64,000 nucleotides of DNA, from NCBI GenBank assembly GCA_937906475.1, contig CALCZA010000113.1:76980-140979 (forward strand), given 5' to 3'. Every line of letters begins with the position of its first letter. Position 1 is the first letter of the stretch. The DNA is from an uncultured bacterium (GTDB lineage Bacteria; Planctomycetota; UBA1135; UBA2386). The position numbers and the translations under genes were made by a program. Shown piece by piece: positions 1 through 64,000 of this stretch. Below the pieces are notes generated by a model that saw only the letters and a program-made list of their open reading frames with translations, made no database searches and was not told where the DNA came from.

Positions 1-1830
1 GTGCCGTTGTTGATCAGCGATGCTCCGATCGTTGGCACTGGCATGGAAGAGATCGTCGCTGGCAACTCCAGCATGGTCGTGCGAGCCAAGAAGGCCGGCA
101 CGGTCACCGCGGTTGATGCCACGCGCATCGTCGTCGACGACGAGGTTTACAAGCTGCGCAAGTATGAGGCTCTCAACGAGCGCACCTGCCAGAACCAAAC
201 GCCGATCATCCAACTCGGTGACAAGGTCAAGGCCGGCCAAGTCATGGCCGACGGTGCCGCGACCGACAACGGTGTGCTTGCTCTCGGCAAGAACGTCACC
301 GTCGCCTTCATGCCTTGGGATGGCTACAACTACGAAGACGCCATCCTGCTCAGCGAGAACCTCGTCCGGAATGACGTCTATACGTCGATCCACATTGACG
401 AGTTCGAGGTCGAGATTCGCGAGACCAAGCTCGGCAAGGAAGAGTTCTCGCGCGACATCCCGAACGTTAGCGAGAAGGCTCTTCGTCACATGGACGAGGG
501 CGGCATCGTGCGCGTTGGCACCCGCGTCAAGCCCGGCGACATCCTCGTCGGCAAGGTCGCGCCAAAGAGCAAGAGCGAGCTGACTCCGGAAGAGAAGTTG
601 CTGCATGCGATCTTTGGTCGCGCCGGCGAAGACGTGAAAAACGCCTCGCTTGAGGTCCCGACCGGGGTCGAAGGCATCGTCATCGGCGCCGAGAAATACA
701 GCCGCAAGGTCAACCTCACGGAAGTCGAGCGGACGCGTAACCTCGAAGAGATCAAGAACGCCGAGATCGAGTTCTTGAAGCAGTTCCGTAGCAGCACCAA
801 GCGTCTCCTTGAGAGCGCCAAGGGCTTGCTGGGCGACGCGGTCACTTCGCTCGACGGCAAGCCGTTGGGTATCAATGACCAAATGCTGATCCTGGATCTT
901 CGCACGATCCGCGATCGCGTTCGTCAGGTTGCTGAAGAGCACAAGGACGCCAATACCAAGGCGAGCCTGCTGCAAATCCTGCAGGAGTTCGGTGAGCGCA
1001 TCGAAGAGTCGGAAGCCGAGAAGAACAAGCTCGTCAACCGTCTCTCGCGTGGTGACGAACTGCCGCAAGGCGTGCTTGAGATGGTCAAGGTCTATGTTGC
1101 CACCAAGCGCCGCATCTCGGTCGGCGACAAGATGGCTGGCCGGCACGGTAACAAGGGCGTTATCTCCAAGATCAACCCGATCGAGGACATGCCGTTCCTG
1201 GCCGACGGAACACCGGTCGACATTGTGCTCAACCCGCTGGGCGTGCCGTCACGCATGAACGTCGGGCAGATCCTGGAAACGCACCTCGGCTGGGCTGCCA
1301 AGAAGCTCGGTTGGCGCGTGCAGACACCGGTCTTCGATGGAGCCAGTATGGAGGATATTGAATCCGCACTGACCAAGGCTGGCTTCGCAACCGACGGCAA
1401 GTCCGAGTTGTTCGATGGTCGCACCGGCGAAGCGTTTACCCAACGCGTCACGGTCGGCACGCTCTACATGCTGAAGCTGCACCACCTCGTCGACGACAAG
1501 GTGCATGCACGTGCCACTGGTCCATATTCGCTCATCACCCAGCAGCCGCTTGGCGGTAAGGCTCGCTTCGGCGGCCAGCGCTTTGGTGAGATGGAAGTGT
1601 GGGCGCTTGAGGCTTACGGCGCTGCCAACATCCTCCAAGAGCTCTTGACGGTTAAGTCCGACGATGTCGACGGCCGCACCAAGATCTACGAGGCAATGGT
1701 CAAGAACGAGAACATCCTCGAGCCCGGCACGCCGGTTTCGTTCGGTGTGCTCTGCAACGAGATCAAGGGCCTCGGCCTGAACATCGAACTGCACAAGCGC
1801 GGAGCTGCTGAGGACTTGATGGGGGGCTAA
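1..1830 (+). CDS. rpoB: RNA polymerase beta subunit, C-terminal part (5' end outside window)
   Basis: The gene is cut by the left edge, leaving the last 609 residues of the beta subunit of RNA polymerase, which forms the catalytic cleft together with beta prime. Hallmark stretches are present: [11 protein letters not shown] near residue 103, the nucleotide-contacting [10 protein letters not shown] near residue 376, [12 protein letters not shown] near residue 414, and the C-terminal clamp-anchoring [18 protein letters not shown] near residue 525. The GTG at position 1 is simply the first in-frame codon, not the real start. rpoC follows 144 bases downstream on the same strand, the usual order. 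The stop codon lies inside a 25-base tandem duplication (see the repeat at 1816). Confidence 0.98.
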
Positions 1831-1865
1831 CGCCCTCTGTTTGATGGGGGGCTCACGCCCTCTGG
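1816..1865 (+). repeat. 25-bp tandem duplication spanning the rpoB stop codon
   Basis: Two adjacent 25-base copies (1816-1840 and 1841-1865) match except at two positions. The first copy carries the last codons of rpoB and its TAA; in the second copy the stop has become TCA. Each copy holds a small GGGC/GCCC hairpin with a four-base loop. The copy outside the gene is non-coding as far as I can see. Confidence 0.9.
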
Positions 1866-1974
1866 CTCGCAGCAGCCGCAACGTCTGCAATACACCCTCT
1901 CCGAATATTTCCCTTGCCCACAAGCGTGACGACGCGAGTGAGCAACTAGCACCTACGAGAACAAGGCGCGCCCG

Positions 1975-6522
<4,548 letters not shown>

Positions 6523-6700
6523 GCCCGCAATCGCGAGTTTGACGTGGCTCCCGACAGGATGGGGCCGCGGCGGGCTTGCTTTCGAGAATGCATTCCGTAT
6601 CCTCTCCCCCCCTCATTCCCGGCTGGACTCAGTCTAGCCGCTGCCTGTCGCGTCCAATTTTGAAGGGCGCCTCGATAACCGGACTGTCGAATACACTGTA

Positions 6701-7078
6701 ATGCCTACGATCAATCAACTCGTCCGCAAGGGACGCAAGACGATCAAAGAAAAGAGCAAGTCGCCGATTCTGGACAGCTGCCCGCACAAGCGTGGTGTCT
6801 GCCTCCAGGTCAAGACTATGACCCCGAAGAAGCCGAACTCAGCTCTTCGCAAGATTGCTCGCGTGCGTCTCAGCAACGGTAAGGAGACCACCGTTTACAT
6901 TCCGGGTGAGGGTCACAACCTGCAGGAGCACTCGATTGTGCTCATTCGCGGTGGCCGTGTCCGTGACCTTCCGGGTGTGCGCTACCACGTTCTTCGTGGT
7001 TGCCTCGATGCCTCTGGTGTCGAAAGCCGTCGTCGTAGCCGCAGCAAGTACGGCGCCAAGCGTCCGAAGAGCAAGTAA
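6701..7078 (+). CDS. rpsL: Small ribosomal subunit protein S12
   Basis: The 125-residue product is ribosomal protein S12, which sits at the decoding site of the 30S subunit. The start [12 protein letters not shown], the accuracy loop [15 protein letters not shown] and the [13 protein letters not shown] loop are all canonical, as is the basic C-terminus ending in KRPKSK. The gene follows rpoC after 178 bases and precedes rpsG by 57 bases, the standard str-operon order. The ATG is preceded by no recognisable Shine-Dalgarno sequence. The spacer before it contains a run of seven C residues (6606-6612) and a possible long-range inverted repeat AAGCCCGC/GCGGGCTT (6521-6528 with 6570-6577), which could be a weak rpoC terminator. 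Confidence 0.98.
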
Positions 7079-7135
7079 GCAAGTAGGCCGTCGCTCACGA
7101 CGCACGCCGACCAAACCTAATACCGCACTGAACTG

Positions 7136-7609
7136 ATGCCACGTTCCTACAAGTCCACTGAAGTCCACCTGAAGGGTGACCCCCGCTACAACAGCAAGTT
7201 GGCCAGCAAGATCATCAACAAGATCATGTTGGACGGGAAAAAGACCACCGCGCAGATCCTTTTCTACAGTGCGATCGACCTCGTCGTCAGCAAGGTGGAA
7301 GGTGCTGAACCGGTTGACGTCTTCACCAAGGCGATCGACAACATCAAGCCGCGCGTCGAAGTTCGTTCGAAGCGTGTTGGTGGTGCGACCTACCAGGTCC
7401 CGCGCGAAGTGACCAAGCGCCGTCAGCAAAGCCTCGCCATCCGCTGGATGGTCGACGCGGCCCGCGCCAAGCGCGGCAAGCCGATGGCCAAGTGCCTCGC
7501 CGAAGAACTGTTTGACGCCTTCAACAACCAGGGCGCCGCAGTGACCAAGAAGGAAAACGTGCACAAGATGGCCGAGGCGAACAGCGCTTACAGTCACTTC
7601 GCTTGGTAG
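7136..7609 (+). CDS. rpsG: Small ribosomal subunit protein S7
   Basis: The 157-residue product is ribosomal protein S7, a primary 16S rRNA binding protein of the 30S head and the usual translational regulator of the str operon. Signatures are KIINKIMLDGKKTTA, the PRVEVRSKRVGGATYQVP region, and the C-terminal HKMAEANSAYSHFAW helix. Length is normal for the family. It lies 57 bases after rpsL on the same strand and lacks a clear Shine-Dalgarno sequence. The last 16 bases of the gene, stop codon included, are repeated five more times downstream. The usual fusA and tuf genes do not follow; transcription should end at the hairpin at 7728. Confidence 0.98.
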   Translation: MPRSYKSTEVHLKGDPRYNSKLASKIINKIMLDGKKTTAQILFYSAIDLVVSKVEGAEPVDVFTKAIDNIKPRVEVRSKRVGGATYQVPREVTKRRQQSLAIRWMVDAARAKRGKPMAKCLAEELFDAFNNQGAAVTKKENVHKMAEANSAYSHFAW

Positions 7610-7689
7610 GCACTTCGCCTGGTAGTCACTTCGCCTGGTAGGCACTTCGCCTGGTAGTCACTTCGCCTGGTAGGCACTTAGCCTGCTAA
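7594..7689 (+). repeat. Six tandem 16-bp units copied from the rpsG 3' end, stop codon included
   Basis: The unit (G/T)CACTTCGCCTGGTAG starts at 7594, 7610, 7626, 7642, 7658 and 7674. The first unit is the end of rpsG (codons Ser-His-Phe-Ala-Trp-stop). The first base of successive units alternates T, G, T, G, T, G, so the last expansion probably duplicated a 32-base double unit. The final unit has decayed. Confidence 0.95.
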
Positions 7690-7727
7690 GCGAAGCCAAT
7701 CCGAACACTGCGTCTGGCAGTGCCCTT

Positions 7728-7757
7728 CACCCCGCCGCGAGCGGGGTGTTTTGGTTT
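7728..7757 (+). terminator. Rho-independent terminator after rpsG
   Basis: A perfect 8-base-pair stem CACCCCGC/GCGGGGTG (7728-7735 with 7741-7748) closes a five-base loop and is followed by TTTTGGTTTT. A second hairpin, CACTGC/GCAGTG, lies just upstream at 7706-7722. Together they should end the rpsL-rpsG transcript. Confidence 0.88.
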
Positions 7758-7786
7758 TGGAGACCCCCTTGGCATGGATGCTGGGT

Positions 7787-7819
7787 GACTCCGGGCGGAC
7801 TCCGGGCGGACGCCGGGGG
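7787..7819 (+). repeat. Three tandem 11-bp units
   Basis: The unit GACTCCGGGCG is present at 7787 and 7798, with a diverged third copy at 7809. It lies in the spacer between the rpsG terminator and the PDZ-protein gene. No function is apparent. Confidence 0.7.
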
Positions 7820-7957
7820 GGCCGGCGATTACTGATTCTGGGCGAAATCGGAGCGGCCTAAGGGAATACGCCGATGAACAGATCGTCAGACGATGGCTTG
7901 AATCCGTTGCGGTTCGTTTCAGCTTGTCCAGCTTTCCGCTAGCGTGAGCACCCGCCG

Positions 7958-9247
7958 ATGAGACTCATACCCCCACTCCTCTATGTCCTGGCTCTCGGCT
8001 TGTTTGCTTGGGCTGGATTGACGGTCTACAACTCGCTTGATCTGTGGAAGGGTGACGCCCGTACGGCGGCGACCTACAAGGGGCGCGACGACGCAGTCAA
8101 GTTGATCGCGATTGGCAAGGGCAAGGGCCCGCAGACCAGCGCCTGGAACTACGCCGCCTCGAGTTGGTGGCCGCAACTGAAGCAGGTAAACCTGATCGGC
8201 AAGTTGCCCGAGCGCAAGCCAACCGGCGCAGAGTTGGCAAACGCGTCCGAACTCGTTGAGGCCGTCGTCGACCTCACGCCGCTCGAGGAGATCTTCGAAT
8301 TGGTGTCATTGGTTTACGATGGCGAAGACCGTGGCAAGGGCGGCAGATCCCACGTCATCATTCGTTACACGGAGCAAGCTGCAGTCGACCCGCCGCAATG
8401 GTGGATTCGCGAAAACACGGCTCCGACGCCGACGTCGACGGCACGCGCCGGCCGTGGTCCGCGTGACCTGGCGGCGGCACCCGCGACGGCAACGACCAGG
8501 ACTAGTCGCGGTCGTGGTCGCAGTCGGAACGCCAGACCAGTCGCTCCGCAGCAACCGTCGGCGATGCCTACGACAATCGCTGGCCTTGATGTTCTGCAGA
8601 AAATCTGGGTCGACGACGGCGGAGACATTCGTCGCTCGGCAAAACTGTGGGGCAAATACAGCCACATCCGCTTGGTGCGTGTCGATGCGAGTGCCGGGTC
8701 GGCATTCTTCACGCGCGCCATTCCGGTCAAGGAAGGCGAACCGAAGGTCGAGCCCAAGGAAGAGGAACTCCTCAAGACGACTGCCGATATCCCGCAGTCG
8801 GTGTTGCTGTCGTTGCGTCGCTTGCAGGGTCGCGAGGGCGACTCCGAGTCGGCCACCGTCAAGCCGGTCGCCAAGCCGAACCAGTGGCGTGAAGTCGAAA
8901 ACACAACTCGCTACGGCAACCAGTTCCACATCGGTCGCAAGGACGAGACGAGCTTCCGCGATCCGGATCAGTTCTTTTCAAGCGTTCACGTCGACACCTA
9001 TGTCAGCAAGACGAGCAGCATGCGCGGCTTGTCGGTACGCAACATCAAGTCAGACGTAGCCCAGAAGTTTGGTGTGCAGACCGGTGACGTCTTGCTTGAG
9101 GTCAACAACCGCAAGGTGTCCTCGAAGGCGCAGGCCGTCAACATGGTCAAGAAGGACTACAAGCGCGGCGTGCGTTCGTACGCGACGAAGTGGTTGTCCA
9201 ACGGCCAGGAAGTCACGCGCGTCTATCTGGCGCCCAACAAGAAGTAG
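7958..9247 (+). CDS. Single-pass membrane protein with C-terminal PDZ domain, GspC-like
   Basis: The 429-residue product has one N-terminal membrane segment (about residues 3-26, LIPPLLYVLALGLFAWAGL), a periplasmic region, a low-complexity Ala/Thr/Arg/Gly linker (about 154-206) and a C-terminal PDZ-like domain (about 345-425, with RGLSVRNI and FGVQTGDVLLEVNN). This architecture resembles the type II secretion protein GspC, an inner-membrane protein that links the assembly platform to the secretin. The linker and overall sequence are divergent, so the assignment is by architecture only. A separate PDZ scaffold role is possible. coaX follows 16 bases after the stop, so the two may be co-transcribed. 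Confidence 0.6.
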   Translation: MRLIPPLLYVLALGLFAWAGLTVYNSLDLWKGDARTAATYKGRDDAVKLIAIGKGKGPQTSAWNYAASSWWPQLKQVNLIGKLPERKPTGAELANASELVEAVVDLTPLEEIFELVSLVYDGEDRGKGGRSHVIIRYTEQAAVDPPQWWIRENTAPTPTSTARAGRGPRDLAAAPATATTRTSRGRGRSRNARPVAPQQPSAMPTTIAGLDVLQKIWVDDGGDIRRSAKLWGKYSHIRLVRVDASAGSAFFTRAIPVKEGEPKVEPKEEELLKTTADIPQSVLLSLRRLQGREGDSESATVKPVAKPNQWREVENTTRYGNQFHIGRKDETSFRDPDQFFSSVHVDTYVSKTSSMRGLSVRNIKSDVAQKFGVQTGDVLLEVNNRKVSSKAQAVNMVKKDYKRGVRSYATKWLSNGQEVTRVYLAPNKK

Positions 9248-9263
9248 GCGCAGGAGCTTGCTG

Positions 9264-10001
9264 GTGACTGCGCCGCAGCAATTGCTGACGATTGATTGCG
9301 GCAACAGCACGATCCGTTGTCGCCGCACTGATGCGGCGATCTGGTCGACGGATAGCATGCGCCCGGACTTCACGGCTCTAGCGTCCTTCGTCGGCTCGCA
9401 GCCAACTCGTGCGCTCGCCGTCAGTGTCGTTGCCTCGGCATTGGCTGCTATCCGTCAGGCCTTGCCGAACGTGGCAATCGCGGTTGCCGACGTTGACGTG
9501 AAGTGCCCGTTGCAGCTCGCATATACCACCAAGGCGACACTCGGCGCCGATCGTTGGCTTGGTGCATTTGCCGCCTATCGGCGCTTTGGTGCTGCCATCA
9601 CAATCGACTGTGGCACCGCCACAACCGTCAATGTGGTGGATGCTGCCGGTGTCTTCCATGGTGGCGCGATTGCGCCGGGGCTCGCCGCGTTCGTGGCTGG
9701 GCTCGCGGCGAAGGCTAGGGCGCTACCTGAGCCGAACCTCGATGCCATTCCTGTCATCCCGGCGAACAGCACTCAGGAATGCGTCGATGCTGGCGTCTTG
9801 CTCGGATGGGCGGGATTGGTGGAACGGTTGGTACGCGATGCTCGCAGCCACTGCCCCGATGCCAAGCTAGTCGTGACCGGCGGCAATGCCGAGCGGCTGC
9901 GTCGACTGGGCGTCGCCACGCTCGATGACGATGCCTGCGTGTTCGTCCCCGAACTGCTACACGATGGCTTGGCGGAGCTAGCGGCGATGCCCCAGGTGTA
10001 G
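9264..10001 (+). CDS. coaX: Type III pantothenate kinase
   Basis: The 245-residue product belongs to the ASKHA-fold pantothenate kinases, which phosphorylate pantothenate in the first step of coenzyme A synthesis in the cytoplasm. The phosphate-binding motif is IDCGNST at about residues 9-15; GADRWLGAFAAYRRFG is the GxDR substrate motif; IDCGTATTVNVVD is the second ATP-site motif. I chose the GTG at 9264 because it places the first motif at the expected distance from the N-terminus; the frame is open further upstream, but that sequence overlaps the preceding gene. The next gene begins 5 bases after its stop. Confidence 0.92.
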   Translation: MTAPQQLLTIDCGNSTIRCRRTDAAIWSTDSMRPDFTALASFVGSQPTRALAVSVVASALAAIRQALPNVAIAVADVDVKCPLQLAYTTKATLGADRWLGAFAAYRRFGAAITIDCGTATTVNVVDAAGVFHGGAIAPGLAAFVAGLAAKARALPEPNLDAIPVIPANSTQECVDAGVLLGWAGLVERLVRDARSHCPDAKLVVTGGNAERLRRLGVATLDDDACVFVPELLHDGLAELAAMPQV

Positions 10002-10006
10002 CTCTG

Positions 10007-11107
10007 ATGAATCTGCTCTCGCCACCAGGACTAGCTGGCATAGCCATTCTTGGCGTGGCTGCAGCCGAACGTGAACTCATTCTGGCGGCGCTGGAGACCC
10101 CCGCGGGCAAGCCGTGCCAGTTGGTTGCTGGGCAGCCACCCATGCGGGCCGTTCTGCGGCTCGATGGGCAGGTGGTCGACGACGTGTTGGTCGTTTCACG
10201 CGCTAACCAGCAGTTGGAGTTGCACGTGCACGGGGCCCCAGCCGTGCTCGATCAACTGGATCAACGCTTTGGCGTTGTCGTCGTAGCTCCGGGCTGCCCG
10301 GCCGAACGGCTGCTGCGTGAGGCGTTGTCGACCGCTCAATTCTCGCTGGCGCTCGAGCAGCTTTCGTTCGACTTCGATGGCGAATTGGCCGCGCTGCGCG
10401 CGTCGCCGGATCGCAGCGTTGGCATCGCTGCGGCGCGCGAGCGAAGCCGCGTAGCGCAAGCGCTCGTTGACCCCGCGCGAGTGGTTCTCGTCGGCCAGCA
10501 GAACGCTGGCAAGTCATCACTCTTCAACCAACTACTATTTCGGGAACGTGCTTTAACTGGCGATACGCCTGGTCTGACCCGCGATGCGGTTGCCGAGGTT
10601 ACGACCTTGGCGGGCTATCCGTATGAGCTTGTCGACACGGCTGGCGAAGGCCCGGCGGCGTCGGAATTGGACCAGTTAGCAATCGCGAGCGGTCGTTCCT
10701 GGCGTCGCGGCGCCCTGGTGGTCCTCGTTATCGATGGCTCGATTGGGCCGACCGGCAGCGACCGCGCGCTGATGGCAGAAAGTTCGTTGGTCGTGCGTAG
10801 CAAGGTCGACTTGCCGCAGGCACCCTGGCCAGCGGATGTGGCCTGTGACCTCGATGTGTCGACGCAAGCCGGGACCGCGGAGCAGGTCCGGACGACGCTC
10901 GGTAGCTTGCTGGCCAGTTATCGCCGGTTGCCCGAGGCCCGTTTGCCGGTAACCGGTTTGCCGGAAACCCAGGCCGAATCCGCGCCCGCTGGCCCCGCTG
11001 GCGAGCAAGTGGGGGGCGTTGGCGGCTTTGCCGCGCTCGACGAAGTTCAGCGCAGGCAGTTGTTCGCACTCGATGCTGATTGCCCCGCGGACCCTCCCTC
11101 GGCATGA
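10007..11107 (+). CDS. Divergent MnmE-like GTPase lacking the C-terminal cysteine motif
   Basis: This 366-residue protein resembles the tRNA-modification GTPase MnmE. The N-terminus (LLSPPGLAGIAIL) and ELHVHGAPAV at about residues 71-80 recall the MnmE folate-binding domain. The G domain has G1 VGQQNAGKSS (162-171), switch GDTPGLTRD (185-193), G3 DTAG (210-213) and SKVD (265-268) in place of the usual NKxD. It is about 90 residues shorter than typical MnmE, and the C-terminal cysteine motif (C-[ILV]-G-K), needed for wobble-uridine modification, is absent; the end is a Pro/Ala-rich tail. It may be a degenerate paralogue with another role, or the only MnmE of this genome. It lies between coaX and pyrB, 5 and 12 bases from its neighbours. 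Confidence 0.72.
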   Translation: MNLLSPPGLAGIAILGVAAAERELILAALETPAGKPCQLVAGQPPMRAVLRLDGQVVDDVLVVSRANQQLELHVHGAPAVLDQLDQRFGVVVVAPGCPAERLLREALSTAQFSLALEQLSFDFDGELAALRASPDRSVGIAAARERSRVAQALVDPARVVLVGQQNAGKSSLFNQLLFRERALTGDTPGLTRDAVAEVTTLAGYPYELVDTAGEGPAASELDQLAIASGRSWRRGALVVLVIDGSIGPTGSDRALMAESSLVVRSKVDLPQAPWPADVACDLDVSTQAGTAEQVRTTLGSLLASYRRLPEARLPVTGLPETQAESAPAGPAGEQVGGVGGFAALDEVQRRQLFALDADCPADPPSA

Positions 11108-11119
11108 TCACCAGCGTCG

Positions 11120-12478
11120 ATGGCAGAACACGTCAAACGTGACCTTGTTTCCATCGAGGACCTGAGCACTGCCGAGATCCTCGAACTCTTCCATCACGCC
11201 GACGAATTCAAGGCGAACTTGCACGCGTGGTCGGACCTGTGCCGCGGCGCGATCATGGCGACGCTGTTCTTCGAGCCGAGCACGCGAACGCGCCTGAGTT
11301 TTGAGTCGGCCATGCTGCGTCTAGGTGGCGGAGTCATCAGTGCAGCCGAGTCCGGTTCGACGAGTCGCGTCAAGGGCGAGTCCCTGGCCGACACGGTGCG
11401 CGTCGTTGGTGGCAGCTACGCCGACATCCTGGTCGTCCGCCATCCCGAGGACGGCGCCGCGCGGGTCGCCGCGCGCTATGCGACGGTGCCGGTGATCAAT
11501 GGCGGCGATGGTGCGCACGAGCACCCGACACAAACGCTGTGCGATCTCTACACGCTGTGGAAGGAGAAGGGTCGACTGCAAGGACTCGAAGTCGTGCTCT
11601 GTGGCGACCTTCGTTATTCGCGCACGATTCATTCGTTCTGCTACGCGCTGGCGCGATTCGGCGCGAACATCGTCACGATGCCTTATCCGGGCTTCGAGTT
11701 GCCTGACTACGTGTTGCACCGATTGCGCCGCGATTTCGGCGTGCAAGCGGCAACCGCGTCCGTTGAGGATCTACCGGGATTGGCTGGTAGCAGTAACGCT
11801 GCGGCCTATCTGACGTCGAGCAAGCCACACCAGTTGGCGCTGTTCACGAAGCTCGGCAACGTCGAAGTGTCGCGCATCGATGCGATCTACATGACGCGTG
11901 CGCAGCGCGAACGTCATGAGGGCCAGGACACCAGCGACTACCCTCGCGTGACGCCTTCGACACTCAGTGCCGCGTCCACTAAGGACGCGCGCATCATGCA
12001 TCCGTTGCCGCGCGTCGACGAGATCAGCTACGACCTCGATGATGATCCGCGTTCGATCTACTTCCGTCAGGCAGAACTCGGTGTGCCGATGCGCATGGCG
12101 CTGATGGCCTACTTGATGGGCAAGATCCAATTGCGCGCCAAACAGCCAGACCTGTTGTCAGTCATGCCTGGCTCGGTCATGGCGGGGTCGGTGGGGGCCG
12201 CGGGTTTGCGTTGTCGCAACGAACGCTGCATCACTAACAACGAAGGCGTTCGCTATCTGAAGCGTGACTTCCGTGTATGCGACCAGGAGTCGCCGCCGAC
12301 GTTGTCATGTGGTTTCTGTACGCGAGAAATCGAAGCGCGCTTCGTCGGCAACGGCACCAGCCGCATCGTGTACCGCTACAGCGCGGCCGAAGTGCGCCGT
12401 ATCAAGCCTGCCAATCGGGTCTATTTTGAGTCGGAAGCCCAGGCCGACGCGGCCGGCTTCGCTTGGCAGAAGAGCTAG
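11120..12478 (+). CDS. pyrB: Aspartate carbamoyltransferase with C-terminal zinc-ribbon extension
   Basis: Residues 1-340 are the aspartate carbamoyltransferase catalytic chain, which condenses carbamoyl phosphate with aspartate in pyrimidine synthesis. The carbamoyl-phosphate motif FEPSTRTRLSFE is at 51-62, HPTQTLCDLY at 135-144 and the aspartate-domain HPLPRVDEI at 294-302. The protein is about 140 residues longer than a normal catalytic chain. The extension has C365-x4-C370 and C397-x2-C400, spaced like the zinc domain of the regulatory chain PyrI. The nucleotide-binding half of PyrI is not evident. The last 35 residues (VRRIKPANRVYFESEAQA) resemble the Ada-type metal-binding domain but have lost its cysteines. 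The start overlaps nothing and follows the GTPase gene by 12 bases. Confidence 0.9.
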   Translation: MAEHVKRDLVSIEDLSTAEILELFHHADEFKANLHAWSDLCRGAIMATLFFEPSTRTRLSFESAMLRLGGGVISAAESGSTSRVKGESLADTVRVVGGSYADILVVRHPEDGAARVAARYATVPVINGGDGAHEHPTQTLCDLYTLWKEKGRLQGLEVVLCGDLRYSRTIHSFCYALARFGANIVTMPYPGFELPDYVLHRLRRDFGVQAATASVEDLPGLAGSSNAAAYLTSSKPHQLALFTKLGNVEVSRIDAIYMTRAQRERHEGQDTSDYPRVTPSTLSAASTKDARIMHPLPRVDEISYDLDDDPRSIYFRQAELGVPMRMALMAYLMGKIQLRAKQPDLLSVMPGSVMAGSVGAAGLRCRNERCITNNEGVRYLKRDFRVCDQESPPTLSCGFCTREIEARFVGNGTSRIVYRYSAAEVRRIKPANRVYFESEAQADAAGFAWQKS

Positions 12479-12990
12479 CTCAAGAGCGACATTCGCAGGA
12501 CCGCGACCAACTTCTTTAAAAGTTGATCGAGCGGAATCGCACTGGGAAAGCACGCGACGCGCTCGCTCGGTGCGGCCGATTAAACTGAGGCGAAATCACA
12601 AACCCCGGTGGCGTCGGGGTTTGGGGATGCTTGCAGCTGTCCGATCTAACGGCATGATGTTTGTTATCCCTGTAGTGAGACATCAGGTTCTTCCGGAGCT
12701 TACCCCGGCACCCGGCAACACCCGATGTAGCATATTCAGGGCCCCTCTCGCCTCCGCTGTCGCGGCGGAAGAATGGGTTCTTCCGAGACGGACTCTTCCG
12801 AAACCGTCCAGCATTCAGATTGCCATCGTCCTCATTCCTCTTGGTGTGACGCGGCGGTGATCGACCTAATTTTACGATGTCGCCACAATCCCCTTCGTTG
12901 CTTTCCATGAGGGCAAACAACTCACAGGTGGCAGGCTGCCAGCCATTCGTAGGGATTTCAGAACTCCAGGGTCAGCCGACCCGACGTCCA
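12479..12990. other. Intergenic region between pyrB and the first large lipoprotein gene
   Basis: No convincing gene is seen. A hairpin lies at 12600-12622. The reading frame of the downstream lipoprotein is open from 12877, but the encoded peptide before 12991 does not look like a signal sequence, so I treat it as a leader. A TTCTTCCG motif recurs around 12690 and 12778, of unknown meaning. Confidence 0.6.
12600..12622 (+). terminator. Hairpin after pyrB, possible terminator
   Basis: The arms AAACCCCG (12600-12607) and CGGGGTTT (12615-12622) pair perfectly over a seven-base loop. There is no long T tract after it, so efficiency is uncertain. Confidence 0.5.
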
Positions 12991-15900
12991 ATGATGATCA
13001 TCCGACGCGCTTTCGCTTCCGTGTTTGTGGTTCCGCTCGCACTGCTCGCCTTTGCCGGGTGTAGCGGTGGTGGTGGTGCAACCACGGCCAACGCAACTGC
13101 TGGCGGCACTGTGCAGCCGGAGTTGTCGATGGTCGAATACGGCCGCTTGGCCGATGTCTACGGCTTGCGAGTGACACCCGAAGGCACAACGATCGCGCTG
13201 TTCCAGGGGGACGTGGTTATTGGCGGCAACATCCAGGACCAGCGTCCGACGGAGTCTACTCTTGGCGATGGCGAGGTCCTTTACGACTTCATTGCCGCTG
13301 ACCCCGACACGCTGCAACCGCGACTGTTCATTCCGCGCGACGTGACGAGTGAGGCGTTTGTCGAAGCATTCGCAGCGCTCGACGACGAGTTGCGCTCGGT
13401 CTCGCCGATGTTGTTCGGGGAGGGTGGCGTTGGTATTCCTTACTCCGTCGTGCCGCGTAACGCAGCGATCCGGCTGAGTTTCTCCGCTCCGCTCGGCATC
13501 GATGACACGTTCTTCGTGGAGCGTGGCGAGAGCGGGCAAGTGATCGCGCTTCGCAACACCGAAGCAGTGCAGTTGCTGCGCATTGTTGACGACCCGACCC
13601 AGCCGAATGGCTTTGTTCCGATGCCCGTGCGCATCGTCGTTGGCGACACCCAGTTGATTCTTGATCCGGTCCTGCTCGGCACGGAAGGCCTGCAATACCA
13701 GACCAGCAACAACGCGGCCGGCTTGCCGGCTTCGCCCGATCAAGTGGGCGCCAATATCCGCATTGCGGTTGCCCTCGATGGCCCGCTTGCGATTCCAGGA
13801 CTGCGCGCCAAAGTGAGCGGCGGCATCACTGGTCTAAACAACAGTAGCCGCAACTCGCTCGTTCGTGACTTCCGCTCGGGTAACCAAGCCGATGATTCGG
13901 CGGACATCGCCAGCGGCTTCGTTCGCGACCCGTTGCCGTTGCGGATCGTCGGCCAGATTCCGACGTATCTCGAGCGTGTTGAAAGCGTCAACGCTTTCAC
14001 GCAGGAAGTGACCATCTACAAGAATGGCCTCTCGCACGAGATCGATCGCGGTGACGTGCTCCGTTTCGTTTCGGACAGTTCGGGTGTGCCGTTTGGCAGC
14101 GCCGAAGTTGTTGTCGACCCCGAGGATGACCGCGACAGCCCGCTGGTGCAGCACGTGCGTGTGCGCATCCGTCGCATCCCCGGTCTGGAAGACATCGACC
14201 CGAGCAATCAGTCCGGCTACCCGTCGTCGCTGACCGAACGTGAATCCTGGTTGGTGCAGAACGCGCCGCGCGCCGTGGTGCTTGCCGAGTACACCGCAGG
14301 AGGCCTTGCTGGCCGCGATGATCCGCGCAACTTCCTTGCCTTCACGCCGCAACCCCTCGAATTGAACGGCTACCGGCCGCAGCAAAACGAGTTCGTCTCG
14401 CCTTTCGCTGGCTCGATTGTTCGCTTCACGAAGCCGGTCGACATGGACACGGTCAAGTGGGCCGATACGTTCTTCTTCGCGATGCGCGACCTCAGCACTG
14501 AGGACAGCATCGAGGACTTCATCGCCAATCGTCCGTGGGAAAATAACGGCAACACTGGTCAAGGCATGAACCCGGCGACGTTCGACCTCGCCAAGTACCG
14601 CACGCCCTACCTGATCACGTCGCGCGTCTTCGATGAAGATGGTTCGCAAACGTCGCTGCGCCTGCAGCCGACGACGGGCTTCTATCTCGATAACACGATG
14701 CGTAACGCGCCGTCGGGCGTCGACTACAGCTACTTCTTGCACCTGATCTCGGATTCGCCCGATGGCGGCATTCGCGACTTGGCCGGCAACCCGCTTGACC
14801 TGCAAGGCTCGACCGCCGACCGCAGCAACAGCGTGGTGATCCCGTTCACCGTCGACACCCGCATGAACGGCAACGAACCGGTCTTCGCGGATAACTTGGC
14901 GATCTCGATTGTGCGTCGTTTTGCGTCGCGCGACGAAGACGCCAATCCGAGCTACTTCCTGCCTTCCGAAGTCCAGCCGGCCACGGTGGCTTCGATCGCT
15001 GCGGCTTACCCGCTGGAAGACTTGTTCGGTGGCTTCATCTACCTGGATGGCAAGCTGCTGGCTCGTCCAACGATTCGTGTTCGTGTCACGGCCGACAACC
15101 TCAACCAATCGCCGATCCAACAGCAACCGCCGGTGCCCAACCAGGCCAACCCGCTCGCCTGGTGCCCGCAGTATGTGGTCAGTGGAGCCAACGAATTGCA
15201 GGTCGGCACCAACAGCGCCAACAACCTGGTCACGGCCGGTATCCAGAACCCGCTCAACCCCTATGGCTGCCGTCTGCAGACGTTGTGGCGCGAAGTGGAC
15301 CTGAGCCTGTCGCGCACCGACCCGTTCGACTTCAACCTCGATATCGAGCAGATGTATTGGGCTCCCTACATTGGGACCAACCTGTCGTACGATGAGTTTG
15401 ACCGCGTATCGCTGTGGCTCGGCCACTCAGAATACCGCCCGGTCCCATGTGTCGGTGACTTTAGCTCGCTGCCGTCACTGCCAGACTCGGGTCTGCGCTC
15501 CCAGTTTGAAGGTAACTTCGCTTGGAACCCCCAGCCGACTGGCTCGGGCACCACGGCAGAAAGCCAGGCGCCGCGCGCCGTGGCCTATGTCGATTCGACG
15601 ATGACGATTGATCCGTCGAAGGTTGTGCTCGAGGTCAATGGCATCAACCGCTTCCTGCCGCTACCTGAGTTTCAGGAACCCTACTTCGTTTACCGCGATG
15701 AAACGGTGGTCGAGCAGGGTGGTCTCTCGGACAATAGCATTGGCTCCGACCTCAGTGGCGGCGTCTACGCTCCATACATCCTGTCACCGTTCAGCATGGG
15801 GCAAGGGCGTCGCTGGGTTGATCCGGCAGGCCAGGCTGGCAGCGTGCGCTTCGTTAACTCGTTCTGGAACGACGCTCGCAACCGTCAACTCGCGAGCCCG

Positions 15901-16908
15901 AACGCCGGCGATAACTTCACCGGCGGTCTCGTCGGCAGCATCGCGCTGCCGCTGCTCGCCGACTTCTGGACCTACTGCGATTCGTCGGAGTTGCCAGCCG
16001 GTGGTGGTTACGTCGCACTGGGCACGAACGGTTGGCAGACGGCCGTGACAGTCCAGTCCTCGCCGCAGCCTTCATTCCGTGCTCTCACCGCGGGTCGTGC
16101 GGCGACGCAGTTTAATGCCGCGCTTTGCCGTTCGCCAGGTGACCCGCAGTGGAACACCGCATCGGGTGGCTTTACGCCGACCGGTGGTGGCACGGCGGCT
16201 CGCGACAACACGTTCTACTGGATCATGATGGACGTGCTGAAGCGCCAGACGGTCATTACGAATGGCTTTGTCGACCTCTACAACCCGCACCGTGTTCCGG
16301 AAGGCTTCGCCGATCCGCGTCTCGGTCCGTTCTACCTGGTCAATGGTCAGCCGAACGCGCCGCAGGGTGTGCTGCCGGCGCTCGCGTACGAGTTTGACCC
16401 ACCGCTGTCGCGACTGCCGTCCGGCACGTCGCTGGTGCCGCAGTTCCGCGGTGCGAGTGCCGTCGATCCGTCGCCGTTCTATTGGAACGCCTGGATGAGC
16501 ACGACGTCGGCGCTGTTTCCGCAGCCGAACCCGCCGGCCAACCCTGGCTTCGACGCAAGCATGCGCGACCAACTGAAGCCGACGGCAGACAACTTCGCGC
16601 TCGACCCCTACAAGGCTGGCGACGCTCACATACGTAAGTGGGATTCCCGCTCGATTCCGGGTTCCTCGCAAGCGCGCAACTGGTGGACGCATCTCTACAA
16701 CCGCACGGTCACGAGCTACGTCGAGGACCCGAACGAATTGATGGATCCGGCCTACACGCTGCAGTTCGCGGGCCCGAACGAAACGTTCAACCCGAAGGAC
16801 ATCCGCTACGTCAATTGGCGCTTCATCACCAGTAACAACACGACGGCCAATCCCCCGGTTGCGCCTTCCATCGACACCTTCTCGTTGTCGTTCCGCTGGC
16901 AGCAGTAG
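12991..16908 (+). CDS. Giant lipoprotein, family A, with Ig-like domain (1305 aa)
   Basis: The product starts with a lipoprotein signal (MMIIRRAFASVF...LLAFAGC); the cysteine is followed by SGGGG, which fits export and lipid anchoring. I chose the ATG at 12991 because it begins this signal peptide. The mature protein carries GRLADVY near its start, VPRNAAIRLSFS, and an Ig-like segment of the SbsA/Big_5 type (FVSPFAGSIVRFTKPVDMDTV). It is clearly paralogous to the product at 20981: both contain GRLxDVY, VPRNAAIRLxFS, an IRDFRSGN segment, DIEQMYWxP and YDEFDR followed by LGH, in the same order, and both end in a predicted beta strand. No enzyme motif is visible. A role as a surface or outer-membrane structural protein is inference. 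Confidence 0.85.
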   Translation: MMIIRRAFASVFVVPLALLAFAGCSGGGGATTANATAGGTVQPELSMVEYGRLADVYGLRVTPEGTTIALFQGDVVIGGNIQDQRPTESTLGDGEVLYDFIAADPDTLQPRLFIPRDVTSEAFVEAFAALDDELRSVSPMLFGEGGVGIPYSVVPRNAAIRLSFSAPLGIDDTFFVERGESGQVIALRNTEAVQLLRIVDDPTQPNGFVPMPVRIVVGDTQLILDPVLLGTEGLQYQTSNNAAGLPASPDQVGANIRIAVALDGPLAIPGLRAKVSGGITGLNNSSRNSLVRDFRSGNQADDSADIASGFVRDPLPLRIVGQIPTYLERVESVNAFTQEVTIYKNGLSHEIDRGDVLRFVSDSSGVPFGSAEVVVDPEDDRDSPLVQHVRVRIRRIPGLEDIDPSNQSGYPSSLTERESWLVQNAPRAVVLAEYTAGGLAGRDDPRNFLAFTPQPLELNGYRPQQNEFVSPFAGSIVRFTKPVDMDTVKWADTFFFAMRDLSTEDSIEDFIANRPWENNGNTGQGMNPATFDLAKYRTPYLITSRVFDEDGSQTSLRLQPTTGFYLDNTMRNAPSGVDYSYFLHLISDSPDGGIRDLAGNPLDLQGSTADRSNSVVIPFTVDTRMNGNEPVFADNLAISIVRRFASRDEDANPSYFLPSEVQPATVASIAAAYPLEDLFGGFIYLDGKLLARPTIRVRVTADNLNQSPIQQQPPVPNQANPLAWCPQYVVSGANELQVGTNSANNLVTAGIQNPLNPYGCRLQTLWREVDLSLSRTDPFDFNLDIEQMYWAPYIGTNLSYDEFDRVSLWLGHSEYRPVPCVGDFSSLPSLPDSGLRSQFEGNFAWNPQPTGSGTTAESQAPRAVAYVDSTMTIDPSKVVLEVNGINRFLPLPEFQEPYFVYRDETVVEQGGLSDNSIGSDLSGGVYAPYILSPFSMGQGRRWVDPAGQAGSVRFVNSFWNDARNRQLASPNAGDNFTGGLVGSIALPLLADFWTYCDSSELPAGGGYVALGTNGWQTAVTVQSSPQPSFRALTAGRAATQFNAALCRSPGDPQWNTASGGFTPTGGGTAARDNTFYWIMMDVLKRQTVITNGFVDLYNPHRVPEGFADPRLGPFYLVNGQPNAPQGVLPALAYEFDPPLSRLPSGTSLVPQFRGASAVDPSPFYWNAWMSTTSALFPQPNPPANPGFDASMRDQLKPTADNFALDPYKAGDAHIRKWDSRSIPGSSQARNWWTHLYNRTVTSYVEDPNELMDPAYTLQFAGPNETFNPKDIRYVNWRFITSNNTTANPPVAPSIDTFSLSFRWQQ

Positions 16909-17018
16909 TCAGATTCACATATTCGCTCGACGAGAGTATTAGCTCACCGAGCGAGTCGGCCAGCGGCCGCAAGCTGCTGGCCATGTTCGTCCGCTAGATT
17001 CTCAAAACGAAACCCCCG

Positions 17019-17055
17019 CCTGTTCGCGACTCCCCCCCTCGCGAGCAGGTCGTTT
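17019..17055 (+). terminator. Hairpin terminator after the family A lipoprotein
   Basis: CCTGTTCGCGA (17019-17029) pairs with TCGCGAGCAGG (17039-17049) with one mismatch over a nine-base C-rich loop, followed by TCGTTTG. Confidence 0.65.
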
Positions 17056-17111
17056 GTCCAATCCCCTACTCCCCCAAGGCTACGGCCTCTCCCCCCGCAA
17101 CTTCCCCCGCA

Positions 17112-17140
17112 TTAGCGTCTCATCGCGCTGTGCGTATGAT
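17112..17140 (+). promoter_or_regulatory. Possible sigma-70-type promoter upstream of the family B lipoprotein
   Basis: TTAGCG and TATGAT are separated by 17 bases. The -10 element is good, the -35 weak. It would leave a long leader of about 250 bases before the ATG at 17394. Confidence 0.3.
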
Positions 17141-17393
17141 CCCCATGCCATCGACTTTCAGTCGCAAGTTGGTCTCCGTAAGGATGTCCGCTCGTAGGCT
17201 ATGGATTCGGTGGTGTGGCTTGCGGCCGGCATTGCCTTTGGAACCCCTCTCCCAGATCCGTATGGCGTCATCCTTCAACCAACTGGCAACTTACCAGTCG
17301 GGCGCAGGCCGTCGTCAGATAGCCCCCCGACCGCGAGGCTTGCTCGACATCCGTCGGCAGTTTCGCTCAGCAGTGGGCCAGTTAAATAGCGCC

Positions 17394-20300
17394 ATGACTC
17401 GATTGTCCTCCGCCTGGTTGTTCTCCCTGGCCGTTCTGGTTGTGTTTGCTTCTTGCTCAGGCAGCGGTAGCTCGGCCGGTGGTTCTGGAACGGGGGGCGA
17501 CTTTATTGTCCTCAGCACTGAGCCCAGTGACAACGGCCAGTTGTTCCTGAACGATCCAATTAGCATCGACTTCAGCAACCCGGTCGATCTCGATTCGGTT
17601 GACCTGACGACTTTCAGCTTCCAGGTCTTCGATCAAATCGGCGCCACGGTTGCCGAACCGGTCGCTGGCTACTTCCAGTTGGCCGCCAGCCCAGGGGATG
17701 CTGAGGTTGGTCGCCGCCTGCAATTCGTGCCGGTGTTGCCGACTAATGACCTCTATACCAACGGTGGCTTCCGTCCGGGCCGCACCTACCAGGTGCAACT
17801 CGTCGGTGGCAACATCGTCAATGGCACGGTGATCCGCGATGTGGGGGGCAAGGCGCTTAGCCTCCCGCGCAGTTTCCAATTCTCAACGGCCGAAGGCTCG
17901 ACGCCGGGCATGTTGTTCAGCAACACGCTTGCTGGTGGTCCCCGCCGCGTTGGTTTCGAAATCACGCCAACGCCGGACACGACAGGCGTGGTGCTCAACA
18001 AGCTTGGTGGCCCGCCGGTTGAGATTCGCTTGCTGTTCGATCAACCGTTGAACCCGTCGAGCGCCAACGTGCCGGTGGCGATCGAGACGGACCCGCTGCT
18101 GCGCAACAGCAACAGTCGCGGTCGCGTGTTCATCGAATACGACGACCCGATCTTTGGTGATAACTGGTGGATCCCCGCCGATATCGAACTTGAGTTCAAT
18201 GGTGTCAGCGGCTCGGTCTTGGTGTTGCGTCCACTCGGTGTGCTGCCGAACAACGCGGAGGTCCGCGTGGTCATGGAGCGCACGCTCGAAGATATCTCCG
18301 GTGAGTCCAACGTCGCCAACGTCGCGTTCGAACGTGTCTTCGGCACGTTCCAGACGAAGCGCGCCTACGAGCAGCAATTCGACGGCATGGTCGACAGTTT
18401 CTTGGCATCGTCCAACGTCGATATGGCCGCCGCATTCTCTGAGCCTGCCGCTGAGGTTGGCCCTGGCTTCCTCAAGGCTGGCTTCAACTTTGAAGGCACC
18501 GTCACTGGTGCTGAGTTTGAACCGACGGCGCCTGAGACGGTGCTTAACACGGACTTCACGCTCGTTACTCCGAAGGTCGGCTCGCCCTACAACGTTTCGG
18601 GCGGCGTCTTTAACTTCAATGAGGTGACCATCCCGGTCGGCAAGATCGTTCGTGGTGTCGGCACGAACCCGATGGTTTGGTTGGTGTCGGGAAGCTTTGA
18701 TGTCGCTGGCACGCTGTCCGTTCGCGGTGGCGACGGCCGAGCCGTCAACTCGTCGGGCAACGCCAACGTCGCCAAGCCAGGCGGCTTCGGTGCTTGTGGT
18801 GGTGGTGACGGTGGCGATGGCTCGCCCAGCACGGTCGCTCGTGACCTCGCCGGTGGCACAGGCAACGGCCCTCAGCAGGTTGCAGGCTTAGGTGGCAGTG
18901 GCGGCACCCTGTCCTGCACGGCTGGTTGTGGCCGCGGTGCTGGTGGTGGCGGCGGCTCGCTCGCCACACAGGGTGACCCGAACTATAAGCAGAAGATCGC
19001 CCCGGCTGGCACGCTCGGTGGTGCATCCCCCAACCCCTTTGCGGTCTTCCAACAGCAAACCGGCACCGGTGGTAACGGCTGCCTTGGCGCGGCTGGCACC
19101 GTGACCCGCAACCTTGAAGGTGCGGTCGCTGGCCCGACGGTCTTCGTCGATGCCCGCACCGACAACGACTACTGGGGCGTCGGCGTTCGCTTCGACACCA
19201 ACCTTCGCATCAGCGGTGAGCTCGCGCTTCCGATCGGTGGCGGTGGTGGTGGTGGTGGCGGCGACCTCTCCTACAACGGTGATTGTGGCGTCGACGATCC
19301 GAACTTCGAGAACGACAGTTCTGGTGGTGGCGGTGGTGGCGGTGGTGGCGTGCTGATCGTCAAGGCGCTCGGCCCGATCATTATCCGCGAGTCTGGCACG
19401 ATCACGGCCGATGGCGGCAGCGGTGGTGGTGGTGAGCCGTCGAGCTCCTCGGCCGCTGGTGGCGGTGGTGGCGGTGGTGCTGGTGGCATGGTCGTGCTGA
19501 TGTCAGCCGACAGCATTGAGATCAACGCTCGTGGTGGCACCTACACCCAAAACGACTATGACTTCTCGATCTCTGCTGATGGTGGCGTTTGCGTCACTGG
19601 CACGCAGCCGCCGGTTGTCCAGGGCAAATACCCCGCCAGTGGTACGAACATCACCGCCTCGTTTAGAGATGTCTATGATAGCGCGCCGCTCGGTGGCTTT
19701 GGCGGCATGGGCATCGTTCAGCTGATGGCACCTCCTGGTGACCCGGCGACCTCCATAGACGGCACCAACACGATCCTCGACGACAACATTCGTGTGATAC
19801 TGAATGGCGCCTTGGCGCCGGCGGTCCAGAAGCAGCAGATCCTCGCCTGGCGCGGCTTTCCTGATGCGCTCGGCAACGGTGTCGATGACACCGGCGCAAC
19901 GATTAACATCGGCGACAACGAAGGCGACATTCGCCCGTCGCCGATTCTCTTGCCGACGGCCTTCGCCAGTAAGTCGCGTTTGCGTTCGAAGTGGATTGAC
20001 ACCGGTGCGACAGCTCGTCGTGACGTTGGCAACGCTCCTGACGAATTGCCGCGTGGCATTGTGACGTCGGGTGGTATCGAGACGGGCCCCGCTTACGAGT
20101 GGGCTGGTGTGGAGGCGGATGTGAACAGTATCGCTCTCGGCTACGCCGACTTCGTTGTCGCGCAAGGTCGCGCTTCGGTGATCTTCCCCGAAGCCGTGGC
20201 TGCGACTGGCATCCTATTGATGAACGCCAATTCGACGTTCCTTGGTCGTCCGGCCTACCGCGTGCAACTGACGCAGCCGAGCCTCGGCGCGACCGACGAT

Positions 20301-20798
20301 CGATACAGCCAATACGAAGCCGAGTTGCTCGCAGCGGACGGTTCGGTTGTTGGCAGCCACCGCATCATGGCGCACACCGCTAACGAGATGGTGTTGTCGT
20401 CGGCTGATGGCGCGCTCGATTCCACGGCTGTTGAAGCTCGTGTTGTCGCCAAGTTCTTCGAAGTCATCACCGATGGCCAAGATGGTCTCGGCGGTAGCTA
20501 CATCGGTAACTCCGGTGCTCGCATTCCGGTCGCCAACGTGCGCTTTGGTTTCGCGTTTCACCAGGACCCACAGGATGGCAACGCGGCTCGCTACCCAGCG
20601 ACGCCTGGCACGTTCGCTTACGACATGACTGATCCTGTTGTGCAGGAAGCAGTCCGCGCACTGGGCGCCAACTTCGTGCAGTGGGACATCCTGTTCGACA
20701 CCGCCTTCAAGACGGTTACGCAGGACGGACCACCGAATCTCAATCCCGAATCGCCACGTCCGGAACTTCAGTTCCTGCGCTTGCCGTTCCGGTTCTAA
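17394..20798 (+). CDS. Giant glycine-rich lipoprotein, family B (1134 aa)
   Basis: The ATG at 17394 opens a lipoprotein signal (MTRLSSAWLF...VVFASC) followed by a SGSGSSAGGSG spacer. An Ig-like domain follows at once (STEPSDNGQLFLNDPISIDF), with a second one further on. Around residues 400-440 comes a module FNFNEVTIPVGK...GTNPMVWLVSGSFDVAGTLSV that is shared with the products at 25215, 49213 and 51940. Next is a glycine-rich domain of roughly 250 residues with up to nine consecutive glycines, interrupted by short hydrophobic strands (GVLIVKALG, GMVVLMSAD) and several cysteines. The C-terminal part is mixed alpha/beta and unrecognised. Polyglycine helices packed against beta strands are a plausible fold (inference). 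Confidence 0.85.
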   Translation: MTRLSSAWLFSLAVLVVFASCSGSGSSAGGSGTGGDFIVLSTEPSDNGQLFLNDPISIDFSNPVDLDSVDLTTFSFQVFDQIGATVAEPVAGYFQLAASPGDAEVGRRLQFVPVLPTNDLYTNGGFRPGRTYQVQLVGGNIVNGTVIRDVGGKALSLPRSFQFSTAEGSTPGMLFSNTLAGGPRRVGFEITPTPDTTGVVLNKLGGPPVEIRLLFDQPLNPSSANVPVAIETDPLLRNSNSRGRVFIEYDDPIFGDNWWIPADIELEFNGVSGSVLVLRPLGVLPNNAEVRVVMERTLEDISGESNVANVAFERVFGTFQTKRAYEQQFDGMVDSFLASSNVDMAAAFSEPAAEVGPGFLKAGFNFEGTVTGAEFEPTAPETVLNTDFTLVTPKVGSPYNVSGGVFNFNEVTIPVGKIVRGVGTNPMVWLVSGSFDVAGTLSVRGGDGRAVNSSGNANVAKPGGFGACGGGDGGDGSPSTVARDLAGGTGNGPQQVAGLGGSGGTLSCTAGCGRGAGGGGGSLATQGDPNYKQKIAPAGTLGGASPNPFAVFQQQTGTGGNGCLGAAGTVTRNLEGAVAGPTVFVDARTDNDYWGVGVRFDTNLRISGELALPIGGGGGGGGGDLSYNGDCGVDDPNFENDSSGGGGGGGGGVLIVKALGPIIIRESGTITADGGSGGGGEPSSSSAAGGGGGGGAGGMVVLMSADSIEINARGGTYTQNDYDFSISADGGVCVTGTQPPVVQGKYPASGTNITASFRDVYDSAPLGGFGGMGIVQLMAPPGDPATSIDGTNTILDDNIRVILNGALAPAVQKQQILAWRGFPDALGNGVDDTGATINIGDNEGDIRPSPILLPTAFASKSRLRSKWIDTGATARRDVGNAPDELPRGIVTSGGIETGPAYEWAGVEADVNSIALGYADFVVAQGRASVIFPEAVAATGILLMNANSTFLGRPAYRVQLTQPSLGATDDRYSQYEAELLAADGSVVGSHRIMAHTANEMVLSSADGALDSTAVEARVVAKFFEVITDGQDGLGGSYIGNSGARIPVANVRFGFAFHQDPQDGNAARYPATPGTFAYDMTDPVVQEAVRALGANFVQWDILFDTAFKTVTQDGPPNLNPESPRPELQFLRLPFRF

Positions 20799-20980
20799 TA
20801 GCAAGGGGGGCTTTTGGCCCTCCACGGAAACCCTCGATGCCGCTGGCATCGCGAGTAGCCAATCAAATCCCACCCCTACATTCCTTCCGATATCCGAGAC
20901 CTGTCCCCGGGCTGTCCATACAGCCTTGGGAATATGAAGCGCCAGCGCCTGCCGCTGGCACAGCAACGAAGGCACCTGAC

Positions 20981-23900
20981 ATGATGCAAGCGAATAACCG
21001 ATCCCGAGTTTGGCCGTTGGCCATAGCGCTAGCCGCATTTGCGGCATGTGATGGGAGTACTAAGGATGGAGAGTTCGGCCCTAGCGGCTCACAACCGTCC
21101 CTGGTGAGTGTTGAGATTGGCCGCCTGGTCGACGTCTATGCCTTCCGGCGGATTGATCCGAGCGTTGGCGATCGTCGTCTGCGCATGAATCGCGAGTTGG
21201 AGCTGATTGATCGCGATGTCATGATCAACGCCAACATCGAATCCCAGTCATTGTTCGATGCTGCCGGCAACCTGGCTGCGACGGCTGACTACGAGTTCCT
21301 CCCGTTCGACACGAACGTCGGCCACGAGCAGCTGATCATTCTTTGGGATGATCGTGATGGCCCTGAGCAAGAGAACTTCAGCGGGGCCTTGGCAAGCGCT
21401 CAGACTGGTCTGTCGCAATTGCCGGCTTCGTACCGTTCGCAAAACACGCAGACGCGTCCGATCCCGATTGTGCCGCGCAATGCAGCCATTCGCCTGAAGT
21501 TCAGTGGCAATCTTGATGTGTCGCCGGACTTCTTCGTGGCGAACCCGTCGGCGATCCAGTTGCTCGAGTTCAAGGGCGATCCGGAAGTTGTCCAGCCGGT
21601 CGATGCGTTCCGGATCCTTCAGTATCGTGTTGTGCCGCAAGGCGACTCGATCATTCTCGACACGACCATCCTTGGCGGCGAAGCAGCTGGTGGCATCACG
21701 TCGCCGGGTTTGCCGTTGTCCGCGGACAATGTCACGGCCAACATTCGCATTGCGATCCCAGTTCGTGGCAGCGTGCTGTCGACATTCTACGTTGACCGCG
21801 ACGGTGTCTCTGAACTGAACGGCGTCGATAGCGCCGCGCGCGAGTCCGTCATTCGTGACTTCCGTTCTGGCAACCTCGCGGACGGCCTTGCTGGCCGCCA
21901 ATCCGAGCCGGAAGCACCGAAGATTGTCGGCGCGATGGCCATGGGCATCATCGGCATCGACGCGGTCGCGCGGACCATTACGGTTAACAAGCGCGGCAAC
22001 CTCGTGCCGATCCGCGCCCGCTACCCGTTCGTCGATGGCCCGCTCGATAGCACTGGACTACCACGCGGCCCCCTGGCAATCCCGACGCAACGTGCGTTGC
22101 GCGCTGGCGATTTGTTGACGCAGGATGTCATTGTGCAACTCCTCGACGGCACGTTTGAAACCGTCGGCCTGCGCGCCGAGGTCCTTCAGAACCTCCGCAT
22201 TTCAGCGAACGCGAACGACCCAGCCGTTGGCACGTCCCCGAACGCGCCCGCTGGCGACTCGGGCCAAGGCGAGACCTGGTTGACCGCCGACCTGCGTGTT
22301 GCGACGCTTAGCCCCGGTCGTGACTCGGACGGCAACCGAGTTTCGTTCCGCTTGAACGCGACGCTCGAAGGCGAAGACTGCTCCTTGCGTGCTATCTACG
22401 TTGAGGAAGTGCCGTTTTCGTCTGGTGGCACGGTGCTCACTGACCGTCAGTGGCGCAACCAGTTCGTTCGCATCGAACCGGTTCCTGGCGTGCCGGGTGT
22501 CGACATCGATCCCGACGCGTCGATCTCGATTGAGTTCACCAAACCGATGGACCTCGATCAAGTCGACAACACGTCCAACCTGCTCGTGACCAATGTTGCT
22601 TCGGTTGTCGAGTCGTTCTCGACTCAGATGGATGATCCGAAGCGCGCGACCACGCGCGTCGTGCCGACTCGTCTTAGCGACCTGTCGGGCGACGGTACGA
22701 TCCTGCGCCTGCAACCGCCGATGGGCTTTGCCCACATTGGTTCGCTCGATCCGAGTGCTCCGGCGGAGACTTACAGCGTGCACGTTCGTTTGAAGGAAGG
22801 TGGTGTCACTGACCTCGCTGGCAACTCGCTTGAGGTCTTCGATGACATCGGCAATCCGCAAGAAGCGTGGTCCGTTGACTTCACGCTAGATCTCAACGCT
22901 GCGCCGAACCCGGTCGGTTGGCACACTTACAGGTTTGAAGCTGAGGACGAAGACGGCACGTTGCCAGGTTCGGTCGACATGTTCGGTCAGTTCCGTCTCG
23001 AGAACGGCCGTCTGTTCGGCGCCTCGGGTATTCGCTTTGGCCGCTCGGCCAGCAGCAACAACTTGCAGACTGTGAGTCGCATCAACCGCGGCGAGTGTTG
23101 GGACTCGGGTGACCCGACTGACCCGATCGAGAACCCGTTTGGATTTATTGGCACGACGACCACCCCGAACTCGACCATTCCGCCGGCTGCTGGACCACCG
23201 CTTGGTGTCGTCCCGGTTGATGCGACGGGCGCTCCGCACCCTGGCTTGCTCTACTGGGATCCCCAGATGAGTGACGAGATTGGTCCCCCGGGCGTTCCAC
23301 AGGTCTACCCATATTTCGCGTCGGTGCCACAACCGGTTGGTCGCGTCATCGAACCGCTCAAGCCGCAGGGCTCGCGCATGCAGATGCGCTACCTCGAAGA
23401 TGACTTCACGCTGAGTTATACGCAGCCGTCTGAGTTCGGTCTCGACATCGAGCAGATGTATTGGAGTCCTTTCAACGATGAGACGGTGCTCTACGACGAG
23501 TTTGACCGCTTCACGATGTCGCTGGGCCACGCTCGCATGCGTCCGGATGAACACTGGTTGCTGATCCTCGATCCGATGGATCCCGAGGCTGCATGGTGTG
23601 TGCTCGACTGCGCCAGCATGAACTCGAGTTTGTCGACGGTGTTCGCTGACAACCCGCTTCAGGGTTCGACGATGACTCCGGTCTTCGAAGACCGGATCTA
23701 CTCGATCAACCCGAACGAAGCGTTTCGCGATGGCGCCAACTTCACCTACGTGCCGTTCCCGAAGTTTGACCGTAGCTACACTTGGCGCGATTCGCGTTTG
23801 GTGACGGTCGACGCGACGGGCAATGTCATCGGTCTCGGTGGCGCGCAGAACCCGGACGGCGCCCTTCCGAACGATGACAAGACGGCCAACATCGACTCGC

Positions 23901-24952
23901 CTTGGATCACCAGCGTGGTGGACCCGGAGTTCGCGCAGTTCGGCAGTGGCGTCTGGGTCCAAGACCCGGGTGACTTCGTTGGCTCCAATCAGCGTGACCA
24001 CGACCCGATCGCGTTGCCACTGCTTGTCGACATGAAGCTGTTCCCCGATGACTCGGCGAATGGTCTCGCGTCCGCGACCAATGGCTTCCAAGTTGCCATG
24101 CTTGGCCCGCCGAGCAACTTCGCAGGGGGTGACCCAGGTGGTTACTACGATTCCGTCGCTAGTGGTTGTGGTAATGGTTACCCGTCGTGGCCGCGCGTTC
24201 GCGTGCACGCCTCGGGTGGTTTCGACCTGATCACGGGAGGAGAGATTCGCATCGACCCAGCCAACACGCTGAGCGCCCAGCAGAGCGTCGTCAAGGATGC
24301 TGGTCTGGGAGCCGCGGCGACTGCGCTGTTCCTGGCTCCGGCTGGCGACGGCATGCTGCACTGGTCGCGCGCCGATTTCGTTCGCAAGGTATCGACGACG
24401 ACGTTCGGCTTCTTCGACACGCTGCAGCCACAGCGCTCCGAGCTTGTCGGTCAGAACCCCGAGGCCGGCTTCCCGAACTGGTTGGGCGTCAACCCGCTAC
24501 TTCGCATGACGGATATCTTGGTGCAGCTAGATCCGCCGCAAACGCGTCAGCCTGCTGGCACGGGTGTGCTGGTCGAGTTGCGCGCTTCCGAGACGATCTT
24601 CAACTCGGCGGAGCTCTACAACCCGATCTTCGGTGCCAATGCCAACGACTCGCTGCCGAACCTTGGCAACAACGATCCGGGCCGCGGCAACTTGCTGAAC
24701 GCGCACTACTCGTGTGAGGCATACCGTTACTCGAGCGCCAATGTCGCTTCTGCACCCCGCGTCGTGGCAACGGGCCTGACGTCTTACGTGACCGAAGATG
24801 AGATCACGGACATCAGCAACCCGGCGACGGGCCTCTACCCGCGCTTCTTGAACCCGCGTCTCGTAATGACCAACAACGTCGACGTGAGCCCGACTCTGTC
24901 GCCGTCGTTGCGCAGCATGAGCATCGTTTACCGCCTGGCGCCGGGCCAATAG
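20981..24952 (+). CDS. Giant lipoprotein, family A, paralogue of the 12991 product (1323 aa)
   Basis: The start at 20981 (ATGATG) begins a lipoprotein signal, MMQANNRSRVWPLAIALAAFAAC. The frame is open 100 codons upstream but that part lacks a signal peptide and overlaps the previous gene. The mature chain repeats the landmarks of the 12991 product: GRLVDVY, VPRNAAIRLKFSG, ESVIRDFRSGN, an Ig-like SISIEFTKPMDLDQVDN stretch, DIEQMYWSPFNDE, YDEFDRFTMSLGH, and an end with LRSMSIVYRL. Sequence identity looks moderate rather than high, so the duplication is old. No catalytic motif is seen. It follows the glycine-rich gene by 182 bases on the same strand and is closed by the palindrome at 25015. Confidence 0.85.
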   Translation: MMQANNRSRVWPLAIALAAFAACDGSTKDGEFGPSGSQPSLVSVEIGRLVDVYAFRRIDPSVGDRRLRMNRELELIDRDVMINANIESQSLFDAAGNLAATADYEFLPFDTNVGHEQLIILWDDRDGPEQENFSGALASAQTGLSQLPASYRSQNTQTRPIPIVPRNAAIRLKFSGNLDVSPDFFVANPSAIQLLEFKGDPEVVQPVDAFRILQYRVVPQGDSIILDTTILGGEAAGGITSPGLPLSADNVTANIRIAIPVRGSVLSTFYVDRDGVSELNGVDSAARESVIRDFRSGNLADGLAGRQSEPEAPKIVGAMAMGIIGIDAVARTITVNKRGNLVPIRARYPFVDGPLDSTGLPRGPLAIPTQRALRAGDLLTQDVIVQLLDGTFETVGLRAEVLQNLRISANANDPAVGTSPNAPAGDSGQGETWLTADLRVATLSPGRDSDGNRVSFRLNATLEGEDCSLRAIYVEEVPFSSGGTVLTDRQWRNQFVRIEPVPGVPGVDIDPDASISIEFTKPMDLDQVDNTSNLLVTNVASVVESFSTQMDDPKRATTRVVPTRLSDLSGDGTILRLQPPMGFAHIGSLDPSAPAETYSVHVRLKEGGVTDLAGNSLEVFDDIGNPQEAWSVDFTLDLNAAPNPVGWHTYRFEAEDEDGTLPGSVDMFGQFRLENGRLFGASGIRFGRSASSNNLQTVSRINRGECWDSGDPTDPIENPFGFIGTTTTPNSTIPPAAGPPLGVVPVDATGAPHPGLLYWDPQMSDEIGPPGVPQVYPYFASVPQPVGRVIEPLKPQGSRMQMRYLEDDFTLSYTQPSEFGLDIEQMYWSPFNDETVLYDEFDRFTMSLGHARMRPDEHWLLILDPMDPEAAWCVLDCASMNSSLSTVFADNPLQGSTMTPVFEDRIYSINPNEAFRDGANFTYVPFPKFDRSYTWRDSRLVTVDATGNVIGLGGAQNPDGALPNDDKTANIDSPWITSVVDPEFAQFGSGVWVQDPGDFVGSNQRDHDPIALPLLVDMKLFPDDSANGLASATNGFQVAMLGPPSNFAGGDPGGYYDSVASGCGNGYPSWPRVRVHASGGFDLITGGEIRIDPANTLSAQQSVVKDAGLGAAATALFLAPAGDGMLHWSRADFVRKVSTTTFGFFDTLQPQRSELVGQNPEAGFPNWLGVNPLLRMTDILVQLDPPQTRQPAGTGVLVELRASETIFNSAELYNPIFGANANDSLPNLGNNDPGRGNLLNAHYSCEAYRYSSANVASAPRVVATGLTSYVTEDEITDISNPATGLYPRFLNPRLVMTNNVDVSPTLSPSLRSMSIVYRLAPGQ

Positions 24953-25014
24953 GGATCGCCAAGCTGCTCGGCTAACGCTGGGCGACTTGTCAGGAGAGAC
25001 GTTGTTCGCGACGC

Positions 25015-25051
25015 CGCAAACGGGCCGCCCATGGGCGGCCCGTTTGCGTTT
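25015..25051 (+). terminator. 34-bp perfect palindrome, probable bidirectional terminator
   Basis: Positions 25015-25048 form a perfect palindrome with arms of about 15 bases (CGCAAACGGGCCGCC and its complement) around CATG, followed by TTT. It would fold into a very stable hairpin in either RNA. It sits 62 bases after the lipoprotein stop. Confidence 0.85.
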
Positions 25052-25214
25052 GAGCCCATGCGCCATCAGGTGAGCTAAGAACCGTTCTGCTCGATAGTTC
25101 CCCGTGGGGGGGGGCGCGCGTTGTCTTATGTTGGGGAGTGAATCGCTCTGCGGCTCGTTTCGGCAGTTGCCTTTGGGGCAAGCTGCCCGATCTCCGATAT
25201 CATTGGCTACAAGC

Positions 25215-27074
25215 ATGCGATCCCATTGGCCGAAACTCCTACTACTGATGCCCCTGCTCGCAGGGCTGGCAGGCTGTTGGGGGAAGAGTCCGGGGCGAGC
25301 CGCGCTAACGGTCGATCGCACTTCGCCCGCTCTTGGCAATCGCAGCGCACCGCTACTGCTTAACGACGCGGTCACCATCTACTTCTCCGAGCCAATTCGG
25401 CCGACGTCGGTGACCGAGGACTCGGTGACCTTGATCGACGAGAACGGCCATCAGGTGCCCGGAGCGCCGCTCAGGGTTGGCACGGATTGGGTGTCGTGGG
25501 TGCCAAAGCCACCACTCGCCAAGGATCTGAGCGATGGCTCTTTCCGACCTGGCGGCCATTACCATCTGGTGCTCGCCGGCATGCCGCGGGTCGATCGGAT
25601 CCGGTCGCAGAACGGTCGTTCGCTCGATCGTCGCATCTCGTTCGATATCTACGTCGCGGATCACGGTCAGGCTCCAGCCGGGTTGCCGGCCATCCTACGG
25701 CCCAGTGCAAGCGGCCTGCCCTTGGTATTGCGCACGTCTGATGTGCCGCAGCAAGTGGCCGCCGATGACCCGCGGCTGCAGTTGCACTTCACGCTGCCGG
25801 TCTTGCCGTCCAGTTTGCAGCGCGAAGCCTTCCGCATCCGCGTCCTACATGCAGGTGTCTTGGTGCCCCGTTCCGTCCGGGTTGTAACTTCGCCCCTGGA
25901 TGACCCGGACTTCCCGGGCAGTACGGTCGAGATTGATCTCGGTTCGCTGCCTGAGCATGAAGATGGCACGCGCCGAGCGCTCGTCGACGGTGACTTCATC
26001 AGCGTCAAGATGCTCAGTAATTCTGGCCTCGTGGATTACGCGGGCCGGCCACCGTTGCCGTCGGCGACGGCAGACACGCAGTTCTGGAGTGTCGTCGCTG
26101 GGCGCAGCGTGCCCGTGTGCGAATGGCCCGCCGACGAACACAGCTACGTCAGTGCAGACGAATTGAGTCCCGGGTTTGAAGTTCGCGGGTCGAATATCGT
26201 GCCGCGTGTCCGCGTGGAAGCTGGCAACGGTAGCCTCGGCGTCTTCCGACCGATCGGCGACATGACGCTGCGGCCTGGCGAGATGTTTGATCGCGGCGAT
26301 GGCAAGCTGGTGGCCAGTTCCGGCAGCGAGTTCCACTTCTCGTCGATCGAGGTCCCCAAAGGCGTCAAAGTCACTGTGGACGCAACGGCTGGTCCGGTTC
26401 GGCTACTTAGTTGTGGTGGGGTTCGTATTGACGGTTCGGTCCAGCTGATTGGGCCGACTTCGATCTTGCCTACCCATCCATTCATTGCGCAGCCGGTTCA
26501 GGACCTGATCGATGTCGTGCGCGTGAGCATTGTGGCTGCAGGTGACCTGCAGGTGCGCGGCGACATCGAGAGCACCACAGCCATCTCCGAATCGGAGACG
26601 GCATTGGTGCTCGCTACTGCCGGCTGGCTACGCCTGCACGGCAGCCTGCCATTCCAGAGCGTGTTGGTTGCCGATGCTCGCGGTGGCGAATCGACCTCGC
26701 GCATTGAAGGAGTCCGCGGCCAATCCCGGCCCTATCCGGCATCCTTCGAAGTTGGGCTCGCCGAAGGATCGGACTTCGAGGTGGAAGGAGTGCTGCCCTG
26801 GCGCCGCTTGCCGCCGCACTTGGACAGCGGCCTGCTGCAGATTGGCGGCCAGTCGGGTGACTTGTCGATCGTCTGGCAGTCGACCAGCGCCGATGCAATT
26901 CGGGGTGAGTTCCCAGATCTGACCGAAGGGCGCCTCGGTCGCTGGCAATACGCGCGTGATCGCGATGTTCTGGTCGCCGGGGGTGGGGCTTTTCTTCGTA
27001 TGCGCATCACCGCTCGCGTGCGCCACGGGGAGCCGCTGCCGAGTCTTAGTGGATTGCGTCTCGTCGAGAACTAA
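25215..27074 (+). CDS. Lipoprotein, short family B member with Ig-like domain (619 aa)
   Basis: The ATG at 25215 starts a textbook lipoprotein signal, MRSHWPKLLLLMPLLAGLAGC. An Ig-like domain of the SbsA/Big_5 type follows (LLLNDAVTIYFSEPIRPTSV). A second such segment is near residue 190 (DDPRLQLHFTLPVLPSSL). The family B module FHFSSIEVPKGVKVTVDA...CGGVRIDGSVQLIG is at about residues 375-415, but the long glycine-rich domain seen in the 17394, 49213 and 51940 products is missing. It may therefore show the minimal core of the family. The prepilin peptidase gene begins 161 bases downstream. Function is not known; outer-membrane anchoring is inferred from the lipobox without an aspartate at +2 (Trp instead). 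Confidence 0.82.
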   Translation: MRSHWPKLLLLMPLLAGLAGCWGKSPGRAALTVDRTSPALGNRSAPLLLNDAVTIYFSEPIRPTSVTEDSVTLIDENGHQVPGAPLRVGTDWVSWVPKPPLAKDLSDGSFRPGGHYHLVLAGMPRVDRIRSQNGRSLDRRISFDIYVADHGQAPAGLPAILRPSASGLPLVLRTSDVPQQVAADDPRLQLHFTLPVLPSSLQREAFRIRVLHAGVLVPRSVRVVTSPLDDPDFPGSTVEIDLGSLPEHEDGTRRALVDGDFISVKMLSNSGLVDYAGRPPLPSATADTQFWSVVAGRSVPVCEWPADEHSYVSADELSPGFEVRGSNIVPRVRVEAGNGSLGVFRPIGDMTLRPGEMFDRGDGKLVASSGSEFHFSSIEVPKGVKVTVDATAGPVRLLSCGGVRIDGSVQLIGPTSILPTHPFIAQPVQDLIDVVRVSIVAAGDLQVRGDIESTTAISESETALVLATAGWLRLHGSLPFQSVLVADARGGESTSRIEGVRGQSRPYPASFEVGLAEGSDFEVEGVLPWRRLPPHLDSGLLQIGGQSGDLSIVWQSTSADAIRGEFPDLTEGRLGRWQYARDRDVLVAGGGAFLRMRITARVRHGEPLPSLSGLRLVEN

Positions 27075-27235
27075 TCGCCCGCTGGAATTGATTCGGCGAG
27101 ACCGTATGCTTCATGCAGCCGACGGGCGGTCACACGCATCATGGGTCAGCATGATGTGGCGGCCATAGGGGCCGCGTCCCTTCGGCAAACGGTCATTCAA
27201 GGTGGCGCGCGTGCGCGGCGTTCTTCAGGTCACAC

Positions 27236-28207
27236 ATGGGCACGGCGGTGTTCGAGGTCGGAGCAGCTCTCTTTGGTGGGTGCATCGGCTCATTCCTGAA
27301 CGTCGTCATTTGGCGACTACCGCAGGAGGACCCTGCACGTCGCACCCTCGGCGGCAGGTCTCACTGCCCAAGCTGCGGTGTGCAGATTCGATGGTTCGAC
27401 AACGTACCGATACTCGGCTGGCTGCTCCTGCGCGGCAAAGCACGCTGCTGCGGCAATTCGATCTCGCCGCGCTATCCGTTCGTCGAGTTGCTGACCGCCG
27501 CGCTGTTCTACGCGTTGGCATCGTGGCCGCCCTTCGGCTCCGTGTTCCTGACGGATGCCGCGACCGGCTTGATGTCGATCGACATGGCTGCGATGGGCGC
27601 GTTCGTTGCGAGTGTGATCTTCGCATCGATGCTCGTGGCCCTGACCTTTATCGACTTCGACACGTATCTCTTGCCCGACGCGTTGACCAAACCCGGCATG
27701 GTGATCGGCTTGGTCGCAGGCACCTGGCCCGGTGTTGCCGGCGTGATCTCGCCCGACCCGATGGTGTCGCTCGAACTGCGTCAGTTGCTGGCGAGCTTGG
27801 TCGGCTTGTTGGTTGCCGGCGGCGTGACGTGGGGTGTGCGCATCGCGGGCAGCGCCGTCTTCAAGAAGGAAGCGATGGGCTTTGGCGACGTCAAGCTGAT
27901 GGCAATGATCGGCGCGTTCGTCGGTTGGCAAGGCGGCTTGTTGACGTTGTTCCTCGGTTGTGTTTTCGGCGCCATCGTCGGCAGTGTCCAGACGTTGCGC
28001 AGCGGCAATGCTCGCATCCCATTCGGTCCGTATTTGGCTATGGGGGCGATCGTCACGCTGTTTGGTCGAGACTCCATCCTCACTTGGTTGTTCGTCGACT
28101 GGCCCGAGTGGCAGCGCAACAATCCATCGTCGGTCATGGTCATGCTGGCTATCGGCATGGCTGCTTTGATTGGTCTCTTATGGGTCATCCGCCGGGGGCG
28201 TCGTTGA
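27236..28207 (+). CDS. pilD: Prepilin peptidase (type IV leader peptidase, A24 family)
   Basis: The 323-residue polytopic membrane protein cleaves the leader of prepilins such as the one at 34824 and usually N-methylates the new first residue. The N-terminus GCIGSFLNVVIWRLP is typical. The catalytic aspartates are in IDFDTYLLPD (D140/D142 region) and GFGDVKLM (D218). The cytoplasmic methyltransferase-associated loop has C44-x2-C47, but the second pair, normally C-x2-C, reads ARCC (C71, C72), so the first cysteine of that pair is replaced by alanine. Whether metal binding survives is unclear. A longer overlapping frame on the same strand is a shadow: it lacks membrane segments and family motifs. 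Confidence 0.93.
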   Translation: MGTAVFEVGAALFGGCIGSFLNVVIWRLPQEDPARRTLGGRSHCPSCGVQIRWFDNVPILGWLLLRGKARCCGNSISPRYPFVELLTAALFYALASWPPFGSVFLTDAATGLMSIDMAAMGAFVASVIFASMLVALTFIDFDTYLLPDALTKPGMVIGLVAGTWPGVAGVISPDPMVSLELRQLLASLVGLLVAGGVTWGVRIAGSAVFKKEAMGFGDVKLMAMIGAFVGWQGGLLTLFLGCVFGAIVGSVQTLRSGNARIPFGPYLAMGAIVTLFGRDSILTWLFVDWPEWQRNNPSSVMVMLAIGMAALIGLLWVIRRGRR

Positions 28208-28328
28208 TCCATTCTTCATCTTCGCGAGTTTGCATGGAGCCTGTGTGCTGCGTGCGTTCTCGCCGAGTCATTCGTCCGCTTGTTCTCGACAGCCGGTATT
28301 CGACGGCTGCATCCGTTAGGGAGGCATC

Positions 28329-28973
28329 ATGAAGTTCCGTAAGGCATTACTCATTCTTTCGCTCGTAGCCACGTCGCTGTCGACGAGTTGCACGACTCGT
28401 TACCAGGACATGCTGAAGGATCGCGACGACCAGATCCGTTCGCTCAACGGCGACCTTGCGCGCATGCGCGGCGAGGGGGAAGAACTGCAGAACCGTTTGA
28501 ACGCGGTGCCGCGTCCAGTGAATGCGACGACGGCCCGCACCGAACCTTCGAGTTTGCTCAACGATCTGCAGCGTGACCTTGGCAGCGATGCCGACGTCAG
28601 CTACCGCCGCGGCCGCATCAGCATTGGCGTCAACAACCGCGTCACCTTCTCATCGGGTAGCAACTCGCTGAAGAACTCGTCGCACAAGGTGCTGCGTGGT
28701 GTCGCATCGGTGCTGAAGTCGCAGTTCTCTGGTCGCCGGTTCTACGTCGAGGGTCACACCGATACGGACCCGATTGTGAAGACTAAGGATAAGTATTCCA
28801 GCAACCGGGACCTGTCGATGCAGCGTGCCGATTCGGTTGCCAAGTACCTGATCTCGCAAGGCGTGCCGGAGTCCGCGATCGTGACGGTCGGCTACGGCCA
28901 GTTTGATCCGTTGGATCGCAGCAAGAAGTCTGCGAACCGCCGGGTTGAGATTGTCGTCGGCGACATTTTCTAA
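28329..28973 (+). CDS. OmpA/Pal-like peptidoglycan-binding lipoprotein
   Basis: The 214-residue protein starts with a lipoprotein signal (MKFRKALLILSLVATSLSTSC), a short coiled-coil stretch (about residues 27-60, DMLKDRDDQIRSLNGDLARM) and a C-terminal OmpA-like domain (about 95-212). That domain has VEGHTDTDP, NRDLSMQRADSVAKYL and NRRVEIVV, the residues that in this family bind the diaminopimelate of peptidoglycan. It should tie the outer membrane to the wall. The ATG has a strong Shine-Dalgarno AGGGAGG six bases upstream. It lies 121 bases after the prepilin peptidase gene and could be read with it. Confidence 0.93.
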   Translation: MKFRKALLILSLVATSLSTSCTTRYQDMLKDRDDQIRSLNGDLARMRGEGEELQNRLNAVPRPVNATTARTEPSSLLNDLQRDLGSDADVSYRRGRISIGVNNRVTFSSGSNSLKNSSHKVLRGVASVLKSQFSGRRFYVEGHTDTDPIVKTKDKYSSNRDLSMQRADSVAKYLISQGVPESAIVTVGYGQFDPLDRSKKSANRRVEIVVGDIF

Positions 28974-29078
28974 GCGGAGCGACCCTGGCGCTGCTGTAAG
29001 AAGCGGTCTCTAGACAGTGACAGTTAGGCGCGGGCGACGCGGTCGCCGCGCCCTGCAAGACCACGTGCCGACAGTGCC

Positions 29079-29177
29079 TCAGTCAGCTTCCAACTGGCGG
29101 ATGAGCGCGCATGTGTCGAGTGCTTCGTGAAGGCGAGTGAGATCCTGCTGGAGTCGTTCGTGGACGTTGTCATCCAT
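29079..29177 (-). pseudogene. Possible gene remnant, 32 codons, coiled-coil-like
   Basis: Read on the minus strand this frame gives a helical peptide with ERLQQDLTRLHEAL and LIRQLEAD at its end. Its third codon positions are C/G-rich like real genes here. The frame stays open 14 codons before the ATG, with GHFAGKPFWH, and then meets TGA. It could be a very small gene or the tail of a broken one. I do not recognise it. Confidence 0.35.
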
Positions 29178-29434
29178 GTGCCAGAACGGTTTTCCGGCGA
29201 AGTGGCCGGCAGTCTGTCAGCGAATCGTGGCCGATTGTCTGGGGTGAGGCCGAGACCGAAATCCAGCGCAGCCAGGCACAGTCGCCGTTCTCGGCGATGT
29301 TGGATTACGCAACACAACTGCGTTTGATCAAGGCCGGCGAAGGATCGTTCTCGATGCGGCATTCGAACTATGAGCCAGTGCCACCGCATCTTTAGGAGTC
29401 CGTCACCGAGATCTGGCTGGCCACTCAGGTGTAG
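29134..29434 (+). pseudogene. Decayed coding fragment with internal stop
   Basis: In the frame ending at TAG 29393-29395 the sequence reads SESWPIVWGEAETEI, then SPFSAMLDYATQLRLIKAGE and HSNYEPVPPHL. After the stop the same frame continues ESVTEIWLATQV to TAG at 29432-29434. This looks like the 3' end of a former gene with a nonsense change. It overlaps the minus-strand remnant. Family unknown. Confidence 0.35.
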
Positions 29435-29625
29435 CGGTAAAGCATAATACTTGCCAATTCGTCACGTTGGAGGCCGTCGTGGGGGCGCCGTATGCCTCGG
29501 ACGCGACGCCTATTCAGGGGCTTCTAATGAGACTGTTGCCTGCCGACCTAAATCCCTGCCGCCCTGCGCGCCGATAACCCCTGCGATCAGTCAAACCGAC
29601 TGGTCGAGCACAGGAGCGCGACAGC

Positions 29626-30744
29626 ATGGTCTCAATGGAAGAGCTTCTGAACCTGATGGTTCAGCGAGGTGGTTCTGACCTTCATATTTCGGTTGGTTCG
29701 CCGCCACGGATCCGTGTCGACGGCAAGTTGATCGATACGGAGTACGAAGCGTTGATGCCCGAGGCGACGAAGAAACTCATCTACTCGGTCCTCGGTGCTG
29801 ATCAGGTCGCTAAGTTCGAGAAAGAACTCGAACTCGACTTCTCCTTCGGCGTTGCTGGCCTTGGTCGCTTCCGTACCAACGCGTTTATTCAACGCAGTAC
29901 CGTCGCGGCCGTGTTGCGTGTGATCCCGTTCGAGGTCTTTGATTTCGAGACGATCGGTCTGCCCACCGAAGTCTGCGAGTCGATCTGCAAGTTGCCGCGT
30001 GGACTTGTGCTTTGCACGGGCTCAACCGGTTCGGGTAAGTCGACGACGTTGGCCTCGATGGTCAACTACATCAACGAACAGCGGCAGGGTCACATCGTTA
30101 CGATCGAGGACCCGATCGAGTTCTTGCATCGCAACAAGGGCTGCCTGATTAACCAACGTGAAGTTGGTGGCGATACCCACGCGTTCAGCAAGGCGCTCAA
30201 GTCGGTGTTACGTCAGGACCCTGACGTTGTCCTGGTCGGCGAAATGCGTGATCTCGAGACGATCGAAGCGGCGCTTACGTTGGCCGAAACCGGCCACCTG
30301 ACGTTCGCAACGCTGCACACGTCAGACGTGACGCAGACAATCAACCGGATCGTCGATGTGTTCCCGGCGCACCAGCAACAGCAGATCCGCACCATGATGT
30401 CGTTCACGCTGCAGGCCATTGTTTGCCAGCAACTCGTGCCCAAGCAGCACGGCAAGGGACGCGCGCTGGCGGCGGAAGTGATGATCGCGACCCCAGCCAT
30501 TCGCGCCCTGATCCGCGACAACAAGTCGCATCAGATCATGTCGATCATCCAGACCAGTGCTCAGGCCGGCATGCAGACGATGAACCAGTCGTTGTTCGAT
30601 CTCTATCGCAACGGCACGGTTTCCTACGAGGACGCGGTTGCGCACACCAGCGACGCGTCAGACTTCCATCGCTTGATGGAGCGCGCCGGGATTGGCGGTG
30701 GCGTCGGTGCAGGCATGGGCGGCAGTGTGAGGCGTGGGCGCTAA
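29626..30744 (+). CDS. pilT: Type IV pilus retraction ATPase PilT
   Basis: The 372-residue cytoplasmic hexameric ATPase drives pilus retraction. The N-terminal PAS-like domain begins SMEELLNLMVQRGGSDLHISVGSPP; Walker A is GSTGSGKST with K138; the Asp box and Walker B are in TIEDPIEFLH and LRQDPDVVLVGEMRD; the His box is FATLHTSD; and the C-terminal AIRALIRD matches the AIRNLIRE motif needed for retraction. Length is right for PilT. The stop is followed three bases later by pilB, so the two are surely co-transcribed. The ATG at 29626 is one choice; an in-frame ATG at 29635 (MEELL) is equally possible. Confidence 0.95.
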   Translation: MVSMEELLNLMVQRGGSDLHISVGSPPRIRVDGKLIDTEYEALMPEATKKLIYSVLGADQVAKFEKELELDFSFGVAGLGRFRTNAFIQRSTVAAVLRVIPFEVFDFETIGLPTEVCESICKLPRGLVLCTGSTGSGKSTTLASMVNYINEQRQGHIVTIEDPIEFLHRNKGCLINQREVGGDTHAFSKALKSVLRQDPDVVLVGEMRDLETIEAALTLAETGHLTFATLHTSDVTQTINRIVDVFPAHQQQQIRTMMSFTLQAIVCQQLVPKQHGKGRALAAEVMIATPAIRALIRDNKSHQIMSIIQTSAQAGMQTMNQSLFDLYRNGTVSYEDAVAHTSDASDFHRLMERAGIGGGVGAGMGGSVRRGR

Positions 30745-30747
30745 GCT

Positions 30748-32463
30748 ATGTCGCATTTCGCGAAAAGACTCCGCGCCATCCTCGAGAAGGCTGGGAAGCT
30801 CGAAGCCGGATCGGGCAACGCGTTGCTCGCCGAAGCGCAGTCGCAGAAGCGACCGTTTACCGAGATCCTGGTCAAGAAGGGTGTCGCGACGGAGCAAGAA
30901 CTCGTCGCGTTGATCGCTAAGGCGGCCAATATCCCGCCGATCGATCTGTCGAAGCTGACGCTCAACAAGGATGTCCTCGAGTCCGTTCCTGAAGACGTGG
31001 CCCGCGATTATGGCGTGTTCCCCGTCGACAAGATTGGATCGATCATCACGATTGCCGTCGCCAACCCGTTCGACGTGCTCAAACTCGATGACATCCGGAT
31101 CGTTACGGGTTGTCGTCTGCGCTTGGTGGTTAGCACCGAAGAGGAAATCGAGCGCATTCGTGGCAAGAGCTATCAGCAAGAGAGTGAGAGTGTTGACGGC
31201 ATCCTCGATTCATTCGATGACGCCGACGTCTCGCTGAAGGAAGACGATCTCGAAGAAGAAGGCACGGACCTCAGCGCGATCAGTGACGCGGACTCGCCGG
31301 TCGTCAAACTCGTCAACAAGATGATCCTCGATGCCTGCAACCAAGGCGTCTCCGACATTCACATCGAGCCGTTCGAGAAGAAGGTCATCGTGCGCTACCG
31401 CAAGGATGGCACGATGGCGGAAGCGATGATCCTGCCGAAGCGGATGCAGAACAACATCACTTCGCGCATCAAGATCATGTCCAAGCTGGACATCGCCGAG
31501 AAGCGCAAGCCACAGGACGGCAAGTTCCAGATGAAGATCGGTCGCAAAGCGATCGACTTCCGCGTGTCTATTCTGCCAGTTGTTTGGGGTGAGAAGACCG
31601 TCTTTCGGATTCTCGATTCCAGCAACCTGGCGGCGGACATCAAGGAACTCGGCTTCGAGAAACAGTCCATGGAGGACTACCTGTGGGCGTGTGCCCAGCC
31701 CTACGGAATGATCCTCGTTACCGGCCCTACGGGTTCTGGTAAGTCGACGACCCTCTACTCGGCGGTTCGCCATATTGCGACGCCAGAAATCAACCTAGTC
31801 ACGGTCGAAGATCCGGTCGAGTATCAGCTGGAAGGCATCAATCAGGTGCCGGTCAATCCAAAGGCCGGACTGACGTTCAGTGGCGCTCTTCGTTCCATTC
31901 TTCGTCAGGACCCTGACGTCGTGCTGCTCGGGGAAATCCGTGATGCTGAGACGCTTGAGATCGCCGTCAAGGCGGCACTCACTGGTCACTTGGTGCTGAG
32001 CACGCTGCACACAAACGACGCGCCATCAACGATCACTCGTATGGTCGATATGGGCTGTGATCCGTTCATGGTTTCGAGTTCGACGTTGCTGATTTGTGCG
32101 CAGCGTCTTGGTCGTCGCCTGTGCGTGAGCTGTAAGAAGCCCGCGGACATCCCTAAGGAAGCCCTGATTCGCCTTGGCTTCCGGGAAGAAGACTTCGACG
32201 ACGAGGATCTCCCGATGACGTTCTTTGAACCCGTGGGATGTCCGCGTTGCAACCATGGCTACAAGGGCCGATTCGCGCTGCTTGAGACGATGCGCATGAC
32301 GGAATCCGTCAAACGCATGGTGGTTGACGGCGCGCACCTTCAAGACATCAAAACGCAAGCGCTGTCGGAGGGCATGTTGACACTGCGGCGTTGTGGCTTG
32401 CTCAACGCGTCGCGTGGCATGACTAGTCTGCAGGAAATTGAGGCGCAGACGATGGCGGACTGA
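30748..32463 (+). CDS. pilB: Type IV pilus/type II secretion assembly ATPase PilB/GspE
   Basis: The 571-residue hexameric ATPase powers pilin polymerisation. It has an N-terminal GspE-N domain (about residues 35-150, with FTEILVKKGVATEQELVALIAK), an acidic linker near 150-190, and the motor domain: Walker A GPTGSGKST with K332, TVEDPVEYQLEGINQV, LRQDPDVVLLGEIRDAET and LSTLHTNDAPSTITRMVDMG. The zinc-binding insert is C459-x2-C462 and C498-x2-C501. It lies directly between pilT and pilC. Domain content does not separate PilB from GspE or MshE; the neighbouring PilT favours a pilus. Confidence 0.94.
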   Translation: MSHFAKRLRAILEKAGKLEAGSGNALLAEAQSQKRPFTEILVKKGVATEQELVALIAKAANIPPIDLSKLTLNKDVLESVPEDVARDYGVFPVDKIGSIITIAVANPFDVLKLDDIRIVTGCRLRLVVSTEEEIERIRGKSYQQESESVDGILDSFDDADVSLKEDDLEEEGTDLSAISDADSPVVKLVNKMILDACNQGVSDIHIEPFEKKVIVRYRKDGTMAEAMILPKRMQNNITSRIKIMSKLDIAEKRKPQDGKFQMKIGRKAIDFRVSILPVVWGEKTVFRILDSSNLAADIKELGFEKQSMEDYLWACAQPYGMILVTGPTGSGKSTTLYSAVRHIATPEINLVTVEDPVEYQLEGINQVPVNPKAGLTFSGALRSILRQDPDVVLLGEIRDAETLEIAVKAALTGHLVLSTLHTNDAPSTITRMVDMGCDPFMVSSSTLLICAQRLGRRLCVSCKKPADIPKEALIRLGFREEDFDDEDLPMTFFEPVGCPRCNHGYKGRFALLETMRMTESVKRMVVDGAHLQDIKTQALSEGMLTLRRCGLLNASRGMTSLQEIEAQTMAD

Positions 32464-32523
32464 CCTGGGCTGGGGCGTGACCGGGTTAGTGGGCTACTGA
32501 GAGACAAATAGGCAATCGGGATT

Positions 32524-33765
32524 ATGGCAACCAAGTTCAAATTCGAAGCACGTGACACGACCGGCAAGGTGGTTAAGGGTGCCGTTAAGGCGGCTTCTCA
32601 GTCAGAGGCGATCGCCGAAGTGCGCCGGCGGAACCTGACACCACTCGAGGTCAATAAGTCTGCCGGGTTTGGCGGCCTGTTCTCCAAGCCTGTGGGCGGC
32701 AAGAGGGTGATGGCCAAGAGGGCTTCGGCTCGGAAGGGCGAACTCGAAGTCTTCACTCGTCAACTGGCGACCATGCTAGGCGCCGGCATTCCGATGCTGG
32801 AAGCGCTCGAGATCTTGGCAGACCAGGCTGAGAGTCCTGGGTTTGCTTTCTGTCTCGACAAGGTGGTCGAGTCGATTCGTAACGGTTCCGACTTGTCGAA
32901 GGCCATGGAGCCGCACAAGAAGGTCTTCAGCCATATCTATGTCAGTATGATTCGTGCCGGTGAAGTCTCCGGCCAGATCGACATCATTCTGCAACGCCTG
33001 GCTGAGTATCTGGAGGCCGCCGCGCACCTGCGCAACGAGATCAAATCGGCGATGACCTACCCGGTCATCTCACTCGTGCTCGTCATCGGTATCGCAGGTT
33101 TCTTGATGATCGGCATCGTGCCGTCCTTCAAGTCGGTGTTCGAATCGCTAGACGTCGAACTGCCCGCGTTGACGGTCGTGATCATGGATATCTCGTTCTT
33201 CATGCGCGACTACTGGTATGTGATCTTTGGCGGCATGGCCGCCCTAAGTTTCGCTATTGGTGCCGCGGTCAAGACCGAGCGGGGGGCCTACGCCAAGGAC
33301 GTGATCATTCTGCATACCCCGGTCTTCGGGATCCTTTTCAAGAAGGTCGCGCTGTCGCGCTTCGCACGCACGTTCTCGACGCTGATCAAGAGTGGCGTGC
33401 CGATCCTCGGCGCGATGGAGATCGTCTCCGATACCGCTGGCAACAAGGTGATCTCCGGCATTGTCGACAAGGCACGCGACAGCGTGCGTAACGGTGACAG
33501 CCTGTCGGAGCCGTTCATGGGCACGAAGGTGTTCCCGCCGATGGTCGTCAAAATGATGGCGATCGGTGAGCGTTCCGGTGCCCTTGATGTGCTGCTCGAA
33601 AAGATCGCCGAGTTCTATGACCAACAGGTTGAGGCTGAGGTCAAGGGACTGACGGCGATGATCGAGCCAATCATGATCGCGATCATGGGCGTCATCGTTG
33701 GCGGCATCGTGCTCGCGGTGTTCCTGCCGATCTTCAAGCTGCAAGAGAAGCTGTCGGGCGGCTAG
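32524..33765 (+). CDS. pilC: Inner-membrane platform protein PilC/GspF
   Basis: The 413-residue protein is the inner-membrane platform of type IV pili and type II secretion. It starts with the FKFEARDTTGKVVKGAVKAAS beta-type N-terminus and contains two GspF domains, each with the FTRQLATMLGAGIPMLEALE or FARTFSTLIKSGVPILGAME signature. Membrane segments are near residues 175-200, 225-245 and 380-405 (IMIAIMGVIVGGIVLAVFLPIF). Its position right after pilB is conserved in many phyla. The gap to pilB is 60 bases. Confidence 0.94.
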   Translation: MATKFKFEARDTTGKVVKGAVKAASQSEAIAEVRRRNLTPLEVNKSAGFGGLFSKPVGGKRVMAKRASARKGELEVFTRQLATMLGAGIPMLEALEILADQAESPGFAFCLDKVVESIRNGSDLSKAMEPHKKVFSHIYVSMIRAGEVSGQIDIILQRLAEYLEAAAHLRNEIKSAMTYPVISLVLVIGIAGFLMIGIVPSFKSVFESLDVELPALTVVIMDISFFMRDYWYVIFGGMAALSFAIGAAVKTERGAYAKDVIILHTPVFGILFKKVALSRFARTFSTLIKSGVPILGAMEIVSDTAGNKVISGIVDKARDSVRNGDSLSEPFMGTKVFPPMVVKMMAIGERSGALDVLLEKIAEFYDQQVEAEVKGLTAMIEPIMIAIMGVIVGGIVLAVFLPIFKLQEKLSGG

Positions 33766-33857
33766 GACGCGGCGATCCAGGTCAAGCGAAGTCAATGTGT
33801 GCGCTCAGGCCTGGAGGCTTGCGTGACGCACCAGTCAGGCAAACGAAAGGGAAGGGA

Positions 33858-34736
33858 ATGAACGAAATAACGAGTCGTGTGTTGCTGTATGGCAGCGCAG
33901 TTGTAGCGGTCGCCGGCATTGCCATTACTTGGTCTAACACGTCGACCGAGGCCGATGTCATGACCTTGCTGAACAGTGCGGACTCACAGTTGCGCATGGC
34001 GAACGCGATTCCGCCGGTCGACTTGCAAGGCAAGCGACTCGACAAGCGCGATGAGATGATCGTTCATGCCATCGAACAGCTGAGCAAGGTCGAGAGCATT
34101 GAGCCGGGCATGGCCTGCACCGCCGAGTTCCGCGGCTTTGCACACATGCTGCAGGGAGAGTTCTCCGAGGCAGCGGCGTGCTACCAGGAGGCGAGCACGT
34201 GCAAGGACTGTGGCGACGAGCAACGCGACATCCTTGCGTTCAATCAGGCACGCGTGTTGGTGCAAGCTGGCAACGCGACTGGTGCACTCGATGTCTTTGC
34301 GGCCAACAAGGCGACTCTCGACGCGCGTTACGGTCATCAACGCCGCTTAGATGAGGCAGTGATTTTGCGCGGCCTTGGCAGAACAATCGAGGCGTTTACC
34401 CGCCTCGAAGTGGTCACCAACGATGTGAATGCAACGCCCATGGCACGGCTGCAAGCGGGCCGCGAGTACGTCAAATTGGGTGACTTTGCGGCCGGTGAAA
34501 ATGCGCTGAATGGCATCCATGATGAGGTGCCGATCGCGGATTACTACCTTGCACAACTTAAGTTGTGTCAGGGTCAGGCCGATACGTGCATGGAGTTGTT
34601 GGAACGTGTTTCCAAGGTGCGCCCGACCGAGGTGAGGCGGATGCTTCGTGAAGAAGCGGAAGCTTGGTCGGCGGTAGCACAGGACGCGCGCTTCCAAGAG
34701 CTCTCGAAGTTGTTGCCAGCGTCTCCTGGGCGTTGA
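33858..34736 (+). CDS. Membrane-anchored TPR-type protein in the pilus cluster
   Basis: The 292-residue product has an N-terminal membrane anchor (MNEITSRVLLYGSAVVAVAGIAITW) and a helical body with TPR-like pairs (FAHMLQGEFSEAAACYQEA, FNQARVLVQAGNATGALDVFA, AGREYVKLGDFAAGENAL). A CKDCGDE cysteine pair is near residue 114. I chose the ATG at 33858, which has AAGGGAAGG just upstream, over the earlier frame opening. It sits between pilC and the prepilin gene, so a role as a periplasmic assembly factor, in the manner of PilF/PilW-type TPR proteins, is likely but unproven. I do not recognise a named family. Confidence 0.78.
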   Translation: MNEITSRVLLYGSAVVAVAGIAITWSNTSTEADVMTLLNSADSQLRMANAIPPVDLQGKRLDKRDEMIVHAIEQLSKVESIEPGMACTAEFRGFAHMLQGEFSEAAACYQEASTCKDCGDEQRDILAFNQARVLVQAGNATGALDVFAANKATLDARYGHQRRLDEAVILRGLGRTIEAFTRLEVVTNDVNATPMARLQAGREYVKLGDFAAGENALNGIHDEVPIADYYLAQLKLCQGQADTCMELLERVSKVRPTEVRRMLREEAEAWSAVAQDARFQELSKLLPASPGR

Positions 34737-34813
34737 GAGCGGCTTTGAGGAAGGAAAGAGAGTTAGGGAAACGAAACGCGACCACGTCGGTCGCACCAAT
34801 CAAAGGTTGTCAT

Positions 34814-34817
34814 GGAG
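34814..34817 (+). promoter_or_regulatory. Shine-Dalgarno GGAG deciding the prepilin start
   Basis: GGAG lies six bases before the ATG at 34824. It overlaps the first codons of an in-frame ATG at 34812, which itself lacks a ribosome binding site. Confidence 0.7.
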
Positions 34818-34823
34818 AACCAA

Positions 34824-35516
34824 ATGTCTAAGCGGGAACAGGGTTTTACCCTCATCGAACTGATGATCGTTGTTGCGATCATCGCCATCATTGCATCTAT
34901 CGCGATTCCGAACCTTCTCAGCGCGCGTCTGAACGCCAACGAGTCGGCCGCAATCGCGACCTTGAAGAACATCTCATCGGGCCAGTCGCAGTGCCAAGCT
35001 TCGGGTGTCGTTGACGCCAACAGCAACGGCCAAGGCGAATACGGCTTTTTCGGCGAGTTGTCGGGCCGCACTCTAATCCGCGGTAGCACCCAGACGATTG
35101 TGCCGCCGGTGCTCTCGGCTGCCTTCGGCAACGTCGCCGCTGCACGTGTTTCGCGCTCGGGCTACATCTTCCAGATGTTCCTGCCGGACACCGCGGGTGC
35201 CGGTATCGAGGAAGACCCGACCGGTGGGGACATTGACAACGGCAACGGTGTCGACCCGGGCCAATGTGAAGTGCTCTGGTGCTGCTACGCCTGGCCGGCA
35301 ACCGCTGGCAACAGCGGCAACCGCACGTTCTTCATCAACCAGACGGGCGACGTTCTCGCTACGAACGGTGCCACAACGAAGTACAGCAACTCGGTGCCTA
35401 CGGTGCCGACCTACGAAGTTGCCTTCTCGGGTGCCGTTGGCACCACCACGATGGGCGTCTCGGTTGCAGCGAACACGCTCGGCAAGGACGGCAACACCTG
35501 GGTCGTCGTCCAATAG
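34824..35516 (+). CDS. Major type IV prepilin / pseudopilin
   Basis: The 230-residue product begins MSKREQG followed by the cleavage site and the FTLIELMIVVAIIAIIASIAIP helix, with the essential Glu at mature position 5. The leader of seven residues fits type IVa prepilins. The mature domain is about 223 residues with four cysteines (SQCQA, GQCEVLWCC) and the C-terminal segment NRTFFINQTGDVLAT. A GspG-type calcium site is not obvious. It ends the pilus cluster and is followed by a very strong terminator, which fits a highly expressed structural subunit. It is probably cleaved by the peptidase at 27236. Confidence 0.93.
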   Translation: MSKREQGFTLIELMIVVAIIAIIASIAIPNLLSARLNANESAAIATLKNISSGQSQCQASGVVDANSNGQGEYGFFGELSGRTLIRGSTQTIVPPVLSAAFGNVAAARVSRSGYIFQMFLPDTAGAGIEEDPTGGDIDNGNGVDPGQCEVLWCCYAWPATAGNSGNRTFFINQTGDVLATNGATTKYSNSVPTVPTYEVAFSGAVGTTTMGVSVAANTLGKDGNTWVVVQ

Positions 35517-35562
35517 GACGCGTCTGCAAGGTGTAACGGCGGTCACCTGACCGCTGAACACA

Positions 35563-35610
35563 GAACAACGCCCGCGCGCGGCTTCGGCCACGCGCGGGCG
35601 TTGTTCGTTT
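35563..35610 (+). terminator. Strong rho-independent terminator after the prepilin gene
   Basis: A perfect 16-base-pair stem, GAACAACGCCCGCGCG (35563-35578) with its complement (35591-35606), closes a 12-base loop containing CTTCGG and is followed by GTTT. A smaller CGGTCA/TGACCG hairpin precedes it at about 35540. Confidence 0.92.
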
Positions 35611-35760
35611 GGGAACTGGCTTGTTCGCCGACCAATTCGGCTATCCACCATCGCCGTAGACGAGCCATCTGCCGTCACCCAGGGCGCGGTAGTGCGGAAT
35701 CCCCTAGGTAAATCCCTAGGTCCGGCTGCTTTAGGATGGTGTGAAATATGGAGAAAGCGT

Positions 35761-36915
35761 GTGCCACTCCCCCGAAACATCACAAGTGGCAGCGGCAGAA
35801 TGCCGATAGCATGGGCGATGCCAACGCAACTGAAGGGTCTTGAACTAGACGTCCGTCCTAACGCGCTAGCTTCGCTCATGGCTGCGGGTGAGTTTCCGGA
35901 GGCGCCGGTGTGCGTGTCACAGCCTGCTGGCGTTGTTGCGGAAAGCGCTAAGCCTCAGGTGCTGACACCGCTGTTGGTGCACGCGAGCAATTCGTCGCGC
36001 ATCAAACGCTTGTCGATCGTCGTGCCTGCGCGCAACGAGTGTCTCAACATGGCGGGCCTTCTTGATGAGCTCAACGAAGTGCTTAGCGAACTCGACTTGC
36101 CATTCTGTGAGGTGATCGTCGTCAACGATGGTTCGACTGATAACACTGCTCAGCTTGCCAGGGATCGCGATGCGAAGGTCGTGACCCATGCGGTTGGTCT
36201 TGGCAACGGCGCTGCCGTCAAGCGCGGCATCCGCGAGGCAAAGGGTGATTGGATCTTGTTGCTCGATGGCGACGGCCAGCATCCGCCGCACGAGTTGCCG
36301 GCGATGATCCGTGAAGCTGAGTTGTATGACATGGTGGTCGCGTCACGCGGTGGCTCCGGCGGCAGTATCCACCGCAACATCGCCAACCAGGTCTACAACC
36401 GATTCGGGAGCTATGTTTCTGGTCACAAGATTCCAGACCTGACCAGTGGCTACCGACTGATGCGTGCCGACGTTGCCAAGAGCCTCGTCTGGTTGCTGCC
36501 CAACACGTTCAGCTATCCAACGACGATCACCATGTCGATGCTTCGCGGTGGTTGGTCGGTCGGCTTCCACCCATTCCAAGTGCGTCCGAGGCTTGGCAAG
36601 AGTCACGTTCGCTTGTTCGCGGATGGGTCACGCTTTTTCGTGATCATTCTGCGCATCGCTACGATGTTCGCGCCGCTTCGCGTGTTCATACCGGCTGCCA
36701 TGATTACCGGTGGCATTGGTGTGGCGTGGTACCTCAACACGTGGATGCAAGACGGTCGCTTCACCAATATGGCGCTGTTGTTGTTGACGCAAGCGATGCT
36801 GCTGTTCGCGTTGGGACTGATTGCTGAGCAAATCGCTGCGCTGCGATTCCAAGGCTTGGCGCAGGCTGGCACCCCCGGGACCACTGATGATGAGCAGGAA
36901 CGCTCTGATGAGTGA
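35761..36915 (+). CDS. GT2 glycosyltransferase, polyprenyl-phosphate-mannose synthase-like
   Basis: The protein is a family 2 glycosyltransferase with a GT-A fold and two C-terminal membrane segments (VFIPAAMITGGIGVAWYL and MALLLLTQAMLLFALGLIA), the layout of GtrB/DPMS enzymes that load a sugar on polyprenyl phosphate. The domain starts LSIVVPARNEC; VVNDGSTDNT and LLLDGDGQHPP (in place of the usual DADLQHPP) are the donor and metal sites; DLTSGYRLMRADV is the acceptor loop. I chose the GTG at 35761 because GGAG lies seven bases before it; ATGs at 35800 and 35818 are alternatives and the frame is open from 35692. It overlaps the next gene by 8 bases. Confidence 0.85.
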   Translation: MPLPRNITSGSGRMPIAWAMPTQLKGLELDVRPNALASLMAAGEFPEAPVCVSQPAGVVAESAKPQVLTPLLVHASNSSRIKRLSIVVPARNECLNMAGLLDELNEVLSELDLPFCEVIVVNDGSTDNTAQLARDRDAKVVTHAVGLGNGAAVKRGIREAKGDWILLLDGDGQHPPHELPAMIREAELYDMVVASRGGSGGSIHRNIANQVYNRFGSYVSGHKIPDLTSGYRLMRADVAKSLVWLLPNTFSYPTTITMSMLRGGWSVGFHPFQVRPRLGKSHVRLFADGSRFFVIILRIATMFAPLRVFIPAAMITGGIGVAWYLNTWMQDGRFTNMALLLLTQAMLLFALGLIAEQIAALRFQGLAQAGTPGTTDDEQERSDE

Positions 36916-38065
36916 TCGTGTTCTGTTGTGCGGAGCGTGGGACGAAGGTGCGGGCTATCCGCGCACTCGCTCGTTGCGCCAAGGGTTAGAAGCCGCTGGC
37001 ATTGAAGTCAGCGAATGCCGCGTTCCCGGACTCGGTCGAAAGAAGCAGAGCGTGCTGCGCAAGCCGTGGCGCTGGCCGTATGCGTGGTGGCAGCAGAAGG
37101 AGCAGCGCGCCACTTTGCTGCAAGCACTCGAGGCCAAGGTTGCGCAGATCCGCCCACACGCGGTGGTCGTGCCCTACCCGGGGCATGGTCTGGTGCGGGC
37201 GATCAAGGAGTGCGTTGCGGCGCCGGTTGCGTTCGACATGTTCCTGTCGGCTTACGACACCATTGTCGAGGACCGTCAGATGGTCCGGCCCGGTTCGTTG
37301 ATCGCCAACTACCTAAAGCGTCTGGATACCAAGGCCTGTGCTGCCGCCGACCTCGTGGTCTTGGATACGCCCGAGAACGCGGCCTACGTCAAGTCGTTGA
37401 CGGGCTTACCGGCCGACCGTTTTACGTGGTTGCCGGTGCACGATCCGGATGCGTCGCAGAAGATCTCGCCGTGGCAGGCGCCACAGGATGGCGTGCTGCA
37501 ACTGTTGTTCTTTGGTACCGGCGTGCCGCTGCACGGCCTCGAAACGTTGATTACTGCCGTCGCGCAAGTGCCGAACGTCACGTTGACGTTGGTGGGTGGC
37601 ACCGATGACCATCGCCGTCTGGCCCAGCAGATGCTCGGTACACGCGTAATGATCGGTCCATTGTTTGTCGACAGGCAACGACTGCGCGAACTGATCGAAT
37701 CGTGTCACCTCGTCGCCGGAGTCTTCGGCGAAAGCAACAAGACCCAACGGGTCGTGCCGTTCAAACTCGTGCATGCGTTGGCCGCAGGCCGTCCGGTGAT
37801 CACCGCGGACACTCCGGCAGTTGCGCGCTGGCTTGATGGTAGTGGTGTGGTCTTTACGGCGGCAGCGGCGGATGCCGGAGCGCTGGCCAATAAATTGCGA
37901 GAACTCGCCTCTAACCCGATGGCGTTGGCTGCCGCAGCTGGCGCCGCCAGGGCGGCCTACGACCGCCATTTCGGCACGCCACAGTTGGCTGCGAGATGGC
38001 GCGAAGTCCTGTTGCGCATGAACCCGATTCGATTTTCGGGTAAGCACCGCGCGGATACCGCATGA
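36908..38065 (+). CDS. GT4-type glycosyltransferase
   Basis: The 385-residue product has the two-Rossmann GT-B layout of glycosyltransferase family 4. The N-terminal half starts MSDRVLLCGAWDEGAGYPRT; the C-terminal half has LLFFGTGVPLHGLETLITAV, TLVGGTDDH and a donor-binding region FKLVHALAAGRPVITADTPAV. The typical glutamate of the EX7E motif is not obvious, so donor specificity cannot be guessed. The ATG at 36908 overlaps the end of the GT2 gene, and its stop overlaps the next start (ATGA), so the three genes form one translationally coupled unit. Confidence 0.85.
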   Translation: MSDRVLLCGAWDEGAGYPRTRSLRQGLEAAGIEVSECRVPGLGRKKQSVLRKPWRWPYAWWQQKEQRATLLQALEAKVAQIRPHAVVVPYPGHGLVRAIKECVAAPVAFDMFLSAYDTIVEDRQMVRPGSLIANYLKRLDTKACAAADLVVLDTPENAAYVKSLTGLPADRFTWLPVHDPDASQKISPWQAPQDGVLQLLFFGTGVPLHGLETLITAVAQVPNVTLTLVGGTDDHRRLAQQMLGTRVMIGPLFVDRQRLRELIESCHLVAGVFGESNKTQRVVPFKLVHALAAGRPVITADTPAVARWLDGSGVVFTAAAADAGALANKLRELASNPMALAAAAGAARAAYDRHFGTPQLAARWREVLLRMNPIRFSGKHRADTA

Positions 38066-39984
38066 ACAACTTGTTCGCGACACGCGCGGGTTGGGTGGTT
38101 GTGCTGCTCGCTATGTGCGCCTACGGGGCGTCGTTGCTTGGCGAGTTTGTGTTCGACGATATCCATTCGGTGTCAGCCAATCCGGCGGTCCACAGTCTGG
38201 CTAACTTCGGACAGTTCTGGACCGATCCGGATGCCTTTAGTGCCGGTCAGGGACGCATGTATCGGCCCGCACTGTTGACGTCCTTTGCGGTCAACTGGGC
38301 GATCAGCCCCGCAGCTTGGTCTTTGAAGCTCGGCAACGTGCTGATCCATGCCGCGGTGTCGGGCATGTTGTTCTGGTGGCTGTTCCGCTTGACGCGTCGC
38401 AGTCGTGGTGCGTTTGTGATGGCGGCACTGTTTGCCGTGCATCCGCTAGCTTCCGAAGCCATCAACTTGGTCTCAGCACGCAGCGAACTTCTGGCTGCGC
38501 TCGGTATCGTGACGGCGCTGTTTGCGCACGTGAACTGGCAACGGCGCCGAGGCAGCCTCGCGGCGTTGTTGATGATGGTGTTCGCAACCATCATCGCCTG
38601 TGGTAGCAAGGAGACTGGCGTTGTCATTCCTGGCCTGTTGCTTGTACAGACGTTCTGCCTTCGCCATCGCATGGCCAATGCAGCTGACTGGCGGCGCGCG
38701 ATGGCAGGCATTGCCCCGGTGATTCTGCTGGTCGTCGGTTACCTCGTGGTGCGCAAGCTGCTCTTGGGTCAGGCTACCGTGCATCTGCTCGGTCGCACTG
38801 GCGAAGATCCGGGCAGCGGTCACGGTCGTACGCTGCTGATGCAGTTGGCGACGATGGGCACGCTGTTGCCACGCATGCTTTGGCAGTCGCTTGCTCCGAT
38901 GCAGTTGTCGCTCGACCCGGTGGTCGTCTACCGCGATACCTTCCTCGATCCGGCGGTCTTGCTTGGATGGAGCACGATGCTTGGCTTGACGCTGGTTGGC
39001 GTGTGGCGCGGCGTGCATGCGCGCGTGCGACGCATCGGCATCGCAATGGCTTGGGCGATTGCGTTGCCTTGGATCATCATTCCGCTCAACGTGCCGTTTG
39101 CCGAACATCGGTTCTATGGTCCGATGCTTGGCTTGGCTGCCGTTGCGGTGACCGTGTTGCCGCGACTGCAAGTCCTGCTCGCAGCTGTGCCGCGGCCGGC
39201 ATTGCATGGCACCTTTGCGGTTGTGCTCACGCTGTTTGTCGTTGGCTCAGCGCACCGGTCGCTGTGCTACCAGGACGAACGCGAATTGTGGCGCGTAGAG
39301 TTGGCGCAGAATCCCGAGTCATTCCGCGGCTGGTGGGGCACCGGTGCCTGCCAGATGCGACACGGTAACTACGCGCAGGCGATAGGGCCGTTGGAGCGAG
39401 CTCACGAACTGTATCCCGAGCACCACGACGCGCTGCGCAACTTGCTCGAAGCACTGGTGGCGGTGCCAGACAACCAAGCGGACTCTGCCCGTTCGCTGGC
39501 GGTCGGTGCTGAGTTGCTCGAGCGCTCGCCGGATGATCCGTGGGTGCGCACGTTGGTAGTGCAAGCCAACCTGCAGGCCGCAAGACTGGTGGGTAACGAC
39601 GAACTCTGGGGGGTGGCCGAACAGATGGCGCTCAGCTGCCTCGAGATCGCGTCACCGAAGGGCTACGTCTACCAACTTGCGGCGCGTGCGCGGCATGGGC
39701 AGGGCGATGTCGAAGGAGCGCTGGCGCATCTCAATACGAGTGTCGCATGCGGCCTCGACTCTGCGGATGTGCAGTTTGATCGGGCGCGGTTGCTGCACGA
39801 ACTGGGCAGAACCAAGGAAGCGCGCTGGATCATTTTCGATGTGCAGCGTACCGACCCAACAGACCCTCGCATCATTGGCGCCTTGCGCCACTTTGCGAAG
39901 TCGCGCGATTCGAGCAAGTCAGGTCCGCAGATAGTCCCGCCCGAAGCGCCGGCGTCGGCGGCAATGCCGCCCAAGCAGCCTTAG
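38062..39984 (+). CDS. TMTC-like protein O-mannosyltransferase with C-terminal TPR region
   Basis: The 640-residue protein has about ten membrane segments in its first 400 residues and a soluble TPR-like C-terminal third (CQMRHGNYAQAIGPLERAHELYPEHHDAL). The first lumenal loop has GEFVFDDIHSVSANPAV, with the DD of GT-C enzymes, then MYRPALLTSF, HPLASEAINLVSARSELLA and CGSKETGVVIP, matching the TMTC and related O-mannosyltransferase families. Such enzymes use polyprenyl-phosphate-mannose, which the GT2 enzyme two genes upstream could supply. Likely acceptors are exported proteins; the pilin is the nearest candidate (inference). Its stop overlaps the convergent tatD-like gene by four bases. Confidence 0.85.
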   Translation: MNNLFATRAGWVVVLLAMCAYGASLLGEFVFDDIHSVSANPAVHSLANFGQFWTDPDAFSAGQGRMYRPALLTSFAVNWAISPAAWSLKLGNVLIHAAVSGMLFWWLFRLTRRSRGAFVMAALFAVHPLASEAINLVSARSELLAALGIVTALFAHVNWQRRRGSLAALLMMVFATIIACGSKETGVVIPGLLLVQTFCLRHRMANAADWRRAMAGIAPVILLVVGYLVVRKLLLGQATVHLLGRTGEDPGSGHGRTLLMQLATMGTLLPRMLWQSLAPMQLSLDPVVVYRDTFLDPAVLLGWSTMLGLTLVGVWRGVHARVRRIGIAMAWAIALPWIIIPLNVPFAEHRFYGPMLGLAAVAVTVLPRLQVLLAAVPRPALHGTFAVVLTLFVVGSAHRSLCYQDERELWRVELAQNPESFRGWWGTGACQMRHGNYAQAIGPLERAHELYPEHHDALRNLLEALVAVPDNQADSARSLAVGAELLERSPDDPWVRTLVVQANLQAARLVGNDELWGVAEQMALSCLEIASPKGYVYQLAARARHGQGDVEGALAHLNTSVACGLDSADVQFDRARLLHELGRTKEARWIIFDVQRTDPTDPRIIGALRHFAKSRDSSKSGPQIVPPEAPASAAMPPKQP

Positions 39985-40730
39985 CCGAACAGGCGAATCG
40001 TGTTGTCGTAGGTCGCTGCTGCCGCTGCTTCGAGGGACAGCCCGCGAACCTCTGCCAGGCGCGTCAGTGTTTCAATGATCAGCGCCGGTTCGTTGCGACG
40101 GCCGCGGCGCGACTGCGGCGGCAAGAACGGTGCGTCGGTTTCGACGAGCACGCGATCGAGTGGTGCATATGCGCAAGCTTCACGCAATACGTCGTTCTTC
40201 GGGTAGGTCAGTGGACCTGCGAACGAAAGGTGCAGGCCGAGTTCGAGCGACTTCTTCGCTTCGGGGATGCCGCCCGAGAAGCAATGCATGACCCCGCGCA
40301 CAGGCTCCTCGTCATCTAGCACGCGGAACAGCGGTTCGAACGCGTCCCGGCAATGGAAGATCACCGGCTTGTCGAGTTTGCGCGCCAACGCGAGGTGCGC
40401 GCGCAAAGAGTGTTCTTGTTGCGCTAGTGGCGTGCGATCGCGGAAGCAATCGAGGCCGGTTTCGCCGATTGCGACACAGCTTGGATCGTGTCCGAGTTCG
40501 TCGATAATTGCCCACTGTTCGTCGAACTTGGTGCTGTCGTTGGGGTGCAGTCCCGCACTCCATCGCACGCCGGGCAGGCGAGCAAGTTCACGAGCGGCTT
40601 GGCTGGTTGGCGCGTCGATGCCGACGACGAGCAGAGCGCCGACCGATGCTGCAACTGCACGCGAATGGTCGTCTTCGGGGGCAACCTTGCCGTCGAGGCC
40701 AATGTGGCAATGGGAGTCGTAGACCTGCAT
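39981..40730 (-). CDS. tatD: TatD family metal-dependent deoxyribonuclease
   Basis: The product of 249 residues is a TIM-barrel hydrolase of the TatD family. Metal ligands are all present: YDSHCH at the N-terminus, GETGLD in the middle, then VIFHCRDA, MHCFSGG and ETDAPFL. Known members degrade DNA with 3'-5' exonuclease activity or act on D-aminoacyl esters. I took the ATG at 40730 because it begins right before the YDSHCH strand; the frame is open to 40808 but the added peptide has no family match. The gene is convergent with the TMTC-like gene and the stop codons overlap. Confidence 0.92.
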   Translation of the reverse strand: MQVYDSHCHIGLDGKVAPEDDHSRAVAASVGALLVVGIDAPTSQAARELARLPGVRWSAGLHPNDSTKFDEQWAIIDELGHDPSCVAIGETGLDCFRDRTPLAQQEHSLRAHLALARKLDKPVIFHCRDAFEPLFRVLDDEEPVRGVMHCFSGGIPEAKKSLELGLHLSFAGPLTYPKNDVLREACAYAPLDRVLVETDAPFLPPQSRRGRRNEPALIIETLTRLAEVRGLSLEAAAAATYDNTIRLFG

Positions 40731-40845
40731 AGGGAGCACTCTAGAAATAGTTCTGGGCCGCAACAGTAGTAGGCGGCCGTGCCACGGCGAGTGCTGTTTC
40801 CCGTCCATGCGCCCATGAATACTGCCGCCTCCATCGTCGTCGCAG

Positions 40846-40998
40846 ATGAATCACGCCAGGGCCTACGCGGCTTACTTATATCTGGGCAATATGCTGGCCG
40901 ACATCATGCTGGCCGACATGGACCCCGCGCCCGCCCGTGAGTCTTGGTCGAAGGCCATGGCGCAGTACCCGCACAATGTTGAACTTCGCGCGGAGTAA
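40846..40998 (+). pseudogene. TPR-repeat fragment, 50 codons
   Basis: The frame from ATG 40846 to TAA 40998 gives a helix pair of TPR type: ARAYAAYLYLGNMLADI and ARESWSKAMAQYPHNVELRAE. This ends exactly as a TPR repeat does. Inside it, a 15-base unit ATGCTGGCCGACAT(C/G) is duplicated in tandem (40891-40920). No start signal or larger gene is attached, so it is probably the remnant of a TPR protein, possibly a cousin of the TMTC tail. A small gene cannot be excluded. Confidence 0.45.
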
Positions 40999-41189
40999 CA
41001 CAACTAGGATCACGCGTTGGCCGATTTGTCCCGAACCTCGGGGACTTTTGGAGCGGTTGGTCCGCATGGACGTCTCGCGAGTGTCACATGTGAAGAAAGC
41101 GAGACCCGAAACGCGATGACGATCGTTACAGGTGCGCACAAGACGATGGGTAGCTACTGGATTATGGATGATGGATTGGAACGGGCATT

Positions 41190-41219
41190 TTGCAACGCAT
41201 ACCGGGCTAGGAATAAGAT
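41190..41219 (+). promoter_or_regulatory. Possible sigma-70-type promoter
   Basis: TTGCAA and TAAGAT are separated by 18 bases, 25 bases before the ATG at 41245. Confidence 0.35.
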
Positions 41220-41244
41220 TGGATCTGGAGTGTCGAAGCTGCGC

Positions 41245-42336
41245 ATGTTGAGAATTGTGTTTGCTGTTGCCGTCGCGTGTTGCGCGCCGTTGCTTGCCCA
41301 GGATCCGCTTGCGGATGCAACTCGCGGTGCCGAGCAGTTCGCCAAGAAGTCGGCGGCATCGCAGAAGCGTATGGTCAAGGAAGTGCTCGAAACGGTCGAG
41401 GCGGTGGGGGGCGACTCGTTCGATGCGATTCGCGCAATCGTCCTGGCTGGCGAGGTGCGCAAGGACGCTGCGGTGAAGGCGGGCAAGCCCAAGAAGCCCA
41501 AGAAGCGCGCTCCGAAGTCTGGCAGCAGTTCGTGGGAGATGCCGGCAACCGTGTTCTATATCTATGGCCGCCGGAGTATCGAAAAAGCTGGCGGGTCGGC
41601 TTCGAAGAAGCGAGCGTTGGCGCGGCGGGCCGCGGTCGAGTTGACGCTGCTCGGCATGATGCCAGAGACCGATCGTGCCCTTGCAGAACTCGAACGAGCA
41701 CTCGACAACGATCACGCGGCCGATCAGTTTGCGGCGTTCCTGGAGACGTGGCGCAACGGCGATGAGAGCTTTTACGAGGCGTTGGACCGGACCGCGGGAA
41801 CCGAGGACAGCGTGTTCTTCTACGATGTCATGCTCGGCGATTTCGTTGGTGCGTTCGCCGCGGGCAAGGACCCGGCCTCACGTGAGGTGAAGAAGGGGCT
41901 CAGCGCATCGCACGATGCCTTGCACGACGCGTTCTTGTCCTACCGTCAATACCGCGCATTCCGCGAGGCGTTGGCGCTATCGCTGGTGCTGCCACCCGAC
42001 ATTCCACTGCCCAAGCGACTGCAGCGCTACGAGGACAAGGCTGCCGGCAACTCGTTGCGCGAACAGGCCGTGATGATGTTGGCGCTCGCCAACTACGACC
42101 CTCTGGCAGTTGTCAAACGTGTTCGCGACACCGCCGATCCGCTGTCGCAGCCACTGTGGGCGAAGCGTCATGATCCCTACCCCGCGTGGTCGAAGTTGTT
42201 CCAAGCTGCGGTCCCTGAGATACTCAAGCATGCGAGTAGCACGGACGAGTTCTTGAAGCAGGCTCTTGAGAAGCGCATGAGCGATGCGCGCAAGATGCGC
42301 AAGGTCGCGGGTTTGGTGGGACTCGGCCAGGCATAG
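41245..42336 (+). CDS. Secreted protein of unknown function
   Basis: The 363-residue product opens with a signal peptide (MLRIVFAVAVACCAPLLAQ) and probable cleavage after LAQ. A lysine-rich stretch (KPKKPKKRAPK) lies near residue 80. The rest is predicted helical, with RALARRAAVELTLLG and FLSYRQYRAFREALALSLVLP. No family motif is recognised. I chose the ATG at 41245; a GTG at 41230 would add five residues with a basic N-terminus and is equally possible. It is followed by the convergent AlkD-like gene 27 bases later. Confidence 0.7.
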   Translation: MLRIVFAVAVACCAPLLAQDPLADATRGAEQFAKKSAASQKRMVKEVLETVEAVGGDSFDAIRAIVLAGEVRKDAAVKAGKPKKPKKRAPKSGSSSWEMPATVFYIYGRRSIEKAGGSASKKRALARRAAVELTLLGMMPETDRALAELERALDNDHAADQFAAFLETWRNGDESFYEALDRTAGTEDSVFFYDVMLGDFVGAFAAGKDPASREVKKGLSASHDALHDAFLSYRQYRAFREALALSLVLPPDIPLPKRLQRYEDKAAGNSLREQAVMMLALANYDPLAVVKRVRDTADPLSQPLWAKRHDPYPAWSKLFQAAVPEILKHASSTDEFLKQALEKRMSDARKMRKVAGLVGLGQA

Positions 42337-42363
42337 GCCGCTGCGCGGGCGCCTCGCTCAGCG

Positions 42364-43017
42364 CTACTTGAGCGTGCGGCCGTGTTCCTTCGCAAAGGCT
42401 GTCACGGCGTCCTCATGCATCTCGGCCGCAGCAGCGAGCACGTCGTCGATGGCCGTTTGTAGCAGCGGAGTCTCTTCGACCAGCAGTGGGGTCACCAGTT
42501 CCTCGAAGCGAGTGAACACGGTGTTGTCCGTAGTCATCGGTGCTTTGGTCGCGCGCACCGCGGCCCGGCGAAGTTGTTCGTTGGCATCCTTGGCCAGCTT
42601 GTTCAGGTCCTTCCAGAGCTTTTTGTTCTTGCAGATCAATGGGCCGAGCACGTCGGCTGCGATGCGCTCGTTGACCGCCTCGGCCGTCGTATCCTTGAGC
42701 AGACCTTCGACGAATGGCATGTCTGGTGGTTCGAGCAGTGATGCGCGCATCGCCAGGATCTCGATACCAACACGGCGCAGTTCGTGGGTCTTGCTGCCCC
42801 AAAGTGTGCGTACAAACGCTGTCATCTGGGCGCGCCCCATTTCGGGGTAGAGCGCCGTTAGGTCGGTTGCCGCGGCGATCACTTCCTCGTCGCTGGCGCC
42901 GAGGAACTTCAGGCCGTCTCCGAACTGAGCGGCTTGCTCCGTCGCGAGTTCTTCCGAACCCTTGGCGGTAAGGCGCTGGCGCAGAAGCGCTTGCTCACGT
43001 CCGAAGTTCATACTCAT
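42364..43017 (-). CDS. AlkD-like HEAT-repeat protein (DNA alkylation repeat family)
   Basis: The 217-residue all-helical product matches the pattern of DNA alkylation repeat proteins: FLGASDEEVIAAATDL, a LWGSKTHELRRVGIEILA helix pair, then LLKDTTAEAVNERIAADVLGPLI and LRRAAVRATKAP. In AlkD-type glycosylases this fold removes 3- and 7-alkylpurines from DNA without flipping the base. The catalytic Asp/Trp set cannot be checked with certainty by eye, so the protein could be a non-catalytic relative. It lies 16 bases after the cystathionine beta-synthase gene on the same strand and is probably read with it. Confidence 0.65.
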   Translation of the reverse strand: MSMNFGREQALLRQRLTAKGSEELATEQAAQFGDGLKFLGASDEEVIAAATDLTALYPEMGRAQMTAFVRTLWGSKTHELRRVGIEILAMRASLLEPPDMPFVEGLLKDTTAEAVNERIAADVLGPLICKNKKLWKDLNKLAKDANEQLRRAAVRATKAPMTTDNTVFTRFEELVTPLLVEETPLLQTAIDDVLAAAAEMHEDAVTAFAKEHGRTLK

Positions 43018-43033
43018 GGTTTCAATCCGGGCT

Positions 43034-44392
43034 TCACGCGGAGGGCTTCTTCGTGAGGTGTTCGATCAGATCGAGCTTGGTGATGATTCCCTTCACATGG
43101 AGATCGTCATCAACGACCAAGGCGACCTCGCCACGTTCGAAGATATGCGGTAGTTCACTTGCGTCCGCGTGCGGCGCAATCGTCGAGACTTTCCGGACCA
43201 TAATCTCAGCGATCGAGGTGCTCGGAGATGCGCCATCGACGAGGACACGTAAAGCATCAGCCTCCGTGAGGATACCAGCAAGCTTGTCGGCGTCGGTAAC
43301 GGGAACTTGGGAGAAGCCGCCTTCCTTGAACATCGTGACGGCCTTGCTGAGCGGGTCGGCGACGTCGACGGTTGCGACCTGCTTGTGAGGCATGCTGCGT
43401 AGGAACTCTTCTACGGTGCCTACGCTCCAGGAATCCTCAAGGAAGCCGTTCTCTCGCATCCAGCGGTCATCGACATACTTCGTCAGGTAGTTCCGGATGC
43501 CGTCGGAGAGGATGCAGACGATGCGCGCACCCTTCTGGAAGTCCTTGGCAATTTGCATCGCCGCCCAGACGGCCGCCCCACAGGAACCGCCAACGAGCAG
43601 GCCTTCTTGGCGGATCACCTGGCGCGCGGTGCGGAAGCTGTCTTGGTCGTTCGAACGAACCCACTGGTCGACGAGGCCGCGCTCGAGCACTTCGGGGATG
43701 AAGTCGTAGCCAATGCCCTCGACCTTGTAGCTTTTGATTTCGCCAGGGCCGGCGAGGATCGAACCATCGGGATCGACGCCAACGATCTTACAGTTGGGTA
43801 TGCGCTTTTTCACCGCGCGCGCCACGCCGGTCAGCGTGCCGCCGGTGCCGGCGGTCATGACGACTGCGTCTAGATTGTCTTCAAACGAATCACAGATCTC
43901 GACGCCGGTTCCTTCTTCGTGGGCCAGCGGGTTTGAAGGGTTGCCGTATTGGTTGAGAATATGGGCGTTGGGGATTACCTCGCGCAGACGATTGGCCACG
44001 CTGATATGGCTTTCCGGTGCGTCCCACGCCGCCTCGGTGGGGGTGCGAATGATTTCGGCGCCGAGCGCTTCGAGCACTACTTGTTTCTCGCGCGACATTT
44101 TTTCCGGCATCGTGATGATGACGCGGTAGCCGCGCACTGCGGCGGCCAGAGCGAGACCGATGCCGGTGTTTCCGGAGGTCGGTTCAATCAGCGTGTCACC
44201 GGGCTTGATGCGGCCTGACTTCTCAGCGTCGAGCAACATTCGCACACCGATGCGATCCTTGACGGAACCGCCGGGGTTGAGGAATTCGCACTTGCCGTAG
44301 ATCTCTTGGTCGAGGTTGCGACCAATTCGGGCAAGGCGGACGATTGGCGTTTTGCCAACCGTTGAGAGAATAGAATCGTGGATGCGCGTCAT
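43034..44392 (-). CDS. cbs: Cystathionine beta-synthase with C-terminal CBS pair
   Basis: The 452-residue product is a fold-type II PLP enzyme that joins homocysteine and serine in transsulfuration (or makes cysteine from O-acetylserine in some relatives). The PLP lysine is K45 in NPGGSVKDRIG; PTSGNTGIGLA at 71-81 binds the substrate carboxylate; AGTGGTLTG is the phosphate-binding loop. Residues from about 330 onward form two CBS domains (GGFSQVPVTDADKLAGILTE and GEVALVVDDDLHVKGIITK). There is no N-terminal heme domain. CBS tandem domains often bind adenosyl ligands and regulate activity. The ATG at 44392 gives the usual family N-terminus. Confidence 0.93.
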   Translation of the reverse strand: MTRIHDSILSTVGKTPIVRLARIGRNLDQEIYGKCEFLNPGGSVKDRIGVRMLLDAEKSGRIKPGDTLIEPTSGNTGIGLALAAAVRGYRVIITMPEKMSREKQVVLEALGAEIIRTPTEAAWDAPESHISVANRLREVIPNAHILNQYGNPSNPLAHEEGTGVEICDSFEDNLDAVVMTAGTGGTLTGVARAVKKRIPNCKIVGVDPDGSILAGPGEIKSYKVEGIGYDFIPEVLERGLVDQWVRSNDQDSFRTARQVIRQEGLLVGGSCGAAVWAAMQIAKDFQKGARIVCILSDGIRNYLTKYVDDRWMRENGFLEDSWSVGTVEEFLRSMPHKQVATVDVADPLSKAVTMFKEGGFSQVPVTDADKLAGILTEADALRVLVDGASPSTSIAEIMVRKVSTIAPHADASELPHIFERGEVALVVDDDLHVKGIITKLDLIEHLTKKPSA

Positions 44393-44542
44393 ATGGGCTG
44401 CGAGAATGTCCCTGATCTAAGCAGGATGACGCCAATAAGGGAATGCCGCGCATCGTTGGTAGGCCGACTGGGGCCGTAGAAGCGGTTTCTTTCGATACGC
44501 CGCTTGCTCGCTGCCCCTCTTGCCCGCATCGTCGCTCGGCCC

Positions 44543-46432
44543 GTGAACGAGTCTGAGCCGAATAGCGTCCCTCCAACCAATCCAGCCGTGCCGAGTGAGC
44601 CAAGTAAGGAGCCGTCCGCGGCGCCTGCGACGCCAGCATCTTCGGCCCCGTCGGATTCGGCTGCTGCCGCATCTAGTCCTTCCGCTGCCAGCACGCCGGC
44701 ACCTGCTGGTGAGTCTGGTGGAGAACAACCGCCCAGTAGCGGAGGCCAAGCCAGTAGCGAAGGCCGAGCCAGTAGCGGAGGCCAAGCCAGTAGCGAAGGC
44801 CGAGCAGGTAGCGAAGGCGATGCCGGTGATGGGCAGAAGCGCCGCCGTCGTCGCCGTCGTCGCCGCAACGCTGGCGCCGAAGGTGAAGGTGTCGCGGGCG
44901 AAGGTGTCGCGGGCGAAGGTGGTGCCGATGCCGCGCCGGCAATTGACGGCGCGACCGAAGGTGCAGCCGCCGGTTCGGCTGCAGAAGGCGCTCGCGATCC
45001 CAAAGCGAACGCGCGAACGCGCAAACCACGTCCCAAGAAAGAGCGCGGTCGCAACGACCGCGGTCGCAACGAACGTGGTGGCAGCGAACGCGGTCGCGAA
45101 GCTGCGCGTCGTGATGACGGTCGCAACGATCGCCGTCGCGGCGGCAAGGACTCGCAACACTCGGCGGCGATTGCTGTGCGCGCGCTCGCCGACATGGCGC
45201 GCGCGTTGTTGCACATCGAAGGCGTTGATCCGTTGGCCATGCCGCGTTACCTCGACTTGCAGTTGCGCGTTCCGCTTGATGGCGGCAACGACATCCGGCA
45301 CGCGGCTGGCACCGCGGTCGAACAGATCTTGCAACGCGTTCGCGAAGTGCGTGAGCACGAGCAAGCGCTGCGGCCTGGTGCGGTCTACAGCTACTTCTCT
45401 GATAGCTCTCACGAAGAAGGCTGTCGCCCGATCGAGCCGCGCCACGTGTTCGATGGTTACTCGTCGACGGGCAAGCCGAAGTTCGCGGACTTCGTGACGT
45501 TAGCGATCGAGCGCAAGGACCCAGAGATTGAGCGCATGCTCGCGGGCGAAGAGATCGTGTTGACGCACGTGACCATGGGCCGCGTGTTGCGTACCCAGCA
45601 ACTCGCGGAGTTCGGCAGCAACTCGCCGGTGTTCAAGATTCTTGGTCAGGTCAACGCGGGTTTGTTCCGCGTGCTTGGTGATGCGGGCCGTTGTGCGTTC
45701 AGCTTCCAGTTGCTGCGCGGCAAGACCCTCGAAGGCCGCGTGCGGTTGCGTCTGCACCCGGTCTCTGCGGTCGATCCGATGGATCTTGCCGATCCTGCGT
45801 TGATGCAGATTCTCAGCCGATTCCAACGCAAACTCGATACCGAAGCGCTGCGACTCGAAGGCCAACTGAAGGGCGGCGAAGTTGACGAAGAAGAGTTCGT
45901 CTTGCCGCTGCTGCAAGAGTTCGCCAAGCAACTGCAGAGCCGCACCCGCAACACCGGCCGGCGTACGCAGCACGGCATCGAACGCAGTGAAGAGGGCCAG
46001 CGCCCGACCGCGAAGGCCTATCCCGATGCGGGTGAAGCCAACGACGCATCGATTCTGTGGGACATCGACCAGAGCACGGTGATCGTGCTGGGGCCGAAGG
46101 GCCGCGTGCATGTGTTCTCGCCGCAGGCAAAGCATGTGACCTCGGTCGCTATGCAGCGCCCGGCCGTCGAACGTCGTCGCCAGCAAGGTCGGTGGCGTCT
46201 TGCCGAGCCGGAAGAGCGCGGTGAATTCCGGATCCAGATCAAGCAACTGATCGCTGCCGGTAAGGACGACGTGGCGGATGATACCGTGGTGCCTGAGTCA
46301 TCAGTTGGTTCGCCCGCTAAGACCTCTCCCGAAGCCGCTGCGCCGGCAGCGGTAGCGCCTGCTAGTGACGCCAGTGCGCCTGCGAAGCCGGGCGATGGTA
46401 GCGATGCTGGCAATGGGGATCCGCAAGCGTGA
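44543..46432 (+). CDS. Arg/Gly-rich protein with conserved C-terminal domain of unknown function
   Basis: The first 210 residues are low complexity: Ser/Ala/Pro, then five repeats of a hexapeptide related to ASSEGR/ASSGGQ, a run of eight arginines, EGVAGEGVAGEG, and an RGRND/RGRNE/RGGSE basic stretch resembling RNA-binding RG boxes. From about residue 212 there is a folded part (HSAAIAVRALADMARALLHIEG, RPGAVYSYFSDSSHEEGCRP, MGRVLRTQQLAEFG) to about 560, then another Ala/Pro tail. I do not recognise the domain. The start is uncertain: GTG 44543 is the first likely one, while TTG at 44504 is possible; neither has a clear ribosome site. Its stop overlaps the next start in GTGA. Confidence 0.7.
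   Translation: MNESEPNSVPPTNPAVPSEPSKEPSAAPATPASSAPSDSAAAASSPSAASTPAPAGESGGEQPPSSGGQASSEGRASSGGQASSEGRAGSEGDAGDGQKRRRRRRRRRNAGAEGEGVAGEGVAGEGGADAAPAIDGATEGAAAGSAAEGARDPKANARTRKPRPKKERGRNDRGRNERGGSERGREAARRDDGRNDRRRGGKDSQHSAAIAVRALADMARALLHIEGVDPLAMPRYLDLQLRVPLDGGNDIRHAAGTAVEQILQRVREVREHEQALRPGAVYSYFSDSSHEEGCRPIEPRHVFDGYSSTGKPKFADFVTLAIERKDPEIERMLAGEEIVLTHVTMGRVLRTQQLAEFGSNSPVFKILGQVNAGLFRVLGDAGRCAFSFQLLRGKTLEGRVRLRLHPVSAVDPMDLADPALMQILSRFQRKLDTEALRLEGQLKGGEVDEEEFVLPLLQEFAKQLQSRTRNTGRRTQHGIERSEEGQRPTAKAYPDAGEANDASILWDIDQSTVIVLGPKGRVHVFSPQAKHVTSVAMQRPAVERRRQQGRWRLAEPEERGEFRIQIKQLIAAGKDDVADDTVVPESSVGSPAKTSPEAAAPAAVAPASDASAPAKPGDGSDAGNGDPQA
44732..44821 (+). repeat. Five tandem 18-bp units in the Arg/Gly-rich gene
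   Basis: Units of the type GCCAGTAGCGAAGGCCGA start at 44732, 44750, 44768, 44786 and 44804 and alternate between two versions (GGAGGCCAA and GAAGGCCGA ends), so the last expansion copied a 36-base pair. Confidence 0.9.
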
Positions 46433-46962
46433 GTGAGTCGCGGATTGGCATTGTCACCATCAGCGACCGAGCTAGCACTGGGGTTTATGAGGACCAGAGC
46501 GGCCCGGCGATCGAGGCGGCATTGCGCGACTATCTGGCGACCGATTGCGTGTTCGAAAAGCGTGTTATCGCCGACGAACGCGAGTTGATCGGTGCGACGT
46601 TGCGTGAACTGGCTGCTGCCGGATGCTCGTTGATTTGCACGACCGGCGGTACCGGGCCATCCCCGCGTGACTTGACCCCCGAAGCTATTCGTGACGTGTG
46701 CCACAAAGAGTTGCCTGGCTTTGGCGAGAAGATGCGGGCCGCATCACTCGAGGTCGGCGTTCCGACGGCGATCCTGTCTCGGCAAACTGCAGCGATTCTT
46801 GGCAATGCACTGGTCGTGACGTTGCCAGGCAAGCCGGGTTCGATCCGCGTGTGTCTAGATGCGGTGTTCCCTGCGATTCCATACTGTATCGATCTGATCG
46901 GCGGCGCTCGTCTCGAAGGCAATCCCGATGTCGTGCAGGTGTTCCGGCCGCCTGGCAAGTAG
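46429..46962 (+). CDS. mogA: Molybdopterin adenylyltransferase MogA/MoaB family
   Basis: The 177-residue product belongs to the MogA/MoaB family, which adenylates molybdopterin before molybdate insertion. The signature CTTGGTGPSPRDLTPEA is intact, SDRASTGVYEDQSGP is the substrate loop and LPGKPGSIRVCLDAV the C-terminal helix start. The GTG start overlaps the stop of the Arg/Gly-rich gene, which suggests translational coupling although no functional link is obvious. No other molybdenum cofactor genes are in the window, so a stand-alone MoaB-like role cannot be excluded. Confidence 0.9.
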   Translation: MSESRIGIVTISDRASTGVYEDQSGPAIEAALRDYLATDCVFEKRVIADERELIGATLRELAAAGCSLICTTGGTGPSPRDLTPEAIRDVCHKELPGFGEKMRAASLEVGVPTAILSRQTAAILGNALVVTLPGKPGSIRVCLDAVFPAIPYCIDLIGGARLEGNPDVVQVFRPPGK

Positions 46963-47047
46963 CCGCGACCGCTGGCCGCGAACCATCTTGGTGGCATGCC
47001 ACGCGCCACAACTTTAGTTACTGATAGCCAAACCGAAGACTGCGACC

Positions 47048-47512
47048 ATGACTGACACGTTGACCAAGGAACAGTTCGTTGAGATGTTGCGCCCGCTGGC
47101 CGAGGCGTTGCAGGCGATTGACGTAGATGCAGCCGATGCTGCCGCCCAAGCAGAGAAGGCTGCGGCCTTTGGCGGCGATGCCATTGCGGCGATTCGTGCC
47201 GCTGCGACGGCGCACATCGATTCCGATTGGTTGCTGCCGAAGGAAGCAGGTGGAGTTCGCTTCGGTCGGGTCGCGAAAGAACTGTGCGGATTTAGCGTGG
47301 ACTGCGTGTTCATGAACAGTCCGGGGCCGCGCCACCGTCACCCGAACGGCGAGATTGACTTGTGCTTCGGGATCTCGGGTGCGTCGCGCTTCGACGGCCA
47401 ACCCGAAGGTTGGATTGTGTATGGCAAAGGCAGTGTGCACGTCCCGACCGTGACCGGCGGCGAGATGTTGATCCTCTACTTCCTGCCCGGCGGCGCGATC
47501 GAGTTCCTGTAA
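47048..47512 (+). CDS. DUF4863 / p-hydroxylaminobenzoate lyase (PnbB)-like protein
   Basis: The 154-residue product matches my memory of the DUF4863 family, whose characterised member PnbB converts 4-hydroxylaminobenzoate. Conserved parts are RHRHPNGEIDLCFGISG, FDGQPEGWIVYGKGSVHVP and the C-terminal LPGGAIEF; the histidines and acidic residue are likely metal or substrate ligands. The N-terminal 60 residues form a helical, alanine-rich part. The ATG at 47048 comes 85 bases after mogA. The specific substrate here is unknown. Confidence 0.65.
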   Translation: MTDTLTKEQFVEMLRPLAEALQAIDVDAADAAAQAEKAAAFGGDAIAAIRAAATAHIDSDWLLPKEAGGVRFGRVAKELCGFSVDCVFMNSPGPRHRHPNGEIDLCFGISGASRFDGQPEGWIVYGKGSVHVPTVTGGEMLILYFLPGGAIEFL

Positions 47513-47703
47513 GGAGCGCGAGTCGCTAGCAGTGCTTGAGGTGCCCGCGCGCGCTGTCGCGAGGGGCGGGCAGTCAGCCTGCAGCGCGTCGAGGTGATCT
47601 GTCAGGGCTAGCCGCGGCACGAGCGTGACCATCGGCGTTGCCGGTGGTCGCCGCCGCCAATTGTCATGCTGCCGGTTCGCTACGACTCGTTTGGCTAGAC
47701 GCC

Positions 47704-48723
47704 TTACTTGTGCTTGTCGAGCAAGGTCTGAATGGTATTGGCGACCACATCGGTCGGTGCGGTCTTCAGCTTCTCTTCCAGCCAAGCGACAGATGCCTCG
47801 CCTTCAATCTGATCGATTGCGTGCACGCAGATGTTCAGGAACAGCGGGTTCTGTTGTTCGCGTGGTGGGTTGTCGTAGACCTTCTTGATCGATGTGAGCG
47901 CTGGCAGTGACTTGCGTTTGCCGAGCTCCTTGATGCATTCCTGGATCGTGACCGCATCGTGTTCGACGCGCGTCAGCAACACCGTCAGGGTCTCTTCGAG
48001 CTTGGAGTCGTCACTGCGAATGTAGCGTTGCACGAAGTTGTTAAAGCCGGTGGTCGCATAGGCGGCTTGGTCCGGGATCTGCATGCCGGCGCCTTGCGCG
48101 CGGTCGAGGTTGATGCCGCGGCTTGACTCGGTCATCAAGATCCGTCGCAGTAGTTGGCCGGCCAATGGCTTGTCGTGCGATAGCAGTAGGTCGGCTGCCC
48201 ACCAACGCAAGCGCGGGAATGGCATGCGGTGACCTTGCAGCACGTCCTTGGCGATCTGCTTACCGGCCTTTGCATCCAATCGGATGGCGATCTCCATCAG
48301 CCATTTGATCTCGTTAAAGTCGGTTTTTACGTCGGCTTTGCGAAGCCGAGTGGTGACCGGTTCCCAGGCATCGCCGCCACACGACTCGAACGCTCTGACG
48401 ATCGCGATCAGTTCTCGCTTGGCGTTTTGGAAGTCCGGTTCGGTGATGCGGGAGTCGGCCGTCAGCGGGGCGTAGATCTTGAGCTTTTGCAGTAGGGCCA
48501 GCGGACCTTGTCCTTCGGAAGTCTGCTCTAGCCGCATTCTGGTGATTTCGCCGAGCATCTTCTCGAGCGTCTCATCCACCTTTTTCAACTGCACGGCTTG
48601 GGCCGCGAGTTCCGTTTTGGTCTGTAGCCAAGTGTAGCCGGCAAAGCCGATGGCTCCAATAAGAGCGATGGCGAGGAGTGGGGCGACCGTCGAGCGGCCA
48701 CTTTGGAGTGCGGGCGAAGTCAT
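47704..48723 (-). CDS. Single-pass membrane protein with helical repeat-like domain
   Basis: The 339-residue product has a short cytoplasmic N-terminus, one membrane segment (about residues 13-35, VAPLLAIALIGAIGFAGYTWL), a coiled-coil-like stretch (LKKVDETLEKMLGEITRM) and a helical C-terminal part reminiscent of HEAT repeats (FPRLRWWAADLLLSHDKPLA, IQECIKELGKRKSLPALTSI). I do not recognise the family. The ATG at 48723 starts just before the membrane segment; the frame is open to 48813 but the added sequence is a basic stretch without family support. Confidence 0.7.
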   Translation of the reverse strand: MTSPALQSGRSTVAPLLAIALIGAIGFAGYTWLQTKTELAAQAVQLKKVDETLEKMLGEITRMRLEQTSEGQGPLALLQKLKIYAPLTADSRITEPDFQNAKRELIAIVRAFESCGGDAWEPVTTRLRKADVKTDFNEIKWLMEIAIRLDAKAGKQIAKDVLQGHRMPFPRLRWWAADLLLSHDKPLAGQLLRRILMTESSRGINLDRAQGAGMQIPDQAAYATTGFNNFVQRYIRSDDSKLEETLTVLLTRVEHDAVTIQECIKELGKRKSLPALTSIKKVYDNPPREQQNPLFLNICVHAIDQIEGEASVAWLEEKLKTAPTDVVANTIQTLLDKHK

Positions 48724-49212
48724 CTTGCGGGAGAGTATCAGGCGTCGGCGCCGGGCGTAACTGCGTGTTCGATGTCGAACAATACGATGTGCCGATCTGC
48801 ACTTGCGCTTCAAATGAGCGATCTCGAACAGGTCGCCGGGGGCAGGACAGCATAGTCCTGGTGGGCCGCAAGTAGCGATGGTGCCACGGGTTGGTGCTCT
48901 GAGCCAGTCCCGGAACTCGGATCCCGCGCGCCCGGCATGGAAATTGTCGTCAAGACTATCGCTAGCCCTCAGCCACTTCTCCCATCCGTCGGCATAAGCC
49001 GGCCTTGCAGCAACTCCTGCGGTATGGTTTCCTTGCTAATTCTGCGTCCTCGTCCCCCCGTCAGCCGTCCCCCCTTCTCGGCCGTCGGATCTACCTGTGC
49101 ACAGGTTCCCCATGTTCTTGATCGGCCAGTTGCCGGTGGGGCAGATCAGCGTTTTGCTGATCACAAGATTTCTGATCAGACTGAGCTCGCAAGCTCTCGA
49201 TACGGATCAATT
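48724..49212. other. Intergenic region between divergent genes with repeated GATCAG elements
   Basis: The 489-base spacer lies upstream of both flanking genes. It has two six-base C runs (49053-49075) and the GATCAG inverted repeats at 49144-49180. The downstream frame is open from 48937 but the signal peptide begins at 49213. No gene is seen. Confidence 0.6.
49144..49180. promoter_or_regulatory. Clustered inverted repeats, possible operator or hairpin
   Basis: GATCAGC (49144-49150) and GCTGATC (49156-49162) face each other over GTTTT, and the 10-base palindrome TCTGATCAGA follows at 49171-49180. The cluster ends 33 bases before the lipoprotein ATG, a place suited to a repressor site or an RNA structure near the ribosome site. 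Confidence 0.45.
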
Positions 49213-51867
49213 ATGACTGTCGGTTTACGGACAAGATTCGCGCTACTCGTTGCTCTGGTTGCCCTTGCATTTACCAGTTGCGGCGGAGGTGATGGTGGAG
49301 GTGGCGGTGCAGGCTTCAGCTGCTCTGGCGACTCCACGGGCATCATCTGCCTTGAGCAGTGCAACCTCGGTTGCTCGACAACCGGTTGCGCACGCACCGA
49401 TATCGCGCAGAACGAAATCATCATTCTGACGTTCAGTGAAGATCTCGATCCGAACTCGGTCAACGAGTCGTCGATCCGCTTTCGCACAGCCAGCGGCGAT
49501 GAACCCGTAGGCGAGTTCTTCGTCAACGGCTCGCGCGTCGAGTTCGTGCCGACCTTGTCGATCTCGGGAGGCCAAACGTTCTTTGGCTTTACCGGCGGCG
49601 AGACCTACACGATGACAATCGTCGGTGGCGCCGATCAACCGGCCGTGGTGCGCGGCACTTCGGGCCGTCACTTTGGCGAGACGGTCACTTGCACGCTGCA
49701 GTCGACGCTCGGCATTGTCGACCTCAACCAGATCCCCCCGTCAGCGACGCTCGTTGTGCCGACCGTTGGCCAGTTGATGGCTGCTCCGCTCGACACCGAG
49801 ATCCAGCTTGAGTTCAACGAACTGATCGACGCGACACCGTTTTTGACTGGCACACAGAGCCCGGTTGCCTTTTCCGTGCGCCGCACGCGTGAGGACGGCA
49901 ACGGTGGCTACGAGTGCGATCCTAATTCCTCCCCGCAAAATCTCGGCGGTTCGCAGCAGTTGACATTCGACGCCAGTCGCGGAGTTTCTGTTCTCAACTT
50001 CGTGCCGTCACAAGACCTGCCGGGCAACGTTTGTGTCGAAGTCAGTGTTACCGATGGCGTGACGGATCTGTCGGGTCGTCCCGCGCAGCCTCAAGTGTTC
50101 ATCTTCCGAACGGTCATCGTGCCGTTGGTTGACTATGAGATCGTGGAAGCTTTCGATGACAACCTGCAGCTCGACATCGATGCGTCCGCCGGCACGTGGG
50201 AAGGCGGCATTGCTGAGTTCGCCCAGATTGGTGGTGATGGTCGCCATGGTGTGTGGACCACGGACGTCGCTGTCGACAAGGATCAGATAATCGGAGGCAA
50301 GCGTCTCTTTGAGATGAATTGTGACTTAACCACCATCCCGCCGGAGAACACCACGACTGGCTCGCCCATCGCGGTGACCGACGGTCGCTTCTTCTTCTCG
50401 ACGATGGTGATTCCGGGTGACGTGCGCCTGCGCTTCGTCGGTAGCTCGCCGCCGGTGTTGACCGTTGCCGGTCGCTTTGACGTGCTGGGCGAAATTGAGG
50501 TCTTGGGTCAGTCTGTACTCGCGCCTCACGGGTCGACAACGCAACTTGGCCAGGCGGGTGCCGTCGGTGGCATCTTTGGCGGTCAGGGTGGCCAAGGTGG
50601 CGATAAATGCAACGGGCTCGTCGGTGCGCTCCCAAACAACAATGGTCGGTCCGGTCAAAATGTGAACGTGTTGGCTGGTCATGGCTATCTCAGCTCCGCT
50701 GTCGGCACCGGTGGCCAAGGATCGCAGATCTTCCCCGTGAGTGGCTTGAACTCGAGCCAGCAGTTCGGCATCCCCAACCCCGGTCCGGTGGCATTTTACT
50801 ACTGCTTGTCGGCTGGTGCTGGCGGCAGTGGTGGTGGATTTCGATCCGCCGGTACTAACGGCTTCGTGGAAGGCGTCTTTAGCGGCCCGAACCCGATCGC
50901 CAACATGGCGGCGAATATCGGTGTCCCTAGCACGGGTGGTTTGAAGATGACCTTGTTCCCCTTCCCGCTGGCAACAGGCCTGCAGAAGAGCTCGCAGCAC
51001 TTCTTGGTCGGCGGTTCTGGTGGCGGTGGCGCGGCCAGTGGCTGCAGCTTGTCGCTCGCACTTAACCGCACTTGGGCCTCCGGGGCTGGTGGTGGCGGCG
51101 GTGCTGGTGCCATTGGCTTGCGCGCTGGTGGCTCGCTCTTTTTCGGCCCTGGTTCCAGCGTGTTAGCAACCGGTGGTTCGGCCACGGACTACATCGGCAC
51201 GTCAGCTGGCGCCCAGGTCCTGCCAGGTGGCGGAGGCTCCGGTGGCTCGGTTGTGCTGCAAAGTGGTGGCACGGTCGATATCCAGGGCGCGATCAATGTC
51301 GAAGGCGGCTCTGGCGGCTACTTCCAGCGCCAGGGTGCCAGTGGCTTTGGCCCGATCGGGGCGATCATCAAGGTCCACGGCGGCGATGGTGCGGGCGGCT
51401 TCGTTCGCTTGGAAACGCCGATTGCTCCGGCGCTTTCTGAACTGGCGAACGTCGTGCCTGCGGTGGGGCCCGACAGTGTCGGTGCGCTCACCGAGACCGA
51501 CGACCTGATCAGCATGCGGTCGCTCTACTACTCGACCAACCTGATCTTTGGCCCCGCGTTCTCGCACTACGTGATCGAGGCGACGGTTGATGGCCAGGCA
51601 ATGATCTTCAGCGACAACGACCAGATCTCGTCGATGGCTGCTGGTGTTGGTTCGCCGATTCGCTCGCTGTTCCAGGCCGCCGATATCGATGTGGTTACTG
51701 GCGAAGTGCTGTCCGTGCAACCATGGAGGTTGTCGGTTCGCAGTAGTCCCAACCAAATCGGTATCGCTTCCGATGGTCTCAACGGCTTCCGCTTCATGCT
51801 GTTCTTTGATCAAGTGCTCGCGACCTCCGTCACAATCGACCGCGTTGTCGTGGTCTACCGCAACTGA
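49213..51867 (+). CDS. Glycine-rich lipoprotein, family B, with N-terminal cysteine cluster (884 aa)
   Basis: The ATG at 49213 begins a lipoprotein signal (MTVGLRTRFALLVALVALAFTSC) and a polyglycine spacer. A cysteine cluster, CLEQCNLGCSTTGC, follows near residue 46, then an Ig-like domain (EIIILTFSEDLDPNSVN) and a second (TEIQLEFNELIDATPF). The family B module FFFSTMVIPGDVRLRF...VLTVAGRFDVLGEIEVLG is near residue 400. Next comes a glycine-rich domain of about 270 residues with GGQGGDKC, YYCLSAGAGGSGGGF, GGSGGGGAASGC and GGSGGSVVLQSGG. The C-terminal 130 residues end in a beta strand (SVTIDRVVVVYRN). Its closest relative is the next gene, 72 bases downstream. No enzymatic motif is seen. Confidence 0.85.
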   Translation: MTVGLRTRFALLVALVALAFTSCGGGDGGGGGAGFSCSGDSTGIICLEQCNLGCSTTGCARTDIAQNEIIILTFSEDLDPNSVNESSIRFRTASGDEPVGEFFVNGSRVEFVPTLSISGGQTFFGFTGGETYTMTIVGGADQPAVVRGTSGRHFGETVTCTLQSTLGIVDLNQIPPSATLVVPTVGQLMAAPLDTEIQLEFNELIDATPFLTGTQSPVAFSVRRTREDGNGGYECDPNSSPQNLGGSQQLTFDASRGVSVLNFVPSQDLPGNVCVEVSVTDGVTDLSGRPAQPQVFIFRTVIVPLVDYEIVEAFDDNLQLDIDASAGTWEGGIAEFAQIGGDGRHGVWTTDVAVDKDQIIGGKRLFEMNCDLTTIPPENTTTGSPIAVTDGRFFFSTMVIPGDVRLRFVGSSPPVLTVAGRFDVLGEIEVLGQSVLAPHGSTTQLGQAGAVGGIFGGQGGQGGDKCNGLVGALPNNNGRSGQNVNVLAGHGYLSSAVGTGGQGSQIFPVSGLNSSQQFGIPNPGPVAFYYCLSAGAGGSGGGFRSAGTNGFVEGVFSGPNPIANMAANIGVPSTGGLKMTLFPFPLATGLQKSSQHFLVGGSGGGGAASGCSLSLALNRTWASGAGGGGGAGAIGLRAGGSLFFGPGSSVLATGGSATDYIGTSAGAQVLPGGGGSGGSVVLQSGGTVDIQGAINVEGGSGGYFQRQGASGFGPIGAIIKVHGGDGAGGFVRLETPIAPALSELANVVPAVGPDSVGALTETDDLISMRSLYYSTNLIFGPAFSHYVIEATVDGQAMIFSDNDQISSMAAGVGSPIRSLFQAADIDVVTGEVLSVQPWRLSVRSSPNQIGIASDGLNGFRFMLFFDQVLATSVTIDRVVVVYRN

Positions 51868-51939
51868 GTTCGCTAGACGAAACTCGGCTTCCTCAGATTG
51901 ATTCGTATTCAGTAATCGAACGCACACTCCCGCTTCACT

Positions 51940-54624
51940 ATGCGCAACGCCCTATCGATTCTTCTCTTTGCCAGCGCGCTAATGTTCGCCGGCTGCAGCG
52001 GTGGCGGTTCGTCGTCGGCGTCTGCGTCCTTGCGAATCCGCTGCAGCGGCGGTGAAAACTTCTGCATTATCAGTTGTGACCTCGGCTGCTCGCAGACCGG
52101 ATGTGCGGTAACGGAGATCGCTGAGAACCAAGAACTGAGGTTCAAGTTCTCGGACGCGGTCGAGCCGAGCACGGTGAACGGATCGAGCATTTCGATTCGG
52201 ACCGCAACCGGCGTTGCGCCGCAGGGTGTTTTTGAAGTCATAGGGAACGAGGTGGTCTTCCGTCCCCGTGTTTCGACGACCAACGGCGTCAGCACGTTCG
52301 GCTTCTCGCGCAACGAGAGCTACATTATCTCGTTGGCAGGTGGTCAGTCGATCGCGCAGAGTGTGACGAACCTTGCGGGCGATGGCTTGTCGAATGAGTT
52401 CTCCTGCACGGTCGTTGCATCGAAGGGCATTCAGGATCAAGACGGCGAACCGCCGAGGGCGGAATTGCTGTCGCCGACCGTGCTCGTCGGCGCGCCCGTC
52501 AACCCGACGATCGTGTTGCGATTCTCGGAACTGATCGACACCACGCCGCTACAAGTTTCGCTCGGCGAAGCTTCGCCGATCCGCGTGGTTCTGCGTGGCA
52601 CTTTGCCGAACTCCGGGTGTGACACCGACAGTGATGGCACCGCGCTCGAAGGCGTTCCGCAGTTGTCGACCGAGACGGTTGGCCAGCGCGAAGTGACGGT
52701 AGTGACCTTCCAGCCGTCGGTGATGTTGCCCGGCAACTCATGTATCACGGTTCGCGTGACGGCCGACCTGCGCGATTTGGCGGGCACCTCGGCTATCCCT
52801 GCGAAGTTCGTTTTTCTCACGGAGCAAGGTGTCTCGACGCCGATCGAGATCAAGGAGTCGTTTACGGGCAGTGCCAAGCAGGAAGTGCTCATCTCCGGTG
52901 GCATCTGGGGTGGTGTTCAGGGCCCTGGTGCGCGCCCCGGCCTTATTGGTGGCGATGGCCGGCACGGCTCGTTCCATCCAAACCTCGGAACTCCAATGGG
53001 TAGCGGCCTCTTCGTCTTTGACGTCGACAGCACGCTGATCCCCGCGGCTTCGTCGTTGACTGGTCTTGAGTATCAGGTGACCGACGGCCGTTACTTCTTC
53101 ACCGATTTCGTCATCCCGCTAGGCACCACGATTCGCTTCATCGGCTCGGTTTCGCCCGTGATCTTCGTGCGTGGCCAGACGCAGATTGATGGCATCGTCG
53201 AGGTCAACGGTCTCGATGCTCCGTTCGAGATCGCCACTTCTGGTCCTGCGCTAGGTCAAGCGGTCACCACCTTCCCTGCGCTCAGCAGCGCGAATGGTCA
53301 GCCGGGCGGGCCTGGCGGCGCAGGTGGTGGTCAAGGCGGGGCCGGTGGCGATAAATGCACTAACTTAGGTCCGACGATCCAGGGCGGTATCAACGTGACC
53401 AACGGCCAGCCAGGTCAAGGCGTTCGCGTTTTAGCCTCCCACGCCTACGCGGGTATGGTTGGTGGCACCGGTGGTAATGGCAGTATCTTGACTCCGGCGA
53501 CCGGCACCTGGGCCAGCCCGGCGCCGACCGTCGGTGGCATTATCTACTGCGCATATTTCAGCCCTGGTGGTAGCGGTGGTGGGTTCAATGCGCCCGGTAT
53601 GAGCCCGGACGTGCCTCTCTACGCCGGTTCCTCAACTGGCACGATCGTGTCAACGGCGCCCGTTGCTGGCGGCGCTCAGTTCGACTTGATGCCGTTCCCG
53701 CCGGTTGGCGGGTCATCCACCTACACGTCGCTCCGGCACTTCAGTGTTGGCGGTTCGGGTGGTGGTGGCGGCGGTAGCCACGGTTACGGCCTGTTTGCGG
53801 TTGGCGCCGCAGCCGTCAAGTGGATGTCTGCCCATGGTGGAACGGGTGGTGGCGGTGCTGTCGCTATTCGCTCGGGTGGCACGGTCGTCATCGGCCCCGA
53901 CGCAGAACTCAACGCACGCGGTGGTGATGGTGTCTGGATCATCGGCACCACGAGCAGCGGTAACTCCTCGCCGGGCGGCGGTGGCTCGGGTGGGTCGTTC
54001 TTGGTGCAATCGGGCCAGTTGGTCTCGGTTGACGGCACGGTTGACGCACGCGGTGGCGAAGGCAGTCGCAATGGCCTCCTCACAAACGTCCTCCAGGCCT
54101 TGACGGCCGCGGCGGGCGATGGTTCGTCGGGTTTCTTCCGCTTGGAAGCGCCGTCGACGAACGTCGTGTGGACTGGTGCGAGCACGCCGACATTCGTCGC
54201 CAACACGATGAGTGGCGACCTGACCGACCGCGATGACAAGTCGGGCGACACGTCGCTCTGGTACTCGACGGGCTTGGTGTTCCCGCCGTCGTGGAGCCAC
54301 TATGAGTTGGACGTGGACCTCGACGGCGATGGCACAGTGGACATCACCTACGACGACACGGGTTTGCCTGGCTCCATCAAGGCGAGCGAGCTGAATGGCC
54401 CGATCACGCTGCCGTTGGTCATCAGTTTCCAAGGCGCCAACCTGAACCAGGCTGGCACTGTGCCGATTGGGCCGATCGGCGGCTGGCGCGATGGTATTGG
54501 CGCCGGCGGCGGTCAAGGTATCAGCCTCGACTCGGTGACTGGCTTCCGCTTCACGGTCACCTACAACCGTGTGCTGTATCCAGACATGGTCATGAAGGAA
54601 CTGCGCGTCTTCGCGCAATCGTAA
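51940..54624 (+). CDS. Glycine-rich lipoprotein, family B, paralogue of the preceding gene (894 aa)
   Basis: The signal is MRNALSILLFASALMFAGC with a perfect lipobox. The cluster CIISCDLGCSQTGC near residue 42 matches that of the preceding product almost position for position, and is followed by ELRFKFSDAVEPSTVNGSSI. Other shared landmarks are FVSELIDTTP-like LRFSELIDTTP, GGDGRHGSF, the module FFTDFVIPLGTTIRFIGS...QTQIDGIVEVNG, GGAGGDKC, YCAYFSPGGSGGGF and HFSVGGSGGGGGGSHG. Near residue 800 DVDLDGDGTVDITYDD resembles a calcium-binding DxDxDG loop. The two genes are clearly a tandem duplication and probably one transcript. Confidence 0.86.
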   Translation: MRNALSILLFASALMFAGCSGGGSSSASASLRIRCSGGENFCIISCDLGCSQTGCAVTEIAENQELRFKFSDAVEPSTVNGSSISIRTATGVAPQGVFEVIGNEVVFRPRVSTTNGVSTFGFSRNESYIISLAGGQSIAQSVTNLAGDGLSNEFSCTVVASKGIQDQDGEPPRAELLSPTVLVGAPVNPTIVLRFSELIDTTPLQVSLGEASPIRVVLRGTLPNSGCDTDSDGTALEGVPQLSTETVGQREVTVVTFQPSVMLPGNSCITVRVTADLRDLAGTSAIPAKFVFLTEQGVSTPIEIKESFTGSAKQEVLISGGIWGGVQGPGARPGLIGGDGRHGSFHPNLGTPMGSGLFVFDVDSTLIPAASSLTGLEYQVTDGRYFFTDFVIPLGTTIRFIGSVSPVIFVRGQTQIDGIVEVNGLDAPFEIATSGPALGQAVTTFPALSSANGQPGGPGGAGGGQGGAGGDKCTNLGPTIQGGINVTNGQPGQGVRVLASHAYAGMVGGTGGNGSILTPATGTWASPAPTVGGIIYCAYFSPGGSGGGFNAPGMSPDVPLYAGSSTGTIVSTAPVAGGAQFDLMPFPPVGGSSTYTSLRHFSVGGSGGGGGGSHGYGLFAVGAAAVKWMSAHGGTGGGGAVAIRSGGTVVIGPDAELNARGGDGVWIIGTTSSGNSSPGGGGSGGSFLVQSGQLVSVDGTVDARGGEGSRNGLLTNVLQALTAAAGDGSSGFFRLEAPSTNVVWTGASTPTFVANTMSGDLTDRDDKSGDTSLWYSTGLVFPPSWSHYELDVDLDGDGTVDITYDDTGLPGSIKASELNGPITLPLVISFQGANLNQAGTVPIGPIGGWRDGIGAGGGQGISLDSVTGFRFTVTYNRVLYPDMVMKELRVFAQS

Positions 54625-54680
54625 TGCCACGTGTGCCTGGCACCGTCGCTGACCAGCGGCGGGCGCCAGCCAACCCATCC

Positions 54681-54685
54681 AGGAG
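54681..54685 (+). promoter_or_regulatory. Shine-Dalgarno AGGAG before a probable CTG start
   Basis: AGGAG is followed, after five bases, by an in-frame CTG at 54691. No ATG, GTG or TTG with a ribosome site is found in the first 60 codons of this frame. Confidence 0.5.
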
Positions 54686-54690
54686 CTAGC

Positions 54691-55881
54691 CTGGGAACGA
54701 GAGCTAAGAGCCTCGTCGCGCGCTACGTCGCGCTTGACGCTGATACCGTGCTGTCGCCCGGTTGCATCCACTGGGACGCGTCTGGGCGCATCGTGGGGCT
54801 GCGTCGCGCTCGCAAGTCGGAGCGTGCCCTAGATCTCGCGGTTTTGCCGGGGTTGGTGAATGCACACGCGCACCTGCAACTCGAACCTCTGGACCAACCC
54901 GTTCGCGCGTTTCTGCCGTGGGTCGCAGCCGTAATTGCCTCGCGAGGCGAGCGTTCGGCTGCCGACCATCGTCGCATTGCGCTGCATTCGTTGCGCGAGT
55001 TATTGCGATCGGGCACGACCGCGATCGGCGAGATTGACTCGACTGGACACACCGTTGCGGCGTTGCGTCGTCTACCAATGGCGGGCCGTTGCTTCCGCGA
55101 ATTGACTGGCTTCCACCTGCAGCAACGCGAGGCCCGCGCCTTGGTCCGCGAGCGCTTCCCGAGCGATGCCGGCAGCATGTTGCCAGGCCTGTCGCCGCAT
55201 GCGCCGTATTCCGTGTCGCCTGACTTGATGCGAGCGGCTGCCGCGCGCACGCGCAACCTAGCGATTCATTGTGCCGAGCTACCCGAAGAGCAGCAGTTTT
55301 TGCGAACGGGGCGAGGAGTCTTCGCGGACTTGCTGCGCAAACTGGGTCGGCTGCCAGAGGGCTTTCGCGCGCCCGGTTGTGGCGCGGTGCGATGGCTGGA
55401 GCAGCTCGGTGTGTTGCGCGCTAGCACCCAGCTCGTGCACTGCCAAGAACTCGAACGCGGCGATGTTGCACGCATTGCCGCGGCAGGTGCGTCGATCGCC
55501 GTGTGTCCGGGCACGATCGATTATTTCGAGCGCACGCCGCCCCCGGTGTCTAAGTGGCGGCAGTTGGGCATCCCGGTCGCCCTGGGCACGGATTCCCACG
55601 CGAGCAATCGCGGGTTGTCGATGCGACGCGAATTGGCGCTAGCCGCGGCATTCTGGCCGGAGTTGGCACCGAAGGAATTACTGCGGATGGCGACTGAGTC
55701 AGGCGGCCGGGCGCTCAACGGTCCATTTGGGGGGCTGCGCCGGGGACGGCGTGCCGACTTCCTGACGGTGGCTGCTCAAGCCTCGTGGTCAGACACTCTC
55801 AGTGCCTTTGTGCACAATCTATTACCCGTCAGCGGGGTCGTTCTGGCCGGTATGACCCACCGCATCCACGCCGATCGTTGA
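54691..55881 (+). CDS. Amidohydrolase / metal-dependent hydrolase (ATZ/TRZ-like)
   Basis: The product of about 396 residues is an amidohydrolase-superfamily enzyme, most like the chlorohydrolase/S-adenosylhomocysteine deaminase branch. Metal ligands are VNAHAHLQLE near residue 58, LAIHCAEL near 190, the LVHCQEL region near 250 and GTDSHASNRGLSM near 300; SPHAPYSVSPDLM is the family loop. The short N- and C-terminal parts form the usual beta-sandwich (VLSPGCIHWDASGRIVGL). Substrate unknown. The start is either CTG 54691, with a good AGGAG, or GTG 54631, six bases after the previous stop and without a ribosome site. I prefer CTG. Confidence 0.85.
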   Translation: MGTRAKSLVARYVALDADTVLSPGCIHWDASGRIVGLRRARKSERALDLAVLPGLVNAHAHLQLEPLDQPVRAFLPWVAAVIASRGERSAADHRRIALHSLRELLRSGTTAIGEIDSTGHTVAALRRLPMAGRCFRELTGFHLQQREARALVRERFPSDAGSMLPGLSPHAPYSVSPDLMRAAAARTRNLAIHCAELPEEQQFLRTGRGVFADLLRKLGRLPEGFRAPGCGAVRWLEQLGVLRASTQLVHCQELERGDVARIAAAGASIAVCPGTIDYFERTPPPVSKWRQLGIPVALGTDSHASNRGLSMRRELALAAAFWPELAPKELLRMATESGGRALNGPFGGLRRGRRADFLTVAAQASWSDTLSAFVHNLLPVSGVVLAGMTHRIHADR

Positions 55882-55915
55882 GCCACGCCCGCCGCGTGCC
55901 TAGAGTGTCGGCCAC

Positions 55916-56899
55916 GTGACCACGCTTCTTGATCTCTTTCGCTCGCAGCAGAGCTTCCTACTTACTGGTCACGAGAATCCGGACGGTGACTGCGTAGGTG
56001 CCCAGGCAGCGCTGTCTCAACTGTTGTGCTCGATGGGCAAGACGGTGCACATCGTCAACCCGGATCCGTTGACGCAGAGCTTCGACTTCTTGACTGAGCA
56101 CACGACGTTCACCACTGCGAAGAGCGGCGCGGAGTTGCCGGATTTCGATGTTGCGGTGCTGCTCGATTGCTCGCAGTTGTCTCGAGTTGGCTCGCTTGGC
56201 AAACGTATTGGCGCTCGCAACAAGCCGATCGCCGTGATCGACCATCACGTCGGCAGTGAAGACGGCGACGGTAGCGTGTTCTACGTCGACGTCACAGCTG
56301 CTGCGACGGGTGCGTTGATTCGTCGGCTGTTTGCCGAGTTTGACGTCGAGTTGACGTTGCCGGCAGCTGAAGGCATCTTCCTGTCACTCGTTTCGGACAC
56401 CGGTTGGTTCTGCTACTCCAACGCCAATGCGGAAGTGTTCTCGATGGCTGCCGAGTTGGTGGCGCTCGGTGTGGATAGCTCGCGCATGTATGACGCGCTC
56501 AACCGCCGCAACCACAAGGACTCGCCGCGACTCTTGGCTGACGCCCTGCAGTCCAGTCGCTTGCTGCTGGACGGTAAGTTGGCGTGCCTCAGTCTCGACA
56601 AGGCGATGATTGAGCGCTGTGTCAAGACCGGCTTTGATACCGATGTCATGATGGAGCCTCTGCGATCGATCGAGGGTGTCGAAGTGGTTGCGCTGCTGAA
56701 GGAACGTTTCGACGGCAACGTGAAGTGTTCGTTGCGAGCGCGCGGCGACATTGACGTGCAGGCAATCGTTTCGCAGTTCGGTGGTGGTGGTCACAAGAAG
56801 GCCGCAGGCGCCACTGTGATGATGAGGCTGGCCGACGCCGAACGTGCCATCCACGACGCGGTGCAGCAGGCCCTTGCCGCACAATATCCTGGCAACTAA
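55916..56899 (+). CDS. nrnA: DHH-family phosphoesterase, NrnA-like (nanoRNase/pAp phosphatase)
   Basis: The 327-residue product is a DHH/DHHA1 phosphoesterase like NrnA, which degrades 2-5-mer RNA and dephosphorylates 3'-phosphoadenosine 5'-phosphate. Motif I is LTGHENPDGDCVGAQ, motif II VLLDCSQL, motif III (DHH) VIDHHVG, motif IV SLVSDTGWFCY; the C-terminal DHHA1 part has FGGGGHKKAAGA, the substrate-binding glycine motif. The start is a GTG at 55916. The metallophosphoesterase gene follows after 29 bases. Confidence 0.92.
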   Translation: MTTLLDLFRSQQSFLLTGHENPDGDCVGAQAALSQLLCSMGKTVHIVNPDPLTQSFDFLTEHTTFTTAKSGAELPDFDVAVLLDCSQLSRVGSLGKRIGARNKPIAVIDHHVGSEDGDGSVFYVDVTAAATGALIRRLFAEFDVELTLPAAEGIFLSLVSDTGWFCYSNANAEVFSMAAELVALGVDSSRMYDALNRRNHKDSPRLLADALQSSRLLLDGKLACLSLDKAMIERCVKTGFDTDVMMEPLRSIEGVEVVALLKERFDGNVKCSLRARGDIDVQAIVSQFGGGGHKKAAGATVMMRLADAERAIHDAVQQALAAQYPGN

Positions 56900-56928
56900 G
56901 AGGCCAGTAATTAGGACTTAGGGACAAC

Positions 56929-57678
56929 TTGGCGACCTTCGCGATCATCTCAGACCTGCACAGCAACCTCGAAGCGGTTGAGGCAGTTTTTGCGCGCATC
57001 GAGGCACTTGGCGTCGAAGACGTTGTTTGCCTTGGCGATGTTGTTGGCTATGGCGCCGACCCATTGCCGGTCACGTTGTTGGTGATGAAGCACTGCAAGT
57101 GGACCATCCAAGGTAATCATGATTGGGGCATGTTCCACGAGATGGACGACTTCAATCCGTTAGCGCGTGAAGCTTTGATGTTCACGCGGCAACAGTTGCG
57201 ACCGTTCTTCCTGCGTCCGCGTCGGCGGCAAGCGTACGAATTCTTGCGTGGCTTGCCGGATCGCATGGCCGACTACGGCTTCAACTTCTATCACGGCTCG
57301 CCGCGCGATCCGGTGATGGAGTATGTGCTCAAGAGCGATGGCTTCCTCGAGCCTGAGAAGATGGCGCAGTTGTTCGCCCACGTAGAAGGGCCGTGCTTCG
57401 TCGGCCATACGCACTGGCCGGGCGTGCACCGTCCGGACTATCGCTTCACGCAGGCGACGGATGAAGAGAGCGAGTTCTTGATCGGCGGTCCCTGCATCGT
57501 CAACGTCGGCAGTGTCGGTCAACCGCGCGACGGCGATCCGCGCGCGAGTTTCGCCGTGGTACGCGGCGACCGCGTGCAAATCGAGCGAGTGCCCTACGAC
57601 TTCCGCCGCACCCAAGCCAAGATTCTCGCCGCTGGCTTGCACCCGGCGTTGGCCGAGCGACTGGCGCGGGGTAAGTAG
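56929..57678 (+). CDS. Calcineurin-like metallophosphoesterase
   Basis: The 249-residue product has all motifs of dinuclear metallophosphoesterases of the YfcE/DUF2436-like class: ISDLHSN at the N-terminus, CLGDVVGYGADP, IQGNHDW, NFYHGSPRD, FVGHTHWPG and NVGSVGQPRDGDPRA. Members hydrolyse phosphodiesters; the true substrate is unknown. The start is TTG at 56929 with AGGGA upstream, placing the metal motif at residue 8 as usual. It lies between nrnA and cutA, with only two bases before the latter. Confidence 0.9.
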   Translation: MATFAIISDLHSNLEAVEAVFARIEALGVEDVVCLGDVVGYGADPLPVTLLVMKHCKWTIQGNHDWGMFHEMDDFNPLAREALMFTRQQLRPFFLRPRRRQAYEFLRGLPDRMADYGFNFYHGSPRDPVMEYVLKSDGFLEPEKMAQLFAHVEGPCFVGHTHWPGVHRPDYRFTQATDEESEFLIGGPCIVNVGSVGQPRDGDPRASFAVVRGDRVQIERVPYDFRRTQAKILAAGLHPALAERLARGK

Positions 57679-57680
57679 CG

Positions 57681-58046
57681 GTGGGCGACACCGGCGCGTT
57701 GGACTCTGGCGCCCTGGGGGATCCCACCGGCGACGAAGTCCTGGTCGTGCTGGCGACCGTGCCGGCCGATCATTCTGAGTCGCTCGCCCGAACGGTCGTC
57801 GAAGAAGGCTTGTGTGCTTGCGTCAACGTGGTGCCTGCCGTCCGTTCGTTCTTCCGCTGGCAGGGCAAGGTAGACACTGCCGACGAGCACTTGTTGGTCA
57901 TCAAGACAACTTCGGCGGCTTACGAGTTGCTGCAAGACCGGTTGGTCACGCTGCATCCCTACGATGTGCCCGAGGTGATCGCGCTTCCCGTTGCCGCTGG
58001 CTTGCCCGCCTACCTATCGTGGGTGGTGGAGTCGGTATGGCCGTAG
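57681..58046 (+). CDS. cutA: CutA-like divalent cation tolerance protein
   Basis: The 121-residue product is a CutA1-type trimeric protein with a ferredoxin-like fold, linked in E. coli to copper tolerance although its molecular role is unsettled. Typical parts are VLATVPADHSESLARTVVEEGLCACVNV, FFRWQGKVDTADEHLLVIKTT and HPYDVPEVIALPV. The extra 16 N-terminal residues are variable; GTG 57681 is the first start, and a shorter start is possible. The stop overlaps the ribosome site of the transporter gene. Confidence 0.92.
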   Translation: MGDTGALDSGALGDPTGDEVLVVLATVPADHSESLARTVVEEGLCACVNVVPAVRSFFRWQGKVDTADEHLLVIKTTSAAYELLQDRLVTLHPYDVPEVIALPVAAGLPAYLSWVVESVWP

Positions 58047-58057
58047 GAGAACCCAAC

Positions 58058-59677
58058 GTGTCTCAGCCTAACGAATCGCATTCCGACGGAACGGTAGCGC
58101 CCACCGAGCAAGTGCACGGTGGGCGCATCATGCTGGCGGTCGGCATTGGCCTGATCTGTTGGTGGCTCGGTCACTATCTGCCGTTTCCCAGTCCCTCCGA
58201 TTTGCCAGTCGGCCAAGAACCGATCGGGCCGGCCGCGTGCCGCTTGTTGTTCTGTGTTGGCCTGACGACGTCGTCGTGGTTGCTGGCTGCGATGCCAATC
58301 GCGGCAGCTTCGTTGATCCCATTGGCGTTGCTGCCAATGCTTGGCGTGCGCTCGACGGCCGATCTGACGACTGGCTACGGCCACCCAATTCTGTGGTTGT
58401 TCGGTGGTGGCTTCGTACTCGCCCAGGCTGTTGCACGATGCGGCCTGCACCGGCGCATGGCGCTGAAGATCGTATCGGCACTCGGGCCGTATCCGCGGCG
58501 GCTGGTGCTGGGCTTCTGCTTGTCGGCGACCATCGCGTCTATGTGGATCAGCAACACCGCCGTCGCGCTGCTGTTGTTGCCGATTGGCTCCGTGCTCGTG
58601 CGGCGCACCGCCGAGCTTGGCGAGCTGTCGCCCAAGCTACAGTCGAACTTTGGCGCCGCGATCATGTGCGGCATCGCATTTGGCGCGACCATTGGCGGCA
58701 TGGGCTCGCCGATCGGCACGGCCCCGAACGCACTGTTCTTCACCAGCTACGAACCACTGGTCGACGCCGGCGCCAAGCCGGTTTCGTTCTTGCTGTGGCT
58801 GTTGGCGTTCGCTCCGTTCTCGATCCTGCTGTCGTTCCTCGCCAGTCAGGTCATCGCGCGCATGGCGCTGTGGTTGCCCAAGAAGCGCTTTGAACGCGGC
58901 GACGAGCTTCTGGCAGAGGCGCGTTCGCTGCCGCGGTGGAGCACGGCCGAGAAGCGTACCGCGATGCTGTTTGGCTCCGCTGTGCTGCTGTGGATGACGC
59001 GGGGCAACTTGCAGCTCGGCGAAGATTCAGTGATCTACGGCTGGGCCCACTACCTGGTGCCGAGCGGCGAACGTGATCGCTTCCTCGCCGATGGTTCGGT
59101 CGCGGTGCTGATTGCGATCTTGGCGTTCTTGATCCCGTCCGGCACGAGTGAGCGACCCAAACAGCGGCTTTGTGATTGGGAAACCGCACGTCAGATGCCG
59201 TTCGATCTGTTGCTGCTGCTCGGCGCTGGCATCGCGATGGCGCAGGCGTTCGGTCCGACTGGCTTGTCGGCGGCGTTTGGAGAACTGCTGCGGCCGATGA
59301 TCGGTTCGATGCATCCGGTGTTGTTGATCCTGACGATCATCATCGCCGTGTCGTTGTTGTCTGAGATTGCCAGCAACACGGCGGTCGCGACCCTGGCGTT
59401 GCCGATTGTTCGCGAAGGTGCGATCGCCGCCAACATGGACCCACTGGTGCTGATGATGCCCGTTGTCATCGGAGCTTCGTGCAGCTTCATGCTGCCGATT
59501 TCGACGCCGCCGAACACGATCGTGTTCGCCTCGCGCCAAATCCGCTTTGGCCAGATGGCGCGGGCCGGGGTCGGGCTTAATCTGCTGTCTGCGCTCGTGC
59601 TGCTGCCGGTGTTATGGTTTTGGGCGTTGCCGCTTCTTGGCGTTGACATGAATGCACTGATCCAAGGCAGTAAGTGA
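58058..59677 (+). CDS. DASS/SLC13 family sodium:anion symporter
   Basis: The 539-residue polytopic protein belongs to the divalent anion:sodium symporters, which import dicarboxylates, sulfate or phosphate. It carries the two SNT motifs (WISNTAVALLLLPI and IASNTAVATLALPI) that bind sodium and substrate, GMGSPIGTAPNALFF as the first hairpin, and LPISTPPNTIVFAS as the second. I chose the GTG at 58058 because AGGAG lies eight bases before it; the ATG at 58037, overlapping cutA, would add seven residues. The next gene overlaps its stop in GTGA. Confidence 0.9.
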   Translation: MSQPNESHSDGTVAPTEQVHGGRIMLAVGIGLICWWLGHYLPFPSPSDLPVGQEPIGPAACRLLFCVGLTTSSWLLAAMPIAAASLIPLALLPMLGVRSTADLTTGYGHPILWLFGGGFVLAQAVARCGLHRRMALKIVSALGPYPRRLVLGFCLSATIASMWISNTAVALLLLPIGSVLVRRTAELGELSPKLQSNFGAAIMCGIAFGATIGGMGSPIGTAPNALFFTSYEPLVDAGAKPVSFLLWLLAFAPFSILLSFLASQVIARMALWLPKKRFERGDELLAEARSLPRWSTAEKRTAMLFGSAVLLWMTRGNLQLGEDSVIYGWAHYLVPSGERDRFLADGSVAVLIAILAFLIPSGTSERPKQRLCDWETARQMPFDLLLLLGAGIAMAQAFGPTGLSAAFGELLRPMIGSMHPVLLILTIIIAVSLLSEIASNTAVATLALPIVREGAIAANMDPLVLMMPVVIGASCSFMLPISTPPNTIVFASRQIRFGQMARAGVGLNLLSALVLLPVLWFWALPLLGVDMNALIQGSK

Positions 59678-61443
59678 CCAGCGAAGCGGGAGTAAACAAG
59701 GCCGGCGGGAAGCAGAGGAACGGCACGTGGTTGGCTTGGCTCGGCACGTTCTTGCTGTTTGTCTGTGTCGCGCACGGCAACTTCGAGACGACTGACGCTG
59801 GTTTCACGATGCATGCGGCGCGTTCATTGTGGCACCGCGGTGATAGTGCGCTGCTGACGAAGGCGCAGGGCGGCGATCACATCGGCGAGATCAAGGGCGC
59901 CGAATACATCCGTAACAGCGAGATTAATGGACAGCGCGCTAGTGGCTTGACCTACCAAGACCACACCTATGTGTGGTACCCGATAGGTCACGTTTTCTTG
60001 ATGACGCCGTTCATCCCGTTGGGCGAAGCCGTTGAGGCTGTGCTGCCGGACGCCGACGAGCGCTTGCAAGAGAAAGCGGGGATGCGGTCGTGGGTCGAAG
60101 GCAGTCCGGTGGTTACCCAGGCGGTGATCTCGATGTTGCTGCCTGCGTTGTGCTTTGCGACATCGATCTTGTTGCTATTCCGGATTGCGCGCGTGCTCGG
60201 TGCGGCTCAGTGCGACGCGATGTGGACGGCGCTCGCGATTGCGCTCGCGACCCAGGCTTTCTCGGTTGGGCGCGAACAACTGTCCGACGGGCCGGGCTTG
60301 ATGTTCATGCTCGCGGCCTTGTTACCCATGGTGCGTTTGCATCTGGGTACGCACTCGCGGCATACCGCGTGGTGGGGTGGGGCGATGGCCAGTTGTGCTG
60401 TCTTGTTGCGCTACCAAACCGCGCTAACGGTTGCTGCGTTCGCGGTGTTGCTGGTGCTCGCTTGTCGTCGGCGCAAGAGTTACCGCGACCTTTGGCTGTT
60501 CGCTGCGGGCGGCGCGCCATTGGCGTTGGTGTTCTTGTTGACCAACTACCTGCGTTTTGGCGACCCGATGGTCACCGGTTACCCCGCAATCGGGGACTGG
60601 TTCACAGCGAACCCTCTGCCTGGCCTTGGCAAGCTCCTGTTTGGGGCTGGTCGCGGAGTCATGTGGTTCTCACCACTGTTATGGCTGGCCCTGCCGTATG
60701 CCTTGCTTCGGCGCTATCCGGTGAAGCTGCGTTGGCTTGCTTTGGTGCTGTTTGTCACGCCGCTGCTGATCTTCATGCAGGTCACCGGTTGGCAAGGTGG
60801 TCAGGCGTGGGCGATCCGTTATGTGACTCCCGGCGTCGTGGCGCTGTTGGTGATCGTTTTGCCGCAGACCACTCCATGGCACAAATGGCCAGGGTTGTGG
60901 CGTGCGCTCATCGTCGCTGGTTGGTTTGTTAGCATCACTAGCGTGATCGCACCAGTTCGCGGCCAATTGCAGTTGGCGCATCAAGCCGTTACTGCGGATC
61001 TGACACGCGCCGTCGCTGAGGGGCGCATGACCTACGAAGAAGCCAGCGTCGATCCAGCTGACTACGGCGGTTGGCATCCGCACTTCACGCCGTTGGTCGC
61101 GAACTGGCTCTATGCGCTGCACTCGCGCGCCAACTTCTTCGAAGACGAGAACCAGAAGCCGCGGCACGGCAGCAAGCACAGCATCGTGCCGATCTATGGC
61201 GTTGCCGCTGTTGACGAGAAGACGCAAGGCAATGTCCCCGGGCACTGGGCAGACCGTTCTGGACGGCACCTGTGGTGGCGATTCTGGGGCGACCTCTATG
61301 GCGTGAGCGGCTGGCTATTGGTGCTTCCTATCGCGGCGCTAGGCGCGCTGCTGGCGTTCTTCGGCTGGCGTCGACTTGCTGGATTGTCGGATTTCGCAAC
61401 AGATCCGGTCGCACCGGGCAAAATGATGACACCAAGTTCGTGA
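59674..61443 (+). CDS. Polytopic membrane protein, GT-C glycosyltransferase-like
   Basis: The 589-residue protein has about ten membrane segments. After the first one comes NFETTDAGFTMHAARSLWHRGD, an acidic first periplasmic loop like that of GT-C enzymes such as ArnT/PMT relatives, then TYVWYPIGHVFLMTPF. A basic inner loop CRRRKSYRD and TNYLRFGDPMVTGYPAIGDWF are also typical of dolichyl-phosphate-mannose-type membrane proteins. The C-terminal 120 residues include a periplasmic part (PHFTPLVANWLYALHSRANFF) and one more membrane segment. Substrates are unknown. The GTG start overlaps the transporter stop. Confidence 0.6.
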   Translation: MTSEAGVNKAGGKQRNGTWLAWLGTFLLFVCVAHGNFETTDAGFTMHAARSLWHRGDSALLTKAQGGDHIGEIKGAEYIRNSEINGQRASGLTYQDHTYVWYPIGHVFLMTPFIPLGEAVEAVLPDADERLQEKAGMRSWVEGSPVVTQAVISMLLPALCFATSILLLFRIARVLGAAQCDAMWTALAIALATQAFSVGREQLSDGPGLMFMLAALLPMVRLHLGTHSRHTAWWGGAMASCAVLLRYQTALTVAAFAVLLVLACRRRKSYRDLWLFAAGGAPLALVFLLTNYLRFGDPMVTGYPAIGDWFTANPLPGLGKLLFGAGRGVMWFSPLLWLALPYALLRRYPVKLRWLALVLFVTPLLIFMQVTGWQGGQAWAIRYVTPGVVALLVIVLPQTTPWHKWPGLWRALIVAGWFVSITSVIAPVRGQLQLAHQAVTADLTRAVAEGRMTYEEASVDPADYGGWHPHFTPLVANWLYALHSRANFFEDENQKPRHGSKHSIVPIYGVAAVDEKTQGNVPGHWADRSGRHLWWRFWGDLYGVSGWLLVLPIAALGALLAFFGWRRLAGLSDFATDPVAPGKMMTPSS

Positions 61444-61481
61444 CCTTGGTAAAGCCAATGGCATCGAGCGTTCGATGAATG

Positions 61482-61498
61482 GAGCGGAGTCTCCGCTC
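61482..61498 (+). promoter_or_regulatory. Small hairpin before the ATG at 61502
   Basis: GAGCGGA (61482-61488) pairs with TCCGCTC (61492-61498) over a three-base loop. It includes both GGAG motifs that could serve the ATG at 61502, so it could mask the ribosome site. If translation starts at 61475, the hairpin lies inside the coding region. Confidence 0.35.
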
Positions 61499-61501
61499 AT
61501 C

Positions 61502-63040
61502 ATGAACCTGTTGTTACCACTGCTCGTCTGTCTCATTCAGGATCCTCAGCCAGTCGTGCCGCTACCGGCCGACCCGAGCGTCAAGCTCGATGTCGTCAAG
61601 CTCAAGAATGGCGACGAACTGGTTGGCCACATCACGTCCGAACTCGACGGCTATGTCGAGATCAACGTTGAGGACGGCGCGACCGTTGGTATCAGCCGGG
61701 CTCAGATCCTGAAGGTCCTGCACAACTCCGTTACCGTGCCGGTTATGGCCGCGGTCGTGCGGCCGGATAACGCGTGGTTCGTGTTGCACGATGCCGATGG
61801 AGAGTCGGTGGGGTGGCTGCACTCGTCGATCACGACCGCGAAGGATGGCACCTTCACCGTCAACGAAGAATACGAGTTCATTAACGGCACGCGCCGCTAC
61901 CAGATCACGAATCAGTGCACCGCCGACGAGAATGGTCGTGGCGTGCGTTGCTACTATCGCGAACGGGTCAGCCATCCGCGGCTGGTGGGTCAGATGCAAG
62001 GCGTCGATCGTATGGGGTCGGCCGATCGCATCGAGAACGAGCGCATTGTCGAAGCCACCGCTGCTGGTGAGCAACTGGTTGTGACGCACCTCGATGGTCG
62101 TGGCCGCAGCGAACGGCAACTACCTTGGAGCAACGAATCGACCTTTCCGCTGCTGGCTCGAACGCTGGCGCGGCAAGCCCTGACCGTGATTGGCCCGGTG
62201 TCGATGTTTGACCCGAAGAACGAGCAGCTTGTCGTCAGTCGAATCGATGGCACTGGCGCTCGCCAGATCATGGTTGATGGCGCGCGTCAGCGAGTCGGCG
62301 AAGTTGCCGTGACTGACGCCGCCGGCACGAACAGCAAGAATCGTGAGTGGGTTGACGCCAACAACAAGACCGTGCGTCGCGAAATCGCTGGCCCTGCGTT
62401 GGTCGCGGTGCCAAGTAGTGCCGAGAGTGCCCGTAGCGCCGTTGGTGTCAGCAGAATCCAAAGCGCGATCGTTGCCGAAGCCGAGGGTCGATTTGGCCTG
62501 TGGATTCCCAATCCCGCATGGCTTGCTGTCGATCCATTGCCGGCTGGCCACTTGATGCTGAAGTGCGCGGCTTACGAGGCCGAGGTGCGTTTGTCGCTGC
62601 TTGATCACATGCCTCCCGCCACCGTGCTGGATACGGCTGCAGACTCCGTTGCCAATTGGTTCCTGTTGCTCTATCCGCACCTGCAAGTCGACAGTCGCTA
62701 CAGAGTGCAAATCCGCGGCCGCCAGGCTGTGCGTATGTCGGCGACGGATTCACGCAATGTCGATCGTGCCATGATCGACGTCATTCCGTTCGATAACCGC
62801 TACCTCGTGCTAATCTGCCGCGCTCCGAAGCGCGCCTGGAATGAACTCGCGACGGACTTCGCCTTCGTGCGTCGCACGATCGAACTTGATTCCGCCGGCT
62901 TGAATCCGAAGCAACAAGGCCCATTCAGTAACCGACGTGGCGGTCGCATCCGCCCGCCAAGCGGACCTGTGCCCGCGCCAACGCCCGCGCCACGCATCAG
63001 CAAATCGGGCAATCCAAACAACGTGCGCATTCCCAAGTAG
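61502..63040 (+). CDS. Secreted or periplasmic protein of unknown function
   Basis: The 512-residue product has a short hydrophobic N-terminus (MNLLLPLLVCLIQ) that could be a signal peptide, then LKLKNGDELVGHI-type beta strands (VVKLKNGDELVGHITSELDG), a fold common in secreted planctomycete proteins. The middle has NGTRRYQITNQCTADENGRG and a GRGRSERQLPW strand resembling DUF3108-type barrels. The C-terminus is a Gly/Arg/Pro-rich tail (RRGGRIRPPSGP). No enzyme motif is recognised. ATG 61475 is the alternative start and would add nine residues. Confidence 0.7.
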   Translation: MNLLLPLLVCLIQDPQPVVPLPADPSVKLDVVKLKNGDELVGHITSELDGYVEINVEDGATVGISRAQILKVLHNSVTVPVMAAVVRPDNAWFVLHDADGESVGWLHSSITTAKDGTFTVNEEYEFINGTRRYQITNQCTADENGRGVRCYYRERVSHPRLVGQMQGVDRMGSADRIENERIVEATAAGEQLVVTHLDGRGRSERQLPWSNESTFPLLARTLARQALTVIGPVSMFDPKNEQLVVSRIDGTGARQIMVDGARQRVGEVAVTDAAGTNSKNREWVDANNKTVRREIAGPALVAVPSSAESARSAVGVSRIQSAIVAEAEGRFGLWIPNPAWLAVDPLPAGHLMLKCAAYEAEVRLSLLDHMPPATVLDTAADSVANWFLLLYPHLQVDSRYRVQIRGRQAVRMSATDSRNVDRAMIDVIPFDNRYLVLICRAPKRAWNELATDFAFVRRTIELDSAGLNPKQQGPFSNRRGGRIRPPSGPVPAPTPAPRISKSGNPNNVRIPK

Positions 63041-63069
63041 GTCAGGCTGCGCCAGTAACAGGCGGCTTG

Positions 63070-64000
63070 TCACACGATCGCTGGGTTGCGGAAACCGCGC
63101 AATACAGCAGCTTGCCAGATATCGACTTCCTGCACGCTCTGGCGGTCGTCGAGGTCAGCCAGCGTGCGTGCCAGGCGCAATAACCGCACCCGACCACGCG
63201 GACTTTGGTGATGCCGTCGAAGCACATCATCCAGCGCATCGATTGCGGGGGTCTTGGCCGCGCATGCGGTGAGCAAATGTTGGTCGTTGAGCCGTGCGTT
63301 GGGAGCGAAACCGCTGGCGGGCGATTGGCGATGCAGTTGTCGTTCGTAGGCGATCATGACTCGTTCACGCAAGGCAGCCGTAGTGCCTTCGGGTTCGATA
63401 TAGCCACGTAGTTCGAATGGCTTGAGCGATGGCACCTCGACTTGTAAGTCGAGTCGGTCAAGCAGTGGCCCAGACAAACGGCGGCGGTAGCGCGCGATCG
63501 CCGCTGGCGTGCACAGGCACGGCCGTTGGCGATGGCCCAGGTAGCCACACGGGCACGGGTTCATCGCCGCCGTGAGCAAGAATTGTGCGGGCATCGTGAT
63601 GGTGCGCGCTGCGCGCCCGACGGTGACGGTGCCGTCTTCGAGTGGTTGACGCATGGCCTCCAGTACATCGCGGCGGAACTCGGGCAGTTCGTCGAGGAAC
63701 AGCACGCCATGATGCGCCAACGTCACTTCTCCGGGGCGAACGTCGGCACCGCCGCCGAGCAGGCTCGCCGCCGAACTGGTGTGGTGAGGCGCGCGCAGTG
63801 GCCGTTGCGCTGCACCAAACGACTCCAGTGGCAGTCCTGCCGCGGCATGCACCTGCAGCACCGCCAACCGTTCGCACGCGGCGAGTGGCGGCAGGATCCC
63901 GGGTAGTCGGCGCAGCATCGCACTCTTGCCGGTGCCCGGCGGTCCCGAGAACAGCAGGTTGTGGCCGCCGGCCGCTGCCACCGTCAACGCCAGCTTTGGG
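63070..64000 (-). CDS. comM: Magnesium-chelatase-like AAA+ protein ComM/YifB (5' end outside window)
   Basis: The last 310 residues of a ComM/YifB-type hexameric helicase are present; the gene continues beyond the right edge. The AAA+ part has Walker A SGPPGTGKSAM, Walker B VLFLDELPEF, the APHHTSSAASLLGGG loop, and sensor LLTAAMNPCPCGYLGH. The zinc-like cysteine set CPCGY...CLCTP is conserved in the family. The C-terminal Mg-chelatase subdomain ends SPRGRVRLLRLARTLADLD. ComM promotes branch migration during natural transformation in other bacteria. It converges with the 61502 gene, 29 bases away. Confidence 0.93.
   Translation of the reverse strand, partial: PKLALTVAAAGGHNLLFSGPPGTGKSAMLRRLPGILPPLAACERLAVLQVHAAAGLPLESFGAAQRPLRAPHHTSSAASLLGGGADVRPGEVTLAHHGVLFLDELPEFRRDVLEAMRQPLEDGTVTVGRAARTITMPAQFLLTAAMNPCPCGYLGHRQRPCLCTPAAIARYRRRLSGPLLDRLDLQVEVPSLKPFELRGYIEPEGTTAALRERVMIAYERQLHRQSPASGFAPNARLNDQHLLTACAAKTPAIDALDDVLRRHHQSPRGRVRLLRLARTLADLDDRQSVQEVDIWQAAVLRGFRNPAIV

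Follow-up and report, generated by a model that had tools for sequence, protein, structure and literature searches.

Four predicted lipoproteins within a type IV pilus locus

The window, that is, the whole stretch of 64,000 nucleotides analyzed here, comes from a Planctomycetota metagenome-assembled genome (4.85 Mb in 254 contigs) and carries four genes, A1, B1, A2, and B2 (Table 1). Their alternating order on one strand, the plus strand, and their coordinates agree with the original prediction, and none of the four open reading frames contains an internal stop. The array is flanked on the left by rpoB-rpoC and, closer in, coaX-GTPase-pyrB, and on the right by pilD-ompA-pilT-pilB-pilC-TPR-pilin, which places it within a type IV pilus locus whose pilus neighbors are kept in relatives. 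The pilD gene encodes the sole prepilin peptidase detected in the genome. A1 was found in all 41 of the nearest genomes.

Table 1. Features of the array and its surroundings (positions in the window)
Feature	Position	Strand	Description
pyrB	11120..12478	+	Aspartate carbamoyltransferase; conserved left neighbor of the cluster
A1	12991..16908	+	1305-aa predicted lipoprotein; N-terminal half with Ig-like folds, conserved C-terminal region with motif DIEQMYWAP
B1	17394..20798	+	1134-aa predicted lipoprotein; two N-terminal Ig-like (Big_5) domains, Gly-rich middle, C-terminal beta domain
A2	20981..24952	+	1323-aa predicted lipoprotein; A1 paralogue; Asp at +2 after the lipobox Cys
Palindrome	25015..25048	+	Perfect, 34 nt, 15-bp stem, terminator-like; between A2 and B2
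B2	25215..27074	+	619-aa predicted lipoprotein; reduced B-family paralogue, Gly-rich half absent
pilD	27236..28207	+	Prepilin peptidase; conserved right neighbor of B2
ompA	28329..28973	+	OmpA-family (peptidoglycan-binding) protein; conserved gene after pilD
pilT	29626-30744	+	Type IV pilus system core
pilB	30748-32463	+	Type IV pilus system core
pilC	32524-33765	+	Type IV pilus system core
Pilin	34812..35516	+	Type IV pilin-like; carries an N-terminal methylation motif
C1	48937-51867		Tandem Big_5, Gly-rich predicted lipoprotein; homologous to C2, distantly to B1
C2	51940-54624		Tandem Big_5, Gly-rich predicted lipoprotein; homologous to C1, distantly to B1

Sequence patterns identified a signal peptide and a lipobox Cys in each protein (FAGC in A1, FASC in B1, FAAC in A2, and LAGC in B2) and a lipobox in most of their orthologues, so the lipoprotein signals predicted for all four were recovered. 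The description of the proteins as giant does not extend to B2, a 619-aa protein that lacks the Gly-rich half of B1. The Ig-like segments announced for three of the proteins were secured for B1, in which Big_5 (PF13205) scored 30.5 bits, over the curated cut-off of 23.6 bits; B2 (23.5) and A2 (20.8) scored slightly below it. A1 itself had no Big_5 match in Pfam, and 10 of the 15 A-family members matched at E<=0.1. Beyond Big_5, the A proteins had no match in Pfam, NCBIfam, or the PDB.

A1 and A2 are homologous along their entire length (blastp, 25% identity over ~1440 columns, E 4e-52; profile-profile comparison, E 6e-148 over 1097 columns). B1 and B2 were linked in blastp across 127 aa only (E ~1e-4) and in profile-profile comparison across 393 columns of the N-terminal half (E 6e-32), the shared part running through two Ig-like domains into the first part of the beta region that follows. 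Homology between A and B was undetected in profile-profile comparison, the best probabilities being 42-72% over short stretches only, and a common origin of A and B was unsupported. The assignment of the genes to two families, as first proposed, is thus upheld.

Structural models were built on alignments of 14-30 sequences from one family. The AlphaFold model of A1 (residues 140-1305) was weak (pLDDT 55.5, pTM 0.52) and good only at ~157-640, and that of B1 was also weak (pLDDT 53), with good regions at the C-terminal beta domain and at both N-terminal domains. Foldseek matched the B1 model mainly to Ig-like folds, the better matches being LdtMt2 and CopC, and returned no match for the A1 model at E<0.001. 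Sequence searches of solved structures gave nothing meaningful.

Distribution of the cluster

Of the 151 genomes of the class, 148 were matched by the A profile; outside the class, it gave only partial matches, in 55 of 230 genomes. The order pyrB-A1-B1-A2-B2-pilD was found at all sufficiently complete loci of family f1, one variant (L048) having two A1 genes, and f6 and f3 have A1-B1-A2-B2, or this order with an additional B1. Families f2, f4, f7, and f8 mainly carry pyrB-A-B1-B2-pilD; A-A-B1-B2 occurs in f5, in one f7 genome, and in some f8 genomes, and one genome has at least four A copies. Outside the class, A-B1-B2-pilD was found in f24 and f47 and an A gene with two B-like genes after it in f11, and the cluster adjoins pilD at five loci (L093, L099, L100, L102, and L103). 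The pilD gene of one genome, G167 (L093:1-1083), was matched as two pieces, one with an in-frame TGA. One A-like lipoprotein between pyrB and pilD-ompA is found in f15 and f43. In Planctomycetota outside the class (L155, L160, L162, and L164), a single A-like lipoprotein of ~820-870 aa was observed between pyrB and pilD, which is possibly the ancestral form of the cluster. As judged from gene content and order, the cluster pyrB-[A-B1-B2]-pilD-ompA is present nearly throughout one class and, in more diverged form, in a small number of families elsewhere in the phylum.

A and B1 are adjacent in almost every genome examined, in line with the expectation that A and B would co-occur in other genomes. 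In G085, a single-contig genome of 7.7 Mb, a second A-B1 pair, accompanied by neither B2 nor pilD, lies ~2 Mb from the main cluster (L112, L113). Within the class, A occurs without B at a dozen or more loci (L034, L035, L041, L177-L185, and L187), in one case as two A genes in tandem.

Origin of the alternating order

The A tree was rooted by the outgroups f11, f24, f47, and f71 in place of midpoint rooting. A1 and A2 together formed one clade (1.0) that contained an A1 clade (1.0) and an A2 clade (1.0), each with f1, f3, and f6, and the A duplications in f5, f7, and f8 were separate. In the B tree (41 sequences, f1 to f8 and f24), B1 and B2 fell on opposite sides of one branch with a support of 100, and both clades recur in almost all the families surveyed, one of them from outside the class. 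A tree constrained to unite B1 and B2 of f1, f3, and f6 was 103.8 log units worse (p-AU 1.8e-5). The B2 of f24 lay closest to the B1 side, on a long branch, and retained a Gly-rich region, which is consistent with B2 being a reduced B copy. In these trees, the B1/B2 split predates the families of the class and one family outside it, and the A1/A2 split is found only within f1, f3, and f6. The B half of the supposed A-B unit was therefore already two genes, and the A-B-A-B order results from copying of A alone. The duplication of A took place in the ancestor of f1, f3, and f6, and the copy, A2, now lies between B1 and B2, giving A1-B1-A2-B2. Trees and gene orders alike show that the array derives from an ancient planctomycete cluster, pyrB-[A-B1-B2]-pilD-ompA-(pilT-pilB).

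The original prediction had instead supposed that a two-gene unit was copied whole, with products working as A1-B1 and A2-B2 pairs. The alternation itself, the proximity of A to B1 in almost every genome, and the second A-B1 pair of G085 (L112) would fit such an event; however, the AU test rejected sister B1 and B2 genes in the array families, the A1/A2 split is younger than the B1/B2 split, families with a single A have both B1 and B2, solitary A copies exist, and a hairpin separates A2 from B2. Whole-unit duplication is rejected as the origin, and this explanation as a whole is highly improbable; the pairing of A1 with B1 and of A2 with B2 is unsupported as well, as most other families have A-B1-B2 and solitary A copies occur. 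The array can serve as an example that an alternating gene order need not imply block duplication.

Intergenic distances and the palindrome bear on how the genes may be expressed. The gaps within the f1 arrays span 160-485 bp, and the median gaps are ~400 bp for pyrB-A and ~13 bp for PilD-OmpA, negative gaps due to over-long ORF starts being left out. In six genomes of f4, f5, and f8 (L076, L118, L119, L128, L129, and L081), the stop of B2 and the start of pilD overlap by 1-4 nt. Hairpins with stems of at least 10 bp were found at the place matching the A2-B2 palindrome in five other relatives examined. These elements suggest that A1-B1-A2 and B2-pilD-ompA could be two expression units in the array lineage. 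A scan for Sigma-70-type promoters gave fewer sites than expected by chance.

Proposed role and alternatives

A1, B1, and A2 keep pace with PilD and OmpA in divergence (for instance, 49/47/41% against 43/46% to f6), and B2 diverges faster. A1, B1, and A2 diverging no faster than PilD argues for a constant structural role rather than for diversifying adhesins, and the three look like core envelope parts. Among orthologues with a detected lipobox, Asp at +2 after the lipobox Cys was observed in 18 of 30 A2 proteins and 1 of 26 A1 proteins. In E. coli, Asp at +2 retains lipoproteins in the inner membrane, a rule that is E. coli's and may not be the host's. By this analogy, A1 and A2 may be sorted to different places.

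The explanation that we lean toward, and hold to be moderately probable, joins the duplication of A alone within the ancient cluster to a role of the products as outer-membrane surface lipoproteins tied to a pilus/secretion locus. Both the outer-surface location and the link to pili are inferred, on the basis of lipobox, domain architecture, and locus. The A and B products would be outer-membrane lipoproteins with Ig-like, Gly-rich (beta-solenoid-like), and beta-sandwich domains facing outward, constant structural parts of the cell surface that are co-produced with the pilus/secretion assembly genes; they might, for instance, form a scaffold or docking layer at the exit of pili or secreted fibers. 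The adjacency of A and B1 almost everywhere and the second pair in G085 make a joint role of the two likely, probably in one assembly, and the loci with A but no B indicate that the partnership is not obligatory. A1 and A2 would be specialized copies of one role and not halves of two A-B pairs. The long gaps within the f1 arrays, the solitary A copies, and the weak models (pLDDT 53-56) count against this explanation. Against a pilus role, pyrB and a GTPase gene are conserved beside the cluster too, so that its place next to pilD could reflect inherited gene order, and many Planctomycetota have pilD without the cluster, which is absent from most of the 40 pilD loci outside the class, and co-occurrence of the cluster with pilus genes was not borne out across the phylum. 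The PilY1 domain PF05567 had no Pfam match in A or B; a genome search with it also gave none, though neither did the control profiles.

If the position near pilus genes reflects inherited gene order only, A and B could instead form a proteinaceous S-layer or surface coat independent of pili. Big_5 is the Ig-like type found in the S-layer protein SbsA, and Ig-like segments of an S-layer-associated type had been noted in the original prediction; the B1 model weakly matched SbsC in Foldseek (E 7e-5, TM 0.2), and the genes are near-universal in the class, with the unrelated pyrB beside them. Nevertheless, Big_5 is widespread and the S-layer hint found no other support, B1 matched other Ig-like domains better, all four proteins are predicted lipoproteins, and no known S-layer anchor was seen, which leaves this alternative unlikely, though worth keeping in view. 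Ordinary adhesins, that is, surface lipoproteins binding polysaccharides or other attachment substrates, would suit the combination of Ig-like, Gly-rich, and C-terminal beta domains, and a region of A does recur in other proteins, ~540 aa long, from genomes of the same family. The slow, machinery-like divergence and near-universality are unlike niche adhesins, however, and beyond Big_5 the databases offered no match for A, so that we regard this role as rather improbable.

Extending the favored outer-surface role, we tentatively suggest, as a doubtful prospect, that A, B1, and B2 constitute a core envelope complex of Planctomycetota, class-wide and so far undescribed, that would give type IV pili or secreted fibers a port or scaffold on the outer surface, with A1 and A2 specialized in one lineage. 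A literature search found no paper on the A/B proteins. Families that occur in 98% of the sampled class genomes, have long been tied to a pilus locus, and evolve like machinery lack a described function. They are candidates for contributing to the unusual planctomycete cell surface and provide a short, testable gene list.

Comparison with known systems

Within the window, C1 and C2 resemble B1 in combining Big_5 with a Gly-rich middle and in being tandem genes, and the B1 profile scored 77-78 bits on them; they differ from B1 and B2 in lying outside both clades of the B tree and 22 kb downstream of the array. Type IV pilus accessory proteins include PilY1 and outer-membrane lipoproteins such as PilF/TsaP. 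The A and B proteins differ from these in having no Pfam match to them and in being limited to some Planctomycetota, but they are similar in that the array lies in a pilD-pilT-pilB-pilC locus and encodes predicted outer-membrane lipoproteins. Big_5, the SbsA-type Ig-like domain, spans only ~100 of the 600-1300 residues of the array proteins, the remainder having no Pfam/NCBIfam match; it is above the cut-off in B1, with near-threshold copies in A2, B2, and most A-family members. Whereas the A and B proteins are predicted lipobox-anchored members of two unrelated families, they share with S-layer proteins such as SbsA and SbsC the presence of Ig-like domains in a large exported protein.
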